A stretch of 57,823 nt of DNA from a virus: the IMG/VR virus record IMGVR_UViG_3300034106_003862, positions 1-57,823 of that record; one strand, given 5' to 3'. The notes beneath the pieces were generated by a model. The model was not told where the DNA came from, did no database searches, and saw only the letters and a list, made by a program, of their open reading frames with translations. The translations under genes and the position numbers were made by a program. Shown piece by piece: positions 1-57,823 of the stretch (position 1 is its first letter; every line of letters starts with the position of its first letter).

Positions 1-20
1 GATACCTCGATACCAGAAAC

Positions 21-47
21 GCCACGCTGGAGGTAATCCAACGTGGC
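21..47 (-). terminator. Hairpin downstream of the capsid gene
   Basis: An 11-base stem with one mismatch closes a 5-base loop (arms at 21-31 and 37-47). In the leftward transcript it follows the capsid stop by about 35 bases and is followed by GTTTC, so there is no real U-tract. It could be a terminator or a 3' end-protecting hairpin. Confidence 0.5.
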
Positions 48-53
48 GGCAAG

Positions 54-72
54 CCTAGAATGCTATTCTAGG
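54..72 (-). terminator. Second perfect hairpin after the capsid gene
   Basis: A perfect 8-base stem (54-61 with 65-72) closes a 3-base loop, only 9 bases after the capsid stop codon. With the hairpin at 21-47 it makes a tandem pair, typical of the 3' end of a highly expressed capsid transcript. There is no U-run, so RNA stabilisation or processing is as likely as termination. Confidence 0.5.
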
Positions 73-81
73 AGGGGCAAA

Positions 82-1317
82 TTACAGCCCGAGGCTGGTC
101 ACCGGACACTCCGTGACGCTGAACTGCAAGCAACGCTTGTACAGGATCGGGGTCACAGCGGCGGGACGCACCGGCTGGTAAGCGCGGGTGATCTCGTACT
201 TGTGCCAACCGAAGTCGCCGTACATGTTCTCACAGTTGTCCAGCTCGTAGTGCCACTGCAGCTCGCCCATGACGAGCTGCGGAGCGAACTTGAACGAGCC
301 TTCGCCCGTGTAACGCTCCGGAACGAGGCGCTTGAACGAGCCAGCACCGATCAGGAAGCCGACCTCGAAAGGCGCAGCGACCCAAGCCGGGTTGACACGA
401 GCAGCCGTGCCGTTGGTCGTCGCGACACCGATGAACGGCTCGACGAAGATCGGCTGGCCGTTGATGTCGAGACCCGAGGCGCGGAGGGGACGCTGGTCGA
501 TACCGAAGCTGACGCCACGGTAGTTGCCGAACGTTTCCCAGCTATAGCTCGTGAGGGCGCGTTCGCCGCTCTTGAACGAACCAGTCGTCAGGGCAACCAG
601 CGTCTCCTTGACGCCCGCTTCCTGACGGAACTGCTCGATGATGTCCACCGAACCGATGAACTTGTAGTGGGCACCGTTCGTGCCGTCCGCGAACATCTCG
701 TCAAGGATCGTGTCCTTCTTGTAACGAGCGACCGCGTGGAGGGCCGAGAACGTGAGCTGGCCGATGTTGGCCGCCGGGATGTTGACGTAGTCAACGTCGA
801 TCTGGGCCTCGCCGCCCGAGAAGAGCTGGGAGAAGCCGTAGGTGCCGGACAGACCAGACACGAACTTCGTGCCGGAGCGGTCGTGCAGGGTAGCACGCAC
901 GTCGGTGTTCATGTACTGGACCATCAGCTTCTTCAGCGAGTCCTCGGCCATCGAGTACGAGCCCTTGTAGGCCGCGAAGCCGTTCTTCACGCACACCTTG
1001 GGGCCGATACCGCGCTTGGTGCCGAGCGAGTAGGAGTACTCGGTCGTCGCGACGTTGTCCTGCGAGTCAACCGGACCGCACAGCGTGGCCGTGGTCTGGA
1101 AGGTCGGACGGACGAGGGAGTCAGCCGGGAGCGCCTGCTCCTGCACGACGGAACGAACGGTGTCGGACACGCCGGACGGGAAGACACCGCCCTCAAGGAC
1201 GTTGACCCACGGAGAATTATAAGCGAGCGCCTTGGCGATCTGGCCGAGGACGCGGTTGGTGTCCTTCGTCGCCAGCGAGCGGGCGGCGATAGGACCGAAG
1301 CAATTAGGAGTAGCCAT
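82..1317 (-). CDS. Probable major capsid protein
   Basis: A 411-residue protein beginning MATPNCFG. It is the last gene of the terminase-portal-scaffold series, lies two genes after the scaffold candidate, and has the length usual for capsid subunits. I see no diagnostic motif, so the call rests on position, size and a typical capsid composition. I chose the ATG ending at 1317 over an in-frame GTG at 1359, which would add 14 atypical residues. A late-type promoter motif lies about 150 bases upstream, giving the gene its own leader, and two hairpins follow the stop. The glycosyltransferases just upstream could modify it. Confidence 0.7.
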   Translation of the reverse strand: MATPNCFGPIAARSLATKDTNRVLGQIAKALAYNSPWVNVLEGGVFPSGVSDTVRSVVQEQALPADSLVRPTFQTTATLCGPVDSQDNVATTEYSYSLGTKRGIGPKVCVKNGFAAYKGSYSMAEDSLKKLMVQYMNTDVRATLHDRSGTKFVSGLSGTYGFSQLFSGGEAQIDVDYVNIPAANIGQLTFSALHAVARYKKDTILDEMFADGTNGAHYKFIGSVDIIEQFRQEAGVKETLVALTTGSFKSGERALTSYSWETFGNYRGVSFGIDQRPLRASGLDINGQPIFVEPFIGVATTNGTAARVNPAWVAAPFEVGFLIGAGSFKRLVPERYTGEGSFKFAPQLVMGELQWHYELDNCENMYGDFGWHKYEITRAYQPVRPAAVTPILYKRCLQFSVTECPVTSLGL

Positions 1318-1465
1318 CTGGGAATGCCCGAAAGAAGTTAACCCACCGCGCTTGGGCACGGCACGGAGAGAGGTGTGGTTAATCTATTCCTTCGCCAGAC
1401 CAACGGCTCGGACAATCTTTAGGGTCGATGGGCGGTCGAGCAGTCCGTCCAATTTAGGCTCGTAG

Positions 1466-1475
1466 AGTGTACGAC
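1466..1475 (-). promoter_or_regulatory. Late-type promoter motif GTCGTACACT
   Basis: One of six leftward copies of GTCGTA(A/C/T)ACT. It lies in the gap between the glycosyltransferase ending at 1511 and the capsid start. The TACACT half resembles a -10 box. No convincing -35 lies 16-18 bases upstream. It would give the capsid gene its own transcript with a leader of roughly 140 bases. Confidence 0.55.
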
Positions 1476-1510
1476 ACCACGACGGGAACGGTTGCAAAAA
1501 ATGCAGCAGT

Positions 1511-2224
1511 TCACCCGTTCGGGAAGAAACGACGCCGAATGATGTGCAGTCCGCTGTCGTCCTTGATCCCGTGAACGAATGCGTAACGGGTGCCCGGGGC
1601 GTAGATATCGGCCTCCGTGACGTTGGTCCCCCGATACAGGTTCAGCATCTGGTTGCTCTTCCAAGCGTGCCTGTGCAGGCGCTGGGCGTGGTACACGTCC
1701 CAGCCAATGTGGGGGGCCGATCCTTCCAACCCCTTGACCCTATCGCAGAGTGACGGGTGGAAGAGCATGTTGCCATTGATATGCCCTACAGGGCTATGGT
1801 GGGGCGACCAAGCGCCCATGACCAGCTTCCCGTCTTCCAAGGCCATCTTCCACTCCCGCTCGATCCGGTAGAGCCAGTTCCGATACAGGGGCAGGATGTC
1901 GGACTCCAAGAGCCAGACGCCCGTGACACGCTTCCACTCGCCCGTGTTCCACTTTTCTTGGGCCAGCATCAGCGCGTCCGAGGCCATGCCGTTGCAACCA
2001 GCGGGCCAGCCCACTTCCTTGCGACGGCAGGTGTGGGTGAGGATGTCGAACTTGCGCCCAACGTACCCAATCGTCTCGTCGTCCACTGGCGTCGCGTCGA
2101 AGCGGCGCAGGAACATGAACTGGAAACGGTCGTCCTTCTCCGCTTGCAGGTCCGCGATCATTCGCGCAACGGAGAGGGCACGCTGCTTGTCGCCCTCCCA
2201 GTACTGCATGCAGAGAACGATCAT
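1511..2224 (-). CDS. Glycosyltransferase-like protein
   Basis: A 237-residue protein. The N-terminus (MIVLCMQYW) looks like a first beta strand, and LLESDILPLY (residues 105-114) resembles the acidic metal and sugar-nucleotide site of GT-A enzymes. It probably moves a sugar onto a phage component or onto DNA; the acceptor is unknown. Its start overlaps the stop of the preceding HTH-glycosyltransferase (TGATG), so the two are translationally coupled and probably act in one pathway. A non-enzymatic GT-like protein remains possible. Confidence 0.55.
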   Translation of the reverse strand: MIVLCMQYWEGDKQRALSVARMIADLQAEKDDRFQFMFLRRFDATPVDDETIGYVGRKFDILTHTCRRKEVGWPAGCNGMASDALMLAQEKWNTGEWKRVTGVWLLESDILPLYRNWLYRIEREWKMALEDGKLVMGAWSPHHSPVGHINGNMLFHPSLCDRVKGLEGSAPHIGWDVYHAQRLHRHAWKSNQMLNLYRGTNVTEADIYAPGTRYAFVHGIKDDSGLHIIRRRFFPNG

Positions 2225-3282
2225 CAGCCTCGGGTGTTGTGAGCCCCGTAGCAGGCGAATCCGATGTGACCGCAGTGCACCGAGAGGTCCACGTAGGACT
2301 GGTGGCCTGCGATCCCGGCACGGATGCCGAAGGTCTGGTCCTCGCCCTGCTGGAGTCGCGAGTGCTTCAGCGTCTCCATCTTCGTGTCCTCAAGCTGGGA
2401 GCGGATATCGTCGAAGAGCTTCTCGACTTCCGTCAGGTCCATCTTGCCCTCGCGCACGCGCTGGTACGCACCTGCGACTTGCTCAGACAACGACGTGATG
2501 CGGTTCACCGCAGCGTCGTTCGCGTTTGAGAAGTAGTGCCACGACTCGGTCGGGTGAGCGGGCGCGAGATTCGGGAACTTCTTCTGGATGTCGAGGTACA
2601 CCTGACGGTGCACGAGCAGAGCCCCCGTCGCGCACCAGCGTACCGGCTTCAATTCCTCGATCGGGCCGATGTGCACGCGGTTGTTCTCCGCGATACTCTC
2701 CGGTGTCCCCAGCATCGCCTCGTAGAACATCGCACGCCCCTTTGGGTTGCGACCGAAGTAGGTCGCGCCGACGATGGACTTGTTGTGCGAGAGAAGCGCG
2801 TTAAGGGTGTGCTTGCCTGCGAATTTCTCCGGGAGATTGAACCCGGTGAAATGGTTGAACCAACCGGCATTCCCAAACGGAAACACCATGTCGTCGTCCG
2901 TCCAGAACGACCACTCGACGCCAGTCTCTAGGAACTGATCCGCGAGCACGTTCCGAGCGTGGTGGATGAACGCATCGTTGTGGCGCATCAGCGCACCCAT
3001 CTTGTCGCGCTCCAAGAGTCCGAGGATCGAGAAGTGAGTCACCGGATGCACCGCCTTGTAGAACGGCTGGAGGAGGACAACCTTCTTGCCCTCCCACTGC
3101 GCACGCTCGATCGGCTTCGACTCCTTGTGCTCAAAAACCTTCTCCACGGCGGTGAGGCTCGGGGGCTTGGACCCCGTGCGCCACTGCATGATCAGGGCCT
3201 TGGATACACCGAAGAAGTCAGCGGCCTTGTCGTCGCCGAGTTCAAAGATCTTCGCCTTAACGATGTTCTGGAGGTGCGACAT
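2224..3282 (-). CDS. Fusion of an HTH DNA-binding domain with a GT-A glycosyltransferase
   Basis: A 352-residue protein with two parts. Residues about 15-50 (GDDKAADFFGVSKALIMQW onward) read as a helix-turn-helix. From about residue 66 the protein looks like a GT-A glycosyltransferase, with a buried strand (KKVVLLQPF) and the acidic triad TDDDM at 128-132. The C-terminal part contains QGEDQTFGIRA, like the distal catalytic loop of such enzymes. A perfect palindrome and a repeated half-site sit between the scaffold stop and this start codon, and the half-site touches the ATG, so the HTH may bind its own control region. The HTH is clear by eye; autoregulation is inference. Confidence 0.65.
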   Translation of the reverse strand: MSHLQNIVKAKIFELGDDKAADFFGVSKALIMQWRTGSKPPSLTAVEKVFEHKESKPIERAQWEGKKVVLLQPFYKAVHPVTHFSILGLLERDKMGALMRHNDAFIHHARNVLADQFLETGVEWSFWTDDDMVFPFGNAGWFNHFTGFNLPEKFAGKHTLNALLSHNKSIVGATYFGRNPKGRAMFYEAMLGTPESIAENNRVHIGPIEELKPVRWCATGALLVHRQVYLDIQKKFPNLAPAHPTESWHYFSNANDAAVNRITSLSEQVAGAYQRVREGKMDLTEVEKLFDDIRSQLEDTKMETLKHSRLQQGEDQTFGIRAGIAGHQSYVDLSVHCGHIGFACYGAHNTRG

Positions 3283-3320
3283 ATCAGACTAAAAGCTGCT
3301 TGGATGTCTGACTTATCAGA
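3281..3320 (-). promoter_or_regulatory. Palindromic operator candidate with a repeated half-site
   Basis: On the leftward strand the 39 bases between the scaffold stop and the next ATG hold GTCTGATAAGTCAGAC, a perfect 6-4-6 inverted repeat. About 15 bases later the half-site AGTCTGATA recurs and runs into the start codon (GATATG). The arrangement suits a dimer plus a third contact that would block translation or transcription start. The palindrome could also form a short RNA hairpin. Confidence 0.5.
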
Positions 3321-3321
3321 C

Positions 3322-4725
3322 TCAACGCTGCATCGCCTTCCAAGCCTCTTCCATCGCGTCCTCGGCGTTCGTGTCGAAGACATCAACACGCGGGGCCGAG
3401 CGTTCCGCCGTGCCGTTGGAACGGGCCGTGCGTGACAAGCGACCAGCGTCGCGGATGCTCGACAATTCCTTCTCCAGCGCCTTGACGCGGGCCTCGGTTT
3501 CTTTGAGCTGGGCCTGATAGCGCGGGGCCAGCACACCGGCCAGAGCCAGCACGCTGCGCGTGCGAGCGGAGTCGTCCTGCAAGAAATTGAGGAGCATCTT
3601 CTGGGAGTCAGCGGCGATCGCGTTGTGCCGCTCGATCTCGGCCTTGTCCTTCGGGGTCGCGTTGTTCGGCACGTCCTTGGGGTGCAGGAACGGAATCTGC
3701 GGCAGCACGGGCTTGAGGGTCTGCACGGCCTCCTTCACGAACTCCTCCTGACTACGCATCGGGGCCGACTGCTTGTCGGCAAGAATCTGGTCCGCCTTGG
3801 ACTTGATCTCGCGCAGAGCGTTCTGTCGCTCGTTCTCGATGTTCTCGTTGTCGGAGAGGCGGGCCGTGACGAGGAGCTTGTCGCGAGGACTCAGCTTCTC
3901 GGCCCAGCGAGCGATCTGCTCGACCTGCTGGTCATAGGGGAGCTGCTTCACTTGCTCAACTAGCTCGTCCTTGAGCCCGTTTCGCTTGAGGGTCTCAAAA
4001 ATCGTGGAAGAGTTCGTTTCCAGACGGGTATCGAACTTCTGACGAAAGCCCGGGTCGCGCTCGGCGTCGAACGTGGCCCGGAACTCGCGCAGCTCGCGCA
4101 GCTCCGATTCAAGATTGTCCGGCACCGTCTTCTTGGCCGCTTCTTCGAGCTGGGCACGCAGGGCCTTGATCTCTTCGACCGCCTTCTGGGCCTCCTCGCG
4201 TGCGCGGGTCTCGCGCTCCTTGGCCGTGCGCTTCAGCTCCTCGAAAGTGTTCTTCGTCTTCTCCGAAGCATCGGAGCGCAGCTTCACCTTGTCGTAGGGG
4301 TCTTCCTCCGTGGTAGGCTCCTTGGGGGCCTCAACCTTGTCCTCCTTGCCAAGGAGTTTCGTGAGCAGGTCGTCCGGCGTCGGCTCCTCCGTCTGTGACG
4401 TAGGCTGCGTCTCCTCAACGTCGTCAGCCTTCGGCTCGCTCGTCGCCATCTCGCTCGTCACGACCTCCTCGGTGACGGACTCGTCCGGATCGGGCATCTC
4501 CTCCGCCGTCTCGATCTGACGATCGGTCATCTTGTCCCGGTCACGGTCGGCGATGTTGTCGAGCGTCGTCGGGTCACGGCCCAACTCGTCCTTGAACAGG
4601 TTGTCGAGCGCGTCCGTTGCGTTCTCGACGTTGTCGGGCGGCAACACAATGCCGTTCTTGTTCGTCAGTGCAGCTTCGGCCATCGCAGAGCGGGCCGGGA
4701 GGTCGGGTTGGAGGGCGTCGGCCAT
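3322..4725 (-). CDS. Probable capsid scaffolding protein
   Basis: A 467-residue, highly charged, helix-rich protein. Residues about 60-140 are very acidic with many T, E, P and D. Residues about 150-205 (K/R/E/A-rich) and 405-425 look like coiled coils. There is no enzymatic motif. It sits between the portal/81-residue gene and the capsid gene, the usual place for scaffolds, and its start follows the upstream stop by 3 bases. Length and composition fit podovirus scaffolds, which are lost or cleaved during head maturation. The identification rests on context and composition. Confidence 0.7.
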   Translation of the reverse strand: MADALQPDLPARSAMAEAALTNKNGIVLPPDNVENATDALDNLFKDELGRDPTTLDNIADRDRDKMTDRQIETAEEMPDPDESVTEEVVTSEMATSEPKADDVEETQPTSQTEEPTPDDLLTKLLGKEDKVEAPKEPTTEEDPYDKVKLRSDASEKTKNTFEELKRTAKERETRAREEAQKAVEEIKALRAQLEEAAKKTVPDNLESELRELREFRATFDAERDPGFRQKFDTRLETNSSTIFETLKRNGLKDELVEQVKQLPYDQQVEQIARWAEKLSPRDKLLVTARLSDNENIENERQNALREIKSKADQILADKQSAPMRSQEEFVKEAVQTLKPVLPQIPFLHPKDVPNNATPKDKAEIERHNAIAADSQKMLLNFLQDDSARTRSVLALAGVLAPRYQAQLKETEARVKALEKELSSIRDAGRLSRTARSNGTAERSAPRVDVFDTNAEDAMEEAWKAMQR

Positions 4726-4728
4726 GGT

Positions 4729-4974
4729 TTATTCGGGGGAAACTGTCAGGTCAATGATCTGCTGGATTGCACGCTCGTATCCAGCTTGTACGTTCGCCTC
4801 GGCCATGCGCCAAGACTTGCCCATGTTCACGCCCGGGACGAGCGGACTCACCGTGGGCCGGAGCCAGAAGAGCTGCTGAAGAAACTGCTGCCCCGAAGGA
4901 GTGTTCAGGAATTGACGCAGTGCGGCGGCTTGGTCGCTCGACCACTGCGGAGTTTCGGTGGTGATTTTAAGCAT
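4729..4974 (-). CDS. Small conserved-type protein between portal and scaffold
   Basis: An 81-residue protein beginning MLKITTETPQWSSDQ, with LRQFLNTPSGQQFLQQL and a C-terminal helix. The ATG ending at 4974 overlaps the portal stop by 8 bases (ATGCTTAA), so expression is coupled to the portal. An upstream ATG at 5019 would lie wholly inside the portal gene and is less likely. Small proteins of this kind commonly sit between portal and scaffold in podoviruses; I do not know the function. Confidence 0.75.
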   Translation of the reverse strand: MLKITTETPQWSSDQAAALRQFLNTPSGQQFLQQLFWLRPTVSPLVPGVNMGKSWRMAEANVQAGYERAIQQIIDLTVSPE

Positions 4975-7111
4975 TCGGGGGAGCAGCTTGGGCGGGAGCC
5001 GTTTGCTCCGCCGCTGCAACTGCTTCCGGTGGGATGCCCTGCTGGGCCATCAGTTCGTTCTGCTGTTGCTGCGCGGCGAGCGTGGCCTGCAACTGCCCGA
5101 GCTGGGTAGCAGCTTCGCGGATCTGACGGAGGTCTTCCGCGAACTCATCCTTCTTGGCACCGCTGGCGACGGCGACCTCAATGTGCTGGGCCCAGTGACC
5201 GAGAGCAAGCTCAAAAGAGGCCATCAAAGCCGGATCACCGGAACCGAGCTGTTCCGCTGCGGCGGCGATGACCTGCTTGAGTACCTCGATGTGGACTTGG
5301 TGGTTGTCCCGTGGAGACACGGGGACTTCTTTACCCGTAGCGAGGAGCAGGTTCTCCATCTCCTGCTGGCGGCTCTGCTCGGAGATGACGGTCGGATCGG
5401 TTTCCGCGATCATCACGTCGTCGGCAAACTCGGCATCGATACGCGCCGCCGTCGCAGCCTTCTGGAGCTTGGCCTGATCGAACAGCGGGTCCGTGCGCTT
5501 CTCGTTCGCGAAGAGGACAAGCTGCTGGGCCTTGATGTCCGTGAGGTCGTCCACCGTACGCAGCGCGGGCTGGGCCGCGAGGTAGGTCAGCTCCTCCTGC
5601 GTCATGTAGTTGAGCAGGTACTCACGCGCCGACTTGGCTTCCTCGTCGTCGGTTTTCGTATCCACGATGCGTCGCTGGCAGGTGCCGACCATCTTGCCGA
5701 CCTGAATCAGGAAACGCTCAAGGATCGCGTCGCGCTTCTCTTCCTCACGGGCCGCGAAGAGGTTCACCTCGGAAGCCGTCGTGCGCTCGCCGCCGAATTC
5801 CTTCGGCGTCACGCCGCCAGCGATCTGGTCCATGTACGCGACGAGCTGTCGGTCGAGCAGGGCGAACGCCTCGACGTTCGGGTCGATGGCCTTCTGCTGC
5901 GAGATCGTGTAGTTCGCGGGGATGAGGACGGCGTTGCCCATGACCGACAGAGCGAATCGGTTGAGCTGCTTCGCCTCGCCCTGAATGAGGATCTTGCCCG
6001 AAAGCTGGAGGCGGTCCACCACCTCGTTGCGTGCTCGGTCGATGGCAGCAGCGATCTCGAACAGCTCGCGCCCAATGCCCTTCGAGCCCATCAGCTTTCC
6101 GTTTGCCTGCTGGAACGAGAAGAGAGCCAGCACGTCCGACATCTGCTCGAACTGGTCGAGCTTCTCGAAGAGAACCTTCTTGGCCCGCCCGTCCACGATG
6201 TAGTGGCTCACCTTGCCGTCGCACTCCGGGACGTAGAGGTGGTAAATCTCGATCGTCTTCGAGCCGGAGAGCAGCGACAGAGAAACGCTCGACTCGCGGA
6301 TCGCGTCCTCGAACGTGCGGAAGTCCGTGTACGGGTTCGAGTTTCCACCGCCCGTGATGGATCGCGGGGCAGCGGCATTAATCGCGGCCACCGTATTGTC
6401 GATGTCCCAGCCCGCCGCCTCGGCGGCGTCCTTGTTCTCCACGAACGCGGCCAGCTCGTGGATCATCAGGTACTGCTTGCCGATCCAAAGCTGGACCCCG
6501 GAGATGTTCTGCTTCGTGCCGTCAGGGACGAAGAACTCGTCCTGACGGAAATGCGTCGGACGCCACGAGTACTCGTCGAGCCACGCGACACTGGTGAAAC
6601 CAAAGAGGGCATTCTCCTGCGACACCTCGTTCAGGAAGTCCACCCAGCCGTCCCAGCCACGGATCGTTTCCGTAATCTTGCGTCGGAACAGCTCCGTCTT
6701 CTCCTTGCCGCCCGGATGGTTCTCTGGGAACGAAGACGAGGTGAGGTAACGCGCCACCTGCACGGCCTTGGTGAGCCGGGGACTCACCTTGTCGATCGCC
6801 GTGGACAGGGGCTTCGTGGAGAAGTTGCTCTTCCAACCTAAACCATGCTCCTCCAGTTCCTCGCGGGTAAACGGGCGCTCCGCGTTGTACTTGGCGAGGA
6901 TGCGACCGTTCTTCTCGTTCTGGTCGCGCCGGGCCTCCTCCAGCGTGCTGATGATCGCGAAGATGTGCTGGACGTTCGAGATCGCACGCCGCTTCGGCTT
7001 CATCGTCCTCGGGTCGAGGTCCGGTGAATTCACCGTCCCGCCGGAGATGCCGTCCGAGGCGGGCGGGATCAGGGCGTTGGTGGACGAAACGTCGGGGTAG
7101 GCTTGTTCCAT
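4967..7111 (-). CDS. Portal protein
   Basis: A 714-residue protein, the expected size for a podovirus portal. It has the features of that family: an N-terminal region with W/K-rich motifs, a central segment (KGIGRELFEIAAAIDRARNEVVDRLQ, split here for brevity, about residues 343-368) like the long stem helix, QIAGGVTPKEFGGERTTASEV near 430-450, and a Q/A-rich C-terminal tail (about 670-714). It would form the dodecameric ring at the head vertex through which DNA is packaged. It lies downstream of the terminase and upstream of the scaffold. A GTCGTAAACT motif 24 bases before the ATG suggests its own promoter. Confidence 0.85.
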   Translation of the reverse strand: MEQAYPDVSSTNALIPPASDGISGGTVNSPDLDPRTMKPKRRAISNVQHIFAIISTLEEARRDQNEKNGRILAKYNAERPFTREELEEHGLGWKSNFSTKPLSTAIDKVSPRLTKAVQVARYLTSSSFPENHPGGKEKTELFRRKITETIRGWDGWVDFLNEVSQENALFGFTSVAWLDEYSWRPTHFRQDEFFVPDGTKQNISGVQLWIGKQYLMIHELAAFVENKDAAEAAGWDIDNTVAAINAAAPRSITGGGNSNPYTDFRTFEDAIRESSVSLSLLSGSKTIEIYHLYVPECDGKVSHYIVDGRAKKVLFEKLDQFEQMSDVLALFSFQQANGKLMGSKGIGRELFEIAAAIDRARNEVVDRLQLSGKILIQGEAKQLNRFALSVMGNAVLIPANYTISQQKAIDPNVEAFALLDRQLVAYMDQIAGGVTPKEFGGERTTASEVNLFAAREEEKRDAILERFLIQVGKMVGTCQRRIVDTKTDDEEAKSAREYLLNYMTQEELTYLAAQPALRTVDDLTDIKAQQLVLFANEKRTDPLFDQAKLQKAATAARIDAEFADDVMIAETDPTVISEQSRQQEMENLLLATGKEVPVSPRDNHQVHIEVLKQVIAAAAEQLGSGDPALMASFELALGHWAQHIEVAVASGAKKDEFAEDLRQIREAATQLGQLQATLAAQQQQNELMAQQGIPPEAVAAAEQTAPAQAAPPNA

Positions 7112-7135
7112 GGTCGGCGGAGGTGGTGTAACAAG

Positions 7136-7145
7136 AGTTTACGAC
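7136..7145 (-). promoter_or_regulatory. Late-type promoter motif GTCGTAAACT
   Basis: A copy of the six-member leftward motif. It starts one base after the TGA stop of the preceding small basic gene, with TAAACT 24 bases upstream of the portal ATG. The leader between them (CACCACCTCCG) carries no Shine-Dalgarno sequence. Confidence 0.55.
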
Positions 7146-7146
7146 C

Positions 7147-7380
7147 TCAGCGATACCGGGCGGTCTTCTTGGCGATCTTCTTGGGTTGCTTGACGAACTG
7201 CTTGCCTGCTTTCGTGCCCTCGCGCTTGGCCCGGTTGGTCGCGGCCTTCTCAGCCGGGCTCAGTTTCTTTAACGCCGCCTTGGGCAGGTAACGCTCGCCG
7301 GTTTCGAGGCTCGGCTTGCCCGATGCAGTGCGCCACTCTTGGCGCGTCCAGTTTACTAGATCACGTTGCTGGGATTTCAT
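7147..7380 (-). CDS. Small basic protein, DUF5872-associated type
   Basis: A 77-residue, Lys/Arg-rich protein. Its pattern (WTRQEWRTASGKPS, GERYLPKAA, KQFVKQPKKIAKKT) is one I associate with small basic proteins of phages and large viruses, often found with DUF5872 domains. It overlaps the upstream gene by ATGA, and the two look like halves of one functional pair. A virion or DNA-binding role fits the charge; the function is unknown. I chose the ATG ending at 7380 because the longer frame would overrun the neighbour. Confidence 0.65.
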   Translation of the reverse strand: MKSQQRDLVNWTRQEWRTASGKPSLETGERYLPKAALKKLSPAEKAATNRAKREGTKAGKQFVKQPKKIAKKTARYR

Positions 7381-7559
7381 TTGGAGGTCTTGTATCCACC
7401 GCCGTTTTCTTTGTACTGACGTGCGAGTATCTGGGCCTTGCGTGCGGACCACTGGCCCGGATTGCCGCCCTTGCCGCCTGCCTTGATCGATTCAAAGAGA
7501 CGCTTACGCATCCCGGGTTTGGTGTACACCTTCGCTGAGTTAACGGTGGACTTGGTCAT
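7377..7559 (-). CDS. Small basic protein, DUF5872-like
   Basis: A 60-residue protein with the signature KPGMRKRLFESIKAGGKGG and GQWSARKAQILARQYK followed by GGGY. I recall this pattern from DUF5872-type viral proteins. The start MTKSTVNSAK at 7559 gives ATGA overlaps with both neighbours (kinase-like gene upstream, basic protein downstream). Many viruses have this unit joined to the basic partner in one chain; here they are two overlapping genes. Function unknown. Confidence 0.65.
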   Translation of the reverse strand: MTKSTVNSAKVYTKPGMRKRLFESIKAGGKGGNPGQWSARKAQILARQYKENGGGYKTSK

Positions 7560-8152
7560 TGGTTCTTGGGGAGTGAGTTGATCCACGAGACGAGCTTGCC
7601 CTTCAGCTCGGACGGATCGCCGTCGTTGGCGAGCACAAGGTCGGCGTCCCCGGAGGTCACCTCGGTGTTGTCGCGCAGCGTATCCGCGCCCGTACGCTCC
7701 ACCCAGAACGTCACCACCGGCACGTTCATCCACGCGAAAATCTGCTTCGCCTCGGCCAGCTCGTCGCGTCGGCGCACGCCGTCAATCGCCCGGAAGCCCA
7801 TGAGGTACAGGGTCCGGATCAGCGTGCTGGGGCAACGGAAGTAGCGTGCACGCACCTCGTCGTCCGTCTCGCCAGACCGATGCAGCTCGCCGAGGTCTTG
7901 GCGCTGGTTGCAAAGGAAGTCGCCGAACGTAACCAACGACTCGCGGATGAGGTTCTTGTCCTTCGCACGCAGTTCGGCCTCAGTGATCCCGAGGTGCTTT
8001 GCGAGCAGGGGGTAAATGACATCGCTGCACGATGCACCGGGCAGGCTCGTCAGCTCGGCGAAGATTTTCCGTGCCGTGGTTTTACCGTGGCGCGGCGGAC
8101 CGAGGAAGAGGAAGACGGGTGGGTTACCAGTAGTTTTTTGGGCAGTGCTCAT
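7556..8152 (-). CDS. P-loop kinase-like protein (deoxynucleotide kinase type)
   Basis: A 198-residue protein with an early Walker A motif (FLGPPRHGKTT, residues 16-26) and a layout like phage deoxynucleoside monophosphate kinases: a helical LID-like middle, DGVRRRDELAEAK near 123-135, and VTFWVERT near 146-153. It probably phosphorylates a nucleotide, or adenylates or repairs ends. It overlaps the upstream zinc protein by 29 bases, and no later ATG would keep the Walker A motif. The family assignment is fair; the substrate cannot be read. Confidence 0.6.
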   Translation of the reverse strand: MSTAQKTTGNPPVFLFLGPPRHGKTTARKIFAELTSLPGASCSDVIYPLLAKHLGITEAELRAKDKNLIRESLVTFGDFLCNQRQDLGELHRSGETDDEVRARYFRCPSTLIRTLYLMGFRAIDGVRRRDELAEAKQIFAWMNVPVVTFWVERTGADTLRDNTEVTSGDADLVLANDGDPSELKGKLVSWINSLPKNQ

Positions 8153-8363
8153 CGCGGATCATGGTCTTGAGTGAAACGAAACAGGTGCAGACATCGCACT
8201 GACCGCCCGGCACCGTGAAGTGCGGGCACGTGCGGCAGATGTCCAGTCGGCGGTCACGCTCCTCGGGCTCAATGAGGTACGTTCCCGATTTATTCACGCG
8301 GCGCGTGAGCAGCCGCTTAATCGTGCGCCATAGGTTGACGAAGGTGTCTTTGCGGAGGATCAT
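8124..8363 (-). CDS. Small cysteine-rich, zinc-ribbon-like protein
   Basis: A 79-residue protein with a basic N-terminal half and Cys pairs in the C-terminal half (CRTCPHF, CDVCTCF, then DEHCPKNYW), which suggest one zinc site. The same layout recurs in the longer gene immediately upstream, so the two are probably related. The start MILRKDTF overlaps the upstream stop by ATGA. Similar short zinc proteins sit beside glycosyltransferases in other phages, but the role is unknown. Confidence 0.65.
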   Translation of the reverse strand: MILRKDTFVNLWRTIKRLLTRRVNKSGTYLIEPEERDRRLDICRTCPHFTVPGGQCDVCTCFVSLKTMIRDEHCPKNYW

Positions 8364-8935
8364 TTTCTCCAGCAGTGATCGGGGAGCTGCTTGCGTTCCT
8401 CGGGCGTAGCGGACGGGAGAACATTGAGCCACACCGCCGTCGCGTTTTCCTGCGCGAGTACCGAGCAGGCCATCAGCTTGTCCTCATCCTTCGATTTCCT
8501 CCCGGCCCGGAATGTAAATCCGATCTGCTTGGTGGACTCGCGACAAGTCCCGCAGCCCTGACGCCAGTCTTCGTTCAGCGGGCACGACGCGCAGATTGCG
8601 GTCCGCCGGTCCGCTTCCTCTTGCGAGACGAAGGCGTGTTCGAGGACGAGCGAGCGGCTGGTTTGGTAGAGGTGCGCCATCCACGTCGCGACTCGCGAGG
8701 CAAGACTCGGTTTTGATCCCGGGTTGACGGGCTGGTGGCTGGTGCAAAAGTGCGGGTGGTTGTTGCAGACGTAGTCGAGGACATCTTTGAGCGGGTTGCC
8801 GACGGGGATCTTGTTGTTCAGGCGGTACTTCATCACCGCGTCAGCGAGGGCCTGATAGCTGTGGCTCTCGATGCGGTGGTCGCCTTCCATGTAGTGGAAG
8901 CCGCCCGGCGGGATGATGTTTTCTTTGGGGACCAT
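8360..8935 (-). CDS. Cysteine-rich putative zinc protein
   Basis: A 191-residue protein. Residues about 100-190 hold CASCPLNEDWRQGCGTC and end ...LPDHCWRK, matching the Cys spacing and ending (HC-x-K) of the neighbouring 79-residue protein. The N-terminal half (GGFHYMEGDHRIESHSYQALADAVMKYR) has no Cys and looks like a separate alpha/beta module. Stop-start overlaps join it to genes on both sides. No known activity can be assigned. Confidence 0.65.
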   Translation of the reverse strand: MVPKENIIPPGGFHYMEGDHRIESHSYQALADAVMKYRLNNKIPVGNPLKDVLDYVCNNHPHFCTSHQPVNPGSKPSLASRVATWMAHLYQTSRSLVLEHAFVSQEEADRRTAICASCPLNEDWRQGCGTCRESTKQIGFTFRAGRKSKDEDKLMACSVLAQENATAVWLNVLPSATPEERKQLPDHCWRK

Positions 8936-9282
8936 CAGAACAAACGGTCAGCGATGTCGTCCGGGTAGTGAGCCCGACGACGCGAGTAACAAATCGTGTA
9001 CGGCGCACCGTTGATGAATAAACTCGTGAACGTCTTCGGCCCGGGCGTCCGCTTCTTCGACGTGGGCGAAATGACCACGAAACGCTCGGCCTTGTTGATC
9101 GCCTTGCGGAGCGAGTACGTGCGCGGGTAGATGAGCCGCGTGGAGAAATCACCGGCGGGGTCGTACGAATACGGGGGAGCACCGAAGGACACGACAAGGT
9201 CCAGCGTGCGTAGCCACAAGGCGCGGAAGAATCGGATCATGCTGCGCAGTAGGACACAAAAGCAGGCGATTGAAAAGCTCAT
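8935..9282 (-). CDS. Hypothetical protein with a hydrophobic N-terminus
   Basis: A 115-residue protein. Residues 1-35 (MSFSIACFCVLLRSMIRFFRALWLRTLDL) are hydrophobic and basic, a possible membrane anchor; the rest is soluble, Arg/Lys-rich and ends with YPDDIADRLF. The start at 9282 overlaps the upstream stop by ATGA. It overlaps the downstream gene by one base. No family recognised. Confidence 0.6.
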   Translation of the reverse strand: MSFSIACFCVLLRSMIRFFRALWLRTLDLVVSFGAPPYSYDPAGDFSTRLIYPRTYSLRKAINKAERFVVISPTSKKRTPGPKTFTSLFINGAPYTICYSRRRAHYPDDIADRLF

Positions 9283-10781
9283 TTGTAGGTGGGATTCTTG
9301 ATACGCCAGTCTTCTTCCATGCCGCCGTATTGCTCGATCCACTGCATCATCAGCTTACGGTTGAGCGCGTTGCCCGGCGCGACGGCTCGGTTGAGAATCC
9401 AGTAGCTGTTGTGCCACTCGTGCCAGATCGCGTGTTCTAGCTCGCAGCCCGTGACGTGCGCGTTCCGGCGCATCAGGTTCCTCATCACGTTGTCCCACGA
9501 CTCCCGGCCCATCAGCATGTCGGGGAACATCTCGCGGTTCGCGAGCCACCAACGCTTGCTCACCGCGTAGAGGTCGCAACCGCTGTACCACTTGGCGCGA
9601 CGAATATCGAACTCGTCCTTCGGGAGACGCTTGGTCAGCGGGTGATGATAGTCCCACCGATGCGCGTAGGCCGCGCCGTGACGCTGCACCGTTTCAAGTA
9701 TTAGACCCGTTAATCCTGAGCAGAAGCCAATGTCATCATTGCAGAGAACGAGGATGGAGTCGTCCGAACGCGCTTCCGCTGCCGCCGTGTCGAGCAGGTC
9801 GCGGATGTACGGCACCGGCTTGTCGTTGATGTACGTCCCGTCGCGCTTGGCCTCGAAACGAATCTCCCGCCACAGGCCATTCTTGAACTCCTCCTCGCGG
9901 GTCAGACGTGCCCGACCAATCCGTGCCGCGTTGACGTTGTTGTTCACGGGACCGTAGTTCGTGACAAACAACAGCTCCGGAACGGGTTTGTCGTGCACGA
10001 GCGCACGGATAATCTCGTCCATGCGGCTCAGGGCCTCGTTGTAGAAACAGCGCAGCACTTGGTACGGCTTCCAAGCCGCACGTCCAAAGGGCGAACGGTC
10101 GAATGGTATCAGGGCCACAGTGCGCATCGTCGGCACAGCCTGCGCGAGGTGGAGAGGGAAGGAGTCGTTGGTCACGAGACCCACGGCCTTTTCGTACAGG
10201 GCCAGCAGGTCGTATGCGTGCGTGCTGCGAACGTCGGACACGTTCACCACCTCGTGGCCCGGCAGGCGCTTGGTCAGCTCGGCGAACACCTCGGGGGCGT
10301 CCTTGAACGGTGCGGTCCACCCCGCGCCGGAGAACAGGACGAGCGGCTTCTTGCCCTCGATGCGCTGGAGCAGCATCTCCTCCGCCGCCTTGTCGCGCTT
10401 GTCGAACACCAGCTCCGCACGCTCGAACGGCAGGTCCGTCTTCGACCGCTTCCAGATCTCGCGGTTGAAGGACCGCATGTCGAACGCGTAGTTCACTCCG
10501 CTCCCGTGCACCGAGCAGTCCACGAGCGGGTGGCCCGGGAATTTCTTGTACAGCCACGCCTTCGCCTCGGCCACCGTGTCGAACGTGCCGTGCCAGACGA
10601 TCGGCTCCACGTAGGAGACCCCGTCGAGCAGCGACGCGAAGTCCTTGGAGACGCACAGCCTCGCCGGACGATTGTGGTCGAGCGAGTACTGCTTGAGAAC
10701 CGGGAGGAGATTGGTGATGTCTCCGTTCCGGCCCAGCATCAGGTAAATATCAGTCGAGGTACTGGAAACGATTCGAGACAT
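9279..10781 (-). CDS. Two-domain glycosyltransferase: GT9-like plus GT-A-like
   Basis: About 500 residues. The first half resembles the heptosyltransferase family (GT9): a glycine-rich first loop (IYLMLGRNGDITNLLPVL), LVLFSGAGWTAPFKDAPEVF, and the donor-site motif TNDSFPLHLAQAVP. The second half (LLFVTNYG onward) looks like a separate GT-A enzyme with the acidic motif LCNDDIGF. The product may therefore add two sugars. I chose the ATG at 10781, overlapping terL by 32 bases, because the later ATG at 10739 would cut into the first beta strand. It heads a chain of overlapping genes running to 7147. Confidence 0.7.
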   Translation of the reverse strand: MSRIVSSTSTDIYLMLGRNGDITNLLPVLKQYSLDHNRPARLCVSKDFASLLDGVSYVEPIVWHGTFDTVAEAKAWLYKKFPGHPLVDCSVHGSGVNYAFDMRSFNREIWKRSKTDLPFERAELVFDKRDKAAEEMLLQRIEGKKPLVLFSGAGWTAPFKDAPEVFAELTKRLPGHEVVNVSDVRSTHAYDLLALYEKAVGLVTNDSFPLHLAQAVPTMRTVALIPFDRSPFGRAAWKPYQVLRCFYNEALSRMDEIIRALVHDKPVPELLFVTNYGPVNNNVNAARIGRARLTREEEFKNGLWREIRFEAKRDGTYINDKPVPYIRDLLDTAAAEARSDDSILVLCNDDIGFCSGLTGLILETVQRHGAAYAHRWDYHHPLTKRLPKDEFDIRRAKWYSGCDLYAVSKRWWLANREMFPDMLMGRESWDNVMRNLMRRNAHVTGCELEHAIWHEWHNSYWILNRAVAPGNALNRKLMMQWIEQYGGMEEDWRIKNPTYK

Positions 10782-12621
10782 CGGTTCGAGGGCGAAAGTT
10801 GCTGGCACCGGCGTCAGAACCCGATCCCACTTCCGCAGTGCCCACCGGGCCAGCGACGTTGAGACGAACACCGTGGATGAGAAGAGTCAAGGAGTCAGCG
10901 TAGTCGGGCGACTTATTTCCCCGGGACTTGTATTCGGTTTTCGCCTCCACCTTGATCTTGCCCCGTGCCGACGTATTGAACTGTCGGCTCGTCAGCTCGT
11001 GGAACAGGCGCTCCGTGGGCATCGTGTTGGAAATCTTGACGATGCTGTGCTCGATGAACTTGCGGGCCGCGTACCACAGCTCGGTCACCAGACGCTCGTA
11101 GAGATCGGACGGGGTCTCCGTGTCCTCCGTGAGAATCTTGATCTCGGACGCGGAGAAGCTGGGGTTCACGCCCTTCACTGGGCCCCACGTCGCCTTCAAA
11201 TAATCGTGCACGCCCGCGCCGTTGACGGTGCGGTCCACGCAGACCCACTCCGGCTCCACGCCCGCGTTCTCGCACATCTCGCGAATACTCCGCGCCATTT
11301 GCAGCGTCTCGGCCTTGGGCAGTTTAAACTGCTGGTCGATCTGGATCACGTTCTTGCGGAACGGTCGCCCGTCCTCCCCCACGAACACCCTCGTCTCGCC
11401 GTTAGGATGTTCCTTCGTGGGCCTCGTGCGCCAGCCGGTCGCAAGGCCGTAGCGCCCCACGGTCATCACCGCGTTGTCGTCGCCCTCAAGCGCAATGTCC
11501 ACGCCCGCCACCGGCACCGAGCTGGCGAACGTAAACTCGCCCTTGATCTCGTTGAGGAGCGACTGAGGGATGATGACGATGTCGGAGCCCTCCTTCGGAA
11601 AGGCACCGCGAGCGAACGTGTAGTATCCCCGGGTATTGAACCCGCCAGCGTTCGAGATGATCCGGTCGATACCCGTCTTCGTCTGGAGACCCGGGTAGAT
11701 CATCTTGTTCTGGACGACGTTCTCGGACTTCATGCCGTCGAGCCTCACGACGTTCCAACCTCTCCGGCTCTTCCACGTAATGCTGTGGTCCAGATCGAAG
11801 TGGCCCCAGCCGTCCTCGGGCTCGCAGCGCACACCGCACGCACCGTTCTGGTCCTTGGGGTTGAATGCCGCGAAGATCTTGAACTGCTCTAAACCGTCGG
11901 TGTTCGAGAGAATGTTGGACACGTCCTCCCAGATACCCACCGGAATATCCTCGGCCTCCTCCAGCATGATCCGCAGCCGTGTCATCTTGCCGAGGGTGGG
12001 GTGGGGCCTCGATCGCGGTTTCACCTTGATGCCCTGCAACTTCGCCGGGCTCTTCTTGCCCAGCGGAACAATCACCCCGTAGATGCCCGCGTCGCGCTTG
12101 TGCGGGTCCAGAGTGATGCCCAGACGAATACACTCGCCCGGACTCGGTATCGCCGATGTCTGGTGAAGGGTAACGAGGTGCGAGAACAAGTTCTTCTCAA
12201 GATGGTCCTCGCTGGGTCCCACCACCTTGACGTTCGTGTTCTCCGGGTCCCGAAGCCAATCGAGGTACAGCCACACGCCCAGCGAGAACGATTTGCCCAC
12301 CGACGCCGCGCCCATGATCATCAACTGGCTCGCGTTCTTGATCTCCTCCCACATCAGCTTCACGCTGCTCGGATCGGCGGAAAAGGTTGCCGAGGTCCAG
12401 AGCAGCGCAGCCGTATCGGCGTAGCGTCCTTGGTCCAAGAGCCACTGGCGGAACGCGACGAGGATCTGCGTGGCCTCGGAATCGCTGGTCGTCTGGGCGT
12501 TGGAATTCTTAACCTTCAGGACGATGTCGGCAGCGGCCTTTACGTCCTGACGCTCGTGCAGTTCCTCGGCCACACGGCGGACGAGCTGCGAGACGGCATC
12601 AAGTTTAGAATCGGTAGACAT
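10750..12621 (-). CDS. terL: Terminase large subunit
   Basis: A 623-residue DNA-packaging motor. The ATPase domain shows Walker A (MGAASVGKSFS, residues 103-113) and a Walker B-like strand (RIMLEEAEDI, about 217-226). The nuclease domain shows the first acidic residue in AGVDIALEGDD (Asp375), CVDRT, and SPDYADSL near the end. It would cut concatemers and pump DNA through the portal. About 300 bases of repeat-rich noncoding DNA lie upstream, unusual in this tightly packed cluster. The GT gene overlaps its end. Confidence 0.9.
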   Translation of the reverse strand: MSTDSKLDAVSQLVRRVAEELHERQDVKAAADIVLKVKNSNAQTTSDSEATQILVAFRQWLLDQGRYADTAALLWTSATFSADPSSVKLMWEEIKNASQLMIMGAASVGKSFSLGVWLYLDWLRDPENTNVKVVGPSEDHLEKNLFSHLVTLHQTSAIPSPGECIRLGITLDPHKRDAGIYGVIVPLGKKSPAKLQGIKVKPRSRPHPTLGKMTRLRIMLEEAEDIPVGIWEDVSNILSNTDGLEQFKIFAAFNPKDQNGACGVRCEPEDGWGHFDLDHSITWKSRRGWNVVRLDGMKSENVVQNKMIYPGLQTKTGIDRIISNAGGFNTRGYYTFARGAFPKEGSDIVIIPQSLLNEIKGEFTFASSVPVAGVDIALEGDDNAVMTVGRYGLATGWRTRPTKEHPNGETRVFVGEDGRPFRKNVIQIDQQFKLPKAETLQMARSIREMCENAGVEPEWVCVDRTVNGAGVHDYLKATWGPVKGVNPSFSASEIKILTEDTETPSDLYERLVTELWYAARKFIEHSIVKISNTMPTERLFHELTSRQFNTSARGKIKVEAKTEYKSRGNKSPDYADSLTLLIHGVRLNVAGPVGTAEVGSGSDAGASNFRPRTDVSNRFQYLD

Positions 12622-12919
12622 TCGGGCGCTATGGCAAAAAATTTTTAAAAACGTCTGGGTCCACTTAGTCCTTTGGGCGCAGCCAGCCCCCCCTCCCGGG
12701 GGTGTCCGACCTGTAGTCCCTGAGCCGTTACACGTAGGTCCACGGCCACTACCGTAGTCGCTGGACCCCTACGTCCCGAGGCCCGCAGGCCCGCCGACGC
12801 ACAACAAATATTATGTTTAGTCGGTCCGTGCATGGGTCGTAGGGTCTGCGTGGTTACACGTAGTTCGGTCGCAAGGACGTATGGACTTTGGGCCTACGGG
12901 TCGCATGGACTTGGATACG
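12622..12919. other. Noncoding, repeat- and hairpin-rich region next to terL
   Basis: About 300 bases with no credible gene, inside an otherwise overlapping gene cluster. It contains an 11-base direct repeat GTTACACGTAG (12727-12737 and 12853-12863) and a long imperfect hairpin (ACGTAGGTCCA at 12732-12742 pairing with 12762-12774). It also has runs of C and G, a short AT-rich patch (12802-12816), and an A/T run just before terL (12634-12649). Such a place next to terminase genes suits a pac or cos site or a structured leader; nothing in the sequence proves this. Confidence 0.45.
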
Positions 12920-13297
12920 TCAAGCATGGCCCTCCCCTACCCTGCCGGGACTTAGGGGGGTGGGGGTGTCCGAGTTGTAGAGACAAGCCTCGGGGGAGGG
13001 GGGTGGATTTTCTAACGTATCCAGCGCAGCCGCTACATCCGCGAATTTGCCCGCCCGAAGATTGGCACGACATTCGGCTGTCGTGATCTTCCCGTACCCG
13101 AATCGTTGCGCGTATCCACGCAGCTTCGCCAGCGCGGCCTTCGTCGGGAGCTTCTCGCGACGCATCCAGATGCGCGGGTTGTCCTCGGTCATCACGCGGT
13201 CAACCTTCTCCATGCGGCGACGCCAACTGGAGCCAAGCGCGTCGTCCATCCAGCGAATAATCTGATCGGCTTCCTGAGCACGTAGCTCGTCAGCCAC
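12920..13297 (-). CDS. Hypothetical protein between the terminase genes
   Basis: About 125 residues if the GTG ending at 13297 is used, eight bases downstream of the preceding stop. The body (ADQIIRWMDDALGSSWRRRMEKVDRV, and KLRGYAQRFGYGKITTAECRANLRAGKF) is helical and basic. The last 30 residues are Pro-rich and run into the repeat-rich region, so the true end could be misjudged. It might be a packaging helper given its place. No family recognised. Confidence 0.5.
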   Translation of the reverse strand: MADELRAQEADQIIRWMDDALGSSWRRRMEKVDRVMTEDNPRIWMRREKLPTKAALAKLRGYAQRFGYGKITTAECRANLRAGKFADVAAALDTLENPPPSPEACLYNSDTPTPLSPGRVGEGHA

Positions 13298-13304
13298 TAC
13301 GCGC

Positions 13305-13994
13305 TTAACTGATCGGTTGCGGATCGGTCGTGGTCGGAGGAGTCTCATCAATCGGAGCAGGAGGAACAGTGATGTTGGCCACACGAGAGTCGTGCATCTC
13401 GGTGAGCATGGAGAGAACCTGACGGACGTTCGCGACGTTGGTGCTGCCGCCGACGCCCTTGTCGCTCGCCTTCACGGTCTCAGCGAAGGACGGCACCTTG
13501 TCACCAAGGGCGCGATACGACATATTCTGCACGGTCTCCAGCGCCTTGGAGAGATCGAGGATCGCCTTGGGGTTTACATCGATCTTCGTGAGGTCGCCTT
13601 CCTCCGCGAACTTGAACTTCACTAGCACCTTGATCAGCTCCTCCGGGTCCTCGACGAGCTTGAGCGTGCGCTCCATCACCTCGCGCATGCGCTGGGCCTG
13701 AAGGTAGTTGATCGCCCGATTCGCTACGCGCTCGGCGTCGCTCTCACCTGCGCCGGTCTTCAACCTCTTCAACTTCGCTGGCCAGTTGAAATCGTGCTCC
13801 AACGCTTGGATCGCGGAGAGCGGAACCTTGGAAGCGATCGCGGTCTTCTCGATGTCGCCGGAGAACGCAGCGTAGCACATCCACGCACGGGCCTGATCAA
13901 CGGTTTCGAGCGCGACCTTCGAGGGGCGCTTCGGGGCGGGCGTCGTCGAGGGGTCCTCGATCCACGTATCCAGCGGGTTGAGTGATTCGGTCAT
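13305..13994 (-). CDS. terS: Terminase small subunit (probable)
   Basis: A 229-residue protein. Residues about 30-75 (VDQARAWMCYAAFSGDIEKTAIASKVP, ALEHDFNWPAKL; shown in parts) look like the N-terminal helix-turn-helix of small terminases. The middle is helical, as in oligomerisation cores, and the tail is Pro/Thr-rich. It lies just upstream of terL in the leftward direction and heads the left structural operon. TATACT of the late-type motif ends six bases before its ATG, so the message is probably leaderless. Confidence 0.7.
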   Translation of the reverse strand: MTESLNPLDTWIEDPSTTPAPKRPSKVALETVDQARAWMCYAAFSGDIEKTAIASKVPLSAIQALEHDFNWPAKLKRLKTGAGESDAERVANRAINYLQAQRMREVMERTLKLVEDPEELIKVLVKFKFAEEGDLTKIDVNPKAILDLSKALETVQNMSYRALGDKVPSFAETVKASDKGVGGSTNVANVRQVLSMLTEMHDSRVANITVPPAPIDETPPTTTDPQPIS

Positions 13995-14000
13995 CGCAGA

Positions 14001-14010
14001 AGTATACGAC
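14001..14010 (-). promoter_or_regulatory. Late-type promoter motif GTCGTATACT, probably giving a leaderless mRNA
   Basis: This copy lies just upstream of the terminase small subunit. The -10-like TATACT is separated from the ATG by only six bases (TCTGCG), the usual distance from a -10 box to the transcription start. The A of the ATG would then be +1. No -35 consensus is visible upstream. Confidence 0.6.
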
Positions 14011-14413
14011 AGGGGTGGCCACTACGGGTCGGACCCTACCCCCGGAAAAGGCGGAGCGAACAGCGCGACGCCGCCACAATGGGCCCCAGAACGGCGAAAG
14101 AACCGCCATTACGGGCCGATCGAAGCCCAAAGGCCCATCGACCCACAGACCAACCAACCCACCCTCCAAACGGCAAGGAACCCCGCAAATCCGCTGCTCC
14201 TGCGAACGATTGGTGGCCGGAGGCCCGTTTTTGAGCTGAACTTGGAAAATTAGTCTCCACTTTTCCAATTCCGTTTCATCCGTAACTCCTTCTACTACTA
14301 CTACTTCTATTACTTTAATTTAAAAGATATAATATAAATAGAAGTAGAGTCTCTGGGGACGGAAATGGCCGGAGAATCCGCCGCCGCCCCCAACCCCAAA
14401 AACCGTTTATAAC
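14011..14413. other. Divergent intergenic control region
   Basis: About 400 bases separate the leftward terminase operon from the rightward early genes. The first 220 bases are GC-rich with no convincing gene: an open frame at 13978-14253 has low-complexity P/N/R composition and no codon signature. The AT-rich segment 14270-14347 holds the early promoter and an inverted repeat. Confidence 0.6.
14301..14347 (+). promoter_or_regulatory. AT-rich early promoter flanked by a perfect inverted repeat
   Basis: A consensus -10 box TATAAT lies at 14328-14333 in the most AT-rich stretch of the window. The perfect 11-base arms CTACTTCTATT (14301-14311) and its complement (14337-14347) flank it with a 25-base spacer. 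A triplet run CTACTACTACT precedes the left arm. The arms could be an operator pair bracketing the promoter, or a stem in RNA. The first rightward gene starts about 65 bases further on. Confidence 0.55.
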
Positions 14414-15019
14414 ATGTTAGTCGTCCCAAAAAGCTACTTGCCCTCTGAAGAGCTTCCCATCACATCCTCAGAAACGATGAATGAACCTACCAATCGTCCC
14501 ACCGAAGTGAGCGAAGCCCTCGCAGGCTTCACGGCCTGTATCCCCAAGGACCCTACGACCCAAAGCCCCGAGCCCACGAGTCGCAGGGCCCCGAAGAAGG
14601 AGAAGCCTGCGGGTCACAAGAGCCCCTACAACCCGATTCTTGCCGAGGACATGGCCCGCGAGCTGGTGCTCTGCCGTCTGGCCGAGAACACCGAGCGGAC
14701 GGAAATCCGCTCCCTGCGCCAGTTCTCCCGCGAGATGCACGAGATCGGTGTCACCCTGCGCCCGCTCTCGGTCTCGACGCTTCACCGACTGTTCACGGGC
14801 CAGATGTACCCCTACCTCACCGACCGCGACGGCACGCCGTTCAACTGGGCGCTGATGCCTCGCGCCGTGCGTGGCCGTCGTTCCGGGGTCACGCCGCAGA
14901 CCTCGCGTCTCACGCGCATCGAGCAGCAGCTGAAGCGGCTGACTTCGATCATGGGTTACGTGTGCCACAAGCTCAACCTGCCCCACGACCTCGCCAAGGA
15001 CCCAACCTTTTCCGAGTAG
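14414..15019 (+). CDS. First rightward gene, hypothetical, possible DNA-binding protein
   Basis: 201 residues from the ATG at 14414, or 180 from MNEPTNRPTE at 14477. Residues 1-75 are low-complexity P/T/E/K. From about 80 the protein is structured: LRQFSREMHEIGV then LSVSTLHRLFTGQMYPYL has the spacing of a helix-turn-helix, followed by a basic patch (RAVRGRRS) and a C-terminal helix. As the first gene after the AT-rich promoter it may be an early regulator; no family is recognised. Confidence 0.6.
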   Translation: MLVVPKSYLPSEELPITSSETMNEPTNRPTEVSEALAGFTACIPKDPTTQSPEPTSRRAPKKEKPAGHKSPYNPILAEDMARELVLCRLAENTERTEIRSLRQFSREMHEIGVTLRPLSVSTLHRLFTGQMYPYLTDRDGTPFNWALMPRAVRGRRSGVTPQTSRLTRIEQQLKRLTSIMGYVCHKLNLPHDLAKDPTFSE

Positions 15020-15073
15020 TTTCCCGGCCACGACAACGTGGCCACAAACCAAACCAAAACGACAGGACACACA

Positions 15074-15439
15074 ATGACCGCTAAGAAGAAAACCAACACC
15101 CGCAGCACCAAGACGAAGACCCGCAGCACCAAGTCCCCGCGTGACGAGGCCCGCGAGGCCGCGCAGTGTTTGCTAAACAAGAAGTTCGAGTCGTTCGGCC
15201 TTGAGGACGACCCGAAGGGCGATGAACTCATGGCCATGGCCCTTGAGAACCTGCTGGACGATGCCGCTGAGTGCGCCGCCCACCTCCACGACAAGAACCT
15301 CCCCAAGCTGTTCTCCGCCGCCGTTCGACTCGAAGACAACGCGATCGCGTTCCACTACATCGTGACGAACATCCTCCGCAACACGGACCAGAAGACCCGC
15401 GATCTCGCCATCGCGGAAGCCTTCGGACCCGCCAAGTAA
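15074..15439 (+). CDS. Hypothetical early protein with a Lys/Thr-rich N-terminus
   Basis: A 121-residue protein. Residues 1-25 repeat a K-T-R-S-T pattern (direct DNA repeat ACCCGCAGCACCAAG twice). The rest is an acidic helical domain (KGDELMAMALENLLDDAAECAAHL). It is separated from both neighbours by about 55 bases that each begin with a similar CCCGGCC-type stretch and end in an A-rich leader before ATG. Function unknown. Confidence 0.65.
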   Translation: MTAKKKTNTRSTKTKTRSTKSPRDEAREAAQCLLNKKFESFGLEDDPKGDELMAMALENLLDDAAECAAHLHDKNLPKLFSAAVRLEDNAIAFHYIVTNILRNTDQKTRDLAIAEAFGPAK

Positions 15440-15495
15440 TCTCCCGGCCCTCCCACGGCCACGACAACAACGCCCGTAGTTCAGAACCCAATACA

Positions 15496-16041
15496 ATGAG
15501 AAAGCCACGCATTCACCTGTCCGACGAATGCCTCGCCGAGATGGAACGCCTGTTCCGCTCCGCGAAAATACGCTGGTACACCGACCAGCAGATCGCCGAC
15601 CACCTGTTCGCTCGCGGACTCACGGAGCGCCCTCTGTGCGCAACGACGATTCACCACCGACGAATCGCGATCTGCGGATACCGCCAGCGATGGAGGTCCA
15701 AGGGTCCCCTTGCTCGCAAGGTGGTGAGATCGTATGGGTGGAGGCCCGCCGCAGGCCGCTACGTCGTCGTTTCGCCGTTGGCTGAGGAGGCAGAACGCAA
15801 GCCCGCCCTTGCCTGCGCCCCGGCTCCGACGCCTGCGCCAGCCCCGGCCTCGGCCTCGGCCCCCGCGCCTGCGCCAGCCCCGGCCTCGGCCTCGGCCTCG
15901 GCCCCAGCGCCAGCGCCAGCGCCAGCGCCCGCCGCCGCCGCCTCCGCCGCGCCGACGAACGAGGATCGCCTTGTTCGTCTGGAGCGCGTGCTCGCTCAGT
16001 TGGTGGAACTCCAGCTCCGCGCAATTCAGAAGACCACCTGA
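15496..16041 (+). CDS. Hypothetical HTH-like protein with an Ala/Pro/Ser repeat linker
   Basis: A 181-residue protein in three parts. Residues 1-60 resemble a helix-turn-helix (WYTDQQIADHLFARGLT, then TIHHRRIAICGY). Residues about 107-150 are an almost pure A/P/S linker built from GCCCCGGCCTCGGCCTCG-type DNA repeats. Residues 152-181 (EDRLVRLERVLAQLVELQLRAIQ) form a short coiled coil. It may be a DNA-binding protein tethered to an oligomerising helix. Length variation in the repeat is likely between relatives. Confidence 0.65.
   Translation: MRKPRIHLSDECLAEMERLFRSAKIRWYTDQQIADHLFARGLTERPLCATTIHHRRIAICGYRQRWRSKGPLARKVVRSYGWRPAAGRYVVVSPLAEEAERKPALACAPAPTPAPAPASASAPAPAPAPASASASAPAPAPAPAPAAAASAAPTNEDRLVRLERVLAQLVELQLRAIQKTT
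15816..15950. repeat. GC-rich Ala/Pro/Ser codon repeat
   Basis: A tandem, imperfect repeat of 6-base units (GCGCCA, GCCTCG, GCCCCG) inside the gene at 15496-16041. It includes two near-copies of a stretch of about 30 bases reading CCTGCGCCAGCCCCGGCCTC and on. It leaves several reading frames open on both strands, which creates false genes there. Confidence 0.8.
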
Positions 16042-16045
16042 CACC

Positions 16046-16246
16046 ATGCCTAGGCACACATCACGAGAACAGGACATTCTGATCGATCAGGCCAGCAGCA
16101 CCGTCGAGAACATCGTCACAAACCTGATCGCCGTCGTCGAGCAGCTCGATGACCGGCTCTCCGAGTCGATCAGCGAGAACGACACGCTGCGAGCAACTAT
16201 CGAATCGCTTGAGCGGCGTATCGAAGAACTGGAGGCAAAACAATGA
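16046..16246 (+). CDS. Small coiled-coil protein
   Basis: A 66-residue acidic protein with clear heptads from about residue 18 to the end (VENIVTNLIAVVEQLDDRL and LRATIESLERRIEELEAKQ), so it is probably an alpha-helical dimer or trimer. It starts four bases after the preceding stop and overlaps the next gene by ATGA. Function unknown. Confidence 0.7.
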   Translation: MPRHTSREQDILIDQASSTVENIVTNLIAVVEQLDDRLSESISENDTLRATIESLERRIEELEAKQ

Positions 16247-16482
16247 GCGCGAAGCGCAAAGACGGAGGCCCGGCTTTTCCGATGGGGTATCGCCCCGAGG
16301 GGAATAGTGCAAACCACCCCGGCATGACCTTACGCGATTACTTCGCGGCGGCGGCGTTGCAGGGGCTGATTGGCTGCGACTACGATGACGGGCCCACTTG
16401 GGAAGATTTCGTCGCGCAGTCCTACCAGCTCGCCGACGCGATGATCGCCGAGCGTGCGAAGGCGAAGGGCGGTGCGTCGTGA
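16243..16482 (+). CDS. Small conserved phage-type protein (GMTLRDYFAAAALQG motif)
   Basis: A 79-residue protein with DGGPAFPMGYRPEG, then GMTLRDYFAAAALQGL and YQLADAMIAERAK. I recall this pattern from many small proteins of tailed phages; the function is not known. It overlaps the previous gene by ATGA and the next by GTGA, so it is translated as part of a coupled series. Confidence 0.75.
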   Translation: MSAKRKDGGPAFPMGYRPEGNSANHPGMTLRDYFAAAALQGLIGCDYDDGPTWEDFVAQSYQLADAMIAERAKAKGGAS

Positions 16483-16964
16483 GTAACGCTCCATTTGAAA
16501 TCGCGGGCATGCGAGTCGTCATCGCGTCGCTGGAGGACGCCATCGAGAAGCTGGAGCGCGAGAACGCCGAGATGCGGAAATACAAGGAGCGGCTGAAGTG
16601 GCTTGCGACTCAACGCTGCTCTCCCGGAGACTACCCAAAAGGCGACGTGGGCGTTGTAGTTTCGGAAAACTACGCACAGGTCAGCTTGGAGACGGCCATC
16701 GACGATGCACGTCGAAAAGAATCTGCGCCCGAGCAGGCAAATCCGGCGCAAGGCTCCACGATTGCACGGCCCGCCGACCCGCCCGCTGTTTCGCAGCACC
16801 TGATGCTGAACGGTAAAGCCTATTCGCTCGACGAAATGCAGCGCACGCTGGACGTACAGGCGGATCAGATACGCGAGCTGGCCCGAGTGCTCCACCAGCA
16901 CGACATGATCCGCCAACGCGACCTCGCTCAATTCGAGCCGCGCCGGGAAGGAGGTGCGACGTGA
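16479..16964 (+). CDS. Hypothetical coiled-coil protein
   Basis: 161 residues from a GTG that overlaps the preceding TGA (GTGA). Residues 14-36 (VVIASLEDAIEKLERENAEMR) are a coiled coil, the middle is irregular, and a second helix spans about 115-145. Its start sequence GTGAGTAACGC is repeated exactly at the gene beginning at 17325, so the two N-termini (MSNAP, MSNAR) may derive from one another. Confidence 0.65.
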   Translation: MSNAPFEIAGMRVVIASLEDAIEKLERENAEMRKYKERLKWLATQRCSPGDYPKGDVGVVVSENYAQVSLETAIDDARRKESAPEQANPAQGSTIARPADPPAVSQHLMLNGKAYSLDEMQRTLDVQADQIRELARVLHQHDMIRQRDLAQFEPRREGGAT

Positions 16965-17332
16965 GCGATACACCGATGGAAGACGCGAAAACAAAGTTTT
17001 ACAGGCTCAATCCAGAAAAGAGAGAAGAGTTCCCTGCTGTTGACTTCGCTCGCTCACGGACCTGCCGTTTGATTGAGCGCGAGAACGCCGCGCTGCGGCA
17101 CACCGAGGAGAACTTGGTTGCCACCGTGCGTGGGCTGGAATTTGAGCTAGAGAAAGCGCAGAAGACGGTCGTCGCGCTGCGGGAGGCTGCGCTTGCGCTG
17201 ATAAGCGAGCTTGATGTAGAAGCGTTTGATCGTGTAGGCCGACCGAAGGGAGAGATGCTCTACGAGCACGTCGGTCCACTTCGCGCCGCTGTCAACGCCG
17301 CACGCGCAGGGGAGGAGGTTCGACGTGAGTAA
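16961..17332 (+). CDS. Hypothetical coiled-coil protein
   Basis: A 123-residue protein with a long helical segment (RLIERENAALRHTEENLVATVRG, LEFELEKAQKTVVALREAA; shown in parts) covering about residues 36-85. The GTG start is overlapped by the previous stop and preceded by a good Shine-Dalgarno sequence (GGAGGTGCGAC-GTG). It shares the general plan of its neighbours: one helix-rich domain and no catalytic motif. Confidence 0.65.
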   Translation: MSDTPMEDAKTKFYRLNPEKREEFPAVDFARSRTCRLIERENAALRHTEENLVATVRGLEFELEKAQKTVVALREAALALISELDVEAFDRVGRPKGEMLYEHVGPLRAAVNAARAGEEVRRE

Positions 17333-17711
17333 CGCAAGAAAGCTCTCCCTTTTTCTCGCCGAGTACAACCTCTGGCGACGCGGAGGGCTCGACGAGATGC
17401 CGTCGTCCCACACTCCCGCGGAAATCGGGGTTGCACTCGACGAGGCCGTGTATCTGCTCAAAAAATACGACGAGCTAGAGCGCGATGAACTGCGCAAGCT
17501 GCGTGCAGAACTCGACTGCTCGTGCAACGCCGAGGAGCTGACCAAAGCGTTCGATTGGCTCCAGAGAAACGCGCCTGTATCCATTCGTTACATGACAGGC
17601 AACGATCAGTGGAGCCTGCCCCCAGCCTACTGCGTGCTCGTCAAAGACCGTCTGTTCTACGGCACGACGGTGTTCCACGCGGTTCGAGAAGCGATGCTAA
17701 GTAAGCCATGA
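17325..17711 (+). CDS. Hypothetical early protein
   Basis: A 128-residue protein. Residues 1-75 are helical (IGVALDEAVYLLKKYDELERDELRKLRAEL) and the rest looks like a small beta domain (YMTGNDQWSLPPAYCVLVKDRLFYG). The GTG start follows GGAGGTTCGAC, nearly the same junction as the previous gene. It overlaps the next gene by ATGA. Function unknown. Confidence 0.65.
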   Translation: MSNARKLSLFLAEYNLWRRGGLDEMPSSHTPAEIGVALDEAVYLLKKYDELERDELRKLRAELDCSCNAEELTKAFDWLQRNAPVSIRYMTGNDQWSLPPAYCVLVKDRLFYGTTVFHAVREAMLSKP

Positions 17712-18355
17712 TCGATCTACCTGTTCACCAGTACGTCACCGTATCGCCCGGCCTCATACACGACGAGGTCCAGCGCGGCGCGTGGTTCGCCGTGCAGCCC
17801 AACATGGGCGGCGTGTGGGGCGGGCATGTTCTTCTGGAAAGTGGCGCACTTTACAGAAACATCCCGCTCCACGCGCTAGTCATCGGGCCCGACGACTCGC
17901 CGACCCAACGTCCCGAGGACCTGCAGCTCTGGGACTGTTACTCCGAGGAGGCCACGGCGATCGAGTACCGATACCTCCGCACGCAGGTCACGTTGAGCCG
18001 GTCGGCAAACTGCGGGGCGGCCCCGATCGTGGGGACGTATCTCTTCACGCTGATCCCGAGGAACGACGCATTCTCCCGGCACCCGGAGCAGGCGAAGGAG
18101 TTCGTCGTATCCGTGCGAGACGATACAAGCCGACTGGTTATTCGGGCCACGAACGAGCTGCTGTTCGCCGACAAGAGCCTCGCCGACCAGCCGACGGCAT
18201 GGCCCTACGGGCTCAAGCGCCTCGTCGAGGTGCCGAGCGTGGAGGGGTGGGATTATCGCAAACCGTTCGGGACATGGGGCGCAAAAACAGCCCCTAAAAC
18301 GGGCGATCCCGAAAACCCGGCACAAGCACCCGCCCAGAGCCCGAAAACCCCGTAA
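17708..18355 (+). CDS. Hypothetical protein, last gene of the first rightward block
   Basis: A 215-residue, mostly beta-predicted protein (YVTVSPGLIHDEVQRGAWFAV, GVWGGHVLLESGALYRNIPLHAL; shown in parts) with a low-complexity Lys/Pro-rich tail (KTGDPENPAQAPAQSPKTP). Its end faces the leftward island; the shared hairpin at 18412-18431 lies 57 bases beyond its stop but has a U-tract only in the leftward sense. No family recognised. Confidence 0.65.
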   Translation: MIDLPVHQYVTVSPGLIHDEVQRGAWFAVQPNMGGVWGGHVLLESGALYRNIPLHALVIGPDDSPTQRPEDLQLWDCYSEEATAIEYRYLRTQVTLSRSANCGAAPIVGTYLFTLIPRNDAFSRHPEQAKEFVVSVRDDTSRLVIRATNELLFADKSLADQPTAWPYGLKRLVEVPSVEGWDYRKPFGTWGAKTAPKTGDPENPAQAPAQSPKTP

Positions 18356-18406
18356 AACCAAATGCCCGGCGTCCCGCAGGCCGTCCGACCGCAGGGTGTG
18401 GACACG

Positions 18407-18431
18407 AAAAAGCCCCGGATTTCTCCGGGGC
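18407..18431 (-). terminator. Rho-independent terminator of the leftward island
   Basis: Stem GCCCCGG/CCGGGGC (18412-18418 with 18425-18431), 6-base loop, followed leftward by five U residues (18407-18411). It sits between the convergent genes at 17708-18355 and 18442-18730. Its sequence, including the flank CCTGAGGG, is nearly repeated by the terminator at 19608-19631. Confidence 0.8.
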
Positions 18432-18441
18432 CTGAGGGTGG

Positions 18442-18730
18442 TCACTGGCCGATCCGGTGCGCCGCCGCTCGTTCGGCAGCGGCCCGGGCGATGGTCGCGT
18501 AGGACTCCGCCCTCGCCACCTGCTTCGATTCGCTCACCACCCGTGTGGCGGCGAGGGCGCTGCGGGCGGCACGTTCTGCGTGGGTGGCCGCACGCTCGGC
18601 GGAGTGGACCCACGCCGCGAGGTCGTGGGGGTCGGTAGGCGTCCAGCTCGGCCCGGCAGGCGTCGAGGGCCAGCTCGGCGGCGGCGCGTGCGTATTCGGC
18701 GGCGGTGGTGGGGAAGATTGAGGAGGTCAT
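18442..18730 (-). pseudogene. Small Ala/Arg-rich gene with an apparent +1 frameshift in a C5 run
   Basis: The first frame, from the ATG at 18730, gives a normal-looking start (MTSSIFPTTAAEYARAAAE, then LALDACRAELDAY) and then turns into Pro/Arg-rich nonsense. The +1 frame picks up at the run of five C's (18627-18631 on the plus strand as G's) and gives a clean helical tail (DLAAWVHSAERAATHAERA, SYATIARAAAERAAAHRIGQ) to a TGA at 18442-18444. The joined product would be about 95 residues, ending just before the terminator. It may be a decayed gene, a sequencing indel in the homopolymer, or programmed +1 slippage on CCC-C. Confidence 0.55.
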
Positions 18731-18735
18731 GGGAA

Positions 18736-19062
18736 TTAGCGTCCGAAGACGGCTTCGAGGTCGGCGTCGATCTGGGCCTCAGCCGCGACCTCGGCGTCGT
18801 GGTCGGCCTGCCGCGTGTAAGTCTCCTCGACGCGCCGATAGTCGCCTCGGCCCTCGGCGATGCGGAAGCGGTACCCGCCGCCGGGGAACCGGTCAACGGA
18901 CAAGAAGGTGCTGGCGTCGAGGCGCTTTACCCAGATGCGGGTGCACCGCGCCAGAGGGACGGCGACCTTGTGGTCGGGGACTTCGCGGAGCAGGCGCTTG
19001 ATTTCCGTGACGAGCGTCGCATCGACGGCGCGGGTGATGTTTTCGGTGGTGGGGGTGCTCAT
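18736..19062 (-). CDS. Hypothetical island protein
   Basis: A 108-residue protein: an N-terminal helix (TEIKRLLREVPDHKVAV), a beta-rich middle (RIWVKRLDASTFLSVDRFPGG) and an acidic C-terminal helix. It starts after CTACTCCC-ATG, the pyrimidine-rich context typical of this island. The next gene starts five bases after its stop. Function unknown. Confidence 0.65.
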   Translation of the reverse strand: MSTPTTENITRAVDATLVTEIKRLLREVPDHKVAVPLARCTRIWVKRLDASTFLSVDRFPGGGYRFRIAEGRGDYRRVEETYTRQADHDAEVAAEAQIDADLEAVFGR

Positions 19063-19088
19063 GGGAGTAGGGATTTTTCAGCCGGAAA

Positions 19089-19115
19089 CCCCGCCCCGGC
19101 GAACCGGAGGCGGGG
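19089..19115 (-). terminator. Strong GC hairpin between island genes
   Basis: Stem CCCCGCCCCGG/CCGGAGGCGGGG with one mismatch and a 4-base loop, 23 bases after the stop of the gene at 19139-19513. Only three U residues follow leftward, so it may attenuate rather than end transcription toward the gene at 18736-19062. Confidence 0.5.
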
Positions 19116-19138
19116 CGAGGGGCCGGAGGGCGGGCCGA

Positions 19139-19513
19139 TCAGAGCACCGCGACTGTGAGCTTCAGGTCCATGATCGTTTCGCGGGCATTGCGGCTGATGA
19201 AGGGTCGGCTGATCGCGATCTCATCGTCTCCGAAGACTACCACCGAAAACCGCGTGTCGCTCAGGCTCGAATGGAACGGGCTGTACTTGTTGAGGAGCAG
19301 TATGTCGTAGGTCCGATAGTGGAACCAGACCTCGGTCTCGCCATTGGTCTCGTTGCGGACGACGAACACTTGGGTGATCTGGGTGTCGCGGTCGTCGCGA
19401 GCGAGGTCGGCCCGGGCGAGGGGCTCGTTGTAGCTCAGGTCGATGCCCGCGGCGGCGACGGCATCGGACAGCTTCGAGTGGCGGGAGACGATCTTCAGGG
19501 TGGTGGTGTTCAT
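19139..19513 (-). CDS. Hypothetical island protein
   Basis: A 124-residue, mostly beta-predicted protein (QITQVFVVRNETNG, EVWFHYRTYDILLLNKYS, RFSVVVFGDDEIAIS). It follows the promoter at 19550-19578 and the leader CTCCTCCCTCCC-ATG. Its 34-base start region is identical to that of the gene at 20085-20408, though the proteins differ after the start codon. Function unknown. Confidence 0.65.
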   Translation of the reverse strand: MNTTTLKIVSRHSKLSDAVAAAGIDLSYNEPLARADLARDDRDTQITQVFVVRNETNGETEVWFHYRTYDILLLNKYSPFHSSLSDTRFSVVVFGDDEIAISRPFISRNARETIMDLKLTVAVL

Positions 19514-19549
19514 GGGAGGGAGGAGTTAAGGATTTCGATTACGAGACAG

Positions 19550-19578
19550 AGCGTGGACCCCCTTCGGAATATTGGCAA
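19550..19578 (-). promoter_or_regulatory. Island promoter, copy A
   Basis: The -35 TTGCCA (19573-19578) and the -10-like CACGCT (19550-19555) are spaced by exactly 17 bases and share the flank GCTTGCCA and a G-run in the spacer with copies at 20445-20473 and 22588-22616. It drives 19513-18442. Confidence 0.7.
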
Positions 19579-19607
19579 GCACATATTTTCAGATATTTTT
19601 TGGGCCC

Positions 19608-19631
19608 AAAAAAGCCCCGGTTTCCCGGGGC
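19608..19631 (-). terminator. Rho-independent terminator inside the island
   Basis: Stem GCCCCGG/CCGGGGC (19614-19620 with 19625-19631), a 4-base loop and six U residues leftward. It ends the unit 20408-19640 and is followed about 30 bases later by promoter copy A. It is nearly identical to the terminator at 18407-18431. Confidence 0.85.
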
Positions 19632-19639
19632 CTGAGGGC

Positions 19640-19831
19640 TCACCACGTCGTGACCCGCTCGATCGCCCGGAGCCGCTTGTCGTGCAGCTCAGCGATCCGG
19701 GCCACGATGGCCGTCCGCTGCTCGCGGCCCGGCCCCGTGTGACGTAGCCGCTCTTCCAATACGGCAATCTCTCGGGCGTAGTACACCACCATCGCCCGAT
19801 CGCTCGGGCCCACCTGTGATTCGGTTCTCAT
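19640..19831 (-). CDS. Small helical island protein
   Basis: A 63-residue, Arg-rich helical protein (MVVYYAREIAVLEERLRHTGP, with IVARIAELHDKRLRAIERV). Its ATG overlaps the upstream TGA, so it is coupled to the 86-residue gene before it. It ends nine bases before the terminator hairpin. Function unknown. Confidence 0.6.
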   Translation of the reverse strand: MRTESQVGPSDRAMVVYYAREIAVLEERLRHTGPGREQRTAIVARIAELHDKRLRAIERVTTW

Positions 19832-20088
19832 AGGTGGTCGGCGATGTGCTGCTCGATCTCAGCGAGTTCGCGGTTGATTTGTTCGAGAGCGGCGAATCGG
19901 GCGGCGTGCTGTTCGCGTGCGGCCTTCCACGCCTCGTCCCCCTGCGGGTAGTAGTCGCGGGCGTTGAACTCGACCTGCTCCAGAGTGAGGATCGCGTCGC
20001 GGAGCATCCGCCGGGCCAGCCCGTACTGACGGGCCAGCCCAGCGGCGTTGCTGCCATTAGTGTGGATGGTTGGGAGGATGAGTTTCAT
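19828..20088 (-). CDS. Small helical island protein
   Basis: An 86-residue, mostly alpha-helical protein (AGLARQYGLARRMLRDAILT, FAALEQINRELAEIEQHIADHL). It overlaps the genes on both sides by ATGA, which makes the three genes 20408-19640 one coupled unit. Function unknown. Confidence 0.6.
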   Translation of the reverse strand: MKLILPTIHTNGSNAAGLARQYGLARRMLRDAILTLEQVEFNARDYYPQGDEAWKAAREQHAARFAALEQINRELAEIEQHIADHL

Positions 20089-20408
20089 CGGAGTGAGTTG
20101 ATCGAGGCTTCGAGCGCGATGCGGGCACCGGCCATGATGCTCTCGCGCTTCTTGTGAGCGGCCAGCACGATCCGCTCGGCCTCGCGGTTGGCGGACTCAC
20201 GAGCGTCGCGTGCGTGGTCCTCGGCACGCTCCATCACGTCGGCAGCGGCGGCGCGTGCGACGGACAGGGGCAGGGGCGGGGTCATGTCGGCGCGAATCTC
20301 GCGGATGATCGCGTCGAGCTGGTCGATGAGCACCGGACCGAAATAGGAGTCGGTCCCGAGCTTGTCGGCGAATTCGCGGAGGATGTTGATCTCTTGGTCT
20401 TTTGTCAT
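20085..20408 (-). CDS. Helical island protein
   Basis: A 107-residue protein, first gene of the unit under promoter copy B. A helical N-terminus (EINILREFADKLG) is followed by a long A/E/R-rich helix (ADVMERAEDHARDARESANR onward). Start context CTCCTCCCTCCC-ATG with no Shine-Dalgarno sequence. Function unknown. Confidence 0.65.
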   Translation of the reverse strand: MTKDQEINILREFADKLGTDSYFGPVLIDQLDAIIREIRADMTPPLPLSVARAAAADVMERAEDHARDARESANREAERIVLAAHKKRESIMAGARIALEASINSLR

Positions 20409-20444
20409 GGGAGGGAGGAGTTAAGGATTTCGATTACGACTCAG

Positions 20445-20473
20445 AGCATGGTGCCCCGGTTTGATATTGGCAA
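20445..20473 (-). promoter_or_regulatory. Island promoter, copy B
   Basis: The -35 TTGCCA (20468-20473) and the -10-like CATGCT (20445-20450) are spaced by 17 bases, with CCGGGG in the spacer. The 34 bases ending at the next gene's ATG are identical to those after copy A. Confidence 0.7.
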
Positions 20474-20482
20474 GCACAAATC

Positions 20483-20524
20483 GAAGAAAAAGAACGCCCC
20501 CAGACCCATAGGCCCGGAGGCGTT
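20483..20524 (-). terminator. Terminator after the pentapeptide gene
   Basis: A GC-rich hairpin whose outer stem AACGCC/GGCGTT (20493-20498 with 20519-20524) is clear and whose inner pairs are imperfect. It is followed leftward by CTTTTTCTT. It would end the unit 21471-20547 just before promoter copy B. Confidence 0.65.
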
Positions 20525-20546
20525 GAGGCCCAACGACTTACGACGA

Positions 20547-20960
20547 TTAAACTTTGTCGAAGACGGTGCCCTTGGTCTCGCACTTGACGAACGAAACGCC
20601 GCGCAACTGGGCCCCGCTGAACTCGGCGTCCGTGAGGTCGGCTCCGTCCGTCCGACACCCGGTCAGGTTGGCGGATACGAACGTAGTGCCCACGGCGGAT
20701 ACGCCGGTCATGTCGGAGAAGACGAACATCGCGTTGTCTGCCCGAGCGTGGCTCAGGTCAGCGAACGAGAGATCGGCCCCGCTCAAATCAGCGTCGCGTA
20801 GGTCGGTGTCCCGGAGGTCGGCGTCGGCGAACAGGGCTCTCCTCAGCAGGAGCCCGCGCAGGTTGACTCCGCGCAGGTTCTGGCCGAAGAAGTTGGCCCG
20901 CTGTCCGCCTCTGCCCATTAACCAGAGGCCGTGGGCCTCGACGATTTCGTGGAGGTTCAT
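20547..20960 (-). CDS. Pentapeptide-repeat protein
   Basis: A 137-residue protein. Residues about 25-130 are consecutive A(D/N)LXX-type pentapeptides (ADADLRDTDLRDADLSGADL onward), the signature of a right-handed quadrilateral beta helix. Known members bind and inhibit or protect DNA gyrase, and many have no known role. It overlaps the upstream DnaA-domain gene by ATGA. A link to DNA topology during replication is an inference from that neighbour. Confidence 0.85.
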   Translation of the reverse strand: MNLHEIVEAHGLWLMGRGGQRANFFGQNLRGVNLRGLLLRRALFADADLRDTDLRDADLSGADLSFADLSHARADNAMFVFSDMTGVSAVGTTFVSANLTGCRTDGADLTDAEFSGAQLRGVSFVKCETKGTVFDKV

Positions 20961-21244
20961 TTTATGGGTAAGTTCATTCCCAAGGCCATCGACTCGATCC
21001 GTGCGCGGAACTTTTTCTCTGTATTCATCCGAGCGGATACAGACTTCACGGCGTGCCGGATGGTGTTGTGATTGCGCTGGAATGCGGCGGCAATCTCGGA
21101 CCAGTCCGGACGCGAACGGAACGCGAGGAACATCGCGACGTGACGCGCCTCGACTCGTGGAGCGGATCGGTCCGGGTCGATGATGTCCTCGGGCCGGAGC
21201 TGGTAGAGAGCCGCGACCCGGGCGAGGATGGTTAGGTAGCTCAC
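20957..21244 (-). CDS. Stand-alone DnaA domain IV-like protein
   Basis: A 95-residue protein. Residues about 30-85 match the DNA-binding domain of DnaA: EARHVAMFLAFRSRP, WSEIAAAFQRNHNTIRHAVKSV (in place of the usual HTTVLHA). There is no AAA+ domain. The N-terminal 28 residues also resemble the linker to domain IV (LYQLRPEDIIDP). It could compete for host DnaA boxes, mark the phage origin or act as a repressor. GTG start overlapping the previous TGA. Confidence 0.8.
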   Translation of the reverse strand: MSYLTILARVAALYQLRPEDIIDPDRSAPRVEARHVAMFLAFRSRPDWSEIAAAFQRNHNTIRHAVKSVSARMNTEKKFRARIESMALGMNLPIK

Positions 21245-21471
21245 TTCGTGTCCTTTTTTCCGCGACGACGCGAGTACTCGGCGACGATTGACTCGTCGAG
21301 CAGTTCATTGAGGAGGTCGCCCGCAGAGATGCCGAGAGCGAAGCTGTAGAATTCGAGCCGGGTCTTCGCGACGAACGGCACGCGCCACGGGAGATTGCAT
21401 CGTCGTGCGTTTGGAATTTTCGGGCGACCGGGGGACCGGGGCGTGGGGCTGGTGGTGGGGGTGGTGTTCAT
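21241..21471 (-). CDS. Small hypothetical protein, possible ribbon-helix-helix type
   Basis: A 76-residue protein with a Pro/Thr-rich N-terminus and then a strand-helix-helix pattern (WRVPFVAKTRLEFYSFALG, ISAGDLLNELLDESIVAEY) resembling small DNA-binding proteins. Its ATG lies directly after a terminator U-tract (T9 then CTCCC-ATG), an odd position. It heads the 21471-20547 unit. Confidence 0.6.
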   Translation of the reverse strand: MNTTPTTSPTPRSPGRPKIPNARRCNLPWRVPFVAKTRLEFYSFALGISAGDLLNELLDESIVAEYSRRRGKKDTK

Positions 21472-21476
21472 GGGAG

Positions 21477-21515
21477 AAAAAAAAAGAGGGCGAGCAACCC
21501 GTGTCACTCGCCCTC
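21477..21515 (-). terminator. Perfect terminator abutting a start codon
   Basis: A perfect 9-base stem GAGGGCGAG/CTCGCCCTC (21486-21494 with 21507-21515), a 12-base loop and nine U residues leftward. It begins 12 bases after the DUF932-like stop, and the U-tract ends five bases before the next ATG. No separate promoter is visible between them, so downstream genes need read-through. Confidence 0.85.
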
Positions 21516-21527
21516 ATTGGTGTCGAG

Positions 21528-22352
21528 TTAGATCGTCACAGCGTGGCCGTTGGCGATCGACTCAGCGGCCTGCCAGAGCTGGGTGTTGATCCGCTCCGAG
21601 GCCGTCAGGCTCGTGACCTGTTTGACCCGGCGGTACGAGAGGGTCGGCAGCTCGGTGCCGTCGTCATTGTATTGGCGGAATCCAGCCATCCATCTGCCGC
21701 GCATGAGCGATTCCTGAGTGCGGTTGAACGAGCGCCAGAGGTCGTTGCCGTTGTCGCCGTACCGGCGGGCCATGCTGTACTGGATGCTCACGCGAGCCGG
21801 GGCGCTCTTTTCGTTCGGCCAGCGGAATCCGAGAGCCTGCCGGGCGAACGCCATCTGCTGTTCCGGCGACAGCTCGATGGACCGCCAGAGGTCAACGGCG
21901 CTGATCACGCGGTCGAAATTCTTCCGAGCCTCGCGGGCTCCGGCGACGATGCGGTTTTCGAGGTTGTCACCACGGTGGTGATACACGCCGCCCACGGCCT
22001 TGATTCCGGTGTAGAGCTGGTTGGTGCAGGCGGACCGGAGGAAGCCGCCGATCAGACGGAACGCGCAACCACCGTCCGACGAGTTGGCCAGCCGCATGAG
22101 CGGCGAGCCCTCGGCGTGCGTGGGCAGGTCCGGGTGGGTCAAAGAAATCTCGTGCTTCCGATGTTCGAGCTTGGCGAGCGACCGGGACCGCACTTGCCGG
22201 GCGTCGGTGACGACCCAGCCGTCCTGCTGGAGCGCGTCGATGACGTTAGCGGTCGTGACGTGCGAGTAGGAGTCGGTCAGGTGGGCATCCGGGCTGATGG
22301 AAAAAGCAGCCGGAGCGAGGCTGCGAATCTGGGTCATGTTCATTGCGTTCAT
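21528..22352 (-). CDS. DUF932-like phage/plasmid protein
   Basis: A 274-residue protein that fits the DUF932 family of phage and plasmid proteins: an N-terminal HVTTANVIDALQQDGWVVTDARQ module, HEISLTHPD, a central LRSACTNQLYTG-like segment, then a helical C-terminus with YSMARRYGDNGNDLWRSFNRTQE. The family has no settled function. The ATG at 22352 or the nearby MNMTQ could be the start. No strong promoter lies between it and the 55-residue gene before it, so promoter copy C probably drives both. Confidence 0.7.
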   Translation of the reverse strand: MNAMNMTQIRSLAPAAFSISPDAHLTDSYSHVTTANVIDALQQDGWVVTDARQVRSRSLAKLEHRKHEISLTHPDLPTHAEGSPLMRLANSSDGGCAFRLIGGFLRSACTNQLYTGIKAVGGVYHHRGDNLENRIVAGAREARKNFDRVISAVDLWRSIELSPEQQMAFARQALGFRWPNEKSAPARVSIQYSMARRYGDNGNDLWRSFNRTQESLMRGRWMAGFRQYNDDGTELPTLSYRRVKQVTSLTASERINTQLWQAAESIANGHAVTI

Positions 22353-22393
22353 TGTGGATACGTTTTTGGGTTTTTGGTTCTGACAGGAAAGGG

Positions 22394-22561
22394 TTAAGCG
22401 GTGATCAGACCGGCATCGATGAGCTGGCGAGCTGTGCGATGGTAGTAGCCCTGCAACGAATAGAGCAGGCCGGTGTCGAGCAGGTTCTGGAAGAAGGCGA
22501 TGATCTCGTCGTCGGTCATCTCGCCGTTCTCGAATCGGATAATGTTGTCTACGTTATTCAT
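22394..22561 (-). CDS. Small DUF7417-like phage protein
   Basis: A 55-residue protein (MNNVDNIIRFENGEMTDDEI, FFQNLLDTGLLYSLQGYYHR, LIDAGLITA). The pattern, helix plus LQGxYxRTAxxLIxAG, is one I know from very common small phage proteins (DUF7417). It is the first gene of the leftward island, after promoter copy C, with start context CACTCCC-ATG. Function unknown. Confidence 0.75.
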   Translation of the reverse strand: MNNVDNIIRFENGEMTDDEIIAFFQNLLDTGLLYSLQGYYHRTARQLIDAGLITA

Positions 22562-22587
22562 GGGAGTGAGGAGTTGTTACGCCCATC

Positions 22588-22616
22588 ACCATGAGACCCC
22601 GCAGGCATTCTGGCAA
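22588..22616 (-). promoter_or_regulatory. Island promoter, copy C
   Basis: The -35 TTGCCA (22611-22616) and the -10-like CATGGT (22588-22593) are spaced by 17 bases, with a GCGGGG spacer block as in copies A and B. It drives the 55-residue gene and probably the DUF932-like gene. Confidence 0.7.
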
Positions 22617-22634
22617 GCCTTAATCTTAAAATTC

Positions 22635-22651
22635 TTCAGAAATTTTCTGAA
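22635..22651. promoter_or_regulatory. Perfect 17-bp palindrome in the divergent region
   Basis: TTCAGAAATTTTCTGAA is an 8-1-8 inverted repeat, 19 bases upstream of the -35 of island promoter C and about 25 bases before the rightward promoter. It is a good operator candidate for a dimeric regulator such as the RHH or HTH protein encoded just to the right. Confidence 0.5.
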
Positions 22652-22675
22652 CCAGAAATAGGCCATTATCAACGA

Positions 22676-22704
22676 CTTACAAAACTCCTGCTGTAAGGTA
22701 ATCT
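22676..22704 (+). promoter_or_regulatory. Rightward promoter with an internal inverted repeat
   Basis: TTACAA (22677-22682), a 16-base spacer and TAATCT (22699-22704) make a plausible promoter for the replication block. CTTACA (22676-22681) and TGTAAG (22692-22697) form an inverted repeat lying over the -35 and spacer, so a bound protein would shut it. Confidence 0.45.
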
Positions 22705-22759
22705 GGATACGCGGCGAAAGAGCGTGAAAAAACGAGCTGCCGGGTGTCTGCTGCTCACC

Positions 22760-22912
22760 GTGAAAACGAAACTGTCATTCCAACTGAGCGAGGAGCAGCT
22801 CGAAAAGGTGCGCTCAATCGCCGAAGCACGGGGCATCTCGATGAGTGATGTCCTCCGCGAAATCCTCCGCGCCGAAGTGGAGAGGAAGCCGAAGACCCGC
22901 CGCAAGCGATGA
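22760..22912 (+). CDS. Ribbon-helix-helix DNA-binding protein
   Basis: 50 residues from the GTG at 22760 (a GTG at 22724 would add 12). The strand KTKLSFQLSEEQ is followed by two helices (LEKVRSIAEARGI, MSDVLREILRAEVE) and a Lys/Arg tail: the Arc/CopG fold, which binds DNA as a dimer through the beta strand. As the first rightward gene next to two inverted repeats it probably regulates the divergent promoters. Confidence 0.75.
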   Translation: MKTKLSFQLSEEQLEKVRSIAEARGISMSDVLREILRAEVERKPKTRRKR

Positions 22913-23313
22913 GCCGCTCGTACGAGCTTAACCACTACACGGGCGCTGGTAACCAGAGCCGCGAGGCATCCTGCGTCGCTTATTTCGCGAGGTTCTGCGA
23001 ACGCGCCAAGGCCGAGATGGTGAGTGCCGAGGGCGTGCGCCAGTCGATATTTGCCGAGGGCCATCCGCAGCGCCCACCGAAGAAGTCGCTGACTCGCGGT
23101 CTCCATGGATCAGGTATCGATCTCAGGGCCACCGTTGTCGATGGCATGCGTGTCACCGAGAAGGTGGTCGAGGTTGCCCGCCGCTGGGTCGAGACGGATA
23201 CCCCGGGCCGAAAGCGCCCCCAAGGACTCCTCGCTCAGATGGCCGAAGAGGCCGGAGTGTCGATCAGCACAATCAAAAAACTCGGTCGAAGAATCCGTGA
23301 TGGAAAGGTGTAA
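22909..23313 (+). CDS. Hypothetical protein with a C-terminal HTH
   Basis: A 134-residue protein. Residues about 105-130 (LLAQMAEEAGVSISTIKKLGRRI) form a helix-turn-helix. The N-terminal half (YFARFCERAKAEMVSAEGVRQSIF) is helical and may oligomerise. It overlaps the RHH gene by ATGA; the two could act as a regulatory pair. Confidence 0.65.
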   Translation: MSRSYELNHYTGAGNQSREASCVAYFARFCERAKAEMVSAEGVRQSIFAEGHPQRPPKKSLTRGLHGSGIDLRATVVDGMRVTEKVVEVARRWVETDTPGRKRPQGLLAQMAEEAGVSISTIKKLGRRIRDGKV

Positions 23314-23315
23314 TC

Positions 23316-23510
23316 ATGCAACCAATACTCACTCTCGCTCTGTCCGTCGCGGCGTCTTGCGGGGCGCTGTACCTCATCGATGATGCCTACCAAGCCTACC
23401 TCGAAAGAGCACCGCTGCGTGACTTTATTTTCAAAGCCGTGCTTGCCGCCTGTTCATTCGTGCTCGCTGTCGCCCTCTGGCTACTCGTCTACCTCGCTCC
23501 CCATGCCTGA
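23316..23510 (+). CDS. Small two-helix membrane protein
   Basis: 64 residues with hydrophobic segments at about 5-23 and 40-60 and a charged loop between (DDAYQAYLERAPLRDF). Size and plan match small holins, but it lies among early genes, far from the lysozyme, so another membrane role is just as likely. It overlaps the next gene by eight bases. Confidence 0.6.
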   Translation: MQPILTLALSVAASCGALYLIDDAYQAYLERAPLRDFIFKAVLAACSFVLAVALWLLVYLAPHA

Positions 23511-24048
23511 CAAGAATTACCATTCGTACGAAATGCTCAACGGTGCACTCATCGCCAACGGCGTCCTCGTGCCTGATCTGGATACGTACTCGGACACGAT
23601 GAAAATCTGGAAGTGCACCGGGTGCGTCTTCAAGGACTTCTTCGTCGTGGGCTCGAAGGAGGACTGCCTCGACGTGGGCCAGCAGACGATCGCCACGCTC
23701 TTCGACCGTTTCCGCGTCTCGTCCCGAGGACGTTACGTCGTGACGCTGAAGGGCGGTAGCCACTACAACACGTTCAGCGATTGGGTCGTGGAGCGGCACG
23801 GGTCAGCCGTCGATTTCGAGATCGGCAACTGGCACTCGCTGAATTTCTCTACGTCTGTTGGCACGTCCCTCGTCAACCTGCGTGCCGAGGACGGCAAGCC
23901 GGTCACCTACTGCTACCGTTGGGGCTGCAAGCCCAACATCATCGGAGGCCACACGAAGCACCTCTGGTGGCGGTCGATCGGTCTCACCGTGTACTGGTGG
24001 GCGAAATACGTTTGGCACCGCGTCCTCAACCGCCCCGACAAATTCTGA
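23503..24048 (+). CDS. Hypothetical protein, mainly beta
   Basis: A 181-residue protein (MPDKNYHSYEMLNGALIANG, IWKCTGCVFKDFFVVGSKED, GRYVVTLKGGSHYNTFSDW) whose repeated short strands suggest a small beta structure, perhaps a beta helix or roll. Its C-terminal 25 residues are Trp-rich (WWRSIGLTVYWWAKYVWHR) and could touch a membrane. The ATG at 23503 lies inside the end of the membrane-protein gene. I recognise no function. Confidence 0.6.
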   Translation: MPDKNYHSYEMLNGALIANGVLVPDLDTYSDTMKIWKCTGCVFKDFFVVGSKEDCLDVGQQTIATLFDRFRVSSRGRYVVTLKGGSHYNTFSDWVVERHGSAVDFEIGNWHSLNFSTSVGTSLVNLRAEDGKPVTYCYRWGCKPNIIGGHTKHLWWRSIGLTVYWWAKYVWHRVLNRPDKF

Positions 24049-24050
24049 CG

Positions 24051-24476
24051 ATGAGACCCGAAGCCGCACGTCCCCGGTACTCACGGAACTACAAGTTCTG
24101 GGTCTCGTGGTTTTCCGAGCCCGTCTACTCGGCGGACGTGCTGCTGTTTTGGAACGTGGACGCGAAGGGGATGAACGCTTATTTCGCGGAGGCGTTTCCG
24201 AATCACAAGGTGAGCGTGCCGGTACCGGACCCGTGGGTCGGGTGGTCGCTGGAGCTGTCCGACAAAAACATCGAGCTGTACCTGATCTGCCTGCGCTCGT
24301 TCGACTGGAGCCCGATGGCAATCTCCACGCTGACCCACGAGTGCCTGCACACCTCACTCTCCATGCTCCGCAGCCGTGGGATGCGCCTGAATAAGCACAC
24401 CGAAGAAGCGTACTGCTACCTCCACGACTCCCTTGTCCGCCGTTGCCTCGAACAAATTCAGAAAGCTAAACGATGA
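24051..24476 (+). CDS. Small HExxH protein, putative metallopeptidase
   Basis: A 141-residue protein with HECLH at residues 96-100 inside a helix (STLTHECLHTSLSML) and an acidic helix 18 residues later (TEEAYCYLHDSL) that could give the third zinc ligand. This is the minimal zincin layout. The substrate is unknown; small phage zincins may act on host proteins, or be catalytically idle. It overlaps the helicase gene by ATGA. Confidence 0.65.
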   Translation: MRPEAARPRYSRNYKFWVSWFSEPVYSADVLLFWNVDAKGMNAYFAEAFPNHKVSVPVPDPWVGWSLELSDKNIELYLICLRSFDWSPMAISTLTHECLHTSLSMLRSRGMRLNKHTEEAYCYLHDSLVRRCLEQIQKAKR

Positions 24477-25576
24477 TCCTCCGACCCTACCAGACCGAGT
24501 GCATGACGTTCCTCGAAGAGCGGAGCCGCGCTTTCGTGATTGCTCCCGCTGGGAGTGGCAAGACCGTGATCGGTGCCGCAGCGTGCTACCGTGTGCTCTG
24601 CCCCGGAGACAAGGTGGCGTGGCTCGCGAACACCCGCGAGCAGGTCGAGCAGGCCGATACGGCGCTCAAGCGCGTCGGCATCGAAGACGCCTTCGTGGCC
24701 TGCATCGCGTCCCAGCCCGACCTGACGACCTACGACATCGTGGTCATCGACGAGGCCCACCACGCGCCCGCAGCGACGTGGCACGCCACGATTGAGACGG
24801 CCTCCAAGGCCCGGCATCTCTGGGGCCTGTCGGCCACGCCGTGGTCGGACGACAAGGACCGCAACGTGTCCGTCCAGCAGACGTTTCTCGAATTCATTGA
24901 GATCGACCGCGAGGACGTGATGGCCGGTGGTCACCTCGTGCCGGGCATCGTCAAGGTCATCGACATCGATAGGCCGCGAGCCTACGACGAGGAGATGTCG
25001 GCCCGGGTGCAACGCGAGCTGGCCCGGCGCACGCGCCTCTTCCGAAACATTCCGGCCCACGAACACCACCGCCGGATCATCTGGCAGATGACTCAGGAAC
25101 ATCTTCGCGAGGACCCGGCGCGTAACAGTGCCATCATCTGCACCGCTGGCCTCGAAATGCAGAGGGGTGAAACCGTCATCGTCCTCGTGGGCGCAATCGA
25201 GCACGGCGAGCTGCTCGCCGAGGACATCGGCCCCGGAGCCGCGTGTATCCACTCCAAGCTGCCCGCCAAGCGCCGACGCGAGCTGACTCAGGCCCTGAAG
25301 GACGGAACGCTGAAGTGCGCCGTGGCCACGTCGCTCCTCGATGAGGGCGCTGACTTCCCACGCGCCTCGGTACTGATTCTCGCCGCTGGCGGACGTTCGG
25401 CCACGAAGACCATTCAACGTGCGGGCCGCGTGATGCGTCCGTACGAGGGCAAGACGTGTGGTGTCGTGTACGATTTCGCCGACCGTGGCCTCGCGTTCGC
25501 CAACGCTCAGTGGAACGCCCGCCGCCGGGTGTACGCCTCCCTCGGATACGCCATCCAAGAAGCTGGAGCTGAGTAG
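24473..25576 (+). CDS. SF2 DNA helicase/ATPase
   Basis: A 367-residue protein, a compact superfamily 2 helicase. Q-like LRPYQTECM, Walker A APAGSGKT (24-31), Walker B VIDEAHH (91-97), motif III LSATP (119-123), then a C-terminal RecA lobe with ATSLLDEGADFP and QRAGRVMRP (motif VI). It resembles the small DEAD/DEAH-like helicases that sit in phage replication clusters and unwind or remodel forks. A PD-(D/E)XK nuclease follows by one base, suggesting joint action. Confidence 0.9.
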   Translation: MILRPYQTECMTFLEERSRAFVIAPAGSGKTVIGAAACYRVLCPGDKVAWLANTREQVEQADTALKRVGIEDAFVACIASQPDLTTYDIVVIDEAHHAPAATWHATIETASKARHLWGLSATPWSDDKDRNVSVQQTFLEFIEIDREDVMAGGHLVPGIVKVIDIDRPRAYDEEMSARVQRELARRTRLFRNIPAHEHHRRIIWQMTQEHLREDPARNSAIICTAGLEMQRGETVIVLVGAIEHGELLAEDIGPGAACIHSKLPAKRRRELTQALKDGTLKCAVATSLLDEGADFPRASVLILAAGGRSATKTIQRAGRVMRPYEGKTCGVVYDFADRGLAFANAQWNARRRVYASLGYAIQEAGAE

Positions 25577-25577
25577 C

Positions 25578-26057
25578 ATGGACATCCTCACGACACGCGG
25601 TCAGGAGTTCGTCGAGCACGAGGCCAAGGCGGTCTCGTTCATCCGTGAAGCGTGCCCCGGCTCCACGATTTACCACACGCCGATCGACAAGCCCGCATCG
25701 CTCGACCTCGTCTCGATCCGCGACGGCGCAGTGTACTCCGTCGCCGAGATCAAGAGCCGCAACAGCACGATCGCGGAGATGCAGGAGTGGGGTTCGCTCA
25801 TCCTGACGTACACGAAAGTGGACGCGCTGCGCTGCGTAGCGATGTCGCTGCACGTTCCCGCCTTCGTCGTGCTATACCTCATTCCCGAGGACGCGGTGGC
25901 CGTGGCCCGGTTGGTTCATCCGGGCGGCGAGTTGGTCGCGCCAATCACGAGGCAGACGAGCAAGACCCAGAGATCGTGCAACGGGGGCGAGGCGGTCCGT
26001 GTCAACGCCTACATTCCGCTCGCGCTTTTTCGTGAGGTTCGACCGACAGATTTCTGA
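25578..26057 (+). CDS. PD-(D/E)XK nuclease-like protein
   Basis: A 159-residue protein. SLDLVSIRDGAVYSVAEIKSRN (about residues 36-57, shown here in outline: D38, then E52-x-K54) gives the D...ExK core of restriction-like nucleases, followed by a helix carrying MQEW and WGSL. A possible role is trimming recombination or replication intermediates with the helicase just upstream. The ATG begins one base after the helicase stop. Confidence 0.7.
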   Translation: MDILTTRGQEFVEHEAKAVSFIREACPGSTIYHTPIDKPASLDLVSIRDGAVYSVAEIKSRNSTIAEMQEWGSLILTYTKVDALRCVAMSLHVPAFVVLYLIPEDAVAVARLVHPGGELVAPITRQTSKTQRSCNGGEAVRVNAYIPLALFREVRPTDF

Positions 26058-26062
26058 GTGCC

Positions 26063-26263
26063 ATGACTCCCAATCCGATGAGTGACGACGAGTTCGTCCG
26101 GGCCGTGCTGTCCCGTACCATCAGCCACGCGGACTTTGACGCCAACGCTCAAAGGTTCGTTTCGTCAGGCAAATGGCTCACCATGTCCCGTGAAATTCAA
26201 CGCGAGGTGAGGCGATGGATACGTTTTGGAATCGTTCAATTCAACCCCCAACCAAAGGACTGA
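26063..26263 (+). CDS. Small hypothetical protein
   Basis: A 66-residue helical protein (SDDEFVRAVLSRTISHADFD, MSREIQREVRRWIRFG). It begins five bases after the nuclease stop and ends one base before the next start, so it is read as part of the replication operon. Function unknown. Confidence 0.55.
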   Translation: MTPNPMSDDEFVRAVLSRTISHADFDANAQRFVSSGKWLTMSREIQREVRRWIRFGIVQFNPQPKD

Positions 26264-26264
26264 C

Positions 26265-26483
26265 ATGTACGTCGTTAACCGAAAAGCATTCGAGCAGCTC
26301 GTCGCGAATCCGACGCTCGCCTACCTCCTGATTCGCGCCATCGAGCATCCGTGCTCGACAGACCAGTACCCGACGCATGAGATGCAGGAACTCCGTGAGC
26401 ACCTCGTGAGTTGTCAACTCGCGAATCGCGTCGGAGCCTTGCCCAAACCTGAACCAATCGATGACAACGACGACCCCGTCTGA
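26265..26483 (+). CDS. Small hypothetical protein
   Basis: A 72-residue protein (MYVVNRKAFEQLVANPTLAY, LREHLVSCQLANRVG) with an acidic end (PIDDNDDPV). It overlaps the next gene by 23 bases, in which both frames are used. The ATG at 26265 follows the previous stop directly. Function unknown. Confidence 0.55.
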   Translation: MYVVNRKAFEQLVANPTLAYLLIRAIEHPCSTDQYPTHEMQELREHLVSCQLANRVGALPKPEPIDDNDDPV

Positions 26484-27660
26484 ACGCGGACACCACCCGG
26501 ACAGCCCTAGCTCGCTACAGGCTTCCGCGCAGTGCCCTCATTTTACGAATCACCAGCGTGAATCCGCCGCGTCTGCGGCGGGCACGTTGCAGCACAAGGC
26601 CGCAGAGACCCGCGATCTTTCCATCCTAGAGGACGAAGATCAGGTGGAAGCGGTGAAGCGTGCCCTCGCGGTGGAAGACGCCGCTATCGACACGCTGCAG
26701 AACCTCGGGTTCGACGTGGAGATTATTCGCGAGCAGTACCTCGCGGTCGCTGGCGACGAAAAGAACGGCGACTGGGCCGGGATCACCGGCGGATACCCGG
26801 ACACTCTCCTCATCGGTCGCGAGAAGGAGGGAGGCGCTCTGGCCATAATTCTCGACTGGAAGTTCGGCAAGCAGCTCGTCACCTCCACCGCCGAGAACAT
26901 GCAGGGCATCGCCTACGCTCTCGCGGTGATGCAGCGGTGGCCCGAGATCGCCGAGGTGAAGGTGGTGTTCTATCACCCGCACATCGAGAAAAAGGACATG
27001 GACCCCGAGTACAGCCACGTATTCACTCGCGACAACATGGAGCAGATGGAGCTGATCGTCCGGCTCATCATCGCCCGCAAGCACAAGGCGAAGTCCGAGG
27101 GCTGGGAGAGCAGCATCACGCCGCTCCCATCGAGCAACCTCTGCATCTGGTGCGCCAACCTCGCCACGTGCCCGGCGGTGCTCAAGCTCGCCAGCGTCGC
27201 GTCCTCGAAGTACGAGGCCCTCACGGTGCCGCAGGAGGTGCGCCCGGCGTTCCTCTCGGACCCGGAGGACATGCGCCGCGTGCACCAGCTCGCCGGTGTC
27301 CTTGAGAAATTTGCGAAAACCGTGAAGACCCGTATTCGCGATGCCGCTCTAACCGAAGGCGTCGAGATTCCGGGGATGAAGCTCGTGACGAAGTCGGACC
27401 GCGAGATCGTGTCCCTGAGCGCCGTCCGCGACGCTGCTCTGGAGCACGGGGTGACGATCGAGCAGTTCGAGGAGTGCCTGTCGTTGCCGATCACCAAGCT
27501 CGAAGACGTGGTGAAGAGGCTTGCGCCGAAGGGCAAGGGCGCTGGCAAGGTTCGCGAGTTTCAGGCCGCTCTGGAAGACGTGGGTGCCGTGAAGAAGGGC
27601 AACCCGTATACCTACCTCGTCGAGTCCAAGTCGTCCGACGGCGACGCGATCGACGTTTAA
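26461..27660 (+). CDS. RecB/Cas4-type nuclease with a probable Fe-S cluster (DUF2800)
   Basis: A 399-residue protein. It carries the nuclease core D-x(n)-DWK (IILDWKFGK near 130-137) and four cysteines in the Cas4/AddB arrangement: one early (SAQCPHF, C25) and three late (CIWC-x5-C, about 228-237), predicting a 4Fe-4S cluster that staples the fold. The C-terminus has a helical region and a small basic domain. DUF2800 proteins lie in phage replication clusters beside an ssDNA-binding-like gene and DNA polymerase A, as here. It probably processes DNA ends. Confidence 0.8.
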   Translation: MTTTTPSERGHHPDSPSSLQASAQCPHFTNHQRESAASAAGTLQHKAAETRDLSILEDEDQVEAVKRALAVEDAAIDTLQNLGFDVEIIREQYLAVAGDEKNGDWAGITGGYPDTLLIGREKEGGALAIILDWKFGKQLVTSTAENMQGIAYALAVMQRWPEIAEVKVVFYHPHIEKKDMDPEYSHVFTRDNMEQMELIVRLIIARKHKAKSEGWESSITPLPSSNLCIWCANLATCPAVLKLASVASSKYEALTVPQEVRPAFLSDPEDMRRVHQLAGVLEKFAKTVKTRIRDAALTEGVEIPGMKLVTKSDREIVSLSAVRDAALEHGVTIEQFEECLSLPITKLEDVVKRLAPKGKGAGKVREFQAALEDVGAVKKGNPYTYLVESKSSDGDAIDV

Positions 27661-27720
27661 CACTTTCGGCTGCATTCCGCCGCCGGATACAAAACCAAAA
27701 CCTAAGAAACGAAAGAAGCT

Positions 27721-28521
27721 ATGCCAACGAAGACTGTATCGTTCAAAAATAACGCGCTCGCTCAAGACGAGCAGCCTGTCAGCAACGTCCCCGCCCAAGT
27801 CGCCGAAGACGATGATGGTCGTGGACTCGCCACCGTCCCGGGCAGTCAGCTCGCCGCTGTCGGCGCTCCTGACGACGTGGACGCGAAGGACATCACCCTG
27901 CCGAAGCTCCGGCTGCTGCAAGGTACGTCCGACAAGAAGGCCCTCCAGACCCACGGGTTCGGTGCCCTGATCCTCAAGGATCAGATCACTGTCGCCCGCC
28001 CGGCGCTGGAGGGGAAGCCGGAGATGGTCGGTAACCTCGTGTTCTGCCGCCTGCTCTCGAAGACCTACGCCGAGAAGCCGAAGAAGTTCGGCGACCCGGC
28101 TGGATACGCGACGAGCCTGATCGAGGTGGAGCAGCTCGGGGGAACGACGGACTGGCGGGAGAGCCGCGAGAATCCTCGCGCTAACTCGATCAAGCCGTGG
28201 TTCCAAGTCGTGGCCAACTGCCTCGTCCTCGTGGAGAAGCCGGAGAACGCGACGGATGATCACTTCCCGTTCGAGGCCGCAGGCAAGTTCTACGCGCCCG
28301 CGATCTACGCCGTGAAGTCCTTTGCCTACGATAACTTTTTCAAGGTTATTGCCACGGCAAAGGCGACCGGCGAACTCCGCAAGGAGGGCTACCCGTCCCG
28401 GTTCATCCTGTTCACGCCGGAGATTCAGTCGGGGAAGGGGAACGCTGAGTTCGCGGTGCCGAGCGTCAAGTTCGGTGCACCGACCTCGGCAGAAGTGCGT
28501 GCATTGGCCGCTCAGTTCTAA
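27721..28521 (+). CDS. Putative ssDNA-binding-type protein in the replication cluster
   Basis: A 266-residue protein. An acidic, disordered N-terminus (1-50) is followed by an all-beta/mixed domain (DITLPKLRLLQGTSDKKALQ, FGALILKDQITVARPAL, YPSRFILFTPEIQSG). It lies between the DUF2800 nuclease and DNA polymerase, the place where DUF2815-type ssDNA-binding proteins are found. I do not see a clear OB-fold signature, so the role is contextual. A 60-base gap with an A-rich leader precedes it. Confidence 0.5.
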   Translation: MPTKTVSFKNNALAQDEQPVSNVPAQVAEDDDGRGLATVPGSQLAAVGAPDDVDAKDITLPKLRLLQGTSDKKALQTHGFGALILKDQITVARPALEGKPEMVGNLVFCRLLSKTYAEKPKKFGDPAGYATSLIEVEQLGGTTDWRESRENPRANSIKPWFQVVANCLVLVEKPENATDDHFPFEAAGKFYAPAIYAVKSFAYDNFFKVIATAKATGELRKEGYPSRFILFTPEIQSGKGNAEFAVPSVKFGAPTSAEVRALAAQF

Positions 28522-28526
28522 CGGCC

Positions 28527-30533
28527 ATGCAACGTGTCGTCGCTCTGGATACAGAGCTTTACTATGACAAGAACGTCAGCGTGAAGCCGCTGGGAACGTG
28601 GAAGTACGTCCGCCATCCACAGGCGGACTGCTACATGGTCTCGGTGAGCGACGGCACGGAGACGTGGGCGGGGCACCCTCGGGACTTCAATTTTTCGAGT
28701 CTCGATGGTGCCCTGCTCATCTCTCACAATGCCTCCTTCGACGAGGAGGTGTATCTGGCTCAGGTCGAGAAGGGCCTGTGGCCAAAGATCAACTACACGG
28801 CGTGGCACTGCACCGCCGACATGTCGGCCTACCTCTGCAACCGACGCAGCCTCGCGGACGCCTCGGCCTTCCTGCTCAAGCACAGCGTCTCGAAAGAGAT
28901 GCGCGACTGGATGAAGGGGAAGTCGTGGGGCGACGCGGTGCTGGAGGGTAAGGCAGAGGATTTGCTCGAATACGCACGCGACGACGCCCGCCTCTGCTGG
29001 GAACTTTGGAACAAACATTCCGACCGCTGGCCCGAGTGGGAGCGCGAGCTTTCGGTTTTAACACGCCTCCAAGGCCGGTCTGGCGTCTACATCCACCCGG
29101 AGCGACTTCGGGCCGGTATCGACACGCTGCGCCGTGTGGTGCTGGCTTGTCTGGACGAACTGCCGTGGGTCAAGGAGGGCCGACCGCCCGCCAGCCCGCT
29201 CGCGATTGCTCAGGCGTGCCGTGACGCCGGGATTGAGCCCCCGCCGGTCAAAGCCCACGACGCCGAGGCGGCGGAGGAGTGGGAAGAGCGGTACGGTCAC
29301 CAGACCCCGTGGCTCAAGGCGCTCAAAGACCTCCGGAAGGCGAAGAAGATGCTCGCGACGCTGGAGACGATGGACCGTCGCCTCCGCCCGGACGGCACGA
29401 TGGGTTTCGCCCTGAAGTACTTCGGCGCTCACACGGGCCGCTGGGCTGGCGAGGCGGGCCTGAATTTCCAGAACTTCAACCGCATGCCGATGTTCATCTC
29501 GCCGGACCACAAGCTCGTGGACAACCCGGCGCAGGCGTCGAGCCTCTACGCTCAGTTCAAGAAAGAGCCCGACAAAGTGCCCGGCGTGAGTGTCGTGGAC
29601 GTGCGTGGACTCATCGTAGCACCTCCCGGAAAGCAGATCGCCGCAGTGGACCTATCGCAGATCGAACCCCGCGTGCTCAACTACCTCGTCGGGAACGGTG
29701 AACTGCTCCAGAAGATTCGCGATGGGTTCCCGATCTACGAGGCGCACGCACGCCAGTCGATGGGCTGGAGCGGAGGACCACTGAAGAAGGAGAACGAAAA
29801 GCTCTACGCGCTGGCCAAGGCGCGTGTGCTGGGACTTGGATACGGGTGCGGTGCGGACAAGTTCATCGTCGTGGCCAAGATGCTCGCGGGTCTGGACATC
29901 ACGGAGGACGACGAGGCCGTTGCTCTCCAGCAGTCGGTTGACGGAAAGATTCACCGCACCGACGAGAAGGGCCAGCCGTGCGAGCCGTACGTGCTCGTGC
30001 AGGCCAACCGTCGTCTGCCGGAGAAGATGCCGGTCCTCGGGGCCAATAGCCGCAAGATCGTGCAGGAGTTTCGGCGCGACAACCCGCTGATCGTGGGCCT
30101 GTGGCGCAAATTGCAAGAGGAGCTGGAGTCCTGCGTGGGCGGTGAATACACGCTCGAACTACCGTCCGACCGGCTGCTCGTGTACCGGGCGGTGACGACC
30201 GAGGACAAGACGGTTACGGACAAGGAGGGGAAGCCGTACAAGAAGCGGGTGTTCAAGGCCGAGGTGGACGGTATGAGGACGTATTTCTACGGCGGACTCA
30301 TCACCGAGAACCTCGTGCAGGCCGTTGCGCGGGACGTGTTTTCCCAGAACATGCTCGCACTGCACAAGGCCGGTATTCGGGTCCTGTGGAGCGTGCACGA
30401 CGAAGCGGTCTGCCTCGTCTCCTCGAAGGAGGAAGGCGAGCTGGCCCGTAAGATTATGGCCACTACCCCGGAGTGGCTGAAAAACTGCCCGGTGGACTCG
30501 GAGCTGACGTTGTCGGACCGATACAAGAAATAA
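28527..30533 (+). CDS. Family A DNA polymerase with a 3'-5' exonuclease domain
   Basis: A 668-residue replicative polymerase. The exonuclease begins at once: Exo I ALDTEL (D8, E10), Exo II SHNASFDEEVY, Exo III YARDDARLCWEL. The polymerase shows motif A DLSQIEPR (near 374-381), motif B KLYALAKARVLGLGYGCG, and motif C VHDE (near 622). There is no 5'-nuclease domain, as usual in phages. The start is five bases after the previous stop. It copies the phage genome together with the primase-helicase next door. Confidence 0.92.
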   Translation: MQRVVALDTELYYDKNVSVKPLGTWKYVRHPQADCYMVSVSDGTETWAGHPRDFNFSSLDGALLISHNASFDEEVYLAQVEKGLWPKINYTAWHCTADMSAYLCNRRSLADASAFLLKHSVSKEMRDWMKGKSWGDAVLEGKAEDLLEYARDDARLCWELWNKHSDRWPEWERELSVLTRLQGRSGVYIHPERLRAGIDTLRRVVLACLDELPWVKEGRPPASPLAIAQACRDAGIEPPPVKAHDAEAAEEWEERYGHQTPWLKALKDLRKAKKMLATLETMDRRLRPDGTMGFALKYFGAHTGRWAGEAGLNFQNFNRMPMFISPDHKLVDNPAQASSLYAQFKKEPDKVPGVSVVDVRGLIVAPPGKQIAAVDLSQIEPRVLNYLVGNGELLQKIRDGFPIYEAHARQSMGWSGGPLKKENEKLYALAKARVLGLGYGCGADKFIVVAKMLAGLDITEDDEAVALQQSVDGKIHRTDEKGQPCEPYVLVQANRRLPEKMPVLGANSRKIVQEFRRDNPLIVGLWRKLQEELESCVGGEYTLELPSDRLLVYRAVTTEDKTVTDKEGKPYKKRVFKAEVDGMRTYFYGGLITENLVQAVARDVFSQNMLALHKAGIRVLWSVHDEAVCLVSSKEEGELARKIMATTPEWLKNCPVDSELTLSDRYKK

Positions 30534-30561
30534 ACTAGCTTTATACTCAGAAAATTGCTTT

Positions 30562-32763
30562 ATGTCTTCCAGAATGCTGCTGCCATCGCTCCCCAACCTC
30601 GTTTCCACGACCGTGGAACAGGTGTGCCCGTGGGAGTTCACCGGGGCGATCCCCGACAACGTCCGTGGCCCCGACAACAAGAAGGCCCGGACCGAGTGGA
30701 TGTCGAATCCCAACACCCGCCACAATGCGTTCTGCGGGTGGGAGGGACTCACGCCAAGCCTGCGGTTGACCGAGTCCGCGACCGAAGGAAACCCGCCCTA
30801 CGCGCTTCGGGCTTTGATCGGCGACTACGAGTCCCCCGTGGACGGGGCCGACCTAGAGCGTGGTCTCCAGCGTATTGGTGGCCGCACGCCGCCAATGTGG
30901 CAGGCCCGTTCGCTCTCAGGCAACAGCCACTTCGTCTGGCCGCTGGAGAAGCCGCTCCTCGTGCCGAGCCGGGCCTTCGCGGTGGCCCTCTTGGAGTTCG
31001 TACTCAAGGAGATGAAGCTCCAGTACCTCGCGGTGGGCCTCGACGTACCGGCGTTCACGTCTCCGGAACGCTACTACACGAATTCCTGCGAGTGGGGACA
31101 GGTCAGCGACTACGTCCTGCCCCACGACCTCGTCTCTGGCTGGGCGATGAAGGTGGCCGAGAAATTCTCCTTCCGGTCCACCGGCACGACGAAGATACCG
31201 CTCGAAGTCATCTGGGCCGAGTTGCAGACGAAGTACCCGGGCGTCGAGTGGCACGGTGACTTTGTGGAGGGGTCGCAGGGTCCGTCGTTCTTTATCCAAG
31301 GCTCCACGAGCCCGAAGTCCGCGATCGTCAAGGCCGACGGCATCTACACTTTTTCCGGCACGGCGACTAAACCGTGGTGGAGCTGGCGCGACCTGCTCGG
31401 CGCGTCGTTCGTGGACAACTACCAGAGCCGGGTGCTCGGGTCCGCCGTGAACGACATCTTCCACGACGGTCAGTCTTACTGGCGGGTGACGGGTCGGGGC
31501 AAGTGGCGTGCGTACGCGAAGGAGGACACCGTGCAGCACCTGCGTCTGGCGAAGGGCCTCGACGCTCAGGCACCGCGTGGCCAGCCGTCCGAGGTCGAGC
31601 GTGCTCTGGAGCACATCCGGCACTGGAACGACATCATCGGCGCGGCCCCGTTTGTCTTTCGGCCCAACGGCGTGATTAATGTCGAAGGCGGCGACCGTGC
31701 GCTGAATACCTGCACGCTCCGTGCCGTCGAGGCCGCGACGACTTCGGTCGAGTGGGGGCCGAGGGGTCAGTTTCCTTTTCTCTCCGAATACCTCGGCGGG
31801 CTCTTCGACCCAGCGGAGCAGCTCGACTACTTCCTCGCTTGGCTCCAGCGTTTCTACAAGGGCGCGGTGAACTACCAGCTCGAAAGCGGGCAGAACATCT
31901 TCTTCGTCGGACCCACGGGCGTCGGCAAAACGCTCTTCGGCACGAAGTTCATCGCGAAGATCGTTGGCGGCGGTACGCCTGCGGAATCGTACCTGATGGG
32001 TAAAACCGACTTCAATTCGGAGCTGTTCGAAAAGGCCGTCTGGAACGTGGACGACACTTCGGCGAACGACGACATGTCCGCCCACCGCAAGTTCTCGACG
32101 ATCGTGAAGCGTATGGCCGCGAACACTACTTTTCAGTACCACGCCAAGTTTCGGGTTCCGCTCACCGTATCGTGGCAGGGCCGCGTGGTCGTGACGGCGA
32201 ACAACGACGAGGAGTCGATCCGCATCCTCCCCGACCTCGACATTTCGATCCTCGACAAGATCATGATTTTCCGCGCCTCGGATCGGAAGATGGCCTTCGG
32301 ATCGAACCGTGAGGTGGAGGCCACGATCGACCGCGAGCTACCGTTCTTCGCCCGATGGCTCCTCGACTACACGCCGAAGCCGGAGTGCGTTGGCACAAGC
32401 CGTTTCGGCATCACGTCCTACCACGAACCGACTCTGGTCCGCATGGCCCGTCAGACCTCGCGACTCAATTCGTTCCACGAGGTCGTGGAGGACTGGAAGA
32501 GCGACTACTACGCCGAGCACACGGACCCGTGGTCCGGCACGGCCCATCAATTCCTCGTCGAGCTGCACCGCGATCCCGTCAAGTCCGCCGTCCTCAAGGG
32601 CCTGACGATCGACAAAGTGGTCATGCAGCTCTCCGCTCTCCGGCGGAAGGGATTCGACATCGAGCACGACGACAACGACGGCCCACTGCGGAGGTGGACC
32701 ATTCCCGGGCCCCGCCTGAAGCGGTTGCCCCCTTCGGTGAACTCACCGAAGTACCAAAGATGA
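30562..32763 (+). CDS. Primase-helicase (SF3/DUF5906-type)
   Basis: A 733-residue protein. The C-terminal part carries the helicase: Walker A VGPTGVGKT (about 449-457), an acidic Walker B-like NVDDTSAND, and RVVVTANNDEE like the SF3 sensor strand, then a winged-helix-like tail. The N-terminal 300 residues match the general plan of archaeo-eukaryotic-type primase domains in phage proteins of this kind (DNKKARTEW, LRALIGDYES, ERYYTNS), though I cannot point to the full catalytic triad. TATACT at 30552-30557 may give it extra transcription. It overlaps the sigma gene by ATGA. Confidence 0.75.
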   Translation: MSSRMLLPSLPNLVSTTVEQVCPWEFTGAIPDNVRGPDNKKARTEWMSNPNTRHNAFCGWEGLTPSLRLTESATEGNPPYALRALIGDYESPVDGADLERGLQRIGGRTPPMWQARSLSGNSHFVWPLEKPLLVPSRAFAVALLEFVLKEMKLQYLAVGLDVPAFTSPERYYTNSCEWGQVSDYVLPHDLVSGWAMKVAEKFSFRSTGTTKIPLEVIWAELQTKYPGVEWHGDFVEGSQGPSFFIQGSTSPKSAIVKADGIYTFSGTATKPWWSWRDLLGASFVDNYQSRVLGSAVNDIFHDGQSYWRVTGRGKWRAYAKEDTVQHLRLAKGLDAQAPRGQPSEVERALEHIRHWNDIIGAAPFVFRPNGVINVEGGDRALNTCTLRAVEAATTSVEWGPRGQFPFLSEYLGGLFDPAEQLDYFLAWLQRFYKGAVNYQLESGQNIFFVGPTGVGKTLFGTKFIAKIVGGGTPAESYLMGKTDFNSELFEKAVWNVDDTSANDDMSAHRKFSTIVKRMAANTTFQYHAKFRVPLTVSWQGRVVVTANNDEESIRILPDLDISILDKIMIFRASDRKMAFGSNREVEATIDRELPFFARWLLDYTPKPECVGTSRFGITSYHEPTLVRMARQTSRLNSFHEVVEDWKSDYYAEHTDPWSGTAHQFLVELHRDPVKSAVLKGLTIDKVVMQLSALRRKGFDIEHDDNDGPLRRWTIPGPRLKRLPPSVNSPKYQR

Positions 32764-33467
32764 CCGAGAGCGAAGCCGCACGTATCCACCGCCGCTACTG
32801 GCGAAAAAAGAACGAGAAAGATGCCGATCTCTTGATCCGGCATCACCACGGCTTCGCTGCTCAGATTGCGGCCCGTTTCGTCGGGCCTCACATCACCTAC
32901 CCTGACGCGCTCGGGTACGCCCTGCGTGGCTTGCACGAGGCGATAAAGCGTTACGAACCAGACCTCGGGGCCTTCACCACGTTCGCCTACTGGTGGATCT
33001 TTAAGGTGATCACCGCCGAACGTGCGTTCGCGAAGAACGTCGTCCGCATCCCCGTATCCATTCAACGGCAGAGTCGGAAGGTGCAGCAGATGCGGATCAA
33101 GGGCTTTTCCGACCGGGAAATCGCGAAGGAGATCAACGTCCCGATCTCCGAAATCGAACCTCTCGCGAATCTCCACCTCAACCCGGTCGGTGAGTGGCTC
33201 CAGAACGACCGCGTGATCGACGACCGGTCCGACGACAAGCAGGACGTGCGACGCGAGGCCGAGAAGCGCGTGATGCGCGAACAGATCGACCGAGCCATGG
33301 CCCCACTGCGTGACATCCAAAAGCGGATCGTCCTTGAGCACCATGACCCGAGCAACCCGAAGACGTTCAACACCCTGAGCGAGGAGCTGAACATGAGCCG
33401 CCAGCGCGTCTGCGATCTCTACCGAGAGGCGATCAAGATCATCCGTCGGGGGTGCAAAGAACCATGA
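32760..33467 (+). CDS. Phage-encoded sigma-70-family factor
   Basis: A 235-residue protein. Region 2 is clear: DALGYALRGLHEAIKRYEPD, then GAFTTFAYWWIFKVITAER (core binding and -10 recognition helix). Region 3 follows with VRIPVSIQRQSRKVQ and SDREIAKEINVPISEIE. Region 4 ends the protein: TFNTLSEELNMSRQRVCDLY. Length is that of a group 3/4 sigma. As the last enzyme of the replication block it would be made before the late genes, so it is the natural candidate to read the GTCGTA-nACT motif. The link is inferred. Confidence 0.85.
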   Translation: MTESEAARIHRRYWRKKNEKDADLLIRHHHGFAAQIAARFVGPHITYPDALGYALRGLHEAIKRYEPDLGAFTTFAYWWIFKVITAERAFAKNVVRIPVSIQRQSRKVQQMRIKGFSDREIAKEINVPISEIEPLANLHLNPVGEWLQNDRVIDDRSDDKQDVRREAEKRVMREQIDRAMAPLRDIQKRIVLEHHDPSNPKTFNTLSEELNMSRQRVCDLYREAIKIIRRGCKEP

Positions 33468-33820
33468 AGAACTGGACCGAAGCCTACATCCTCTCGCGTA
33501 TCCGCTCAGTGCTACGAAGGCTTTCGATGCAGATGCCCTCGATCCGCGAGTGCCGCATGGCCGCACGCCGGAAGTACGAGGGACCGAATCCTCGGCTGAA
33601 GTTCGAGTACCCGTGCGCCAAGTGCGCTGGGTGGTTTCCGGAGAAGGAGACCCACGTTGACCACATCGTCCCAGCCGGGCGTCTCGCGAGTTTCGACGAC
33701 GTGGGCCCGTTCGCCCGCAGGCTTTTGTTTCCCAAGGCCGACCAGCTTCAAATTCTGTGCAAGCCGTGCCACAAGACCAAAACAAATGAAGAACGGCGAG
33801 CTGCAAGGCGTAAACTCTAA
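33464..33820 (+). CDS. HNH endonuclease
   Basis: A 118-residue protein. CAKC (51-54) and CKPC (99-102) form the zinc knuckle pair, and HVDHIVPAG (64-72) with the distal ILCKPCHKTKT gives the HNH (ββα-metal) core. It is free-standing, and no interrupted gene lies beside it, so it may be a homing-type enzyme or serve in packaging or DNA repair. It overlaps the sigma gene by ATGA. Confidence 0.85.
   Translation: MKNWTEAYILSRIRSVLRRLSMQMPSIRECRMAARRKYEGPNPRLKFEYPCAKCAGWFPEKETHVDHIVPAGRLASFDDVGPFARRLLFPKADQLQILCKPCHKTKTNEERRAARRKL
33808..33816 (+). promoter_or_regulatory. Weak rightward relative of the late motif (GCGTAAACT)
   Basis: GGCGTAAACT ends five bases before the ATG at 33822, the same close spacing as at two late genes on the other strand. 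It overlaps the end of the HNH gene and differs from the motif at the second position, so chance is possible. Confidence 0.3.
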
Positions 33821-33821
33821 C

Positions 33822-34445
33822 ATGCTCCTCGACCCACCGGACGAAGGGAAGGATCAACCGCAGGGCCGAGCCAAGAGCGTGGTGCACGTCATACCCACGC
33901 TTGAAAAGACGGCTGCTCAGGTGGCCATCCTGCGCGGGATCGTGGATACAGCGGGTCAGTTCGTGACGCCCCAGCGTTCTCCGTTCGGGGAACAGTCGGA
34001 GCCTGCTGACTCTGAGACGCAGGAGGCAGCTCGCAAGACGCTCGTCCTCGCGTTCCACCAGCTTGACAACCTCATCGAGGAGCAGGTCCGGTGGTCTTTG
34101 CAAAGCACGGGTCCGGAGGCCGACGCTCAGGACTTGATCAAGGCCGAGGTCCGCCGGGTCAGTGCGGACGCGAAGCTCAAGGAGACGTTCAGCCAACCCT
34201 TTTACACCCTCCGGGCGCAGCTCTACCGCACGCCCGAGGGCCGCATAATGGCCACAGACGCTCAAAGAACGGTGAAGGCATACGGAGATACCCCCCGCGA
34301 CGCCGTGGAGGCGTTTAACCGGGCGTTTGACGAACTGGTCGAGAGCTTCGCTGACGACCCGAAGCCGAACAAGGTGCCTGAGGTGCCCGACGAATCCTTT
34401 AGTCCGCCAAAGAAGCCCAGAAAACCCCGATCCCCAAAGAAATGA
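33822..34445 (+). CDS. Hypothetical helical protein
   Basis: 207 residues from the ATG at 33822, one base after the HNH stop; an earlier ATG at 33786 would add 12 residues inside the HNH gene. The middle is helical (AARKTLVLAFHQLDNLIEEQ), followed by a compact domain (FYTLRAQLYRTPEGRI, KAYGDTPRDAVEAFNRAF) and a Lys/Pro-rich tail. It overlaps the next gene by ATGA. No family recognised. Confidence 0.6.
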   Translation: MLLDPPDEGKDQPQGRAKSVVHVIPTLEKTAAQVAILRGIVDTAGQFVTPQRSPFGEQSEPADSETQEAARKTLVLAFHQLDNLIEEQVRWSLQSTGPEADAQDLIKAEVRRVSADAKLKETFSQPFYTLRAQLYRTPEGRIMATDAQRTVKAYGDTPRDAVEAFNRAFDELVESFADDPKPNKVPEVPDESFSPPKKPRKPRSPKK

Positions 34446-35314
34446 AGACCACAGGACTATTCACTACTCAGCTCATCCAGTACACCCTCCCGCCGGGTGT
34501 GGATACGTTCAAGTTGATCCCGTTCGGGGACGTGCACCGCGACTCCGACATGCACGCTCACCGTAAGTGGCAGGAGTTCCTCGAATACAGCCGGGGACAA
34601 AAGAACGCGCTCTTCCTCGGCATGGGCGACTACTGCGACGGCATCTCGACCAGCGAGCGGATGGTGATCAACAACGGTGGGCTGCACGACACCACGCGCC
34701 GTTCCATCGAGGGGTTGTACAAGAAGGTGACGAAGGACCTGATCGGCGAGCTGTCGTTCATGCGCGGACGACTGATCGGCTTGCTCGGCGGCAATCACTA
34801 CTACGAGTTCGGCGAAGGATCGACCACGGACCACGTTCTTGCCGACGCGCTCGGCACGCGATTCCTTGGTGTCAGCTCGTTGATCCGCATCGCGGTCAAA
34901 AGACCTACCGGCAACACGGTGGTGAACTTTGACATCTTCGCCCACCACGGCAAGGGCGGCGGATCGACCGCAGGCGGCACGTTCAACACTATCGAGAAGA
35001 TGGCCGCGACGGCGGAGGCAGACCTGTACCTCATGGGTCATGATCACAAGAAAGGCTGCGTGCCCGGCCACACGCGCATCCGGCTCACCAGTTCGCCTAG
35101 CTCAAGGACGGGTCTCGACATCGTCGAGCACACGACGTGGCTGGGGCGTACCGGGTCGTTCCTGAAAGCCTACGAAGACGGTCGGGTGTCCTACAACGTG
35201 GACGCGGGCCGTTCGGCGTGCTCGCTCGGCTGGATCGAGCTCGACCTCACGTTCAAGCGCGACCGCCGAGGCGGAAAACAACGCTACTCGCTCGACGTGC
35301 GAAGCACGACCTAA
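34442..35314 (+). CDS. Calcineurin-like metallophosphoesterase
   Basis: A 290-residue protein with all metal motifs in order: GDVH (29-32), GMGDYCD (60-66), GGNH (116-119), HHGKGGG (168-174) and GHDH (199-202). Such enzymes hydrolyse phosphodiesters or phosphomonoesters; phage members may clean DNA or nucleotides. It is the last rightward gene and its stop overlaps the stop of the convergent gene by four bases, with no terminator between. Confidence 0.88.
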   Translation: MKTTGLFTTQLIQYTLPPGVDTFKLIPFGDVHRDSDMHAHRKWQEFLEYSRGQKNALFLGMGDYCDGISTSERMVINNGGLHDTTRRSIEGLYKKVTKDLIGELSFMRGRLIGLLGGNHYYEFGEGSTTDHVLADALGTRFLGVSSLIRIAVKRPTGNTVVNFDIFAHHGKGGGSTAGGTFNTIEKMAATAEADLYLMGHDHKKGCVPGHTRIRLTSSPSSRTGLDIVEHTTWLGRTGSFLKAYEDGRVSYNVDAGRSACSLGWIELDLTFKRDRRGGKQRYSLDVRSTT

Positions 35315-35847
35315 ATCGCCCGCTTGCCGAGGGTCGATGTGACCGGCTTCGGCTGGATCGGAGAAACCTGACGCGGCGCGAAATTCTGGATACGCGCCGT
35401 GGTGAGTCGCGACTCGTTGACGGGCGGCGGCCCGGTCAGCGTGGCCTGCGCGAGCGGAGCCGTTTGGACGGCAGCACCAGCCTCCTGCGCCGGAGCGGCG
35501 GCTTGAGCCTCTTCGGCTCCGGCAATTGGTCCAACAACCTGATCGATCGTTCCGTTTGCCTGAGCCTCCGCGAGAGCCTCTTGGGTGATGACATTCGGGT
35601 TGAAGACGATGGTGGAAAGGTCGGGCAGCTCGAATACATCGAGGCCCAGTTCGGGCAGGCGACCGAAGTTCGTGATGACCGCCTCCACGACCGGATCCTG
35701 CATGGTCTGCTCGTTCACGGGCGGCACGCGGACGGCAGGGATTTGCCCCGCGATAACGTCAGGCAGGGGCGCAGGCAGCTCGGCCTCGACCGGGGTATTG
35801 GTCGGAGCGACCGGCATCATCGCGGCGTTATCGAGGGGCGTGGCCAT
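35311..35847 (-). CDS. Hypothetical late protein, Ala/Pro/Gln-rich
   Basis: A 178-residue, low-charge protein rich in A, P, Q, V and T, with a short folded-looking centre (VVEAVITNFGRLPELGLDVF). Its end (ITSTLGKRAI-type) has Lys/Arg. This composition resembles small virion or tail-associated proteins. It is the last leftward gene of the late block and is probably co-transcribed from the promoter before 36108. No family recognised. Confidence 0.55.
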   Translation of the reverse strand: MATPLDNAAMMPVAPTNTPVEAELPAPLPDVIAGQIPAVRVPPVNEQTMQDPVVEAVITNFGRLPELGLDVFELPDLSTIVFNPNVITQEALAEAQANGTIDQVVGPIAGAEEAQAAAPAQEAGAAVQTAPLAQATLTGPPPVNESRLTTARIQNFAPRQVSPIQPKPVTSTLGKRAI

Positions 35848-35850
35848 AGA

Positions 35851-36108
35851 TTATTTGCACGACCACTGACGCCTCGACCAAAAATTGGCCGACAGCTTGT
35901 TCGTGGTGTTACCCTGACCCGCCGAGCGAGCGCAGTAGTTGGCCTTCCGGCCCGGGATGTGTTTCTTGATCGAGAGCTTCGGGTCGCCGAAGCGGACAAG
36001 GCGCACCTCGTCACCCTGCTTCGCGAGCACGGCGAACTTCTTGTTCCCGCCGGGCGTGCGCTTGGGCTTGTTGTATCCGCTGAAACGTTCTCCTCTGTGT
36101 TCGATCAT
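35851..36108 (-). CDS. Small basic conserved-type phage protein
   Basis: An 85-residue protein with SGYNKPKRTPGGNKKFAVLA, LVRFGDPKLSIKKHIPGRK, YCARSAGQGN and an end FWSRRQWSCK. I recall this pattern from small basic proteins of podoviruses and others, in which two Cys near the end are conserved. Role unknown, possibly virion. The start overlaps the lysozyme stop (ATGA), yet a late-type motif lies 21 bases upstream, so it may be made both by coupling and from its own promoter. Confidence 0.7.
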   Translation of the reverse strand: MIEHRGERFSGYNKPKRTPGGNKKFAVLAKQGDEVRLVRFGDPKLSIKKHIPGRKANYCARSAGQGNTTNKLSANFWSRRQWSCK

Positions 36109-36758
36109 CGCTGTAAGGTGGCCTGTGATAGTTTACGACCGACGGGGGCCGACTTGGCCTTGGCGGCTTCCCGTAGGGCCTGAGCGTTCCGCTCCATGCG
36201 GCCCGCAACGCCGTGAGGCTTGCCCTTCTTGTTCAGCGCCACCGAATCACGGTACTCCCGGTTGTTCAAGTATTCGTCGGCGGCTTCGTTCAACTTGCCT
36301 GCCTTGATGAGTTCGAGGGCCTTCGGCGAACCGGACATGTCGCCACGGAAGAACCCGTCGATGATCGCGACCTTGACCCGAGTCGGCAGCGCGTCGTAGG
36401 TGTTGCCGAGCTTGGATCGGACCATCTTCACCTTGCTGTTCAGGTCGCGGGCGAAGATGTCGTTCACCTCTTGGTCCGAGAGCTTGCGGGTGCCGATGCT
36501 CTTGATCTCCTCCGGCGTCATGAGGTGGCCGATACCCACCGTCCAGAGGCCCTTGGAGTCCTTGTAGGGCGAATTCCTCACGCCCTCGTTGGCCTTGATG
36601 TACTCGCGGGCCATGCTGATCACCTCGTCGCTCTCGCCCGTGTCCTGCGGCTTCACGACCTTGGGCTTTGCGACCTGCGGACCCATCGTCTCACCGGCCA
36701 GCGGCTTTGCGACCGCAGCGGGCGGGGTAAATTTAACCGTGAAGTCAGCGGGTATCAT
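36105..36758 (-). CDS. Lysozyme (T4-type, GH24) endolysin
   Basis: A 217-residue protein. Residues 50-190 match T4-type lysozyme: KANEGVRNSPYKD (Glu58, Asp67), LWTVGIGHLMT (Thr73), the Glu-8/9-Asp-5/6-Thr triad. The first 45 residues are a Pro/Lys-rich linker and may hold a virion- or membrane-targeting function; there is no clear signal peptide. No holin or spanin lies beside it. As it follows the giant virion protein it could be a virion-borne lysin as well as the lysis enzyme. Confidence 0.9.
   Translation of the reverse strand: MIPADFTVKFTPPAAVAKPLAGETMGPQVAKPKVVKPQDTGESDEVISMAREYIKANEGVRNSPYKDSKGLWTVGIGHLMTPEEIKSIGTRKLSDQEVNDIFARDLNSKVKMVRSKLGNTYDALPTRVKVAIIDGFFRGDMSGSPKALELIKAGKLNEAADEYLNNREYRDSVALNKKGKPHGVAGRMERNAQALREAAKAKSAPVGRKLSQATLQR
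36130..36139 (-). promoter_or_regulatory. Late-type promoter motif GTCGTAAACT inside the lysozyme gene
   Basis: This copy lies in the last codons of the lysozyme (encoding GRKLSQ), 21 bases upstream of the next ATG. Despite coding constraint it matches the motif exactly, which supports selection for it. Confidence 0.5.
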
Positions 36759-36916
36759 GATTCGTCCTCCAGAGGCTTCTTCTTTCGGGCCGGAGCGATT
36801 TTCGTCTTCTCTCGGTTACGAGCCATCAGCTTATTGCTGGCCTCGGTAAGGAGTTCTTCCATGTCCGGGAAGTCGTCGAAATCCTCCGAGTTGTCCATTG
36901 GCCATCCAGTTTTCAT
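36755..36916 (-). CDS. Short acidic-to-basic protein between giant virion protein and lysozyme
   Basis: A 53-residue protein: MKTGWPMDNSEDFDDFPDME, then LLTEASNKLMARNREKTKI and a Lys-rich end (ARKKKPLEDES). It overlaps the stop of the 2115-residue gene and the start of the lysozyme, each by ATGA, which strongly supports it despite the size. The position between virion and lysis genes suits a chaperone or lysis modulator. It has no membrane segment, so it is not a classical holin. Confidence 0.75.
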   Translation of the reverse strand: MKTGWPMDNSEDFDDFPDMEELLTEASNKLMARNREKTKIAPARKKKPLEDES

Positions 36917-39900
36917 CGGTTACGGGGGAGGGTGAAGCGTTTGATTTCGGTCCCAACCAGACCCTCAGTGTAGTACTCCTTGGTCTTCACAAGATCAAGG
37001 ACATCCTTCGCGGTGGGGTTCGGGTTACGTTTGACGAGGTCGTAAGTCAGGTCGAGCGACGAGTGACCAACGGCTTCGTTCTTGATCGCGTTCCAACCTT
37101 TCCAGTGAAGACCGCCAAGGTTCGCGTGACGACCAAGAGCCGCACGCAGTTCCGGAGAATTCTTAATGCCTTCGTTGAGACTGAACTCAAGGCCCTCGTA
37201 GAACGCGAGCGAGAGCGGATTATTCTTCCCCTCGTAAGGTCCGTAGAAGGCGTAGATACCATTCGGATCTTCCGGCGTGTTGCCGACATCGTAGGCGAAG
37301 TAATCCTGAGGAGCTTTTCCAAACTGCTGAAAGTAAAACTCAACGAACTTCCAACGGTCCATGATCAGCGCAGGAATGCCGAAGGTCAGTCCGATGAACC
37401 GTTGTACTTTGTTTCGGATACCCAGCTTGCCGACATTGAGTGCCCAGAAACGACGGCCCATCTCAGTTGAATTCGGGGCCGCGTAAACATCGCTCATCTC
37501 GTTCCATCGACCGTTGAGCGCGGAGAGCATGAGGTAGAACGCGTTCGCGTTCGACACTCCCGGATTTCCGAGCTTATCGGCGAAGTAATCGGAGTCCTTC
37601 TTGGCACGGCTGACGATATCCTTCCACTGATCCTTGGATAGGTTAAACTTTCCGTCAACCGACGCCTGAATCTGGTCCATCACCTCCGGCGTGGATACAA
37701 GACGAAGCCACATGGCCTCCTGATGTATGGGGGGCAGCATACGTGAGAGGATTCCCCAGAGACTGTGCAAGGCTGTTACCAGCTCAGGCGGGCGACCGTT
37801 GATCGCTTCGCGCATCTTTACCGTGGCATCCAAACCGGTGTCCGCAGCGGCCATCGTGCCCGGCTTTGTACGGTCACCGTGGTATCCGCCATTCAACAGC
37901 GCGACGTACTCCGCTGGACGATTCAAGATCATGTCCACCATAGGCGGAGCGGTGAGAATGTCACCGCTCATGCTTGCCGTCTTCATGTACTCGCTGAATC
38001 CAACAGGAGACGCCAGACGTGCAGCGTCTTTTGACAGGAGATCTTTTGCCGCGTCCAGTTTATCGAACAAACGCTGCGGAGACGACTCTAGCACGTTCTT
38101 CGGGAGGGTGGCCCGAGTCTCGTTTGCGTTCAGCATCGAGAACTTGACCGACGTGTACTTACCTCCGTCGGCTTTGTACCGAGCATTGGCACGACGGTTT
38201 ACTTCTTCGCTGGTAAGGGACTCCACCGCCTTCTCTTCAGCGTCGATACGTTCCTGATCAAGCGGCGGCAAAGAGCTGACTTTTTCGGTTCTCTTTTTGA
38301 ACTCTTCGCTTTCCCTCACTTTGACTCCGATGCTCGTCATCGTGTCCGCTTCCTTCTCGATTCTCTTTACGATCTTGTTAAAAGCACGAGTATCCGTTGG
38401 AACCGATACAACCGGGTTGGTCTCGTTTACTCCGGGGGCGACCCTCTGCATCGCCATGAATCGCACGTTCGTCGGAGCTTGAACCTTATTCACTGCGTCA
38501 CGCTGAAGAGCGAGAGCCTCGTCGTAGGAAACGTCAGGAAGGTCCGGGACGATCGCGTTGTAGTCGCCGTTCAGCGCAGGCAGACCCGTGACACCGTCCG
38601 GATCGCGGACCATGAGGACCACGTCCGGCTCGCCCAGAATCTCGTAGGGCCAGCCTTCCGGTGCGAACTCGCGGTTGAACTTGACGCGAGCGACCGGACG
38701 GAACCCGTGTTTCGCGTAGAGGTTCGGGAGATACCCGTCGCCGGAAGCGTAAGCGTCCAGCGTCTTGGCCAGCGGAGCAGCTTGGGCCAAGATGTCGTTG
38801 ATGTTGGTCTTCGATCCCTTCTTCTTGAAGACCGAGACCAAGTCGCCGTCAGGCGTTACGGCTGCGCCTGCTGTCCGGTCGGCGCTGATGAAGAGCTGGG
38901 AGACAACGTAGTCGCCGACATCTTTGATGGTGACGGCTTTCCCGGCTGGTTGGCTTGCTGCTGCCTCGACAAGGGCCTGACGAAAGGCTTCAGCAGCTCC
39001 TCTGGAATTAACCCGAGGGCCGACACCGCGTTCGCTTGGGACTGTGCTTGGTTCTTCATAAGTGGCGGATGCTAGGGGTTGGTTAGCGGGTGTCGAGACT
39101 AAAGTTTCAGCAGTCTCACGGGCTAGCGGGGCTTCGCTCGCAGGAGCAGGCATGTACTTGTAATCGGCTCGATTGCCAAACACTGGGTTCTCGACGAACA
39201 CCGTGTTGCCAACGCTGATAGCACGATCACCTGAGACTACTGGATCGCCGGTCCGCTTGTCGTAGAAGTACGAATGCTCTTTCGGATCAAATCCGACGGG
39301 CGTCCATTCTTCAATGTTGTCGGGGATCTCGCGGCTCGGGTTGTACGCACCTTCGACTGTCGCGATTGGAAACTTCTTGAATCCTTCTCGAATCTTTTGC
39401 GCTCCGACTTCGTTCGACTCGAACACTGGATCATCCACCGCCGCGATGTTGTCGTATCCGATGACCTCACCGACGGCTTTTCCACGGGCCTTTTTGTGTA
39501 CCGTGATAACGTACACCGGGTCACCTGCCTCACTGGTGCGTTTGAACGCAGGAATGTCGATCCGAAGACCGACTGGGGTTCCTGCTTTCAGGTCTCGGGC
39601 CACGCCATACTTCGGCTGACGATCCACTGAGAGCGCAGCACGCGCTTTCTCGTCCGGCGGAATCGTGGTGTAGTCGATGTTCCGGCCCATCTCTTCCGCA
39701 AGCGGCATGAACGCCCCAGCGGTGCCGGGCTTTTCCGGAGAAAGGTCACGCAATAACACTGAGCTTTGTTGACCGTCTGGGAATTCGACGTAGGCGCGTT
39801 GCAGTCCCTCATCCTTGCCCCGACGAACGGGCAACAGGTCGGAGATGAACTTCACCGGCGTGCCCTTTGGCGTGTAAAGCGTGTCGCCCTCGGCGTAGTC

Positions 39901-42900
39901 GGAACGCGGCGCGTTCTCTATCCTGTCTCGAATCTTCCCCGCAAGATCTGCGGCGAAACCTTCGAGCTGGCTGTTCTCGGGACCCATCGGCGCGTCGTCG
40001 GGCGCGGGCGCGGGCATGAAGCCAGCGCGAACGAACGCACCTTCACCGACCGGAAGAGCGAGGTCAGGACGGCGCACGACGTTCGCACCAACACGATCGA
40101 TGCGAAGATTCTCCAGCACGCCGTTCAGCGTGCGCGGATCAAATCCGCTTTCGCGCAACTGATTCCGGAGCGCGTTGACCTCGATGCCACCCTTCGGGCG
40201 ACGTGCAGGAACAAGCCCGTTGGCCTCGGCGAACCGAAGATTGAATTCCTCTTTCGCCGTCAGTTTCTGCGCGGGCTCAAGGCCCATCAGCAGATTGATC
40301 ACGTTGGTGACGGGGCGCGAGAGCTTGACCGGCGTGTAGCTCGGGTTCTCCGGAGTGATGCCTACTGCATCGGCGGGGCGGACGAGACGCGACCCGTCTC
40401 CACCGTATCCGTTCGACTGATTCCGGAGGTACGTGTTAACGTCCGCCGCGAGCTGCGGGCTCGTCAAATCGTAGGGAAGTCCAAGCTCGGACTTCACCGC
40501 CGGATTCTCCGAGAGCCAACCTTGCAGGATGTCCACGTTCTGGACCAGCTTGTCGAACGAGAACCCGTACACGGTGCCCGGACCATCGCCAGCGCGGTAG
40601 GGAGCGAACACCTTCTCGAAGACGGACCGGAGCGGATTTTCGTACCCCGGCGTCGAGCGTTCGGCGACATCGGCCAACCGACGTTGCTCCCGGCGAACCA
40701 AAGCGTTCGGAGACTTGTCGTCCGGACTCGGTTCAGCCGACAAGTAATCGACTTGCACGAACTCCTGCTCACCGCGCGGGCGAGCGGCCATTTCGGTAAG
40801 CAGCTTGCGATTGGCTTCGACCTGCTCGGGCGTGGGCTGGACGAACGCTTGCCTGCGGGCTTCCATAGGCCCACGGACGGTCGTTCCGGCCTCCACGGCG
40901 GGCTCTGGGGCTGCGGGAGCCACCGGAGCAGGGGCCGGAGCCGCCGGGGCCGCAGGAGCGGCTGCTTCCGGGGTCAGAGTGGGGGTAGGAGTCGGGGTCG
41001 GGGTCGGGGCAGGCGTCGGCGTCGCTGCGGCAGGGGCCGGAGCCGGAGCCGGAGCCGGAGCGGGCGCAGTGCTCGGAATCGACACGCTCGGGTCGTTATT
41101 CGCGGCCTCTAGGGCGTTCCGAATCGCCTGCTGCGCGATGAAGGACGGCGTGAACCGCAGGGTCTCCGACGTGGTGACATCCGCGCCGGGGACGAGGTTC
41201 CGGAGGTTGAGGCGCTCGGCGAATCGACCGATGCTGGAGTAAATCTGACCCGCGAGACCGAGCGGGGTGCCCAGACGGCCCAGAGGACCGCCGTTCAAAG
41301 CCACTTGGAAATTCTCAGCGATGATCTCATCGACCAGCAGGTCTTCGGTCGGAAGATCGATGCCCTGCGACGTGTAGTACTCGCCCATCTGCGCGATCTC
41401 GTCCGGCGAGTAGCCCTCCACCACGGAGTCGCGGATGCTGTTTTGGAGGTCGAGAGGAAGCGAGCGGAAGACAACGTGGCCCGTTTCGTGGAGCAGGCTC
41501 TCGCTGCCGCCACGGATGTACGCGACCTGCTGACCGTTCGGCCCTTGCTCGAACGCGACGCCCTGAGAACGCGCACCACCCGGGGCCTGCGTCTGAGGAA
41601 GAGCATCGTACGCTTCCGGCGACAGCACGAAAAGCTGGTTCTGCTTGCCGATGAGCTTGCGCAGCGCCTCGACGCGGTTGGCTTGGTTCGCCGGGAGCTG
41701 GGAGACGTAGTTAGCGTGCTGCGCGTCGAGTTCCGGCACGCCGTACGAAGACGGGGCCACACGAGCCGACTCAGGCACGGACTTCGTATCCGGACGCCAG
41801 AGACTGCGTCCGAGCGAGTCGATGCCGCTCTTCACCTGACCGACAGCAGAACCGCCCGCACCAAACGCGGCACCGCCTGCGATCAGCGTACCGACCTCCT
41901 CGGGCGTCTCGCCAACGAACAGGGCAGGCGCGGCCATCGTCGCTGCACCGGCCAGCGCACCTTTCGCCGTGTCGCCAAAAATCTCCAGAGCCTTCGCCGT
42001 CGTTCCAGTGACGGGAGTGGTTGCGATCTTCTCGCCGGTGCGACGCACCGCGCCCGGCACCATGGTCGCGATCTGCTTGGCCTTCGGAGACGTAGCCGCA
42101 GCAACACCTGCAACTACTCCGGCCAAGGGGCTCCCGGTGCCCAGCGTCGTGCCCGTTCCAGCGACCGCGCCGCGAACGAGCGGACTGCCGGTGACGGCCT
42201 CGGTGGCTCGACCTGCGGCTTCCATCGTGCGGCCAAGCGCACGCTGCGACAGCGGAATCGAACTCTGGAGGGCCGCACGCTCCGCCGCCTCGGCCAGCTC
42301 GATGTCCGCCGCAGTCATCAGACGCGGGGCAGCGGCGACGCGCTTCTTCAGGACGTTCTTGGCGACGGCTTGGCTTGCCTTTTTGGCCGCAAGACCCGCG
42401 CCAAACGAAGCCGCGTTGTCGATCGACAGCACCTCGCCCATCGGGGCGATGTTCGGCGTCAAGTCCTCGGGCACCACCTGAACGTACTTCCCGGTCTCCG
42501 GGTCGCGTTGCTTGGTCTGGCCACGCTCGATGGATACGATCGTGTCGTAGAGATCGAGGTCCTCGTTGAAACGCGCACGCAGCGCCTCGTCGGTGAAGTC
42601 CTTCTCGGTGTCCGCGATCGTGCGGGCCACGCGCTGGAGGAGTCGCCCGGTCTCGTAAGTACCTTGGAGAGCCGCGTACGCGCTGAGTTTCGAGGCGGGC
42701 GTGTCGTCCTGCTTGATCGGTTCTTTGCCGATTAGGCTGAGAACTCGGTTGATCTCCTCAATCTTGCCCTCCTTCAACGTCTCAAACGCCGCCTGCGGCG
42801 CGTAACGGGCAACGCCGTAGATGCCTGTGAAAAAGTCTCCCGCCGCCGGAAGTAGTCCGCCAGCGAACGCCTTCGCGGTCTCGAAGGAAAGCTCCGGATT

Positions 42901-43260
42901 CGGTTGGCGTGCGGCCTCCTTGATGAAGTCGAAGCTGGAGTCCACGAACCGCTTGTCGATGCGACCGTCGCGGAGATTCGAGGCCATCCAGCGGACACGG
43001 TTCTCGTACCCGTCTTGCTGGAGCAGCTCGTCGCCCAGCTCAAGAATCTTGTCGTCCATCGCGACCCGCATCATCGCCTTCGCGGGGCCGTCCTCCGTGC
43101 TGTCGTACAACTCCGTCAGCTTCGGGAGCCGCATGCCCAGCAGCGAATTCGCGAACTCAACCTTCGAGGCTTCGTTCTGTGAAGCGAGGGTGGCCGCTTC
43201 CAGATTCGGTTGAAGCGATTCAGCGAATACTTGCCCGACAGTTCGGCTCGGCGTCTCCAT
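36913..43260 (-). CDS. Giant polyvalent virion protein with a zinc-peptidase motif
   Basis: 2115 residues. Residues about 300-440 are Ala/Thr/Val/Gly-rich (membrane-like segments, e.g. GTTLGTGSPLAGVVAGVAAA). LLHETGHVVFRSL gives HExxH at 591-595, in a peptidase-like region with a downstream LVDEIIAENFQVAL helix. Residues about 725-790 are an Ala/Pro/Thr linker. The centre (about 1190-1390) contains modules like those of large polyvalent phage proteins, and 1500-1560 resembles a small acyltransferase-like fold (LYAKHGFRPVARVKFNREF). It is probably packed in the head and injected with the DNA. A TACAAT box eight bases before the ATG suggests a leaderless message. Confidence 0.75.
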   Translation of the reverse strand: METPSRTVGQVFAESLQPNLEAATLASQNEASKVEFANSLLGMRLPKLTELYDSTEDGPAKAMMRVAMDDKILELGDELLQQDGYENRVRWMASNLRDGRIDKRFVDSSFDFIKEAARQPNPELSFETAKAFAGGLLPAAGDFFTGIYGVARYAPQAAFETLKEGKIEEINRVLSLIGKEPIKQDDTPASKLSAYAALQGTYETGRLLQRVARTIADTEKDFTDEALRARFNEDLDLYDTIVSIERGQTKQRDPETGKYVQVVPEDLTPNIAPMGEVLSIDNAASFGAGLAAKKASQAVAKNVLKKRVAAAPRLMTAADIELAEAAERAALQSSIPLSQRALGRTMEAAGRATEAVTGSPLVRGAVAGTGTTLGTGSPLAGVVAGVAAATSPKAKQIATMVPGAVRRTGEKIATTPVTGTTAKALEIFGDTAKGALAGAATMAAPALFVGETPEEVGTLIAGGAAFGAGGSAVGQVKSGIDSLGRSLWRPDTKSVPESARVAPSSYGVPELDAQHANYVSQLPANQANRVEALRKLIGKQNQLFVLSPEAYDALPQTQAPGGARSQGVAFEQGPNGQQVAYIRGGSESLLHETGHVVFRSLPLDLQNSIRDSVVEGYSPDEIAQMGEYYTSQGIDLPTEDLLVDEIIAENFQVALNGGPLGRLGTPLGLAGQIYSSIGRFAERLNLRNLVPGADVTTSETLRFTPSFIAQQAIRNALEAANNDPSVSIPSTAPAPAPAPAPAPAAATPTPAPTPTPTPTPTLTPEAAAPAAPAAPAPAPVAPAAPEPAVEAGTTVRGPMEARRQAFVQPTPEQVEANRKLLTEMAARPRGEQEFVQVDYLSAEPSPDDKSPNALVRREQRRLADVAERSTPGYENPLRSVFEKVFAPYRAGDGPGTVYGFSFDKLVQNVDILQGWLSENPAVKSELGLPYDLTSPQLAADVNTYLRNQSNGYGGDGSRLVRPADAVGITPENPSYTPVKLSRPVTNVINLLMGLEPAQKLTAKEEFNLRFAEANGLVPARRPKGGIEVNALRNQLRESGFDPRTLNGVLENLRIDRVGANVVRRPDLALPVGEGAFVRAGFMPAPAPDDAPMGPENSQLEGFAADLAGKIRDRIENAPRSDYAEGDTLYTPKGTPVKFISDLLPVRRGKDEGLQRAYVEFPDGQQSSVLLRDLSPEKPGTAGAFMPLAEEMGRNIDYTTIPPDEKARAALSVDRQPKYGVARDLKAGTPVGLRIDIPAFKRTSEAGDPVYVITVHKKARGKAVGEVIGYDNIAAVDDPVFESNEVGAQKIREGFKKFPIATVEGAYNPSREIPDNIEEWTPVGFDPKEHSYFYDKRTGDPVVSGDRAISVGNTVFVENPVFGNRADYKYMPAPASEAPLARETAETLVSTPANQPLASATYEEPSTVPSERGVGPRVNSRGAAEAFRQALVEAAASQPAGKAVTIKDVGDYVVSQLFISADRTAGAAVTPDGDLVSVFKKKGSKTNINDILAQAAPLAKTLDAYASGDGYLPNLYAKHGFRPVARVKFNREFAPEGWPYEILGEPDVVLMVRDPDGVTGLPALNGDYNAIVPDLPDVSYDEALALQRDAVNKVQAPTNVRFMAMQRVAPGVNETNPVVSVPTDTRAFNKIVKRIEKEADTMTSIGVKVRESEEFKKRTEKVSSLPPLDQERIDAEEKAVESLTSEEVNRRANARYKADGGKYTSVKFSMLNANETRATLPKNVLESSPQRLFDKLDAAKDLLSKDAARLASPVGFSEYMKTASMSGDILTAPPMVDMILNRPAEYVALLNGGYHGDRTKPGTMAAADTGLDATVKMREAINGRPPELVTALHSLWGILSRMLPPIHQEAMWLRLVSTPEVMDQIQASVDGKFNLSKDQWKDIVSRAKKDSDYFADKLGNPGVSNANAFYLMLSALNGRWNEMSDVYAAPNSTEMGRRFWALNVGKLGIRNKVQRFIGLTFGIPALIMDRWKFVEFYFQQFGKAPQDYFAYDVGNTPEDPNGIYAFYGPYEGKNNPLSLAFYEGLEFSLNEGIKNSPELRAALGRHANLGGLHWKGWNAIKNEAVGHSSLDLTYDLVKRNPNPTAKDVLDLVKTKEYYTEGLVGTEIKRFTLPRNR
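40890..41090. repeat. Ala/Pro/Thr codon repeat within the giant virion gene
   Basis: GC-rich six-base units (GGAGCC, GGGGTC, GGCGTC) encode a linker of A-P and T-P dipeptides at about residues 723-790. It separates the zinc-peptidase half from the rest and leaves false open frames on the other strand. Confidence 0.75.
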
Positions 43261-43268
43261 GTGGTAAG

Positions 43269-43274
43269 ATTGTA
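43269..43274 (-). promoter_or_regulatory. -10-like TACAAT eight bases before the giant virion gene
   Basis: On the leftward strand GCCGTACAATCTT resembles the late motif (GTCGTAnACT) with two changes. It lies in a 37-base gap, eight bases upstream of the ATG, so a leaderless transcript is possible. Confidence 0.4.
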
Positions 43275-43297
43275 CGGCTGGTAGCCGAAGTCAGGCG

Positions 43298-44824
43298 TTA
43301 TTGGGGGCCTGAGTAGGAATTGTAGGCGTTCAGGAGCCTGTTGACCCTCTGAGTCCGGGCTTTTGCGGCCTCGGCCTCGATCTGTTCCGGGGTCGGCTCG
43401 CCAGACTTACCTTTCATCACGGAGTCCGCAATCTGCGAGAGGCGAACGAGCGACGGAGTTCCGTCTGGCGAGACGAGGTCTGACTTCGGTTTGAATCCGA
43501 AAATCGTCCCGTTCGCGCTGTAGTAGTTGAACGCTCGATCTTGGTCCCTCGCCGCAGTTTCCAGAAGACGAATCTGATCCGCGATGAGCTTGAAATTAGC
43601 TTCAGGACCAAACAGCGGATCAAACGCGGTCTTCATCATCCGCTCGCCTTCGCTCGCAGCAAATTGAGCCCCCAACGTTTCACGCAAGTTCTGTTGGATA
43701 ACGGCGCGAACCTCGTTCAATGCCTTAGCGCGATCACCGCCAACCAGCGAAGTAAGAGTCCCGGGCGTAATCAAGAACGCCAACCGAGTTGGGTCGAGAG
43801 GACCGGAGCCTTTCTCCGCCTCGGCCAGATACTCGGAAGCACGCAATAGCCGGTCGATGTTCAGTTTCGCGTTGGCGCGTTGCATCTCGGTCGTCTGAGC
43901 GTACCGCGCTGAAAACTCAGTGTCGGCCTTCTCGATCGCCTTGTTCTTGTGGAGAGCCTCGATGTCGATACGAGGTTCGCCGATGACATCGACGGTTTTG
44001 TCGCCTACCTTCACGACCGGGAGGATGATAGGAATGCGATTCGCGTCCACCGTGCGAAGCTCGCCCGGAGTCGGGTTAAGCTCGTCACGCCACTTGAACT
44101 GCTCCTTCTGAACCTCGCGCACGGCCTTGTTGGTGGGCTTTCCACCGAGGTACATGAGCGTGCGCTTCTTCAGCTCCTCCTCGACGATTGGGCTGTAGTC
44201 GGGCGATCCGTTAACCACCTTGACGTTCGGGAGAGCAGGAAGATTGGCGAGGTTAAACTTGTACTCGAAGCTCTCGGGAGCCTCGACTGCGGTAGCCGCT
44301 TGAGCAGCCGCCGCGACAGGCTGGTTGCCCATCACGTTGAACTGTGGGGTCTCTGAGGCCAGAGGACTCGCAGGCATCTCTTCAGTAGCGACTACGGTTT
44401 CATCGGCCAGCGGGCCCTCTTCTGCTGCCACATTCGCGCCAAACGCACCCGCGACGGTTTCGTCCGTGGCCGGGGCGTTCAGGATGTTCTCGTTAGCGCG
44501 AGCGATGTTTTCGAGGAGCTTACCCGCAAGACCTGCTTCGGCCTCGCGCCGCTTGAAGTCAGCGGCTTCCATCTCCGCCTGCTTGATCCGCTCGTAGTTG
44601 TTGGCCATGTACTGGGCCTCCTTCTCGGCGAGCTTGATCTTCTGCGCTTCGAGCTTGTTGCGGTCCTTCTCCAGCGCGATCTGCTCGAACATGAGCGGCA
44701 GCTTCGCGGCGTTCGCGAACAGGTCCATCCCGCCCGTCGGATTCGGCGGGGGAATGAACGCTCCGATGTCCACACGCGGGGCTTGCGGGACGACTCGAAC
44801 CTGAGATGTGGGTACGACGGGCAT
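43298..44824 (-). CDS. Probable internal virion protein
   Basis: A 508-residue protein. Residues about 45-115 form a long charged helix (EKDRNKLEAQKIKLAEKEA onward), 115-190 are Ala/Glu/Thr-rich, and the C-terminal half is helical (RLLRASEYLAEAEKGSGPLD). No enzyme motif. Its place between a 350-residue Ala/Gly/Gln-rich protein and the 2115-residue protein matches the internal core proteins of podoviruses, which leave the head with the DNA. Confidence 0.6.
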   Translation of the reverse strand: MPVVPTSQVRVVPQAPRVDIGAFIPPPNPTGGMDLFANAAKLPLMFEQIALEKDRNKLEAQKIKLAEKEAQYMANNYERIKQAEMEAADFKRREAEAGLAGKLLENIARANENILNAPATDETVAGAFGANVAAEEGPLADETVVATEEMPASPLASETPQFNVMGNQPVAAAAQAATAVEAPESFEYKFNLANLPALPNVKVVNGSPDYSPIVEEELKKRTLMYLGGKPTNKAVREVQKEQFKWRDELNPTPGELRTVDANRIPIILPVVKVGDKTVDVIGEPRIDIEALHKNKAIEKADTEFSARYAQTTEMQRANAKLNIDRLLRASEYLAEAEKGSGPLDPTRLAFLITPGTLTSLVGGDRAKALNEVRAVIQQNLRETLGAQFAASEGERMMKTAFDPLFGPEANFKLIADQIRLLETAARDQDRAFNYYSANGTIFGFKPKSDLVSPDGTPSLVRLSQIADSVMKGKSGEPTPEQIEAEAAKARTQRVNRLLNAYNSYSGPQ

Positions 44825-44828
44825 GAGC

Positions 44829-45881
44829 TTACTTTCCGAGAGGATTGGTCATTCCGGTGTAAAGACCAAGCGGATACTTTGACGCAGTGTTGGAGTATTT
44901 GGCCGAGCCCAGCAGGCTCGTATCCGTCGGAGTAATCGTGGAACTGAACAGCTTGCTCGTGCTGGTCGAAGTTTTTGGTAGGGAGCCTGCGAAGAGCCCG
45001 AGGCCCTGCTGGATTCCTCCGACCGCCGACTGAATGCCGGAGATCGCTCCGCCTGCCTTGATGCCCGCAGCGTCCATGAGCCGCTGATTGTAAGCATTGA
45101 TCTGGCCGACTTCGATGTCGGCCAAGCTGCCGGACGACAAGCCGCTCTCGGGCAGCGCCTGACCTGCCATCATCTGGTAGATGTTCGCGGCTCGATTGGC
45201 CTCTGCGCCCGTGGCCTCGACACCCATGCCGAGGGAACGGAGAAGCTGGTCACCGGCACTCAGACCGAGCTGGGCCTGCTGCAAACCGAGCTGGGACTGA
45301 ATCTGACCAGCGCCGAGCGCCGCGTTCTGACGCGCCTGACTGAGTTGGAGCGATGTGAGACCAAGGTCACGGGCCGTGAGCCCGCGCCCGGCCTGCGAAC
45401 CGATGATTCCAGAGCGTCCAGCGCCGGACAGAGCGCCACGGACCACCGCAGCCTGCGTCTCCGGGTCGAGATTTCCGCCGAGCGCCAGATCAGAAGCGAT
45501 CTTGTCCGTCGCGGCCTTGAAGAGCGGTGAGCCTTCGTAGGTGGGGGTAGCGGACGCGGGCGTGAAACCGAGCAGCTTCGTCAGGGCCTCTTCGCGCTGG
45601 GTCGCTGCGGTGCCCCCAGTCGTGAGCTGGTTGAGGAGATTCGTCGTCGTGACATCGCGGAGCTGCGCCTGACCCGGCAGGTACTTCTTCTCCAGCTCAA
45701 GCGACTTGGCGAGGTTGGCCTCGGAGTTGGCGCGTGCGTCTGCGACCAGCTTGCCGATGTCCACGGTCTTCTGGTTACGCATCGCCTCGTCAGCGGCCTT
45801 CTTGGCGGCTTTCGAGGACATGATTCCACCGACAACGCCTGCGAGGGCGCTACCGGCGGCAAGGGCAAGTGGGAGGGCCAT
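44829..45881 (-). CDS. Probable internal virion / DNA-ejection protein
   Basis: A 350-residue, Ala/Gly/Ser/Gln-rich protein. Residues 1-22 (MALPLALAAGSALAGVVGGI) form a hydrophobic, glycine-zipper-like helix, and the rest is built of helices rich in small residues (LSQARQNAALGAGQIQSQLG). Ejection proteins that line a trans-envelope channel have this composition. The ATG at 45881 follows the tail-protein stop by two bases; a longer frame to 46034 would lie inside that gene. Confidence 0.65.
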   Translation of the reverse strand: MALPLALAAGSALAGVVGGIMSSKAAKKAADEAMRNQKTVDIGKLVADARANSEANLAKSLELEKKYLPGQAQLRDVTTTNLLNQLTTGGTAATQREEALTKLLGFTPASATPTYEGSPLFKAATDKIASDLALGGNLDPETQAAVVRGALSGAGRSGIIGSQAGRGLTARDLGLTSLQLSQARQNAALGAGQIQSQLGLQQAQLGLSAGDQLLRSLGMGVEATGAEANRAANIYQMMAGQALPESGLSSGSLADIEVGQINAYNQRLMDAAGIKAGGAISGIQSAVGGIQQGLGLFAGSLPKTSTSTSKLFSSTITPTDTSLLGSAKYSNTASKYPLGLYTGMTNPLGK

Positions 45882-45883
45882 GG

Positions 45884-46846
45884 TTAGAGCTTCCGAATGA
45901 GGACGAAGTCTGCGGTGGAGTTGGACGCCGCGACGATGACGTTGCCGGTGTTGGTGCCGTCTTCCAGCGACAGCGCGATCTCCACGGTGTCGTTCACGCC
46001 GAGTTCGACGAGGGCGTTGACCTGCGGATACCACCGGGCACCCGGGGGCGACGAAATCGCCATGCCCGAGGCGTGGTAGGTGCCCGAGTTCTTCAAAATC
46101 GAGAGGAGCATCTCCATGTTTGCGGCGACTCCAGTGTTGTTGTCGATCTGGAGTTCCGCAGAGACGAGGTAGATGCCGTTAACTGGGGCCACGAAGCGAC
46201 TGTTGGTCGCGTCATAAACTGCATCAGGGTCAATATCGACCGCGCTGAACAGTATCTTGGTATTCGTGGCGAGATCGGAGATGTTGACGGTCTGACTGAC
46301 CGGGAGCGACACGCTGACCGGGTAGTTGATCCGGACGGCGTCCACGGCGGTGGTGATCGCCGTGTTCATCTGAGTCGTGGTCGAGTAGTCCGTCGTGATC
46401 GTGTTGATCTGGGTCTGGATGCCCGCGAACGTGTCCTCGAAGATGCTCTTCCAAGCCCCGGACGAGTAGTGCTTGATGTTGATCGCCTTGCCGGAGCTGT
46501 TCAGCTCGATCCAGAAACTGTACTTGATCGGATCAGGGGCCAACGAAGACACCGCGTAACGGAGAGTCGGGTACTGCGATCCACCGTTGGAGTCCAGCAC
46601 CGCCGCAGACACGACCGGGATGTACGTCGCCGCCACATCGCTCCAGACCCAGAGTTCTTGGCCGTCCTTGAACCACGGACCGACGTTGCTCGTCGGCTGG
46701 GCCGCGCCCACGGTGAACGAAGACCACGGCACGGAGGGCGTGATGATCAGACGCGCCGCAAACTCTTGCAAGAGCCCCTGCGGGTCGGTATCGAGCCCCT
46801 CGGGTAGGGCTCCAGCGGTGACATCGAATTGGACGGGGTTTGGCAC
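45884..46846 (-). CDS. Tail protein with a C1q-like C-terminal domain
   Basis: 320 residues from a GTG start. Residues 1-140 look like a fibre or adaptor domain seen in phage proteins (WSSFTVGAAQPTSNVGPWFK, ELWVWSDVAATYIPV), 140-180 a short helical or trimeric stalk (TQINTITTDYSTTTQMNTAI), and 185-320 a jelly roll like C1q/TNF (NSRFVAPVNGIYLVSAELQI). Such trimeric heads bind receptors or sugars. TAAACT of the late motif ends six bases before the GTG, so translation is probably leaderless. Confidence 0.7.
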   Translation of the reverse strand: MPNPVQFDVTAGALPEGLDTDPQGLLQEFAARLIITPSVPWSSFTVGAAQPTSNVGPWFKDGQELWVWSDVAATYIPVVSAAVLDSNGGSQYPTLRYAVSSLAPDPIKYSFWIELNSSGKAINIKHYSSGAWKSIFEDTFAGIQTQINTITTDYSTTTQMNTAITTAVDAVRINYPVSVSLPVSQTVNISDLATNTKILFSAVDIDPDAVYDATNSRFVAPVNGIYLVSAELQIDNNTGVAANMEMLLSILKNSGTYHASGMAISSPPGARWYPQVNALVELGVNDTVEIALSLEDGTNTGNVIVAASNSTADFVLIRKL

Positions 46847-46852
46847 GTTATT

Positions 46853-46862
46853 AGTTTACGAC
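46853..46862 (-). promoter_or_regulatory. Late-type promoter motif GTCGTAAACT, probably giving a leaderless mRNA
   Basis: The motif begins on the last base of the TAG stop of the 47-residue gene. TAAACT is followed by AATAAC and then the GTG start, a six-base gap, so the GTG would be the first codon of the message. Confidence 0.6.
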
Positions 46863-47005
46863 TACAGGAGTGAGCTGTACCCATCCGACGAGGACGGGAC
46901 TTGGGAATAGTACACAATCCCACAGATGGCCGGGGACTCGTAGAAGATTTCCACGATCCGGGGGCTGATGGGCCGGGCGAAGTCGAATCGTACTTGGTAG
47001 GGCAT
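46862..47005 (-). CDS. Very small hypothetical protein
   Basis: A 47-residue protein: MPYQVRFDFARPISPRIVEI, FYESPAICGIVYYSQVP, ending SSLL. Its ATG overlaps the upstream stop as TAATG. The start TAATGCCCTAC is the same as that of the 60-residue gene before it, so the pair may come from one ancestor or share a ribosome signal. Mostly beta-predicted; function unknown. Confidence 0.65.
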   Translation of the reverse strand: MPYQVRFDFARPISPRIVEIFYESPAICGIVYYSQVPSSSDGYSSLL

Positions 47006-47187
47006 TATCGTTGGCAGACGAGGGCCGACTGGGCCTTGGATTTCGCGTACCCAGCGGCCTTGCGGTCGGCGTCACGCTGGGAGATGATGCTCTGCGACGA
47101 AGCCATCGCGTAGGTCGTCGGTCCGGTGCCGATGACGCACTGGGCCGTGGCGGTGTCGGTCTTGCGGTAGACGCGGTTGTAGGGCAT
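47005..47187 (-). CDS. Very small hypothetical protein
   Basis: A 60-residue protein (MPYNRVYRKTDTATAQCVIG, DADRKAAGYAKSKAQSALVC) with two Cys far apart. It overlaps the nozzle gene and the next small gene by TAATG junctions, so it is part of the coupled tail operon. Function unknown. Confidence 0.6.
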   Translation of the reverse strand: MPYNRVYRKTDTATAQCVIGTGPTTYAMASSQSIISQRDADRKAAGYAKSKAQSALVCQR

Positions 47188-48971
47188 TAGGGTGCGGTGT
47201 CGCAGGGCGTTGGGTTGTCGAGGAGGCCGGTACGAACGGGCTTCGCTGTATCCACTTCTTCCACTTGGCCAGCCTGAGCCCCGACTCCGCTCTCGTCAAA
47301 CGTTCTGGCGAAGATGCGGTAGGACCGCAGAGCGGCCTTGCCGGACCAGACGATGAGCAAGGAAAACGCCCGATCGTGCCGGTCGGGGAACGGGGACTCG
47401 ATGCCGCAGATGCTGCCCTCCTGACGGTCGTTGAGGATTTCCGTCGTGCGAACCAGACGGGCCTGCGGACGGTAGGCAAAGAGCTGGGTGTCCAGCGTGA
47501 TCTGCTTGTCGTAGGTGATGTTGCCCTCGGGGGCCACGAATCGGTAGACGGTCAGCTCCTTGTAGTTGCCGCGCATGCCCGCCCAGTACACCTTCACGTC
47601 CAGAGTGCCCTGAATCTCGGTGAATTCGAGTTCAGCGAACCGGAACGTCTTGATGTCGAGCCCCTGAGCCATCTCGCCGAAGTTGGCGTGGCTCTTGGTC
47701 TCGACGTAGCAGGTGATGGGCTGGCCGTTGTCCTGACGGGTCGGGATGAAGGCTTCCCAGAGTCGGTTGACGCCGTCGTAGTCCACGGAGACGTGGAAGA
47801 CGCGCTGGACGCCGTTAACGGCTCCCACGCTCCACTGCACGGGCCGCGTGCCCGTCCAGACGCCGTTCCAAGCCGCCGGGGAGCCCGTGTTGAGCTTCTC
47901 CGCAGGCGACTGGTCCATCACCCACGTGTGGCGATTGAAGAGGTCGCCGGAGGGCACGGAGAAGAGGACGTAGTTCTCGAACGAGATCGCGGCCACCCGC
48001 TCGATGTTCGGCGATAGGTTGCCCTTCGAGACGGCCATCTCGGTGTCTCGGTACAAAAGCTCGCTGGAGATGCGGCTCTGGGCAGCAGCGTTGAGGGACG
48101 TGACGCCCGTCATCGTCATCCACCAGAGTTGACCGTACTGAGTCGTGATCGCACGGCCCGACACGCACCCAACCTGAGGGAAGAGAACGCGCTGGAAGTT
48201 GTTCGTGGTCTTCCACGTCTCTCGGTCGCGGATATTCGACTGGAAGATCGAGGTCGTGTTCTGAGTGAACACGAGGAGCTGGGGAACGTCCGTGGACGTG
48301 ATCTCAGCGAGGCCCGTGATGATGTCGGGGAGGCGAAAGCTGCCGCCCTCGGACAGGTACTCGGTCTCGGTGAAACGGAGCGGGTCCGCGATGTCGCTCG
48401 CGAACAGCTCGTTGTCCCGGCCCACCCAGAGTCGGTCACCGGACCACTTCATCCACGTGCCCAGCGGCGTCTCGCTCGCCAGCGGGTTCAGGTGACGGCT
48501 GATCGAACCGTCCCAGTAAGCCGCTGGCGTACGACCGTCCTGCATGATCAGCACGTCGTACGGGTCAACGATCGATAGCGTGCCGTCCACGTTCTGCTGC
48601 ACCGACTTCGTGGCCTTCTCGAAGACGACGATGTCGGAGCCGGTGAAGAACTGAACGTTCGGGAGCTGCGTGTAGGTCGTGAACGGGTACGCGGAAGTGT
48701 ACACCTTGCCAGCGACCGCCACAACGTGGTGCCACGCGCCGCCGGTCGGACGGAAGAGCGTGTAACCCTGCAAACGCCCCGGGGGCAGCTCGAAGACGCA
48801 GTTGTACCCGGGCCGCGTCTTGAGGACGCCGCCACGGTTGGTGACGTTCATCGCGGAACGGTACACCGTGTCTTCGAGGAAGGCCGGGTCCAGCGACGAG
48901 TCCATGCCGCTGACCCAGAAAGCGGAGCCAGCAGCGCCCAGACCACCTCGGATTAGATTCGGAGGAATCAT
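47187..48971 (-). CDS. Tail nozzle / tubular-protein-B-like protein
   Basis: A 594-residue, beta-rich protein with the blade pattern of a beta propeller (WHHVVAVAGKVYTSAYPFTT, AYWDGSISRHLNPLASETPL, WSGDRLWVGRDNELFASDI). It follows the tubular-adaptor-like gene, as tail tubular A and B proteins do in podoviruses, and the N-terminal RSAMNVTNRGGVLKTRPGY fits phage nozzle and stabilisation proteins. It would form the tip of the short tail. Overlaps both neighbours (ATGA upstream, TAATG downstream). Confidence 0.75.
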   Translation of the reverse strand: MIPPNLIRGGLGAAGSAFWVSGMDSSLDPAFLEDTVYRSAMNVTNRGGVLKTRPGYNCVFELPPGRLQGYTLFRPTGGAWHHVVAVAGKVYTSAYPFTTYTQLPNVQFFTGSDIVVFEKATKSVQQNVDGTLSIVDPYDVLIMQDGRTPAAYWDGSISRHLNPLASETPLGTWMKWSGDRLWVGRDNELFASDIADPLRFTETEYLSEGGSFRLPDIITGLAEITSTDVPQLLVFTQNTTSIFQSNIRDRETWKTTNNFQRVLFPQVGCVSGRAITTQYGQLWWMTMTGVTSLNAAAQSRISSELLYRDTEMAVSKGNLSPNIERVAAISFENYVLFSVPSGDLFNRHTWVMDQSPAEKLNTGSPAAWNGVWTGTRPVQWSVGAVNGVQRVFHVSVDYDGVNRLWEAFIPTRQDNGQPITCYVETKSHANFGEMAQGLDIKTFRFAELEFTEIQGTLDVKVYWAGMRGNYKELTVYRFVAPEGNITYDKQITLDTQLFAYRPQARLVRTTEILNDRQEGSICGIESPFPDRHDRAFSLLIVWSGKAALRSYRIFARTFDESGVGAQAGQVEEVDTAKPVRTGLLDNPTPCDTAP

Positions 48972-49918
48972 TCGAGGCGGTTGTAGGCGGCGGCGATGTT
49001 CGGTCCGCGCACCTGAACTTCAGGGGTCGTGACGGGGTTGCGTGAGAGCTGCTCTTTCGTGATGAAATCGATGGCCCGGGCCAGATACTTTTCCCCGTCG
49101 TCGAGCTGATCGTCTTCCATCTTCTGGGTGCCCTTGAGCGCCATCAGGATGGCGAACGGGCTGTGGAGCGGGATGATGTCGTTCATCGACTTCAGCTTGA
49201 AGACGCGGCGACGGTAAATCACGCGGACCCATCCGCAGTTGCGGGAGAGCTTGATGCGACGGTAGGAGGGTTCGGTCTCGTCCGGCGCGTAGTCGCCGAG
49301 GAGGACGCCTGTGTTGACCCCGATGTCGAACGAGGTGAGCCGGATGTACCCCTGCGTGACGCTCTTGCGGACTCGGGTGATGCGGCTGAAGATTTGCTGG
49401 TCCGGGTTCGGCACCGCGTATCCAAACACCGTGGGCACCGGGCAACCGTCCACCATCTCGCCACACACTTCCGTGCGAATCCAGCGGTTCTGCTCGTCGT
49501 ACCCGTACACCCACAGCTCGGCGTTCGTGTCTTCGGAGTTTTCCAAGAACGCGATGAACTGCACCGGGTTCGGGGGGTCGTAGAACAGGGGCACGTCGCC
49601 CTTGTCGTCCCAGACGTAGGAACAGGTCTCGTGGCAGTCGTCGCCGGGGCCGTTCAGGTGGAACGAAAAGTAGCGGTTCCGGGCCTGCGCGGGCGTGCCG
49701 CCGATGTTGATCGCGAGCGGCGTCTCCACCTCACGGGGCAGCGTGATGCAGGTCTGGCACGGGTGAGTGCAGATGTCCACGACGCCGACGAGCGGGTCCC
49801 AGTCGGACTCGTTTGCCAGCAGCTCGACGACGTAGTTCAGTCGGTTGAACAGCGTCGCGTCATCGCAGTTGGCGAGGATGCGCTTGGCGTCTGAAGCGAT
49901 GTCAGCGACGGTGAACAT
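48968..49918 (-). CDS. Tail tubular-protein-A-like adaptor
   Basis: A 316-residue protein with the plan of podovirus adaptors: an N-terminal helical part (VADIASDAKRILANCDDATLFNRLNYVVELL, given here in outline), a central beta part and a helical C-terminus (HSPFAILMALKGTQKMEDDQ and DDGEKYLARAIDFI). It would sit between portal and nozzle. It has an unusual number of cysteines (CTHPCQTC, DDCHETC, VCGEMVDGC), perhaps a metal site or disulfides. Overlaps the nozzle gene by ATGA. Confidence 0.7.
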   Translation of the reverse strand: MFTVADIASDAKRILANCDDATLFNRLNYVVELLANESDWDPLVGVVDICTHPCQTCITLPREVETPLAINIGGTPAQARNRYFSFHLNGPGDDCHETCSYVWDDKGDVPLFYDPPNPVQFIAFLENSEDTNAELWVYGYDEQNRWIRTEVCGEMVDGCPVPTVFGYAVPNPDQQIFSRITRVRKSVTQGYIRLTSFDIGVNTGVLLGDYAPDETEPSYRRIKLSRNCGWVRVIYRRRVFKLKSMNDIIPLHSPFAILMALKGTQKMEDDQLDDGEKYLARAIDFITKEQLSRNPVTTPEVQVRGPNIAAAYNRLE

Positions 49919-50286
49919 TAGTACTTGTCGGGGTTGTCGTCTTCGGACTCGTCGATCATGTCCTCGTCTTCGAGGTCTTCCATGAGGGACTCCATCGCGT
50001 CCTCGGCGTCCATCTCCTCGTCGTACTCGGACTCGTTGTTCTCCGCGTCCTTGCCCTCGCAGTCGCAGATGTCCGTGATCGTCTTGAGCACGAGTTCGAC
50101 GGAGGTGCTTTCCCCGCTGCGGTCCTCCTTCTCGATCTTCGCAATGCGGGAGAACCGAAAGCGGATTTCACCCTCCTCGGGGATGTCTACGTCGGTGAGG
50201 CCATCGAGCCAGAGACGGGGGAACTTGTCCGGCCCGCCGAAAGGCATGGGCACGAAGTCTTCGCGTTTGAGGGAGACGGGTTTCAT
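49918..50286 (-). CDS. Small protein with a highly acidic tail
   Basis: A 122-residue protein. Residues 1-75 look like a small beta domain (FPRLWLDGLTDVDIPEEGEI, FRFSRIAKIEKEDRS). Residues 80-122 are almost all D/E/M/S/N, a polyacidic tail. It sits between fibre and adaptor genes and could be an assembly chaperone that masks a basic surface. No family recognised. Confidence 0.6.
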   Translation of the reverse strand: MKPVSLKREDFVPMPFGGPDKFPRLWLDGLTDVDIPEEGEIRFRFSRIAKIEKEDRSGESTSVELVLKTITDICDCEGKDAENNESEYDEEMDAEDAMESLMEDLEDEDMIDESEDDNPDKY

Positions 50287-50288
50287 GG

Positions 50289-53200
50289 TCAGAGCTTGGC
50301 GTTGAGTTCCTTGATGGCGGCGAGCAGGTAGACGGACAGCTTGGCGTAGTTTACAGCCGGACGGCCCTGCTCGTCGCGGGCCACAAGCTGCGGGAAGAGC
50401 TTCTCCACGTCCTCGGCGATGAGACCGACATCGTGCTTGCCCGCCTTGAAGGGGGAGTCGCTCTTCCAGTCAAAGTCAACCGGGACGAGCTGGACGACCT
50501 TGTCGAGGGCACCGGTGATCGGGACGTCGTTCTCCTTGAACTGGCGGGACGAGAACGTCGTGAAGTCGCCGTACCCGAATCCGGTGACGGTGATGTTGGT
50601 GGAGAAGATGTCCCCGCCGCCGGATACGTCCGCAAGAACCTGCAGGTCGCCGTACATCTTGAGCGACTGCACGCCCGCAATCGGGGCGTTGCCTTCGATG
50701 AAAAAGCGCAGGTCGTTGCTGGAGTCCACGTCCATCGCCCAGTTGCCGACGACGCCCGTGGGCATCTCAAGGAAGATTTGGCCACCCTCGTTGCCCGTCG
50801 GCGGACGAATAAACAAGCACGCGTGGTCGATCTGTGACGCGGCCAGAAGGCCGCGCACCGTGAGATTGTTGAACTCGCCGTCGCCGTTGCCGCGGATGCG
50901 CCACCCAGACGTACCGGCGACGTAGTTGTCCGAGCGCAGGATCGAGGACGCGGAGTTCGACAGGATGATCTCCTGCGCCGCGATGGTGCCCGAGACGAGC
51001 TTGCCCGCGCTTACCGAAGCGATCTGGCTGTCGGTCAACGCGCCGACCGTGATCGTGGCCGCGTTGACGGACTGAATCTGGCTGGAGTTGAGCGTGCCAG
51101 CGATGCTGCCCGCGCTTACGGAGCCGATCTGGGTCGCCGTGATCGTGCCCGTGATCGTCGCCGCGTTGACGGATGTGATCTGAGTGGCCGTGATGCCGCC
51201 GCTGATGAGATTCGCCGCAATGCTGCCGGTGATCGCGGACCCGTTCACCGAGGTAATCTGGGTCGCCGTGATACCACCCGTGATGCTGGTCGCGCTGACC
51301 GACGAAATCTGGGACGACGAGATGCCGCCCGTGATCGAGGTCGCGTTGACGGAGGTGATCTGGGACGAGGTAATGCCCCCAACGAGGCTCGTGGCGTTCA
51401 CCGAAGCGATCTGGGACGCCGTAATCGTGCCCGTGATGGCCGAGGCACTCACCGAACCGATCTGAGACGACGAAATGCTGCCCGTGATGGACGACGCATT
51501 CACCGTGCTGATCTGATTCGCGATGATCAGGCCGACGATGGAGTTGGCGTTGACGCTCGCGATGTCGTTGGCCGTGAGCGTGCCGGTCACCGACGACGAG
51601 GAGGTCACCACCGTCCAAGTACCGCTGACGTTCTGGTAGAGCGTCTGGTTCGAGGTGTTGAGGACCAACGCGCCGACCGGGTAGTTGGCGTCCGGGAGCG
51701 ACGGCAGGGTGCTCAGGCGGCGGACAACCGAAATGTCGCTCGCGATGAGCCGCTGCGTGTTGAGAATCTGGTCCGTCAACTGGGCACCGACGATGACGCC
51801 CGTAATGGTTGACGCGGTTACCGAGCCGATCTGGCCCGCGGAGATGGACCCGACAATCGTCGTCGCGTTGACGTTGTTGATCTGGGACGCCGTGATGCCG
51901 CCGACGATGGTCGTGGCACTCACCGACCCAATCTGGGACGAAGAAATGAGTCCGACGATGGCCGAGGCGGACACCGATCCAATCTGTCCTGAAGAAATCG
52001 TGCCGATGATCGAGGACGCGCTGACCGACGAAATCTGGGACGAGTTGATCGCGCCCTGAATGACGCCCGCGTTCACGGAGCCGATCTGCGTGGACGAGAT
52101 GAGCCCTGAGATCGTGTTCGCGTTGACGGACCCGATCTGCCCCGCAGAGATGACGCCCGTGATGCTGGTCGCGTTGACGGAACCGATCTGGGTTGCGGTG
52201 ATGCTGCCGGAGATGGTTCCAGCACTGACGGAACCGATCTGTGAGGCCGTAATCGAGCCGACGATGCTCGTTGCGCTAACGGAACCGATCTGACCCGCAG
52301 AAATCGAGCCTACGATGCTGCCCGCGTTCACGGACGCAATCTGACCAGCGACCACCGAACCCGTGATCGAGGAGAAGGAGATTGATCCGACCGAGAAGTA
52401 CTGGGTCCAAGTGATCGGCGTGACGCCAATCGTGATTGTACCCGTGGTCGTAATGACGAACGAGGTGCTCGAATTCGTAGCACCGGCGTCCACGAAAACG
52501 TAGGTGCCGGTGACGAGTTCGCCGGTCACGTCAGCGTCGGAAGTACGAACCCAAGTACCGTTGCTTCCGGAGCCGAGCGTCTGGACCTCGTACACGCCGT
52601 TCTGCGACGGGGTGCTCTGGTCCTTGACGAGGACCCGGTCGTTGGGGGCCAGCGAAATCGTGTCCAGCGTGTCAGGCGCACCGCCCGTCAAGTTGATGTT
52701 GGAGCCGGTCGTGGCTACACGCACCGGGCTGAGGATCGACAGGCCCGCAGCGGCTGCGTCGGCGTAGGCTTTGGTCGCCGCGTCGTCAGGAAGCGTGGGG
52801 GCCGGGAGGGACTTGACGGCTGCGCCCGTGATCGTGCCGCCGCTGATCGAGCTGCCGCTGATGGACGCGCCCGTAATCGGGAGCGCACCAATCGAGCCGG
52901 ACGAAATCGTCGCGTTCGTGAAGTTGGAGTTCGAGATTGCGGCGTTCGTGATCGTGCCGCCGCTCACCGAGCCGTTGTTCAGCGAGGCACCCGTGATCGT
53001 CACCGCGCCCACCGTTCCCGACGAGATGGTCGCGCCGGTCAGCGTGGAGCCGGAGATCGTGGACGCTGCAATCGTCCCGCCCGTGATGGCGGGAGTCGCG
53101 AACGTGCCGTTCGTCACCGTCGGGCTGGTGATGATACCGCCCGTGAACGTGGACGTGGAGATCACCGCGCCGCTGATGTTCGGAGCGACGAGGTTCGCGG

Positions 53201-53633
53201 CGTTTAGCGTGAGACCCGTGATGACGGGGTTGACGATCTGAGCGTTCGTGATCGTGCCGCCCGTGATCGCCACGTTCGACGCGTTCTGAACCGCCATCGT
53301 CCCAAGGCCCATATTCGTGCGGGCCGTGGGGACGTTGGTGAGGTCAGAGAGGTTGTTCGAGCGGAGAAGAGCGTCCACCGGACCTCCGCCACCGCCGCCT
53401 CCGCCCATGCTGATGTCCTCCAGCACGCGGGAGAAGTAACACGCGAGGCCCTCACCTTCTTGGCGTGGGTAGCCCGGGATACCCTCGTCGAGGTTACACG
53501 GCAAAGTCCAAACGATGCTGCCGTCAACGCAGGTCTTCGTGACTTCACCGAAGAACTGCGTGACGAAGTTATCGACCGTGCTGGGCAGCGGCTCGTGCTC
53601 GGGGTCGCAGCTATTGTTGCAGGAGCAGGACAT
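50289..53633 (-). CDS. Long tail fibre with 17-residue repeats and an S74 chaperone domain
   Basis: 1114 residues. Residues 1-100 share an adaptor domain with the other fibre ([32 protein letters not shown]). Residues about 115-285 have short ITGA/SGGTI repeats. Two blocks of about eleven 17-residue units each (pattern QIGSVSATSIVGSITAS) fill most of 425-880, interrupted by a spacer. The end (about 1020-1114) is a peptidase S74 domain: SRQFKEND gives the Ser/Lys dyad, then DVGLIAEDVEKLFPQLV. It would trimerise, then cleave itself. Confidence 0.85.
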   Translation of the reverse strand: MSCSCNNSCDPEHEPLPSTVDNFVTQFFGEVTKTCVDGSIVWTLPCNLDEGIPGYPRQEGEGLACYFSRVLEDISMGGGGGGGGPVDALLRSNNLSDLTNVPTARTNMGLGTMAVQNASNVAITGGTITNAQIVNPVITGLTLNAANLVAPNISGAVISTSTFTGGIITSPTVTNGTFATPAITGGTIAASTISGSTLTGATISSGTVGAVTITGASLNNGSVSGGTITNAAISNSNFTNATISSGSIGALPITGASISGSSISGGTITGAAVKSLPAPTLPDDAATKAYADAAAAGLSILSPVRVATTGSNINLTGGAPDTLDTISLAPNDRVLVKDQSTPSQNGVYEVQTLGSGSNGTWVRTSDADVTGELVTGTYVFVDAGATNSSTSFVITTTGTITIGVTPITWTQYFSVGSISFSSITGSVVAGQIASVNAGSIVGSISAGQIGSVSATSIVGSITASQIGSVSAGTISGSITATQIGSVNATSITGVISAGQIGSVNANTISGLISSTQIGSVNAGVIQGAINSSQISSVSASSIIGTISSGQIGSVSASAIVGLISSSQIGSVSATTIVGGITASQINNVNATTIVGSISAGQIGSVTASTITGVIVGAQLTDQILNTQRLIASDISVVRRLSTLPSLPDANYPVGALVLNTSNQTLYQNVSGTWTVVTSSSSVTGTLTANDIASVNANSIVGLIIANQISTVNASSITGSISSSQIGSVSASAITGTITASQIASVNATSLVGGITSSQITSVNATSITGGISSSQISSVSATSITGGITATQITSVNGSAITGSIAANLISGGITATQITSVNAATITGTITATQIGSVSAGSIAGTLNSSQIQSVNAATITVGALTDSQIASVSAGKLVSGTIAAQEIILSNSASSILRSDNYVAGTSGWRIRGNGDGEFNNLTVRGLLAASQIDHACLFIRPPTGNEGGQIFLEMPTGVVGNWAMDVDSSNDLRFFIEGNAPIAGVQSLKMYGDLQVLADVSGGGDIFSTNITVTGFGYGDFTTFSSRQFKENDVPITGALDKVVQLVPVDFDWKSDSPFKAGKHDVGLIAEDVEKLFPQLVARDEQGRPAVNYAKLSVYLLAAIKELNAKL
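50990..52380 (-). repeat. Two arrays of 51-base repeats in the fibre gene
   Basis: About 22 diverged 51-base units encode 17-residue strands-and-turns of the fibre shaft. The two blocks are separated by a non-repeat segment near 51600-51790. The codon pattern (GATCTGG and TCTGGGACG in the plus strand) recurs with variation, so the array has expanded by duplication and then drifted. Confidence 0.8.
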
Positions 53634-53636
53634 GGG

Positions 53637-56600
53637 TTAGTAAGAGCCGGGGTTGACGGACAGGCTGATGCGGTACGGGTTTGCCGGAAGGTTCGTAGAG
53701 TCGAGCGTGTAGATCGTGATTCTCGCGGTCGTCTTCGAGTTCGCCCCATCAGCGAAGTTGTACATGAGGCCGATGTTAGGAGCGTAGCTGGCAAGCGTCG
53801 CCGTAATCGCGGGACACTTACGCCCAAGGGCAGCGCGTGAAATGTCCACGCTGAACGTCTCAAACGGTGAACCGCCCGTCGTCGTGATAACAGCGGAGAT
53901 GTTCAGGGCCTGACCAACGAAGTTGTTCGAGAATCCTCCGAGCACCGTGGAATTGTCCACGTTGATCAGCGGATATTGATTCTCGCGGGTATTGTCTGTC
54001 GCGATGTTGTACTGCGTAGCCGTACCAAACTCAAATGCCGTCGGGCTTGAGCCATCTCCACCTTGACGGATTTGATTACCCGTAAAGGTGCTGTTGGTCG
54101 AGATGCCCGTCACCTTGACCCCTACTGAGACTGGGCCAAACAAGCCGTTGCCTGTGCAGGTGCCCTCGTAGGAGCCGTCGAGGTAGATGATGTTTGCTGC
54201 ACCGTCCGATGCGATGAAGAGGTTGGACGTGATGAGGAACGAGGCGACGTTCTCCAAACGAATTGCGGCGGTATTCGCAGCACCACGAGCGTCGATGTGG
54301 CTGTTGACGATACCGAACAGGGGCATTCTTCCGACCTGATAACGACCTGCCCAGTCAAGCCCCGCTGAGTTCCAGTTTGAGTTGGGGTTGGCTTTGATGT
54401 GCACGCCCATCTTCACGGGAACCATGTACACCTGACTGAGAATGATGCCCTCGTTGTTCTGGTTGCTGGAAGACGTGCTGCTGTTGACGTTAGCCAGACC
54501 AATGCTCCAGAAGTTGAGCTGGGAGTTGGTCAGCGAGAAGTTCACCGAAACACCGGTGATGTCGATACCGGTGCCGGTAAGACTCGCATCGCTCTGGGGG
54601 TTTCCGGAGAAGTAGCACTGATCAACGACGGTGTTCCACGCCTCGTTGATCTGGAGACCGTTCGCCCAGTAGAGCGAAGTCGTCGGGCTCTCGAACGAGA
54701 CTCGGTACAGACGTGACCCGGGCTTCTGGTGATAGCTCGTCGAGGTTCCGTAATCGATTCGGATCGCACGACCGCACACGGCATCAGCACGAAGAGTGAG
54801 GTCACGAAATTCAACCGCACGGTTGACTGAAACTGCCGCGCTTGCCCCCGTCAACGTAACGACGAACCCGTTCGCGCTGGAGGTCGCCTGAGCAATGACG
54901 CTCACGCCCATCCCATCGCCTCGGAATGACAGGTTGAAAAACGTGCTGTCGGTAGGAGCCGTTACGGTGATCGCTGACGTGATGCGGTACGTTCCACGCG
55001 GGAAATACACCACAGCACGAACGACCGAGTTCGCCCCGTCGCTAATCGCTACGCGGGCTGCGGTGATCGCGGCGTTGATCGCCGTCGTGTCGTCCGAGGT
55101 GCCGTTGCCGACGGCACCGTAGTCACGCACGTTGAAGAGCGGGTCATCGCTCCAAACCGTGTCGTAGGCCGTCGCGCTGCTCTTCTTGAGGAACGCGGCC
55201 TTGTTGCCCCCAGCGGGGAATCCGAGACCGGCGGGGCCAGTGAAGCCCGTGGGACCAGTGGGGCCGGTAACATTCGAGGCTGCACCCTGCGGGCCGGTGA
55301 AGCCCGTCGGGCCGGTAAAGCCGGTGGGGCCGGTGACGTTGGACGCCGCACCCTGCGGGCCAGTGAATCCGGTGGGGCCGGTCGCGCCAGTCGCGCCAGC
55401 CGTTCCCGCTGCGCCCGTGAATCCCGTCGGACCGGTCGGGCCAGTGAAGCCCGTAGGGCCGACGTTACCGATGCCGCCGTTCGGTCCGGTCGGACCAGTG
55501 AAGCCGGTGGCTCCAGTAGGGCCAGCCACGCCCTGTGGACCTGTAAACCCAGTTGCGCCCGTCGGGCCAACGGAGCCAGCAGGACCAGTGAATCCAGTCG
55601 GGCCGGTGACGGTGGACGCCGCGCCTTGCGGGCCAGTAAAGCCCGTAGGGCCGGTAGGACCAGTTGCGCCAGCCGGGCCGGGCACGGTTGAGGCCGGGCC
55701 TGCGGGGCCAGTGAATCCAGTCGCGCCCGTAGGTCCGGTCGGGCCGGTGACGTTGGACGCCGCACCCTGCGGGCCCGTGGGGCCAGTGAAACCCGTTGCG
55801 CCTTGCGGGCCAGTGAAGCCCGTCGGTCCAGTTGCACCTGCCGTGCCTTGCGGGCCAGTGAAACCCGTTGCGCCTTGTGGGCCAGTGAAGCCCGTCGGTC
55901 CAGTTGCACCTGCCGTGCCTTGCGGGCCAGTGAAACCCGTTGCGCCTTGTGGGCCAGTAAACCCAGTAAAGCCCGTGGCTCCCGTCGCCCCAGCAGGACC
56001 AGTTGGACCTTGGATCGGGCCGACGTTGTTCCACGTGCTTCCGTCCCAGACGTAGCCATCGCCGTCGGCCAAGACGACGTAGAGGTCGCCGGGGGTTGCC
56101 CCGCCCGGCAAATCGCCCACGGTGGCAACAGAACCCTTCAGAACAACGCTCGTGCCGGGGGAACCCGCTGGGCCGGTAAATCCGGTCGGGCCAGTGAATC
56201 CTGTGGGGCCCGTGACATTGGACGCCGCGCCCGTCGGGCCGGTGGGGCCAGTTGCGCCAGCCGTGCCTGCCGGGCCCGTTGGACCAGTGGCTCCTGCGGT
56301 TCCAGCACTTCCAGAAGGCCCAGTGTAACCCGTGTAGCCCGTGTACCCCGTGTAACCCGTGCCGCCTCCACCACCGCCGCCCCCGCCTGCAACGGCGTCA
56401 ACGTACCCCTTGGTCGCTGCGTCGTTCGCGTTGATCGGGTACGGGAGACCCGTGATCGATCCGCCCGTGATGATGACTCCGTTGGCGTTCTGGAACGCCA
56501 TCGTGCCGAGCATGCCGTACTGCACGAACAGGTCGTTCAGGACCCGCTTGAAGTAACAAGCCAAGCCCTCGCCCTCTTGGCGTGGATACCCCGGGATTCC

Positions 56601-56768
56601 GGTCTCTAGATTACACGGGAGCGACCAAACGATCTGTCCGTCAACGCACGTCTTCGTTACCTCCCCAAAAAACTGCGTGATGAAGTTGTCGAGTGCGCTC
56701 GGGAGCGGCTCGTGGTCCGGGTCGCACGAGGCGCTGGGGCAGGAATTGCTGGGGGGCGTGCAGGACAT
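53637..56768 (-). CDS. Tail fibre/spike with collagen-like shaft and pectate-lyase-like domain
   Basis: 1043 residues. Residues 1-95 are the adaptor domain shared with the next fibre ([19 protein letters not shown]). A poly-Gly stretch (about 128-140) leads to a collagen-like shaft of G-P-T/G-F-T/G-A-T triplets to about 515. From about 544 the right-handed beta-helix pattern begins ([20 protein letters not shown]), as in phage depolymerases and pectate lyase 3-like proteins. It would bind and perhaps degrade a surface sugar. A late motif 11 bases upstream starts the fibre operon. Confidence 0.85.
55220..56360 (-). repeat. Collagen-like Gly-X-Y repeat, with nearly identical 72-base units
   Basis: Glycine triplets run for about 380 residues. 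At 55791-55975 a 72-base unit (24 residues, [20 protein letters not shown] plus four) is repeated about 2.5 times with almost no change, so these copies are recent. Such arrays change length by slippage or recombination. They also leave an open frame on the plus strand that is not a gene. Confidence 0.85.
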
Positions 56769-56779
56769 GGTGCTCTCTA

Positions 56780-56789
56780 AGTATACGAC
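56780..56789 (-). promoter_or_regulatory. Late-type promoter motif GTCGTATACT before the fibre operon
   Basis: The motif begins on the last base of the TAG stop of the glycosyltransferase. TATACT is followed by TAGAGAGCACC and the fibre ATG, an 11-base gap, leaving a very short leader with only a weak GAGAG. Confidence 0.6.
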
Positions 56790-57823
56790 CTACACCAGCA
56801 GGTGCTCGAAGCCGAATTGCCTCGCTCGCTGCTTCAACAGCTCACGGTCCTCCCGTACCCGGCTGTAGGCGAGTTCGTGGACCTTATCAACGTCGTGCCA
56901 GCCCTTTTTGACGGGGTGGTCGTGCGCGATCCGGGCGTCCTCGGCCCAGACGTACTTGCCCATGAGCTGGCAGCGACCCGTTAGCTCGTTGTCGCATCCC
57001 GCGTGGTGGTACCCGGTGTGGAAAAACTCGCCATCGAGGTGCGGGAGCAGACGTTTGGAGGCCAGCCAGTGCGTGGCCAGCTCGCCCTTGGTCCAAATAC
57101 CGTCGTTTAGGCCCACCAGACCGTCCGCGTAGGGGAAAGACTGGTACATCTTCTCCAGAGCACGCCTCAGGAAGCCCTTTTCGGGCCTACAATCGTTCCC
57201 GAGGAAGCAAACGAAGTCGCCCGTGGACCGATCCACCCCCTTTTTGACCGTTTTAGGGGCCCCGGAGCGGTCCTCGAACGAGTCCCGTTCTACGATGACC
57301 TCGAAATTGGTCCACCCGGTCGTTTCAGGCAACGAATTGACCAGATTCGTGAGCTGTTCCTCGCGCCCGAGCGTCGGGATGACGATGGACACCTTCGGGT
57401 TGAGGAAATCGAGGTAGTAAACCGAGTCCCGGCGGTACTTTTCGTTCTCCGGGAAGAAATCACGGGCCTTCTTCCAGTGCTCGAAGCTGCCCTTGCGGTC
57501 GCCAAGCCACCAAAGAGCCCAGTAGAGGATTTCGTGGGGCTCGTGCCGGTAGTGGTTCGCGTTGTTGGCGTAGAAATCCGACCACGGAATCGTCGTCGCG
57601 GCCATCGCGTAGGCCGCTGCACGCTGCTTGTCGTCCTTCTTGTGGAAGTGGTGGGCCAAACGCATCCACGGCTCGCGTCTCGACGAGTCGCGTGCGATCG
57701 CCTCGTGCCACTTCTTCACCGCCAAGTCCTCGTTGCCGAGGTAGAACGCGCACTCGCCTTGGAAGAGGATGCTCTGGGTCGCCTCGGTGAACCAGCCGTT
57801 CATCGCGATGTGCCGCTCGAACT
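56790..57823 (-). CDS. Glycosyltransferase family 2 with TPR-like N-terminus (5' end outside the window)
   Basis: At least 337 residues; the frame stays open through the right edge (FERHIA before the first internal Met), so the start lies beyond 57823. The first 130 residues are TPR-like helices (GNEDLAVKKWHEAIARDSSR, WALWWLGDRKGSFEHWKKA). From about residue 137, PKVSIVIPTLGREEQLTNLV begins a GT2 domain, with LGNDCRPEKGF as the acidic site. It is the fourth sugar-transfer gene of the late region and lies just before the fibre genes; fibre or capsid glycosylation is inferred. Confidence 0.75.
   Translation of the reverse strand, partial: FERHIAMNGWFTEATQSILFQGECAFYLGNEDLAVKKWHEAIARDSSRREPWMRLAHHFHKKDDKQRAAAYAMAATTIPWSDFYANNANHYRHEPHEILYWALWWLGDRKGSFEHWKKARDFFPENEKYRRDSVYYLDFLNPKVSIVIPTLGREEQLTNLVNSLPETTGWTNFEVIVERDSFEDRSGAPKTVKKGVDRSTGDFVCFLGNDCRPEKGFLRRALEKMYQSFPYADGLVGLNDGIWTKGELATHWLASKRLLPHLDGEFFHTGYHHAGCDNELTGRCQLMGKYVWAEDARIAHDHPVKKGWHDVDKVHELAYSRVREDRELLKQRARQFGFEHLLV

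Follow-up and report, generated by a model that had tools for sequence, protein, structure and literature searches.

Repeated terminator–promoter-like–leader punctuation in a gene-variable island of a small phage clade

In the window, that is, the whole 57,823-nt stretch of IMG/VR virus record IMGVR_UViG_3300034106_003862 (positions 1 to 57,823), we identified an island of 11 small minus-strand open reading frames, running from 22561 to 18442 and flanked by rightward genes, which agrees with the leftward island at 18.4–22.6 kb of the original prediction. Judging from sequence, this is probably an accessory region whose genes can be exchanged through recombination thanks to a recurring punctuation of terminator, promoter and leader. 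The same punctuation block stands before unrelated genes in different phages and is confined to their islands. These phages make up a small clade of bacterial viruses that is otherwise undescribed. All features are listed in Table 1.

Table 1. Features of the island, its flanks and related loci, in window coordinates
Feature	Position	Strand	Remarks
T1, terminator-like hairpin with T-run	21483..21518	-	Ends immediately 5' of the start codon at 21471
T2, terminator hairpin	20493..20524	-	
T3, terminator	19613..19632	-	Shared family GGCCCCGG...CCGGGGCTTTTTT
T5, terminal terminator	18411..18432	-	Same family as T3
P1, promoter-like	22580..22627	-	TTGCCA, weak second box; 40.4 bits; -35 block and upstream aligned with relatives
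P2, promoter-like	20437..20484	-	TTGCCA-N21-CTCTGAGTCG; 46.8 bits
P3, promoter-like	19542..19589	-	TTGCCA-N21-CTCTGTCTCG; 52.7 bits
DUF7417 protein, 55 aa, first island gene	22394..22561	-	PF24192, 2.6e-13; phrog_3908
DUF932 protein, 274 aa, conserved island core	21528..22352	-	PF06067, 7.2e-20; 64-66% to G001/G002
Small protein, 76 aa, possible ribbon-helix-helix, conserved core	21241..21471	-	37-40% to G001/G002
Stand-alone DnaA domain IV (helix-turn-helix), 95 aa	20957..21244	-	PF08299, 4.5e-12; profile matches DnaA structures 2hcb/1j1v
Pentapeptide-repeat protein, 137 aa	20547..20960	-	PF00805, 7.4e-21; missing from relatives
107-aa protein, first gene of P2 unit	20085..20408	-	No family above cutoff
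86-aa protein, P2 unit	19828..20088	-	ORF; no clade relative found
63-aa protein, P2 unit	19640..19831	-	ORF; no clade relative found
124-aa protein, P3 unit	19139..19513	-	No match among 50,697 phage records, none in clade
108-aa protein	18736..19062	-	No match in phage records, none in clade
Last gene of the island, carrying a frameshift here	18442..18730	-	8-bp difference at 18632
CopG-type ribbon-helix-helix regulator, divergent, conserved flank	22760..22912	+	PF01402, 1e-07; 45-50% to relatives
Flank gene, convergent, conserved	17708..18355	+	58-59% to G001/G002
17-bp palindrome TTCAGAAATTTTCTGAA, divergent control region	22635..22651		Largely conserved in relatives; possible operator, from sequence
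Exonuclease, phrog_69	26644..27660	+	
Phage sigma-70-family factor	32760..33467	+	

Results

We compared the window with two relatives, G001 and G002, in which both flanks are conserved (58-59% over 17708-18355 and 43-69% over 22760-24048). For only 3 of the 11 genes of the island did we find relatives in the islands of G001 and G002, versus nearly all genes outside 15.0-22.6 kb. Kept between the flanks is a core encoding the DUF932 protein, the small possible ribbon-helix-helix protein and the DnaA domain IV protein, while the other genes differ. With flanks and DUF932 conserved and most island genes not, the proposed stacking of self-contained units was supported. Whole units are also gained and lost between conserved flanks, as had been anticipated, two promoter-gene-terminator units of G001 being missing in G002. 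These two complete units lie in 1.4 kb of G001 that is bounded by a gene (71% identical at the protein level) and the terminal terminator (89%); in G002 the orthologous gene and terminator are directly adjacent. G002 also has, beside the orthologous P2, a 30-nt remnant (93%) of the end of a G001 gene. The P2 orthologues of the two relatives are 91% alike yet precede different first genes, an extra gene of G002 has a duplicated leader on either side (CAACTCCTCACTC[AC]CATG), and two terminator+promoter blocks of G001 (8858-8741 and 8295-8193, oriented coordinates), 85% alike over the terminator, stand ahead of unrelated genes. We looked in G001 and G002 for an identical gene order, which had been set as the outcome counting against a reading as units, and did not find it.

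This comparison covers only three independent islands; a near-identical separate contig carries the same island as the window, and the island is missing from G006, a more distant clade member. A megablast search with 9 kb against 50,697 phage records returned no match. Searching by helicase gave, among the matches listed, one 47% helicase in the otherwise different phage L059, and a host search in genome_contigs gave, among the matches listed, no host and only distant helicases (22-35%).

The repeated element reads TGCTTGC[AC]A–21 nt–CTCTGTCTCGT and is followed by leaders ending in CTCCCATG, with clear matches at two window copies, P2 and P3. Three near-identical promoters had been predicted; this holds for P2 and P3, and the third (at 22618, P1) lacks the CTCTGTCTCG box, having in common with them the GCTTGCCA block at -35 and, as leader, ACTCCTCACTCCCATG. 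The start regions at 19513 and 20408, expected to be identical, are so over 35 nt and are 84% alike over 77 nt that include TTGCCA. Using a composite-element matrix derived from the same sites that it scores (maximum in six simulated windows, 3.3 bits), we obtained 40-53 bits at the three island sites, and all other positions, both elsewhere in the window and outside the islands of six clade records, stayed below 12 bits. The three phages together hold nine elements of 40-68 bits, again far above the simulated maximum and with none outside the islands; TTGC[AC]A is kept in all nine, and a recognisable CTCTGTCTCG box follows exactly 21 nt on in 8. Each lineage has a single -35 variant, which is TTGCCA for the window and TTGCAA for G001 and G002. 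All six window copies of the start motif TCCCATG stand at island gene starts (6 of 11 island genes versus 0 of 53 other called genes).

A pattern scan of 2.9 million viral contigs (IMG/VR) gave matches only in this clade, the exact pattern being found in three clade contigs. One is the near-identical contig; the others are two relatives, whose copies, four in one and two in the other, lie in the same island. The motif is missing in the distant DUF932 relatives L176-L179, where the gene adjoins replication genes in L176-L178 and has an unrelated setting in L179. TTGCMA fits a -35, and the hexamers that stand in -10 position, at a spacing of 17 nt (CATGCT, TTTGCT and TCCACT), are poor sigma-70 matches; we therefore infer promoter function from spacing, placement and conservation. 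The minus-strand promoters all escaped a sigma-70 consensus scan of the window, which is why comparison was needed to find the motif.

All four hairpin terminators predicted (at 18407, 19608, 20483 and 21477) are present, and those at 18411 and 19613 do share stem and flank (CCGGGGCCTGAGGG, 14/14). The four island hairpin+T-run structures are the most stable of the window (MFE -17.5 to -24.8 versus -7 to -16 elsewhere), and strong terminators of one family are present in all three islands. Simulated sequence contained 2-6 hairpin+T-run matches per 57.8-kb strand, and a generic consensus terminator scan yielded no excess (10 found versus 9.9 expected); with the generic count at chance level, the case for terminators is one of strength and clustering, not of number. 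T1 directly precedes the start codon of a gene without a promoter of its own, an arrangement also found in both relatives, so not every unit is self-contained; some units contain several genes. By eye we also noted a weaker GC hairpin around 19089-19115, which failed the terminator scan.

The DUF932 assignment scores 72.2 bits with Pfam PF06067 (gathering score 23 bits). Its structure model (pLDDT 67.5) gave no significant PDB match and repeated, non-significant matches to Rad52 (E 0.5-1.8), a modelled likeness that we take as a lead only. The 76-aa core protein is possibly a ribbon-helix-helix protein, its low-confidence model (pLDDT 64) giving non-significant structure matches, several of them to proteins of this fold. 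The DnaA domain IV protein is conserved in position and evolves fast (26-32% to G001/G002); we can guess at a DNA-binding or replication-interfering factor. Island DnaA-like proteins (95-133 aa) consist of domain IV only and lack the AAA+ domain III of a full DnaA. The position of the DUF7417 gene, which has no relative in the G001/G002 islands, holds a different gene in each of the three phages. The only IMG/VR match of the 107-aa protein is the near-identical contig, in which the last island gene is an intact 98-aa ORF.

Anti-defence contents, which had been suggested, received no support: PADLOC on ten island proteins returned one negligible match only, and no island product has a known counter-defence relative. 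A role in host takeover or anti-defence is a guess, as is the view that the products probably precede those of the late genes and adjust the host. No integrase or repressor was recognised and no sign of lysogeny was seen among the proteins scanned, which are part of the gene set.

Discussion

Under punctuation-guided exchange, each composite block, ordered as terminator, clade-specific promoter and pyrimidine-rich start leader, would terminate the upstream transcript, open a new one and provide a translation start, so that an inserted gene would be expressed at once with its neighbours undisturbed. The repeated blocks may double as recombination homology, aided by the phage exonuclease, a candidate member of a phage recombination system, and this would account for gene shuffling. 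The sigma-70-family factor is a candidate for reading the island promoters. More tentatively, a lineage unrelated to T4 may have independently evolved a mobile regulatory cassette, captured genes joining one private regulon read by a phage factor such as sigma and the repeats serving also as recombination sites.

Host-takeover and early modules of lytic phages (T4, SPO1-like) are dense in small uncharacterised genes and have several promoters, and the island is like them in both at sequence level. An ordinary multi-promoter early region, whose repeats let one regulator or sigma factor switch all units while turnover is general phage background not involving the repeats, is unlikely. Unit gain matches block boundaries exactly, and leaders and terminators are duplicated as well as promoters. 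What speaks for it is that the phage encodes a sigma factor, that the lineage-uniform -35 variant is as expected for one cognate factor, and that the adjoining rightward block at 15.1-17.7 kb is also variable without punctuation, so that blocks are not needed for gene turnover.

Among the known systems closest to the preferred reading of exchange at punctuation blocks is the PeSL (promoter-early stem-loop) of T4-type phages, reportedly described by Arbiol in 2010 and Comeau in 2014. As cited in PMC4503421, PeSLs are composite promoter-terminator motifs for which gene shuffling between relatives has been proposed. Similarly, the island has a terminator stem-loop and a promoter between small accessory genes, repeated where gene turnover is intense. 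Stem-loop and promoter follow each other in one intergenic block at W_P2, W_P3, G1_P3 and G1_P4, multiple conserved copies are concentrated in the gene-variable region, and genes are gained and lost at the blocks (the unit gain of G001 versus G002 and the gene-end remnant). Unlike the PeSLs so described, the island lies in an unrelated ~60-kb lineage, its promoter boxes pair a fitting -35 with a poor -10 and so fall short of a clear sigma-70 early match, its repeat includes a translation leader, and there are 2-4 promoter copies per genome in one island only. The phage is not a T4-like myovirus and has no T4-type relatives, its DNA polymerase being of family A and its terminase having matches only in a few distant non-T4 records.

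The start-associated sequences (SAS/ESAS) of cluster K mycobacteriophages are, in the part of the source used here, copies of an element of 13 bp whose function is unproven; about half of them have an inverted repeat upstream (PMC3203893). In both systems, short repeats specific to a clade lie immediately 5' of the start codons of non-structural genes from varied families, largely in a single orientation (PMC3203893). That part describes no terminator component, whereas the island repeat spans terminator to start codon with promoter-like boxes. The 13-bp GGGATAGGAGCCC was not found a few bp before the start codons, where the island leaders read CTCCTC[AC]CTCCCATG. A role of the repeats as binding sites for proteins or ribosomes (stoperator- or SAS-like) instead of promoters is rather improbable, with every copy directly 5' of a gene in a single orientation, several just past a terminator, and a -35-like TTGCMA, against a leader that ends at the start codon as in a start-associated sequence, a poor -10 match, and an A/T-rich half-site CTGAAAAT beside the -35 that resembles half of the 22635-22651 palindrome.

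Morons of lambdoid prophages are units that each carry a promoter and a terminator and that some phages have, and others lack, between conserved genes. The predicted comparison with morons stands for stacked units, since at sequence level the P2 and P3 units have their own promoter and terminator and two G001 units are inserted between genes adjacent in G002. It is unsupported in the strict sense of recently acquired, prophage-expressed genes benefiting a lysogen, which we regard as very improbable: the units share one punctuation and adjoin a conserved core, the island G+C is like that of the genome (63.6% versus 61.8%) and not distinct, and the partial protein scan revealed neither integrase, repressor nor another sign of lysogeny. 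Chance repeats or an assembly artefact, to which the chance-level generic terminator count would be congenial, are refuted by the near-identical contig with the same island, the motif common to relatives and the simulated null for the motif.

Island genes of this clade can apparently be swapped in and out while still being switched on, much as in the unrelated T4 family. This suggests a separate origin, outside the T4-type phages for which it was described, of gene shuffling guided by punctuation, and also that such punctuation can include the translation start. The clade genes behind TGCTTGCMA-N21-CTCTGTCTCGT form a defined pool of accessory genes open to exchange, most of them without known relatives, and give a practical handle for finding genes that may affect the host.

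Genome context and relatives

Relatives of the window were recruited by MCP and primase searches, and comprised G001 (3300044591_002226, 39 kb), G002 (3300013126_000034, 60 kb), the more distant G006 (3300027976_000078) and the fragments G003-G005; among 50,697 annotated phage records, no close relative was found. The window is a viral contig of 57.8 kb with 61.8% G+C, whose leftward island of eleven genes is set within a rightward part. Leftward islands are present at the same place in G001 and G002, so that three independent islands could be compared, most records resting on one assembly. Over 20.8 kb, a near-identical contig (3300042298_003223) differs from the window by 11 SNPs and one 8-bp indel. 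All 11 SNPs are confined to the terminase gene, in a stretch of some 400 bp adjoining the end of that contig, and reflect either local recombination or an assembly-end effect.

Features of the window, with positions in nucleotides
Feature	Position	Strand	Remark
Terminase	10750-12621		among leftward structural genes
SNP cluster in terminase	11626-12031
Rightward block	15074-17711		upstream of island
Low-complexity stretch	~15800-16010		encodes Ala-Pro/Ala-Ser repeats in one frame
Island	18410-22620	-
Last island gene	18442-18730	-
Promoter-like element P3	19542-19589	-
Promoter-like element P2	20437-20484	-
Hairpin + T-run after DUF932	21483-21518
DUF932	21528-22352	-
Promoter-like element P1	22580-22627	-
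Palindrome	22635-22651		divergent region
Exonuclease	26644-27660		rightward replication block
Family A DNA polymerase	28527-30533		rightward replication block
DUF5906 primase/helicase-like	30574-32763		rightward replication block
Sigma-70-family factor, phage-encoded	32760-33467		rightward replication block; kept in clade at 31-45%

Repeated promoter-like elements, terminators and leaders

The four hairpin terminators, the repeated gene starts and the gene orientation were all as first described, and of the three promoters described as near-identical, two are; the third (22618) is divergent and shares only GCTTGCCA and the leader with them. Copies of TGAAAATAGTGCTTGCAA-N21-CTCTGTCTCGTAA were found in G001 (four) and G002 (two). 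We built a matrix from the nine promoter sites, which score 40-68 bits; as these are the sites it was made from, its informative part is the gap to all other positions, which stay below 12 bits in the window and every clade record (maximum 3.3 bits in six simulated windows). In a scan of 2.9 million viral contigs, the exact pattern matched three and no others: the near-identical contig, G001 and G002.

Of the 9 copies, 8 have a second box, and its spacing from the first box never varies, a constancy that favours recognition through two boxes. The hexamers implied as -10 elements (CATGCT, CACGCT, CATGGT, TCCACT, TTTGCT, TTTACT) fit sigma-70 poorly. The phage-encoded sigma factor is a candidate reader of these promoters, against which we count that G006 has a relative of it (31%) yet lacks the motif. 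All three window copies have TTGCCA as their -35 element, and the six in the relatives all have TTGCAA, a uniformity consistent with homogenisation or with co-evolution with one factor. Between a CopG-type regulator and P1 lies a perfect 17-bp palindrome, TTCAGAAATTTTCTGAA, largely conserved in the relatives; CTGAAAAT, resembling its half-site, adjoins the -35 of several island promoters.

No other hairpin and T-run structure on either strand of the whole window is as stable as the four island terminators; the remaining hits of the scan are weaker, and simulated sequence yields 2-6 hits per strand. Terminators of the form GGCCCCGG...CCGGGGCTTTTTyGTGCCC recur across all three islands, and since two of those in G001 stand a few tens of nucleotides before promoters, the repeated unit is itself composite. 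Each leader has CTCCCATG or CTCACATG at its end, and all six occurrences of TCCCATG in the window are at island gene starts. The gene starts at 19513 and 20408 are identical over 35 nucleotides at the start codon, inside a 77-nt stretch at 84%. In all three phages, DUF932 is followed by a hairpin and T-run that stop immediately at the start leader of the following gene; we infer a leaky terminator that would lower expression of the genes for a small possible RHH protein and DnaA-IV, possibly a conserved attenuator.

Gene content and turnover

Recognised island products are DUF7417, DUF932, a stand-alone DnaA domain IV and a pentapeptide-repeat protein, the other genes being without a recognised product. 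In an all-against-all comparison, the three islands had in common DUF932 (64-86%), the small possible RHH protein (37-72%) and DnaA-IV (25-37%), a core to which the G001 and G002 islands add three more genes shared by those two; 8, 7 and 2 genes of the window, G001 and G002, respectively, have no relatives in the other islands. Nearly all window genes outside 15.0-22.6 kb have relatives in G002. The rightward block upstream of the island, almost entirely unshared among the three phages and lacking island-type punctuation, is a second hypervariable block.

The DnaA-IV proteins match DnaA structures across the domain and all keep the arginine of the 'ARx/PRQ' stretch; because their DHTT-type recognition segment is altered, we take it that DnaA-box binding is not to be assumed. 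A low-confidence model of DUF932 repeatedly matched Rad52 ring proteins in Foldseek, at non-significant scores, and in more distant DUF932 relatives (L176-L178) the gene adjoins DNA polymerase and primase genes. The last island gene is frameshifted in the window by an 8-bp deletion at 18632, either natural variation or an assembly difference, and is an intact 98-aa ORF in the near-identical contig.

Gain and loss of units between relatives, proposed as the check on a stacking of accessory cassettes, was found. With G001 and G002 coordinates counted on their oriented pieces (L039 in reverse complement, and L040), the terminal terminator of G002 directly follows the gene at 6387; in G001, the orthologue of this gene and the orthologous terminal terminator (89%) are 1.4 kb apart, and the interval contains one gene plus two promoter-gene-terminator units. 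Just upstream of the orthologous P2, G002 retains a remnant of 30 nt that matches the end of the CxxCxxCC gene of G001 at 93%. The P2 elements of G001 and G002 are 91% alike, but the first genes after them differ, the one in G002 being flanked by duplicated leaders.

In T4-type phages, PeSLs (promoter-early stem-loops) are composite promoter-stem-loop elements mediating small-gene shuffling, according to work cited in PMC4503421, and cluster K mycobacteriophages are described as carrying clade-specific start-associated repeats (PMC3203893). Compared with these accounts, the island blocks appear to work like PeSLs and, as in the cluster K phages, also repeat a translation leader, in a lineage unrelated to either group.
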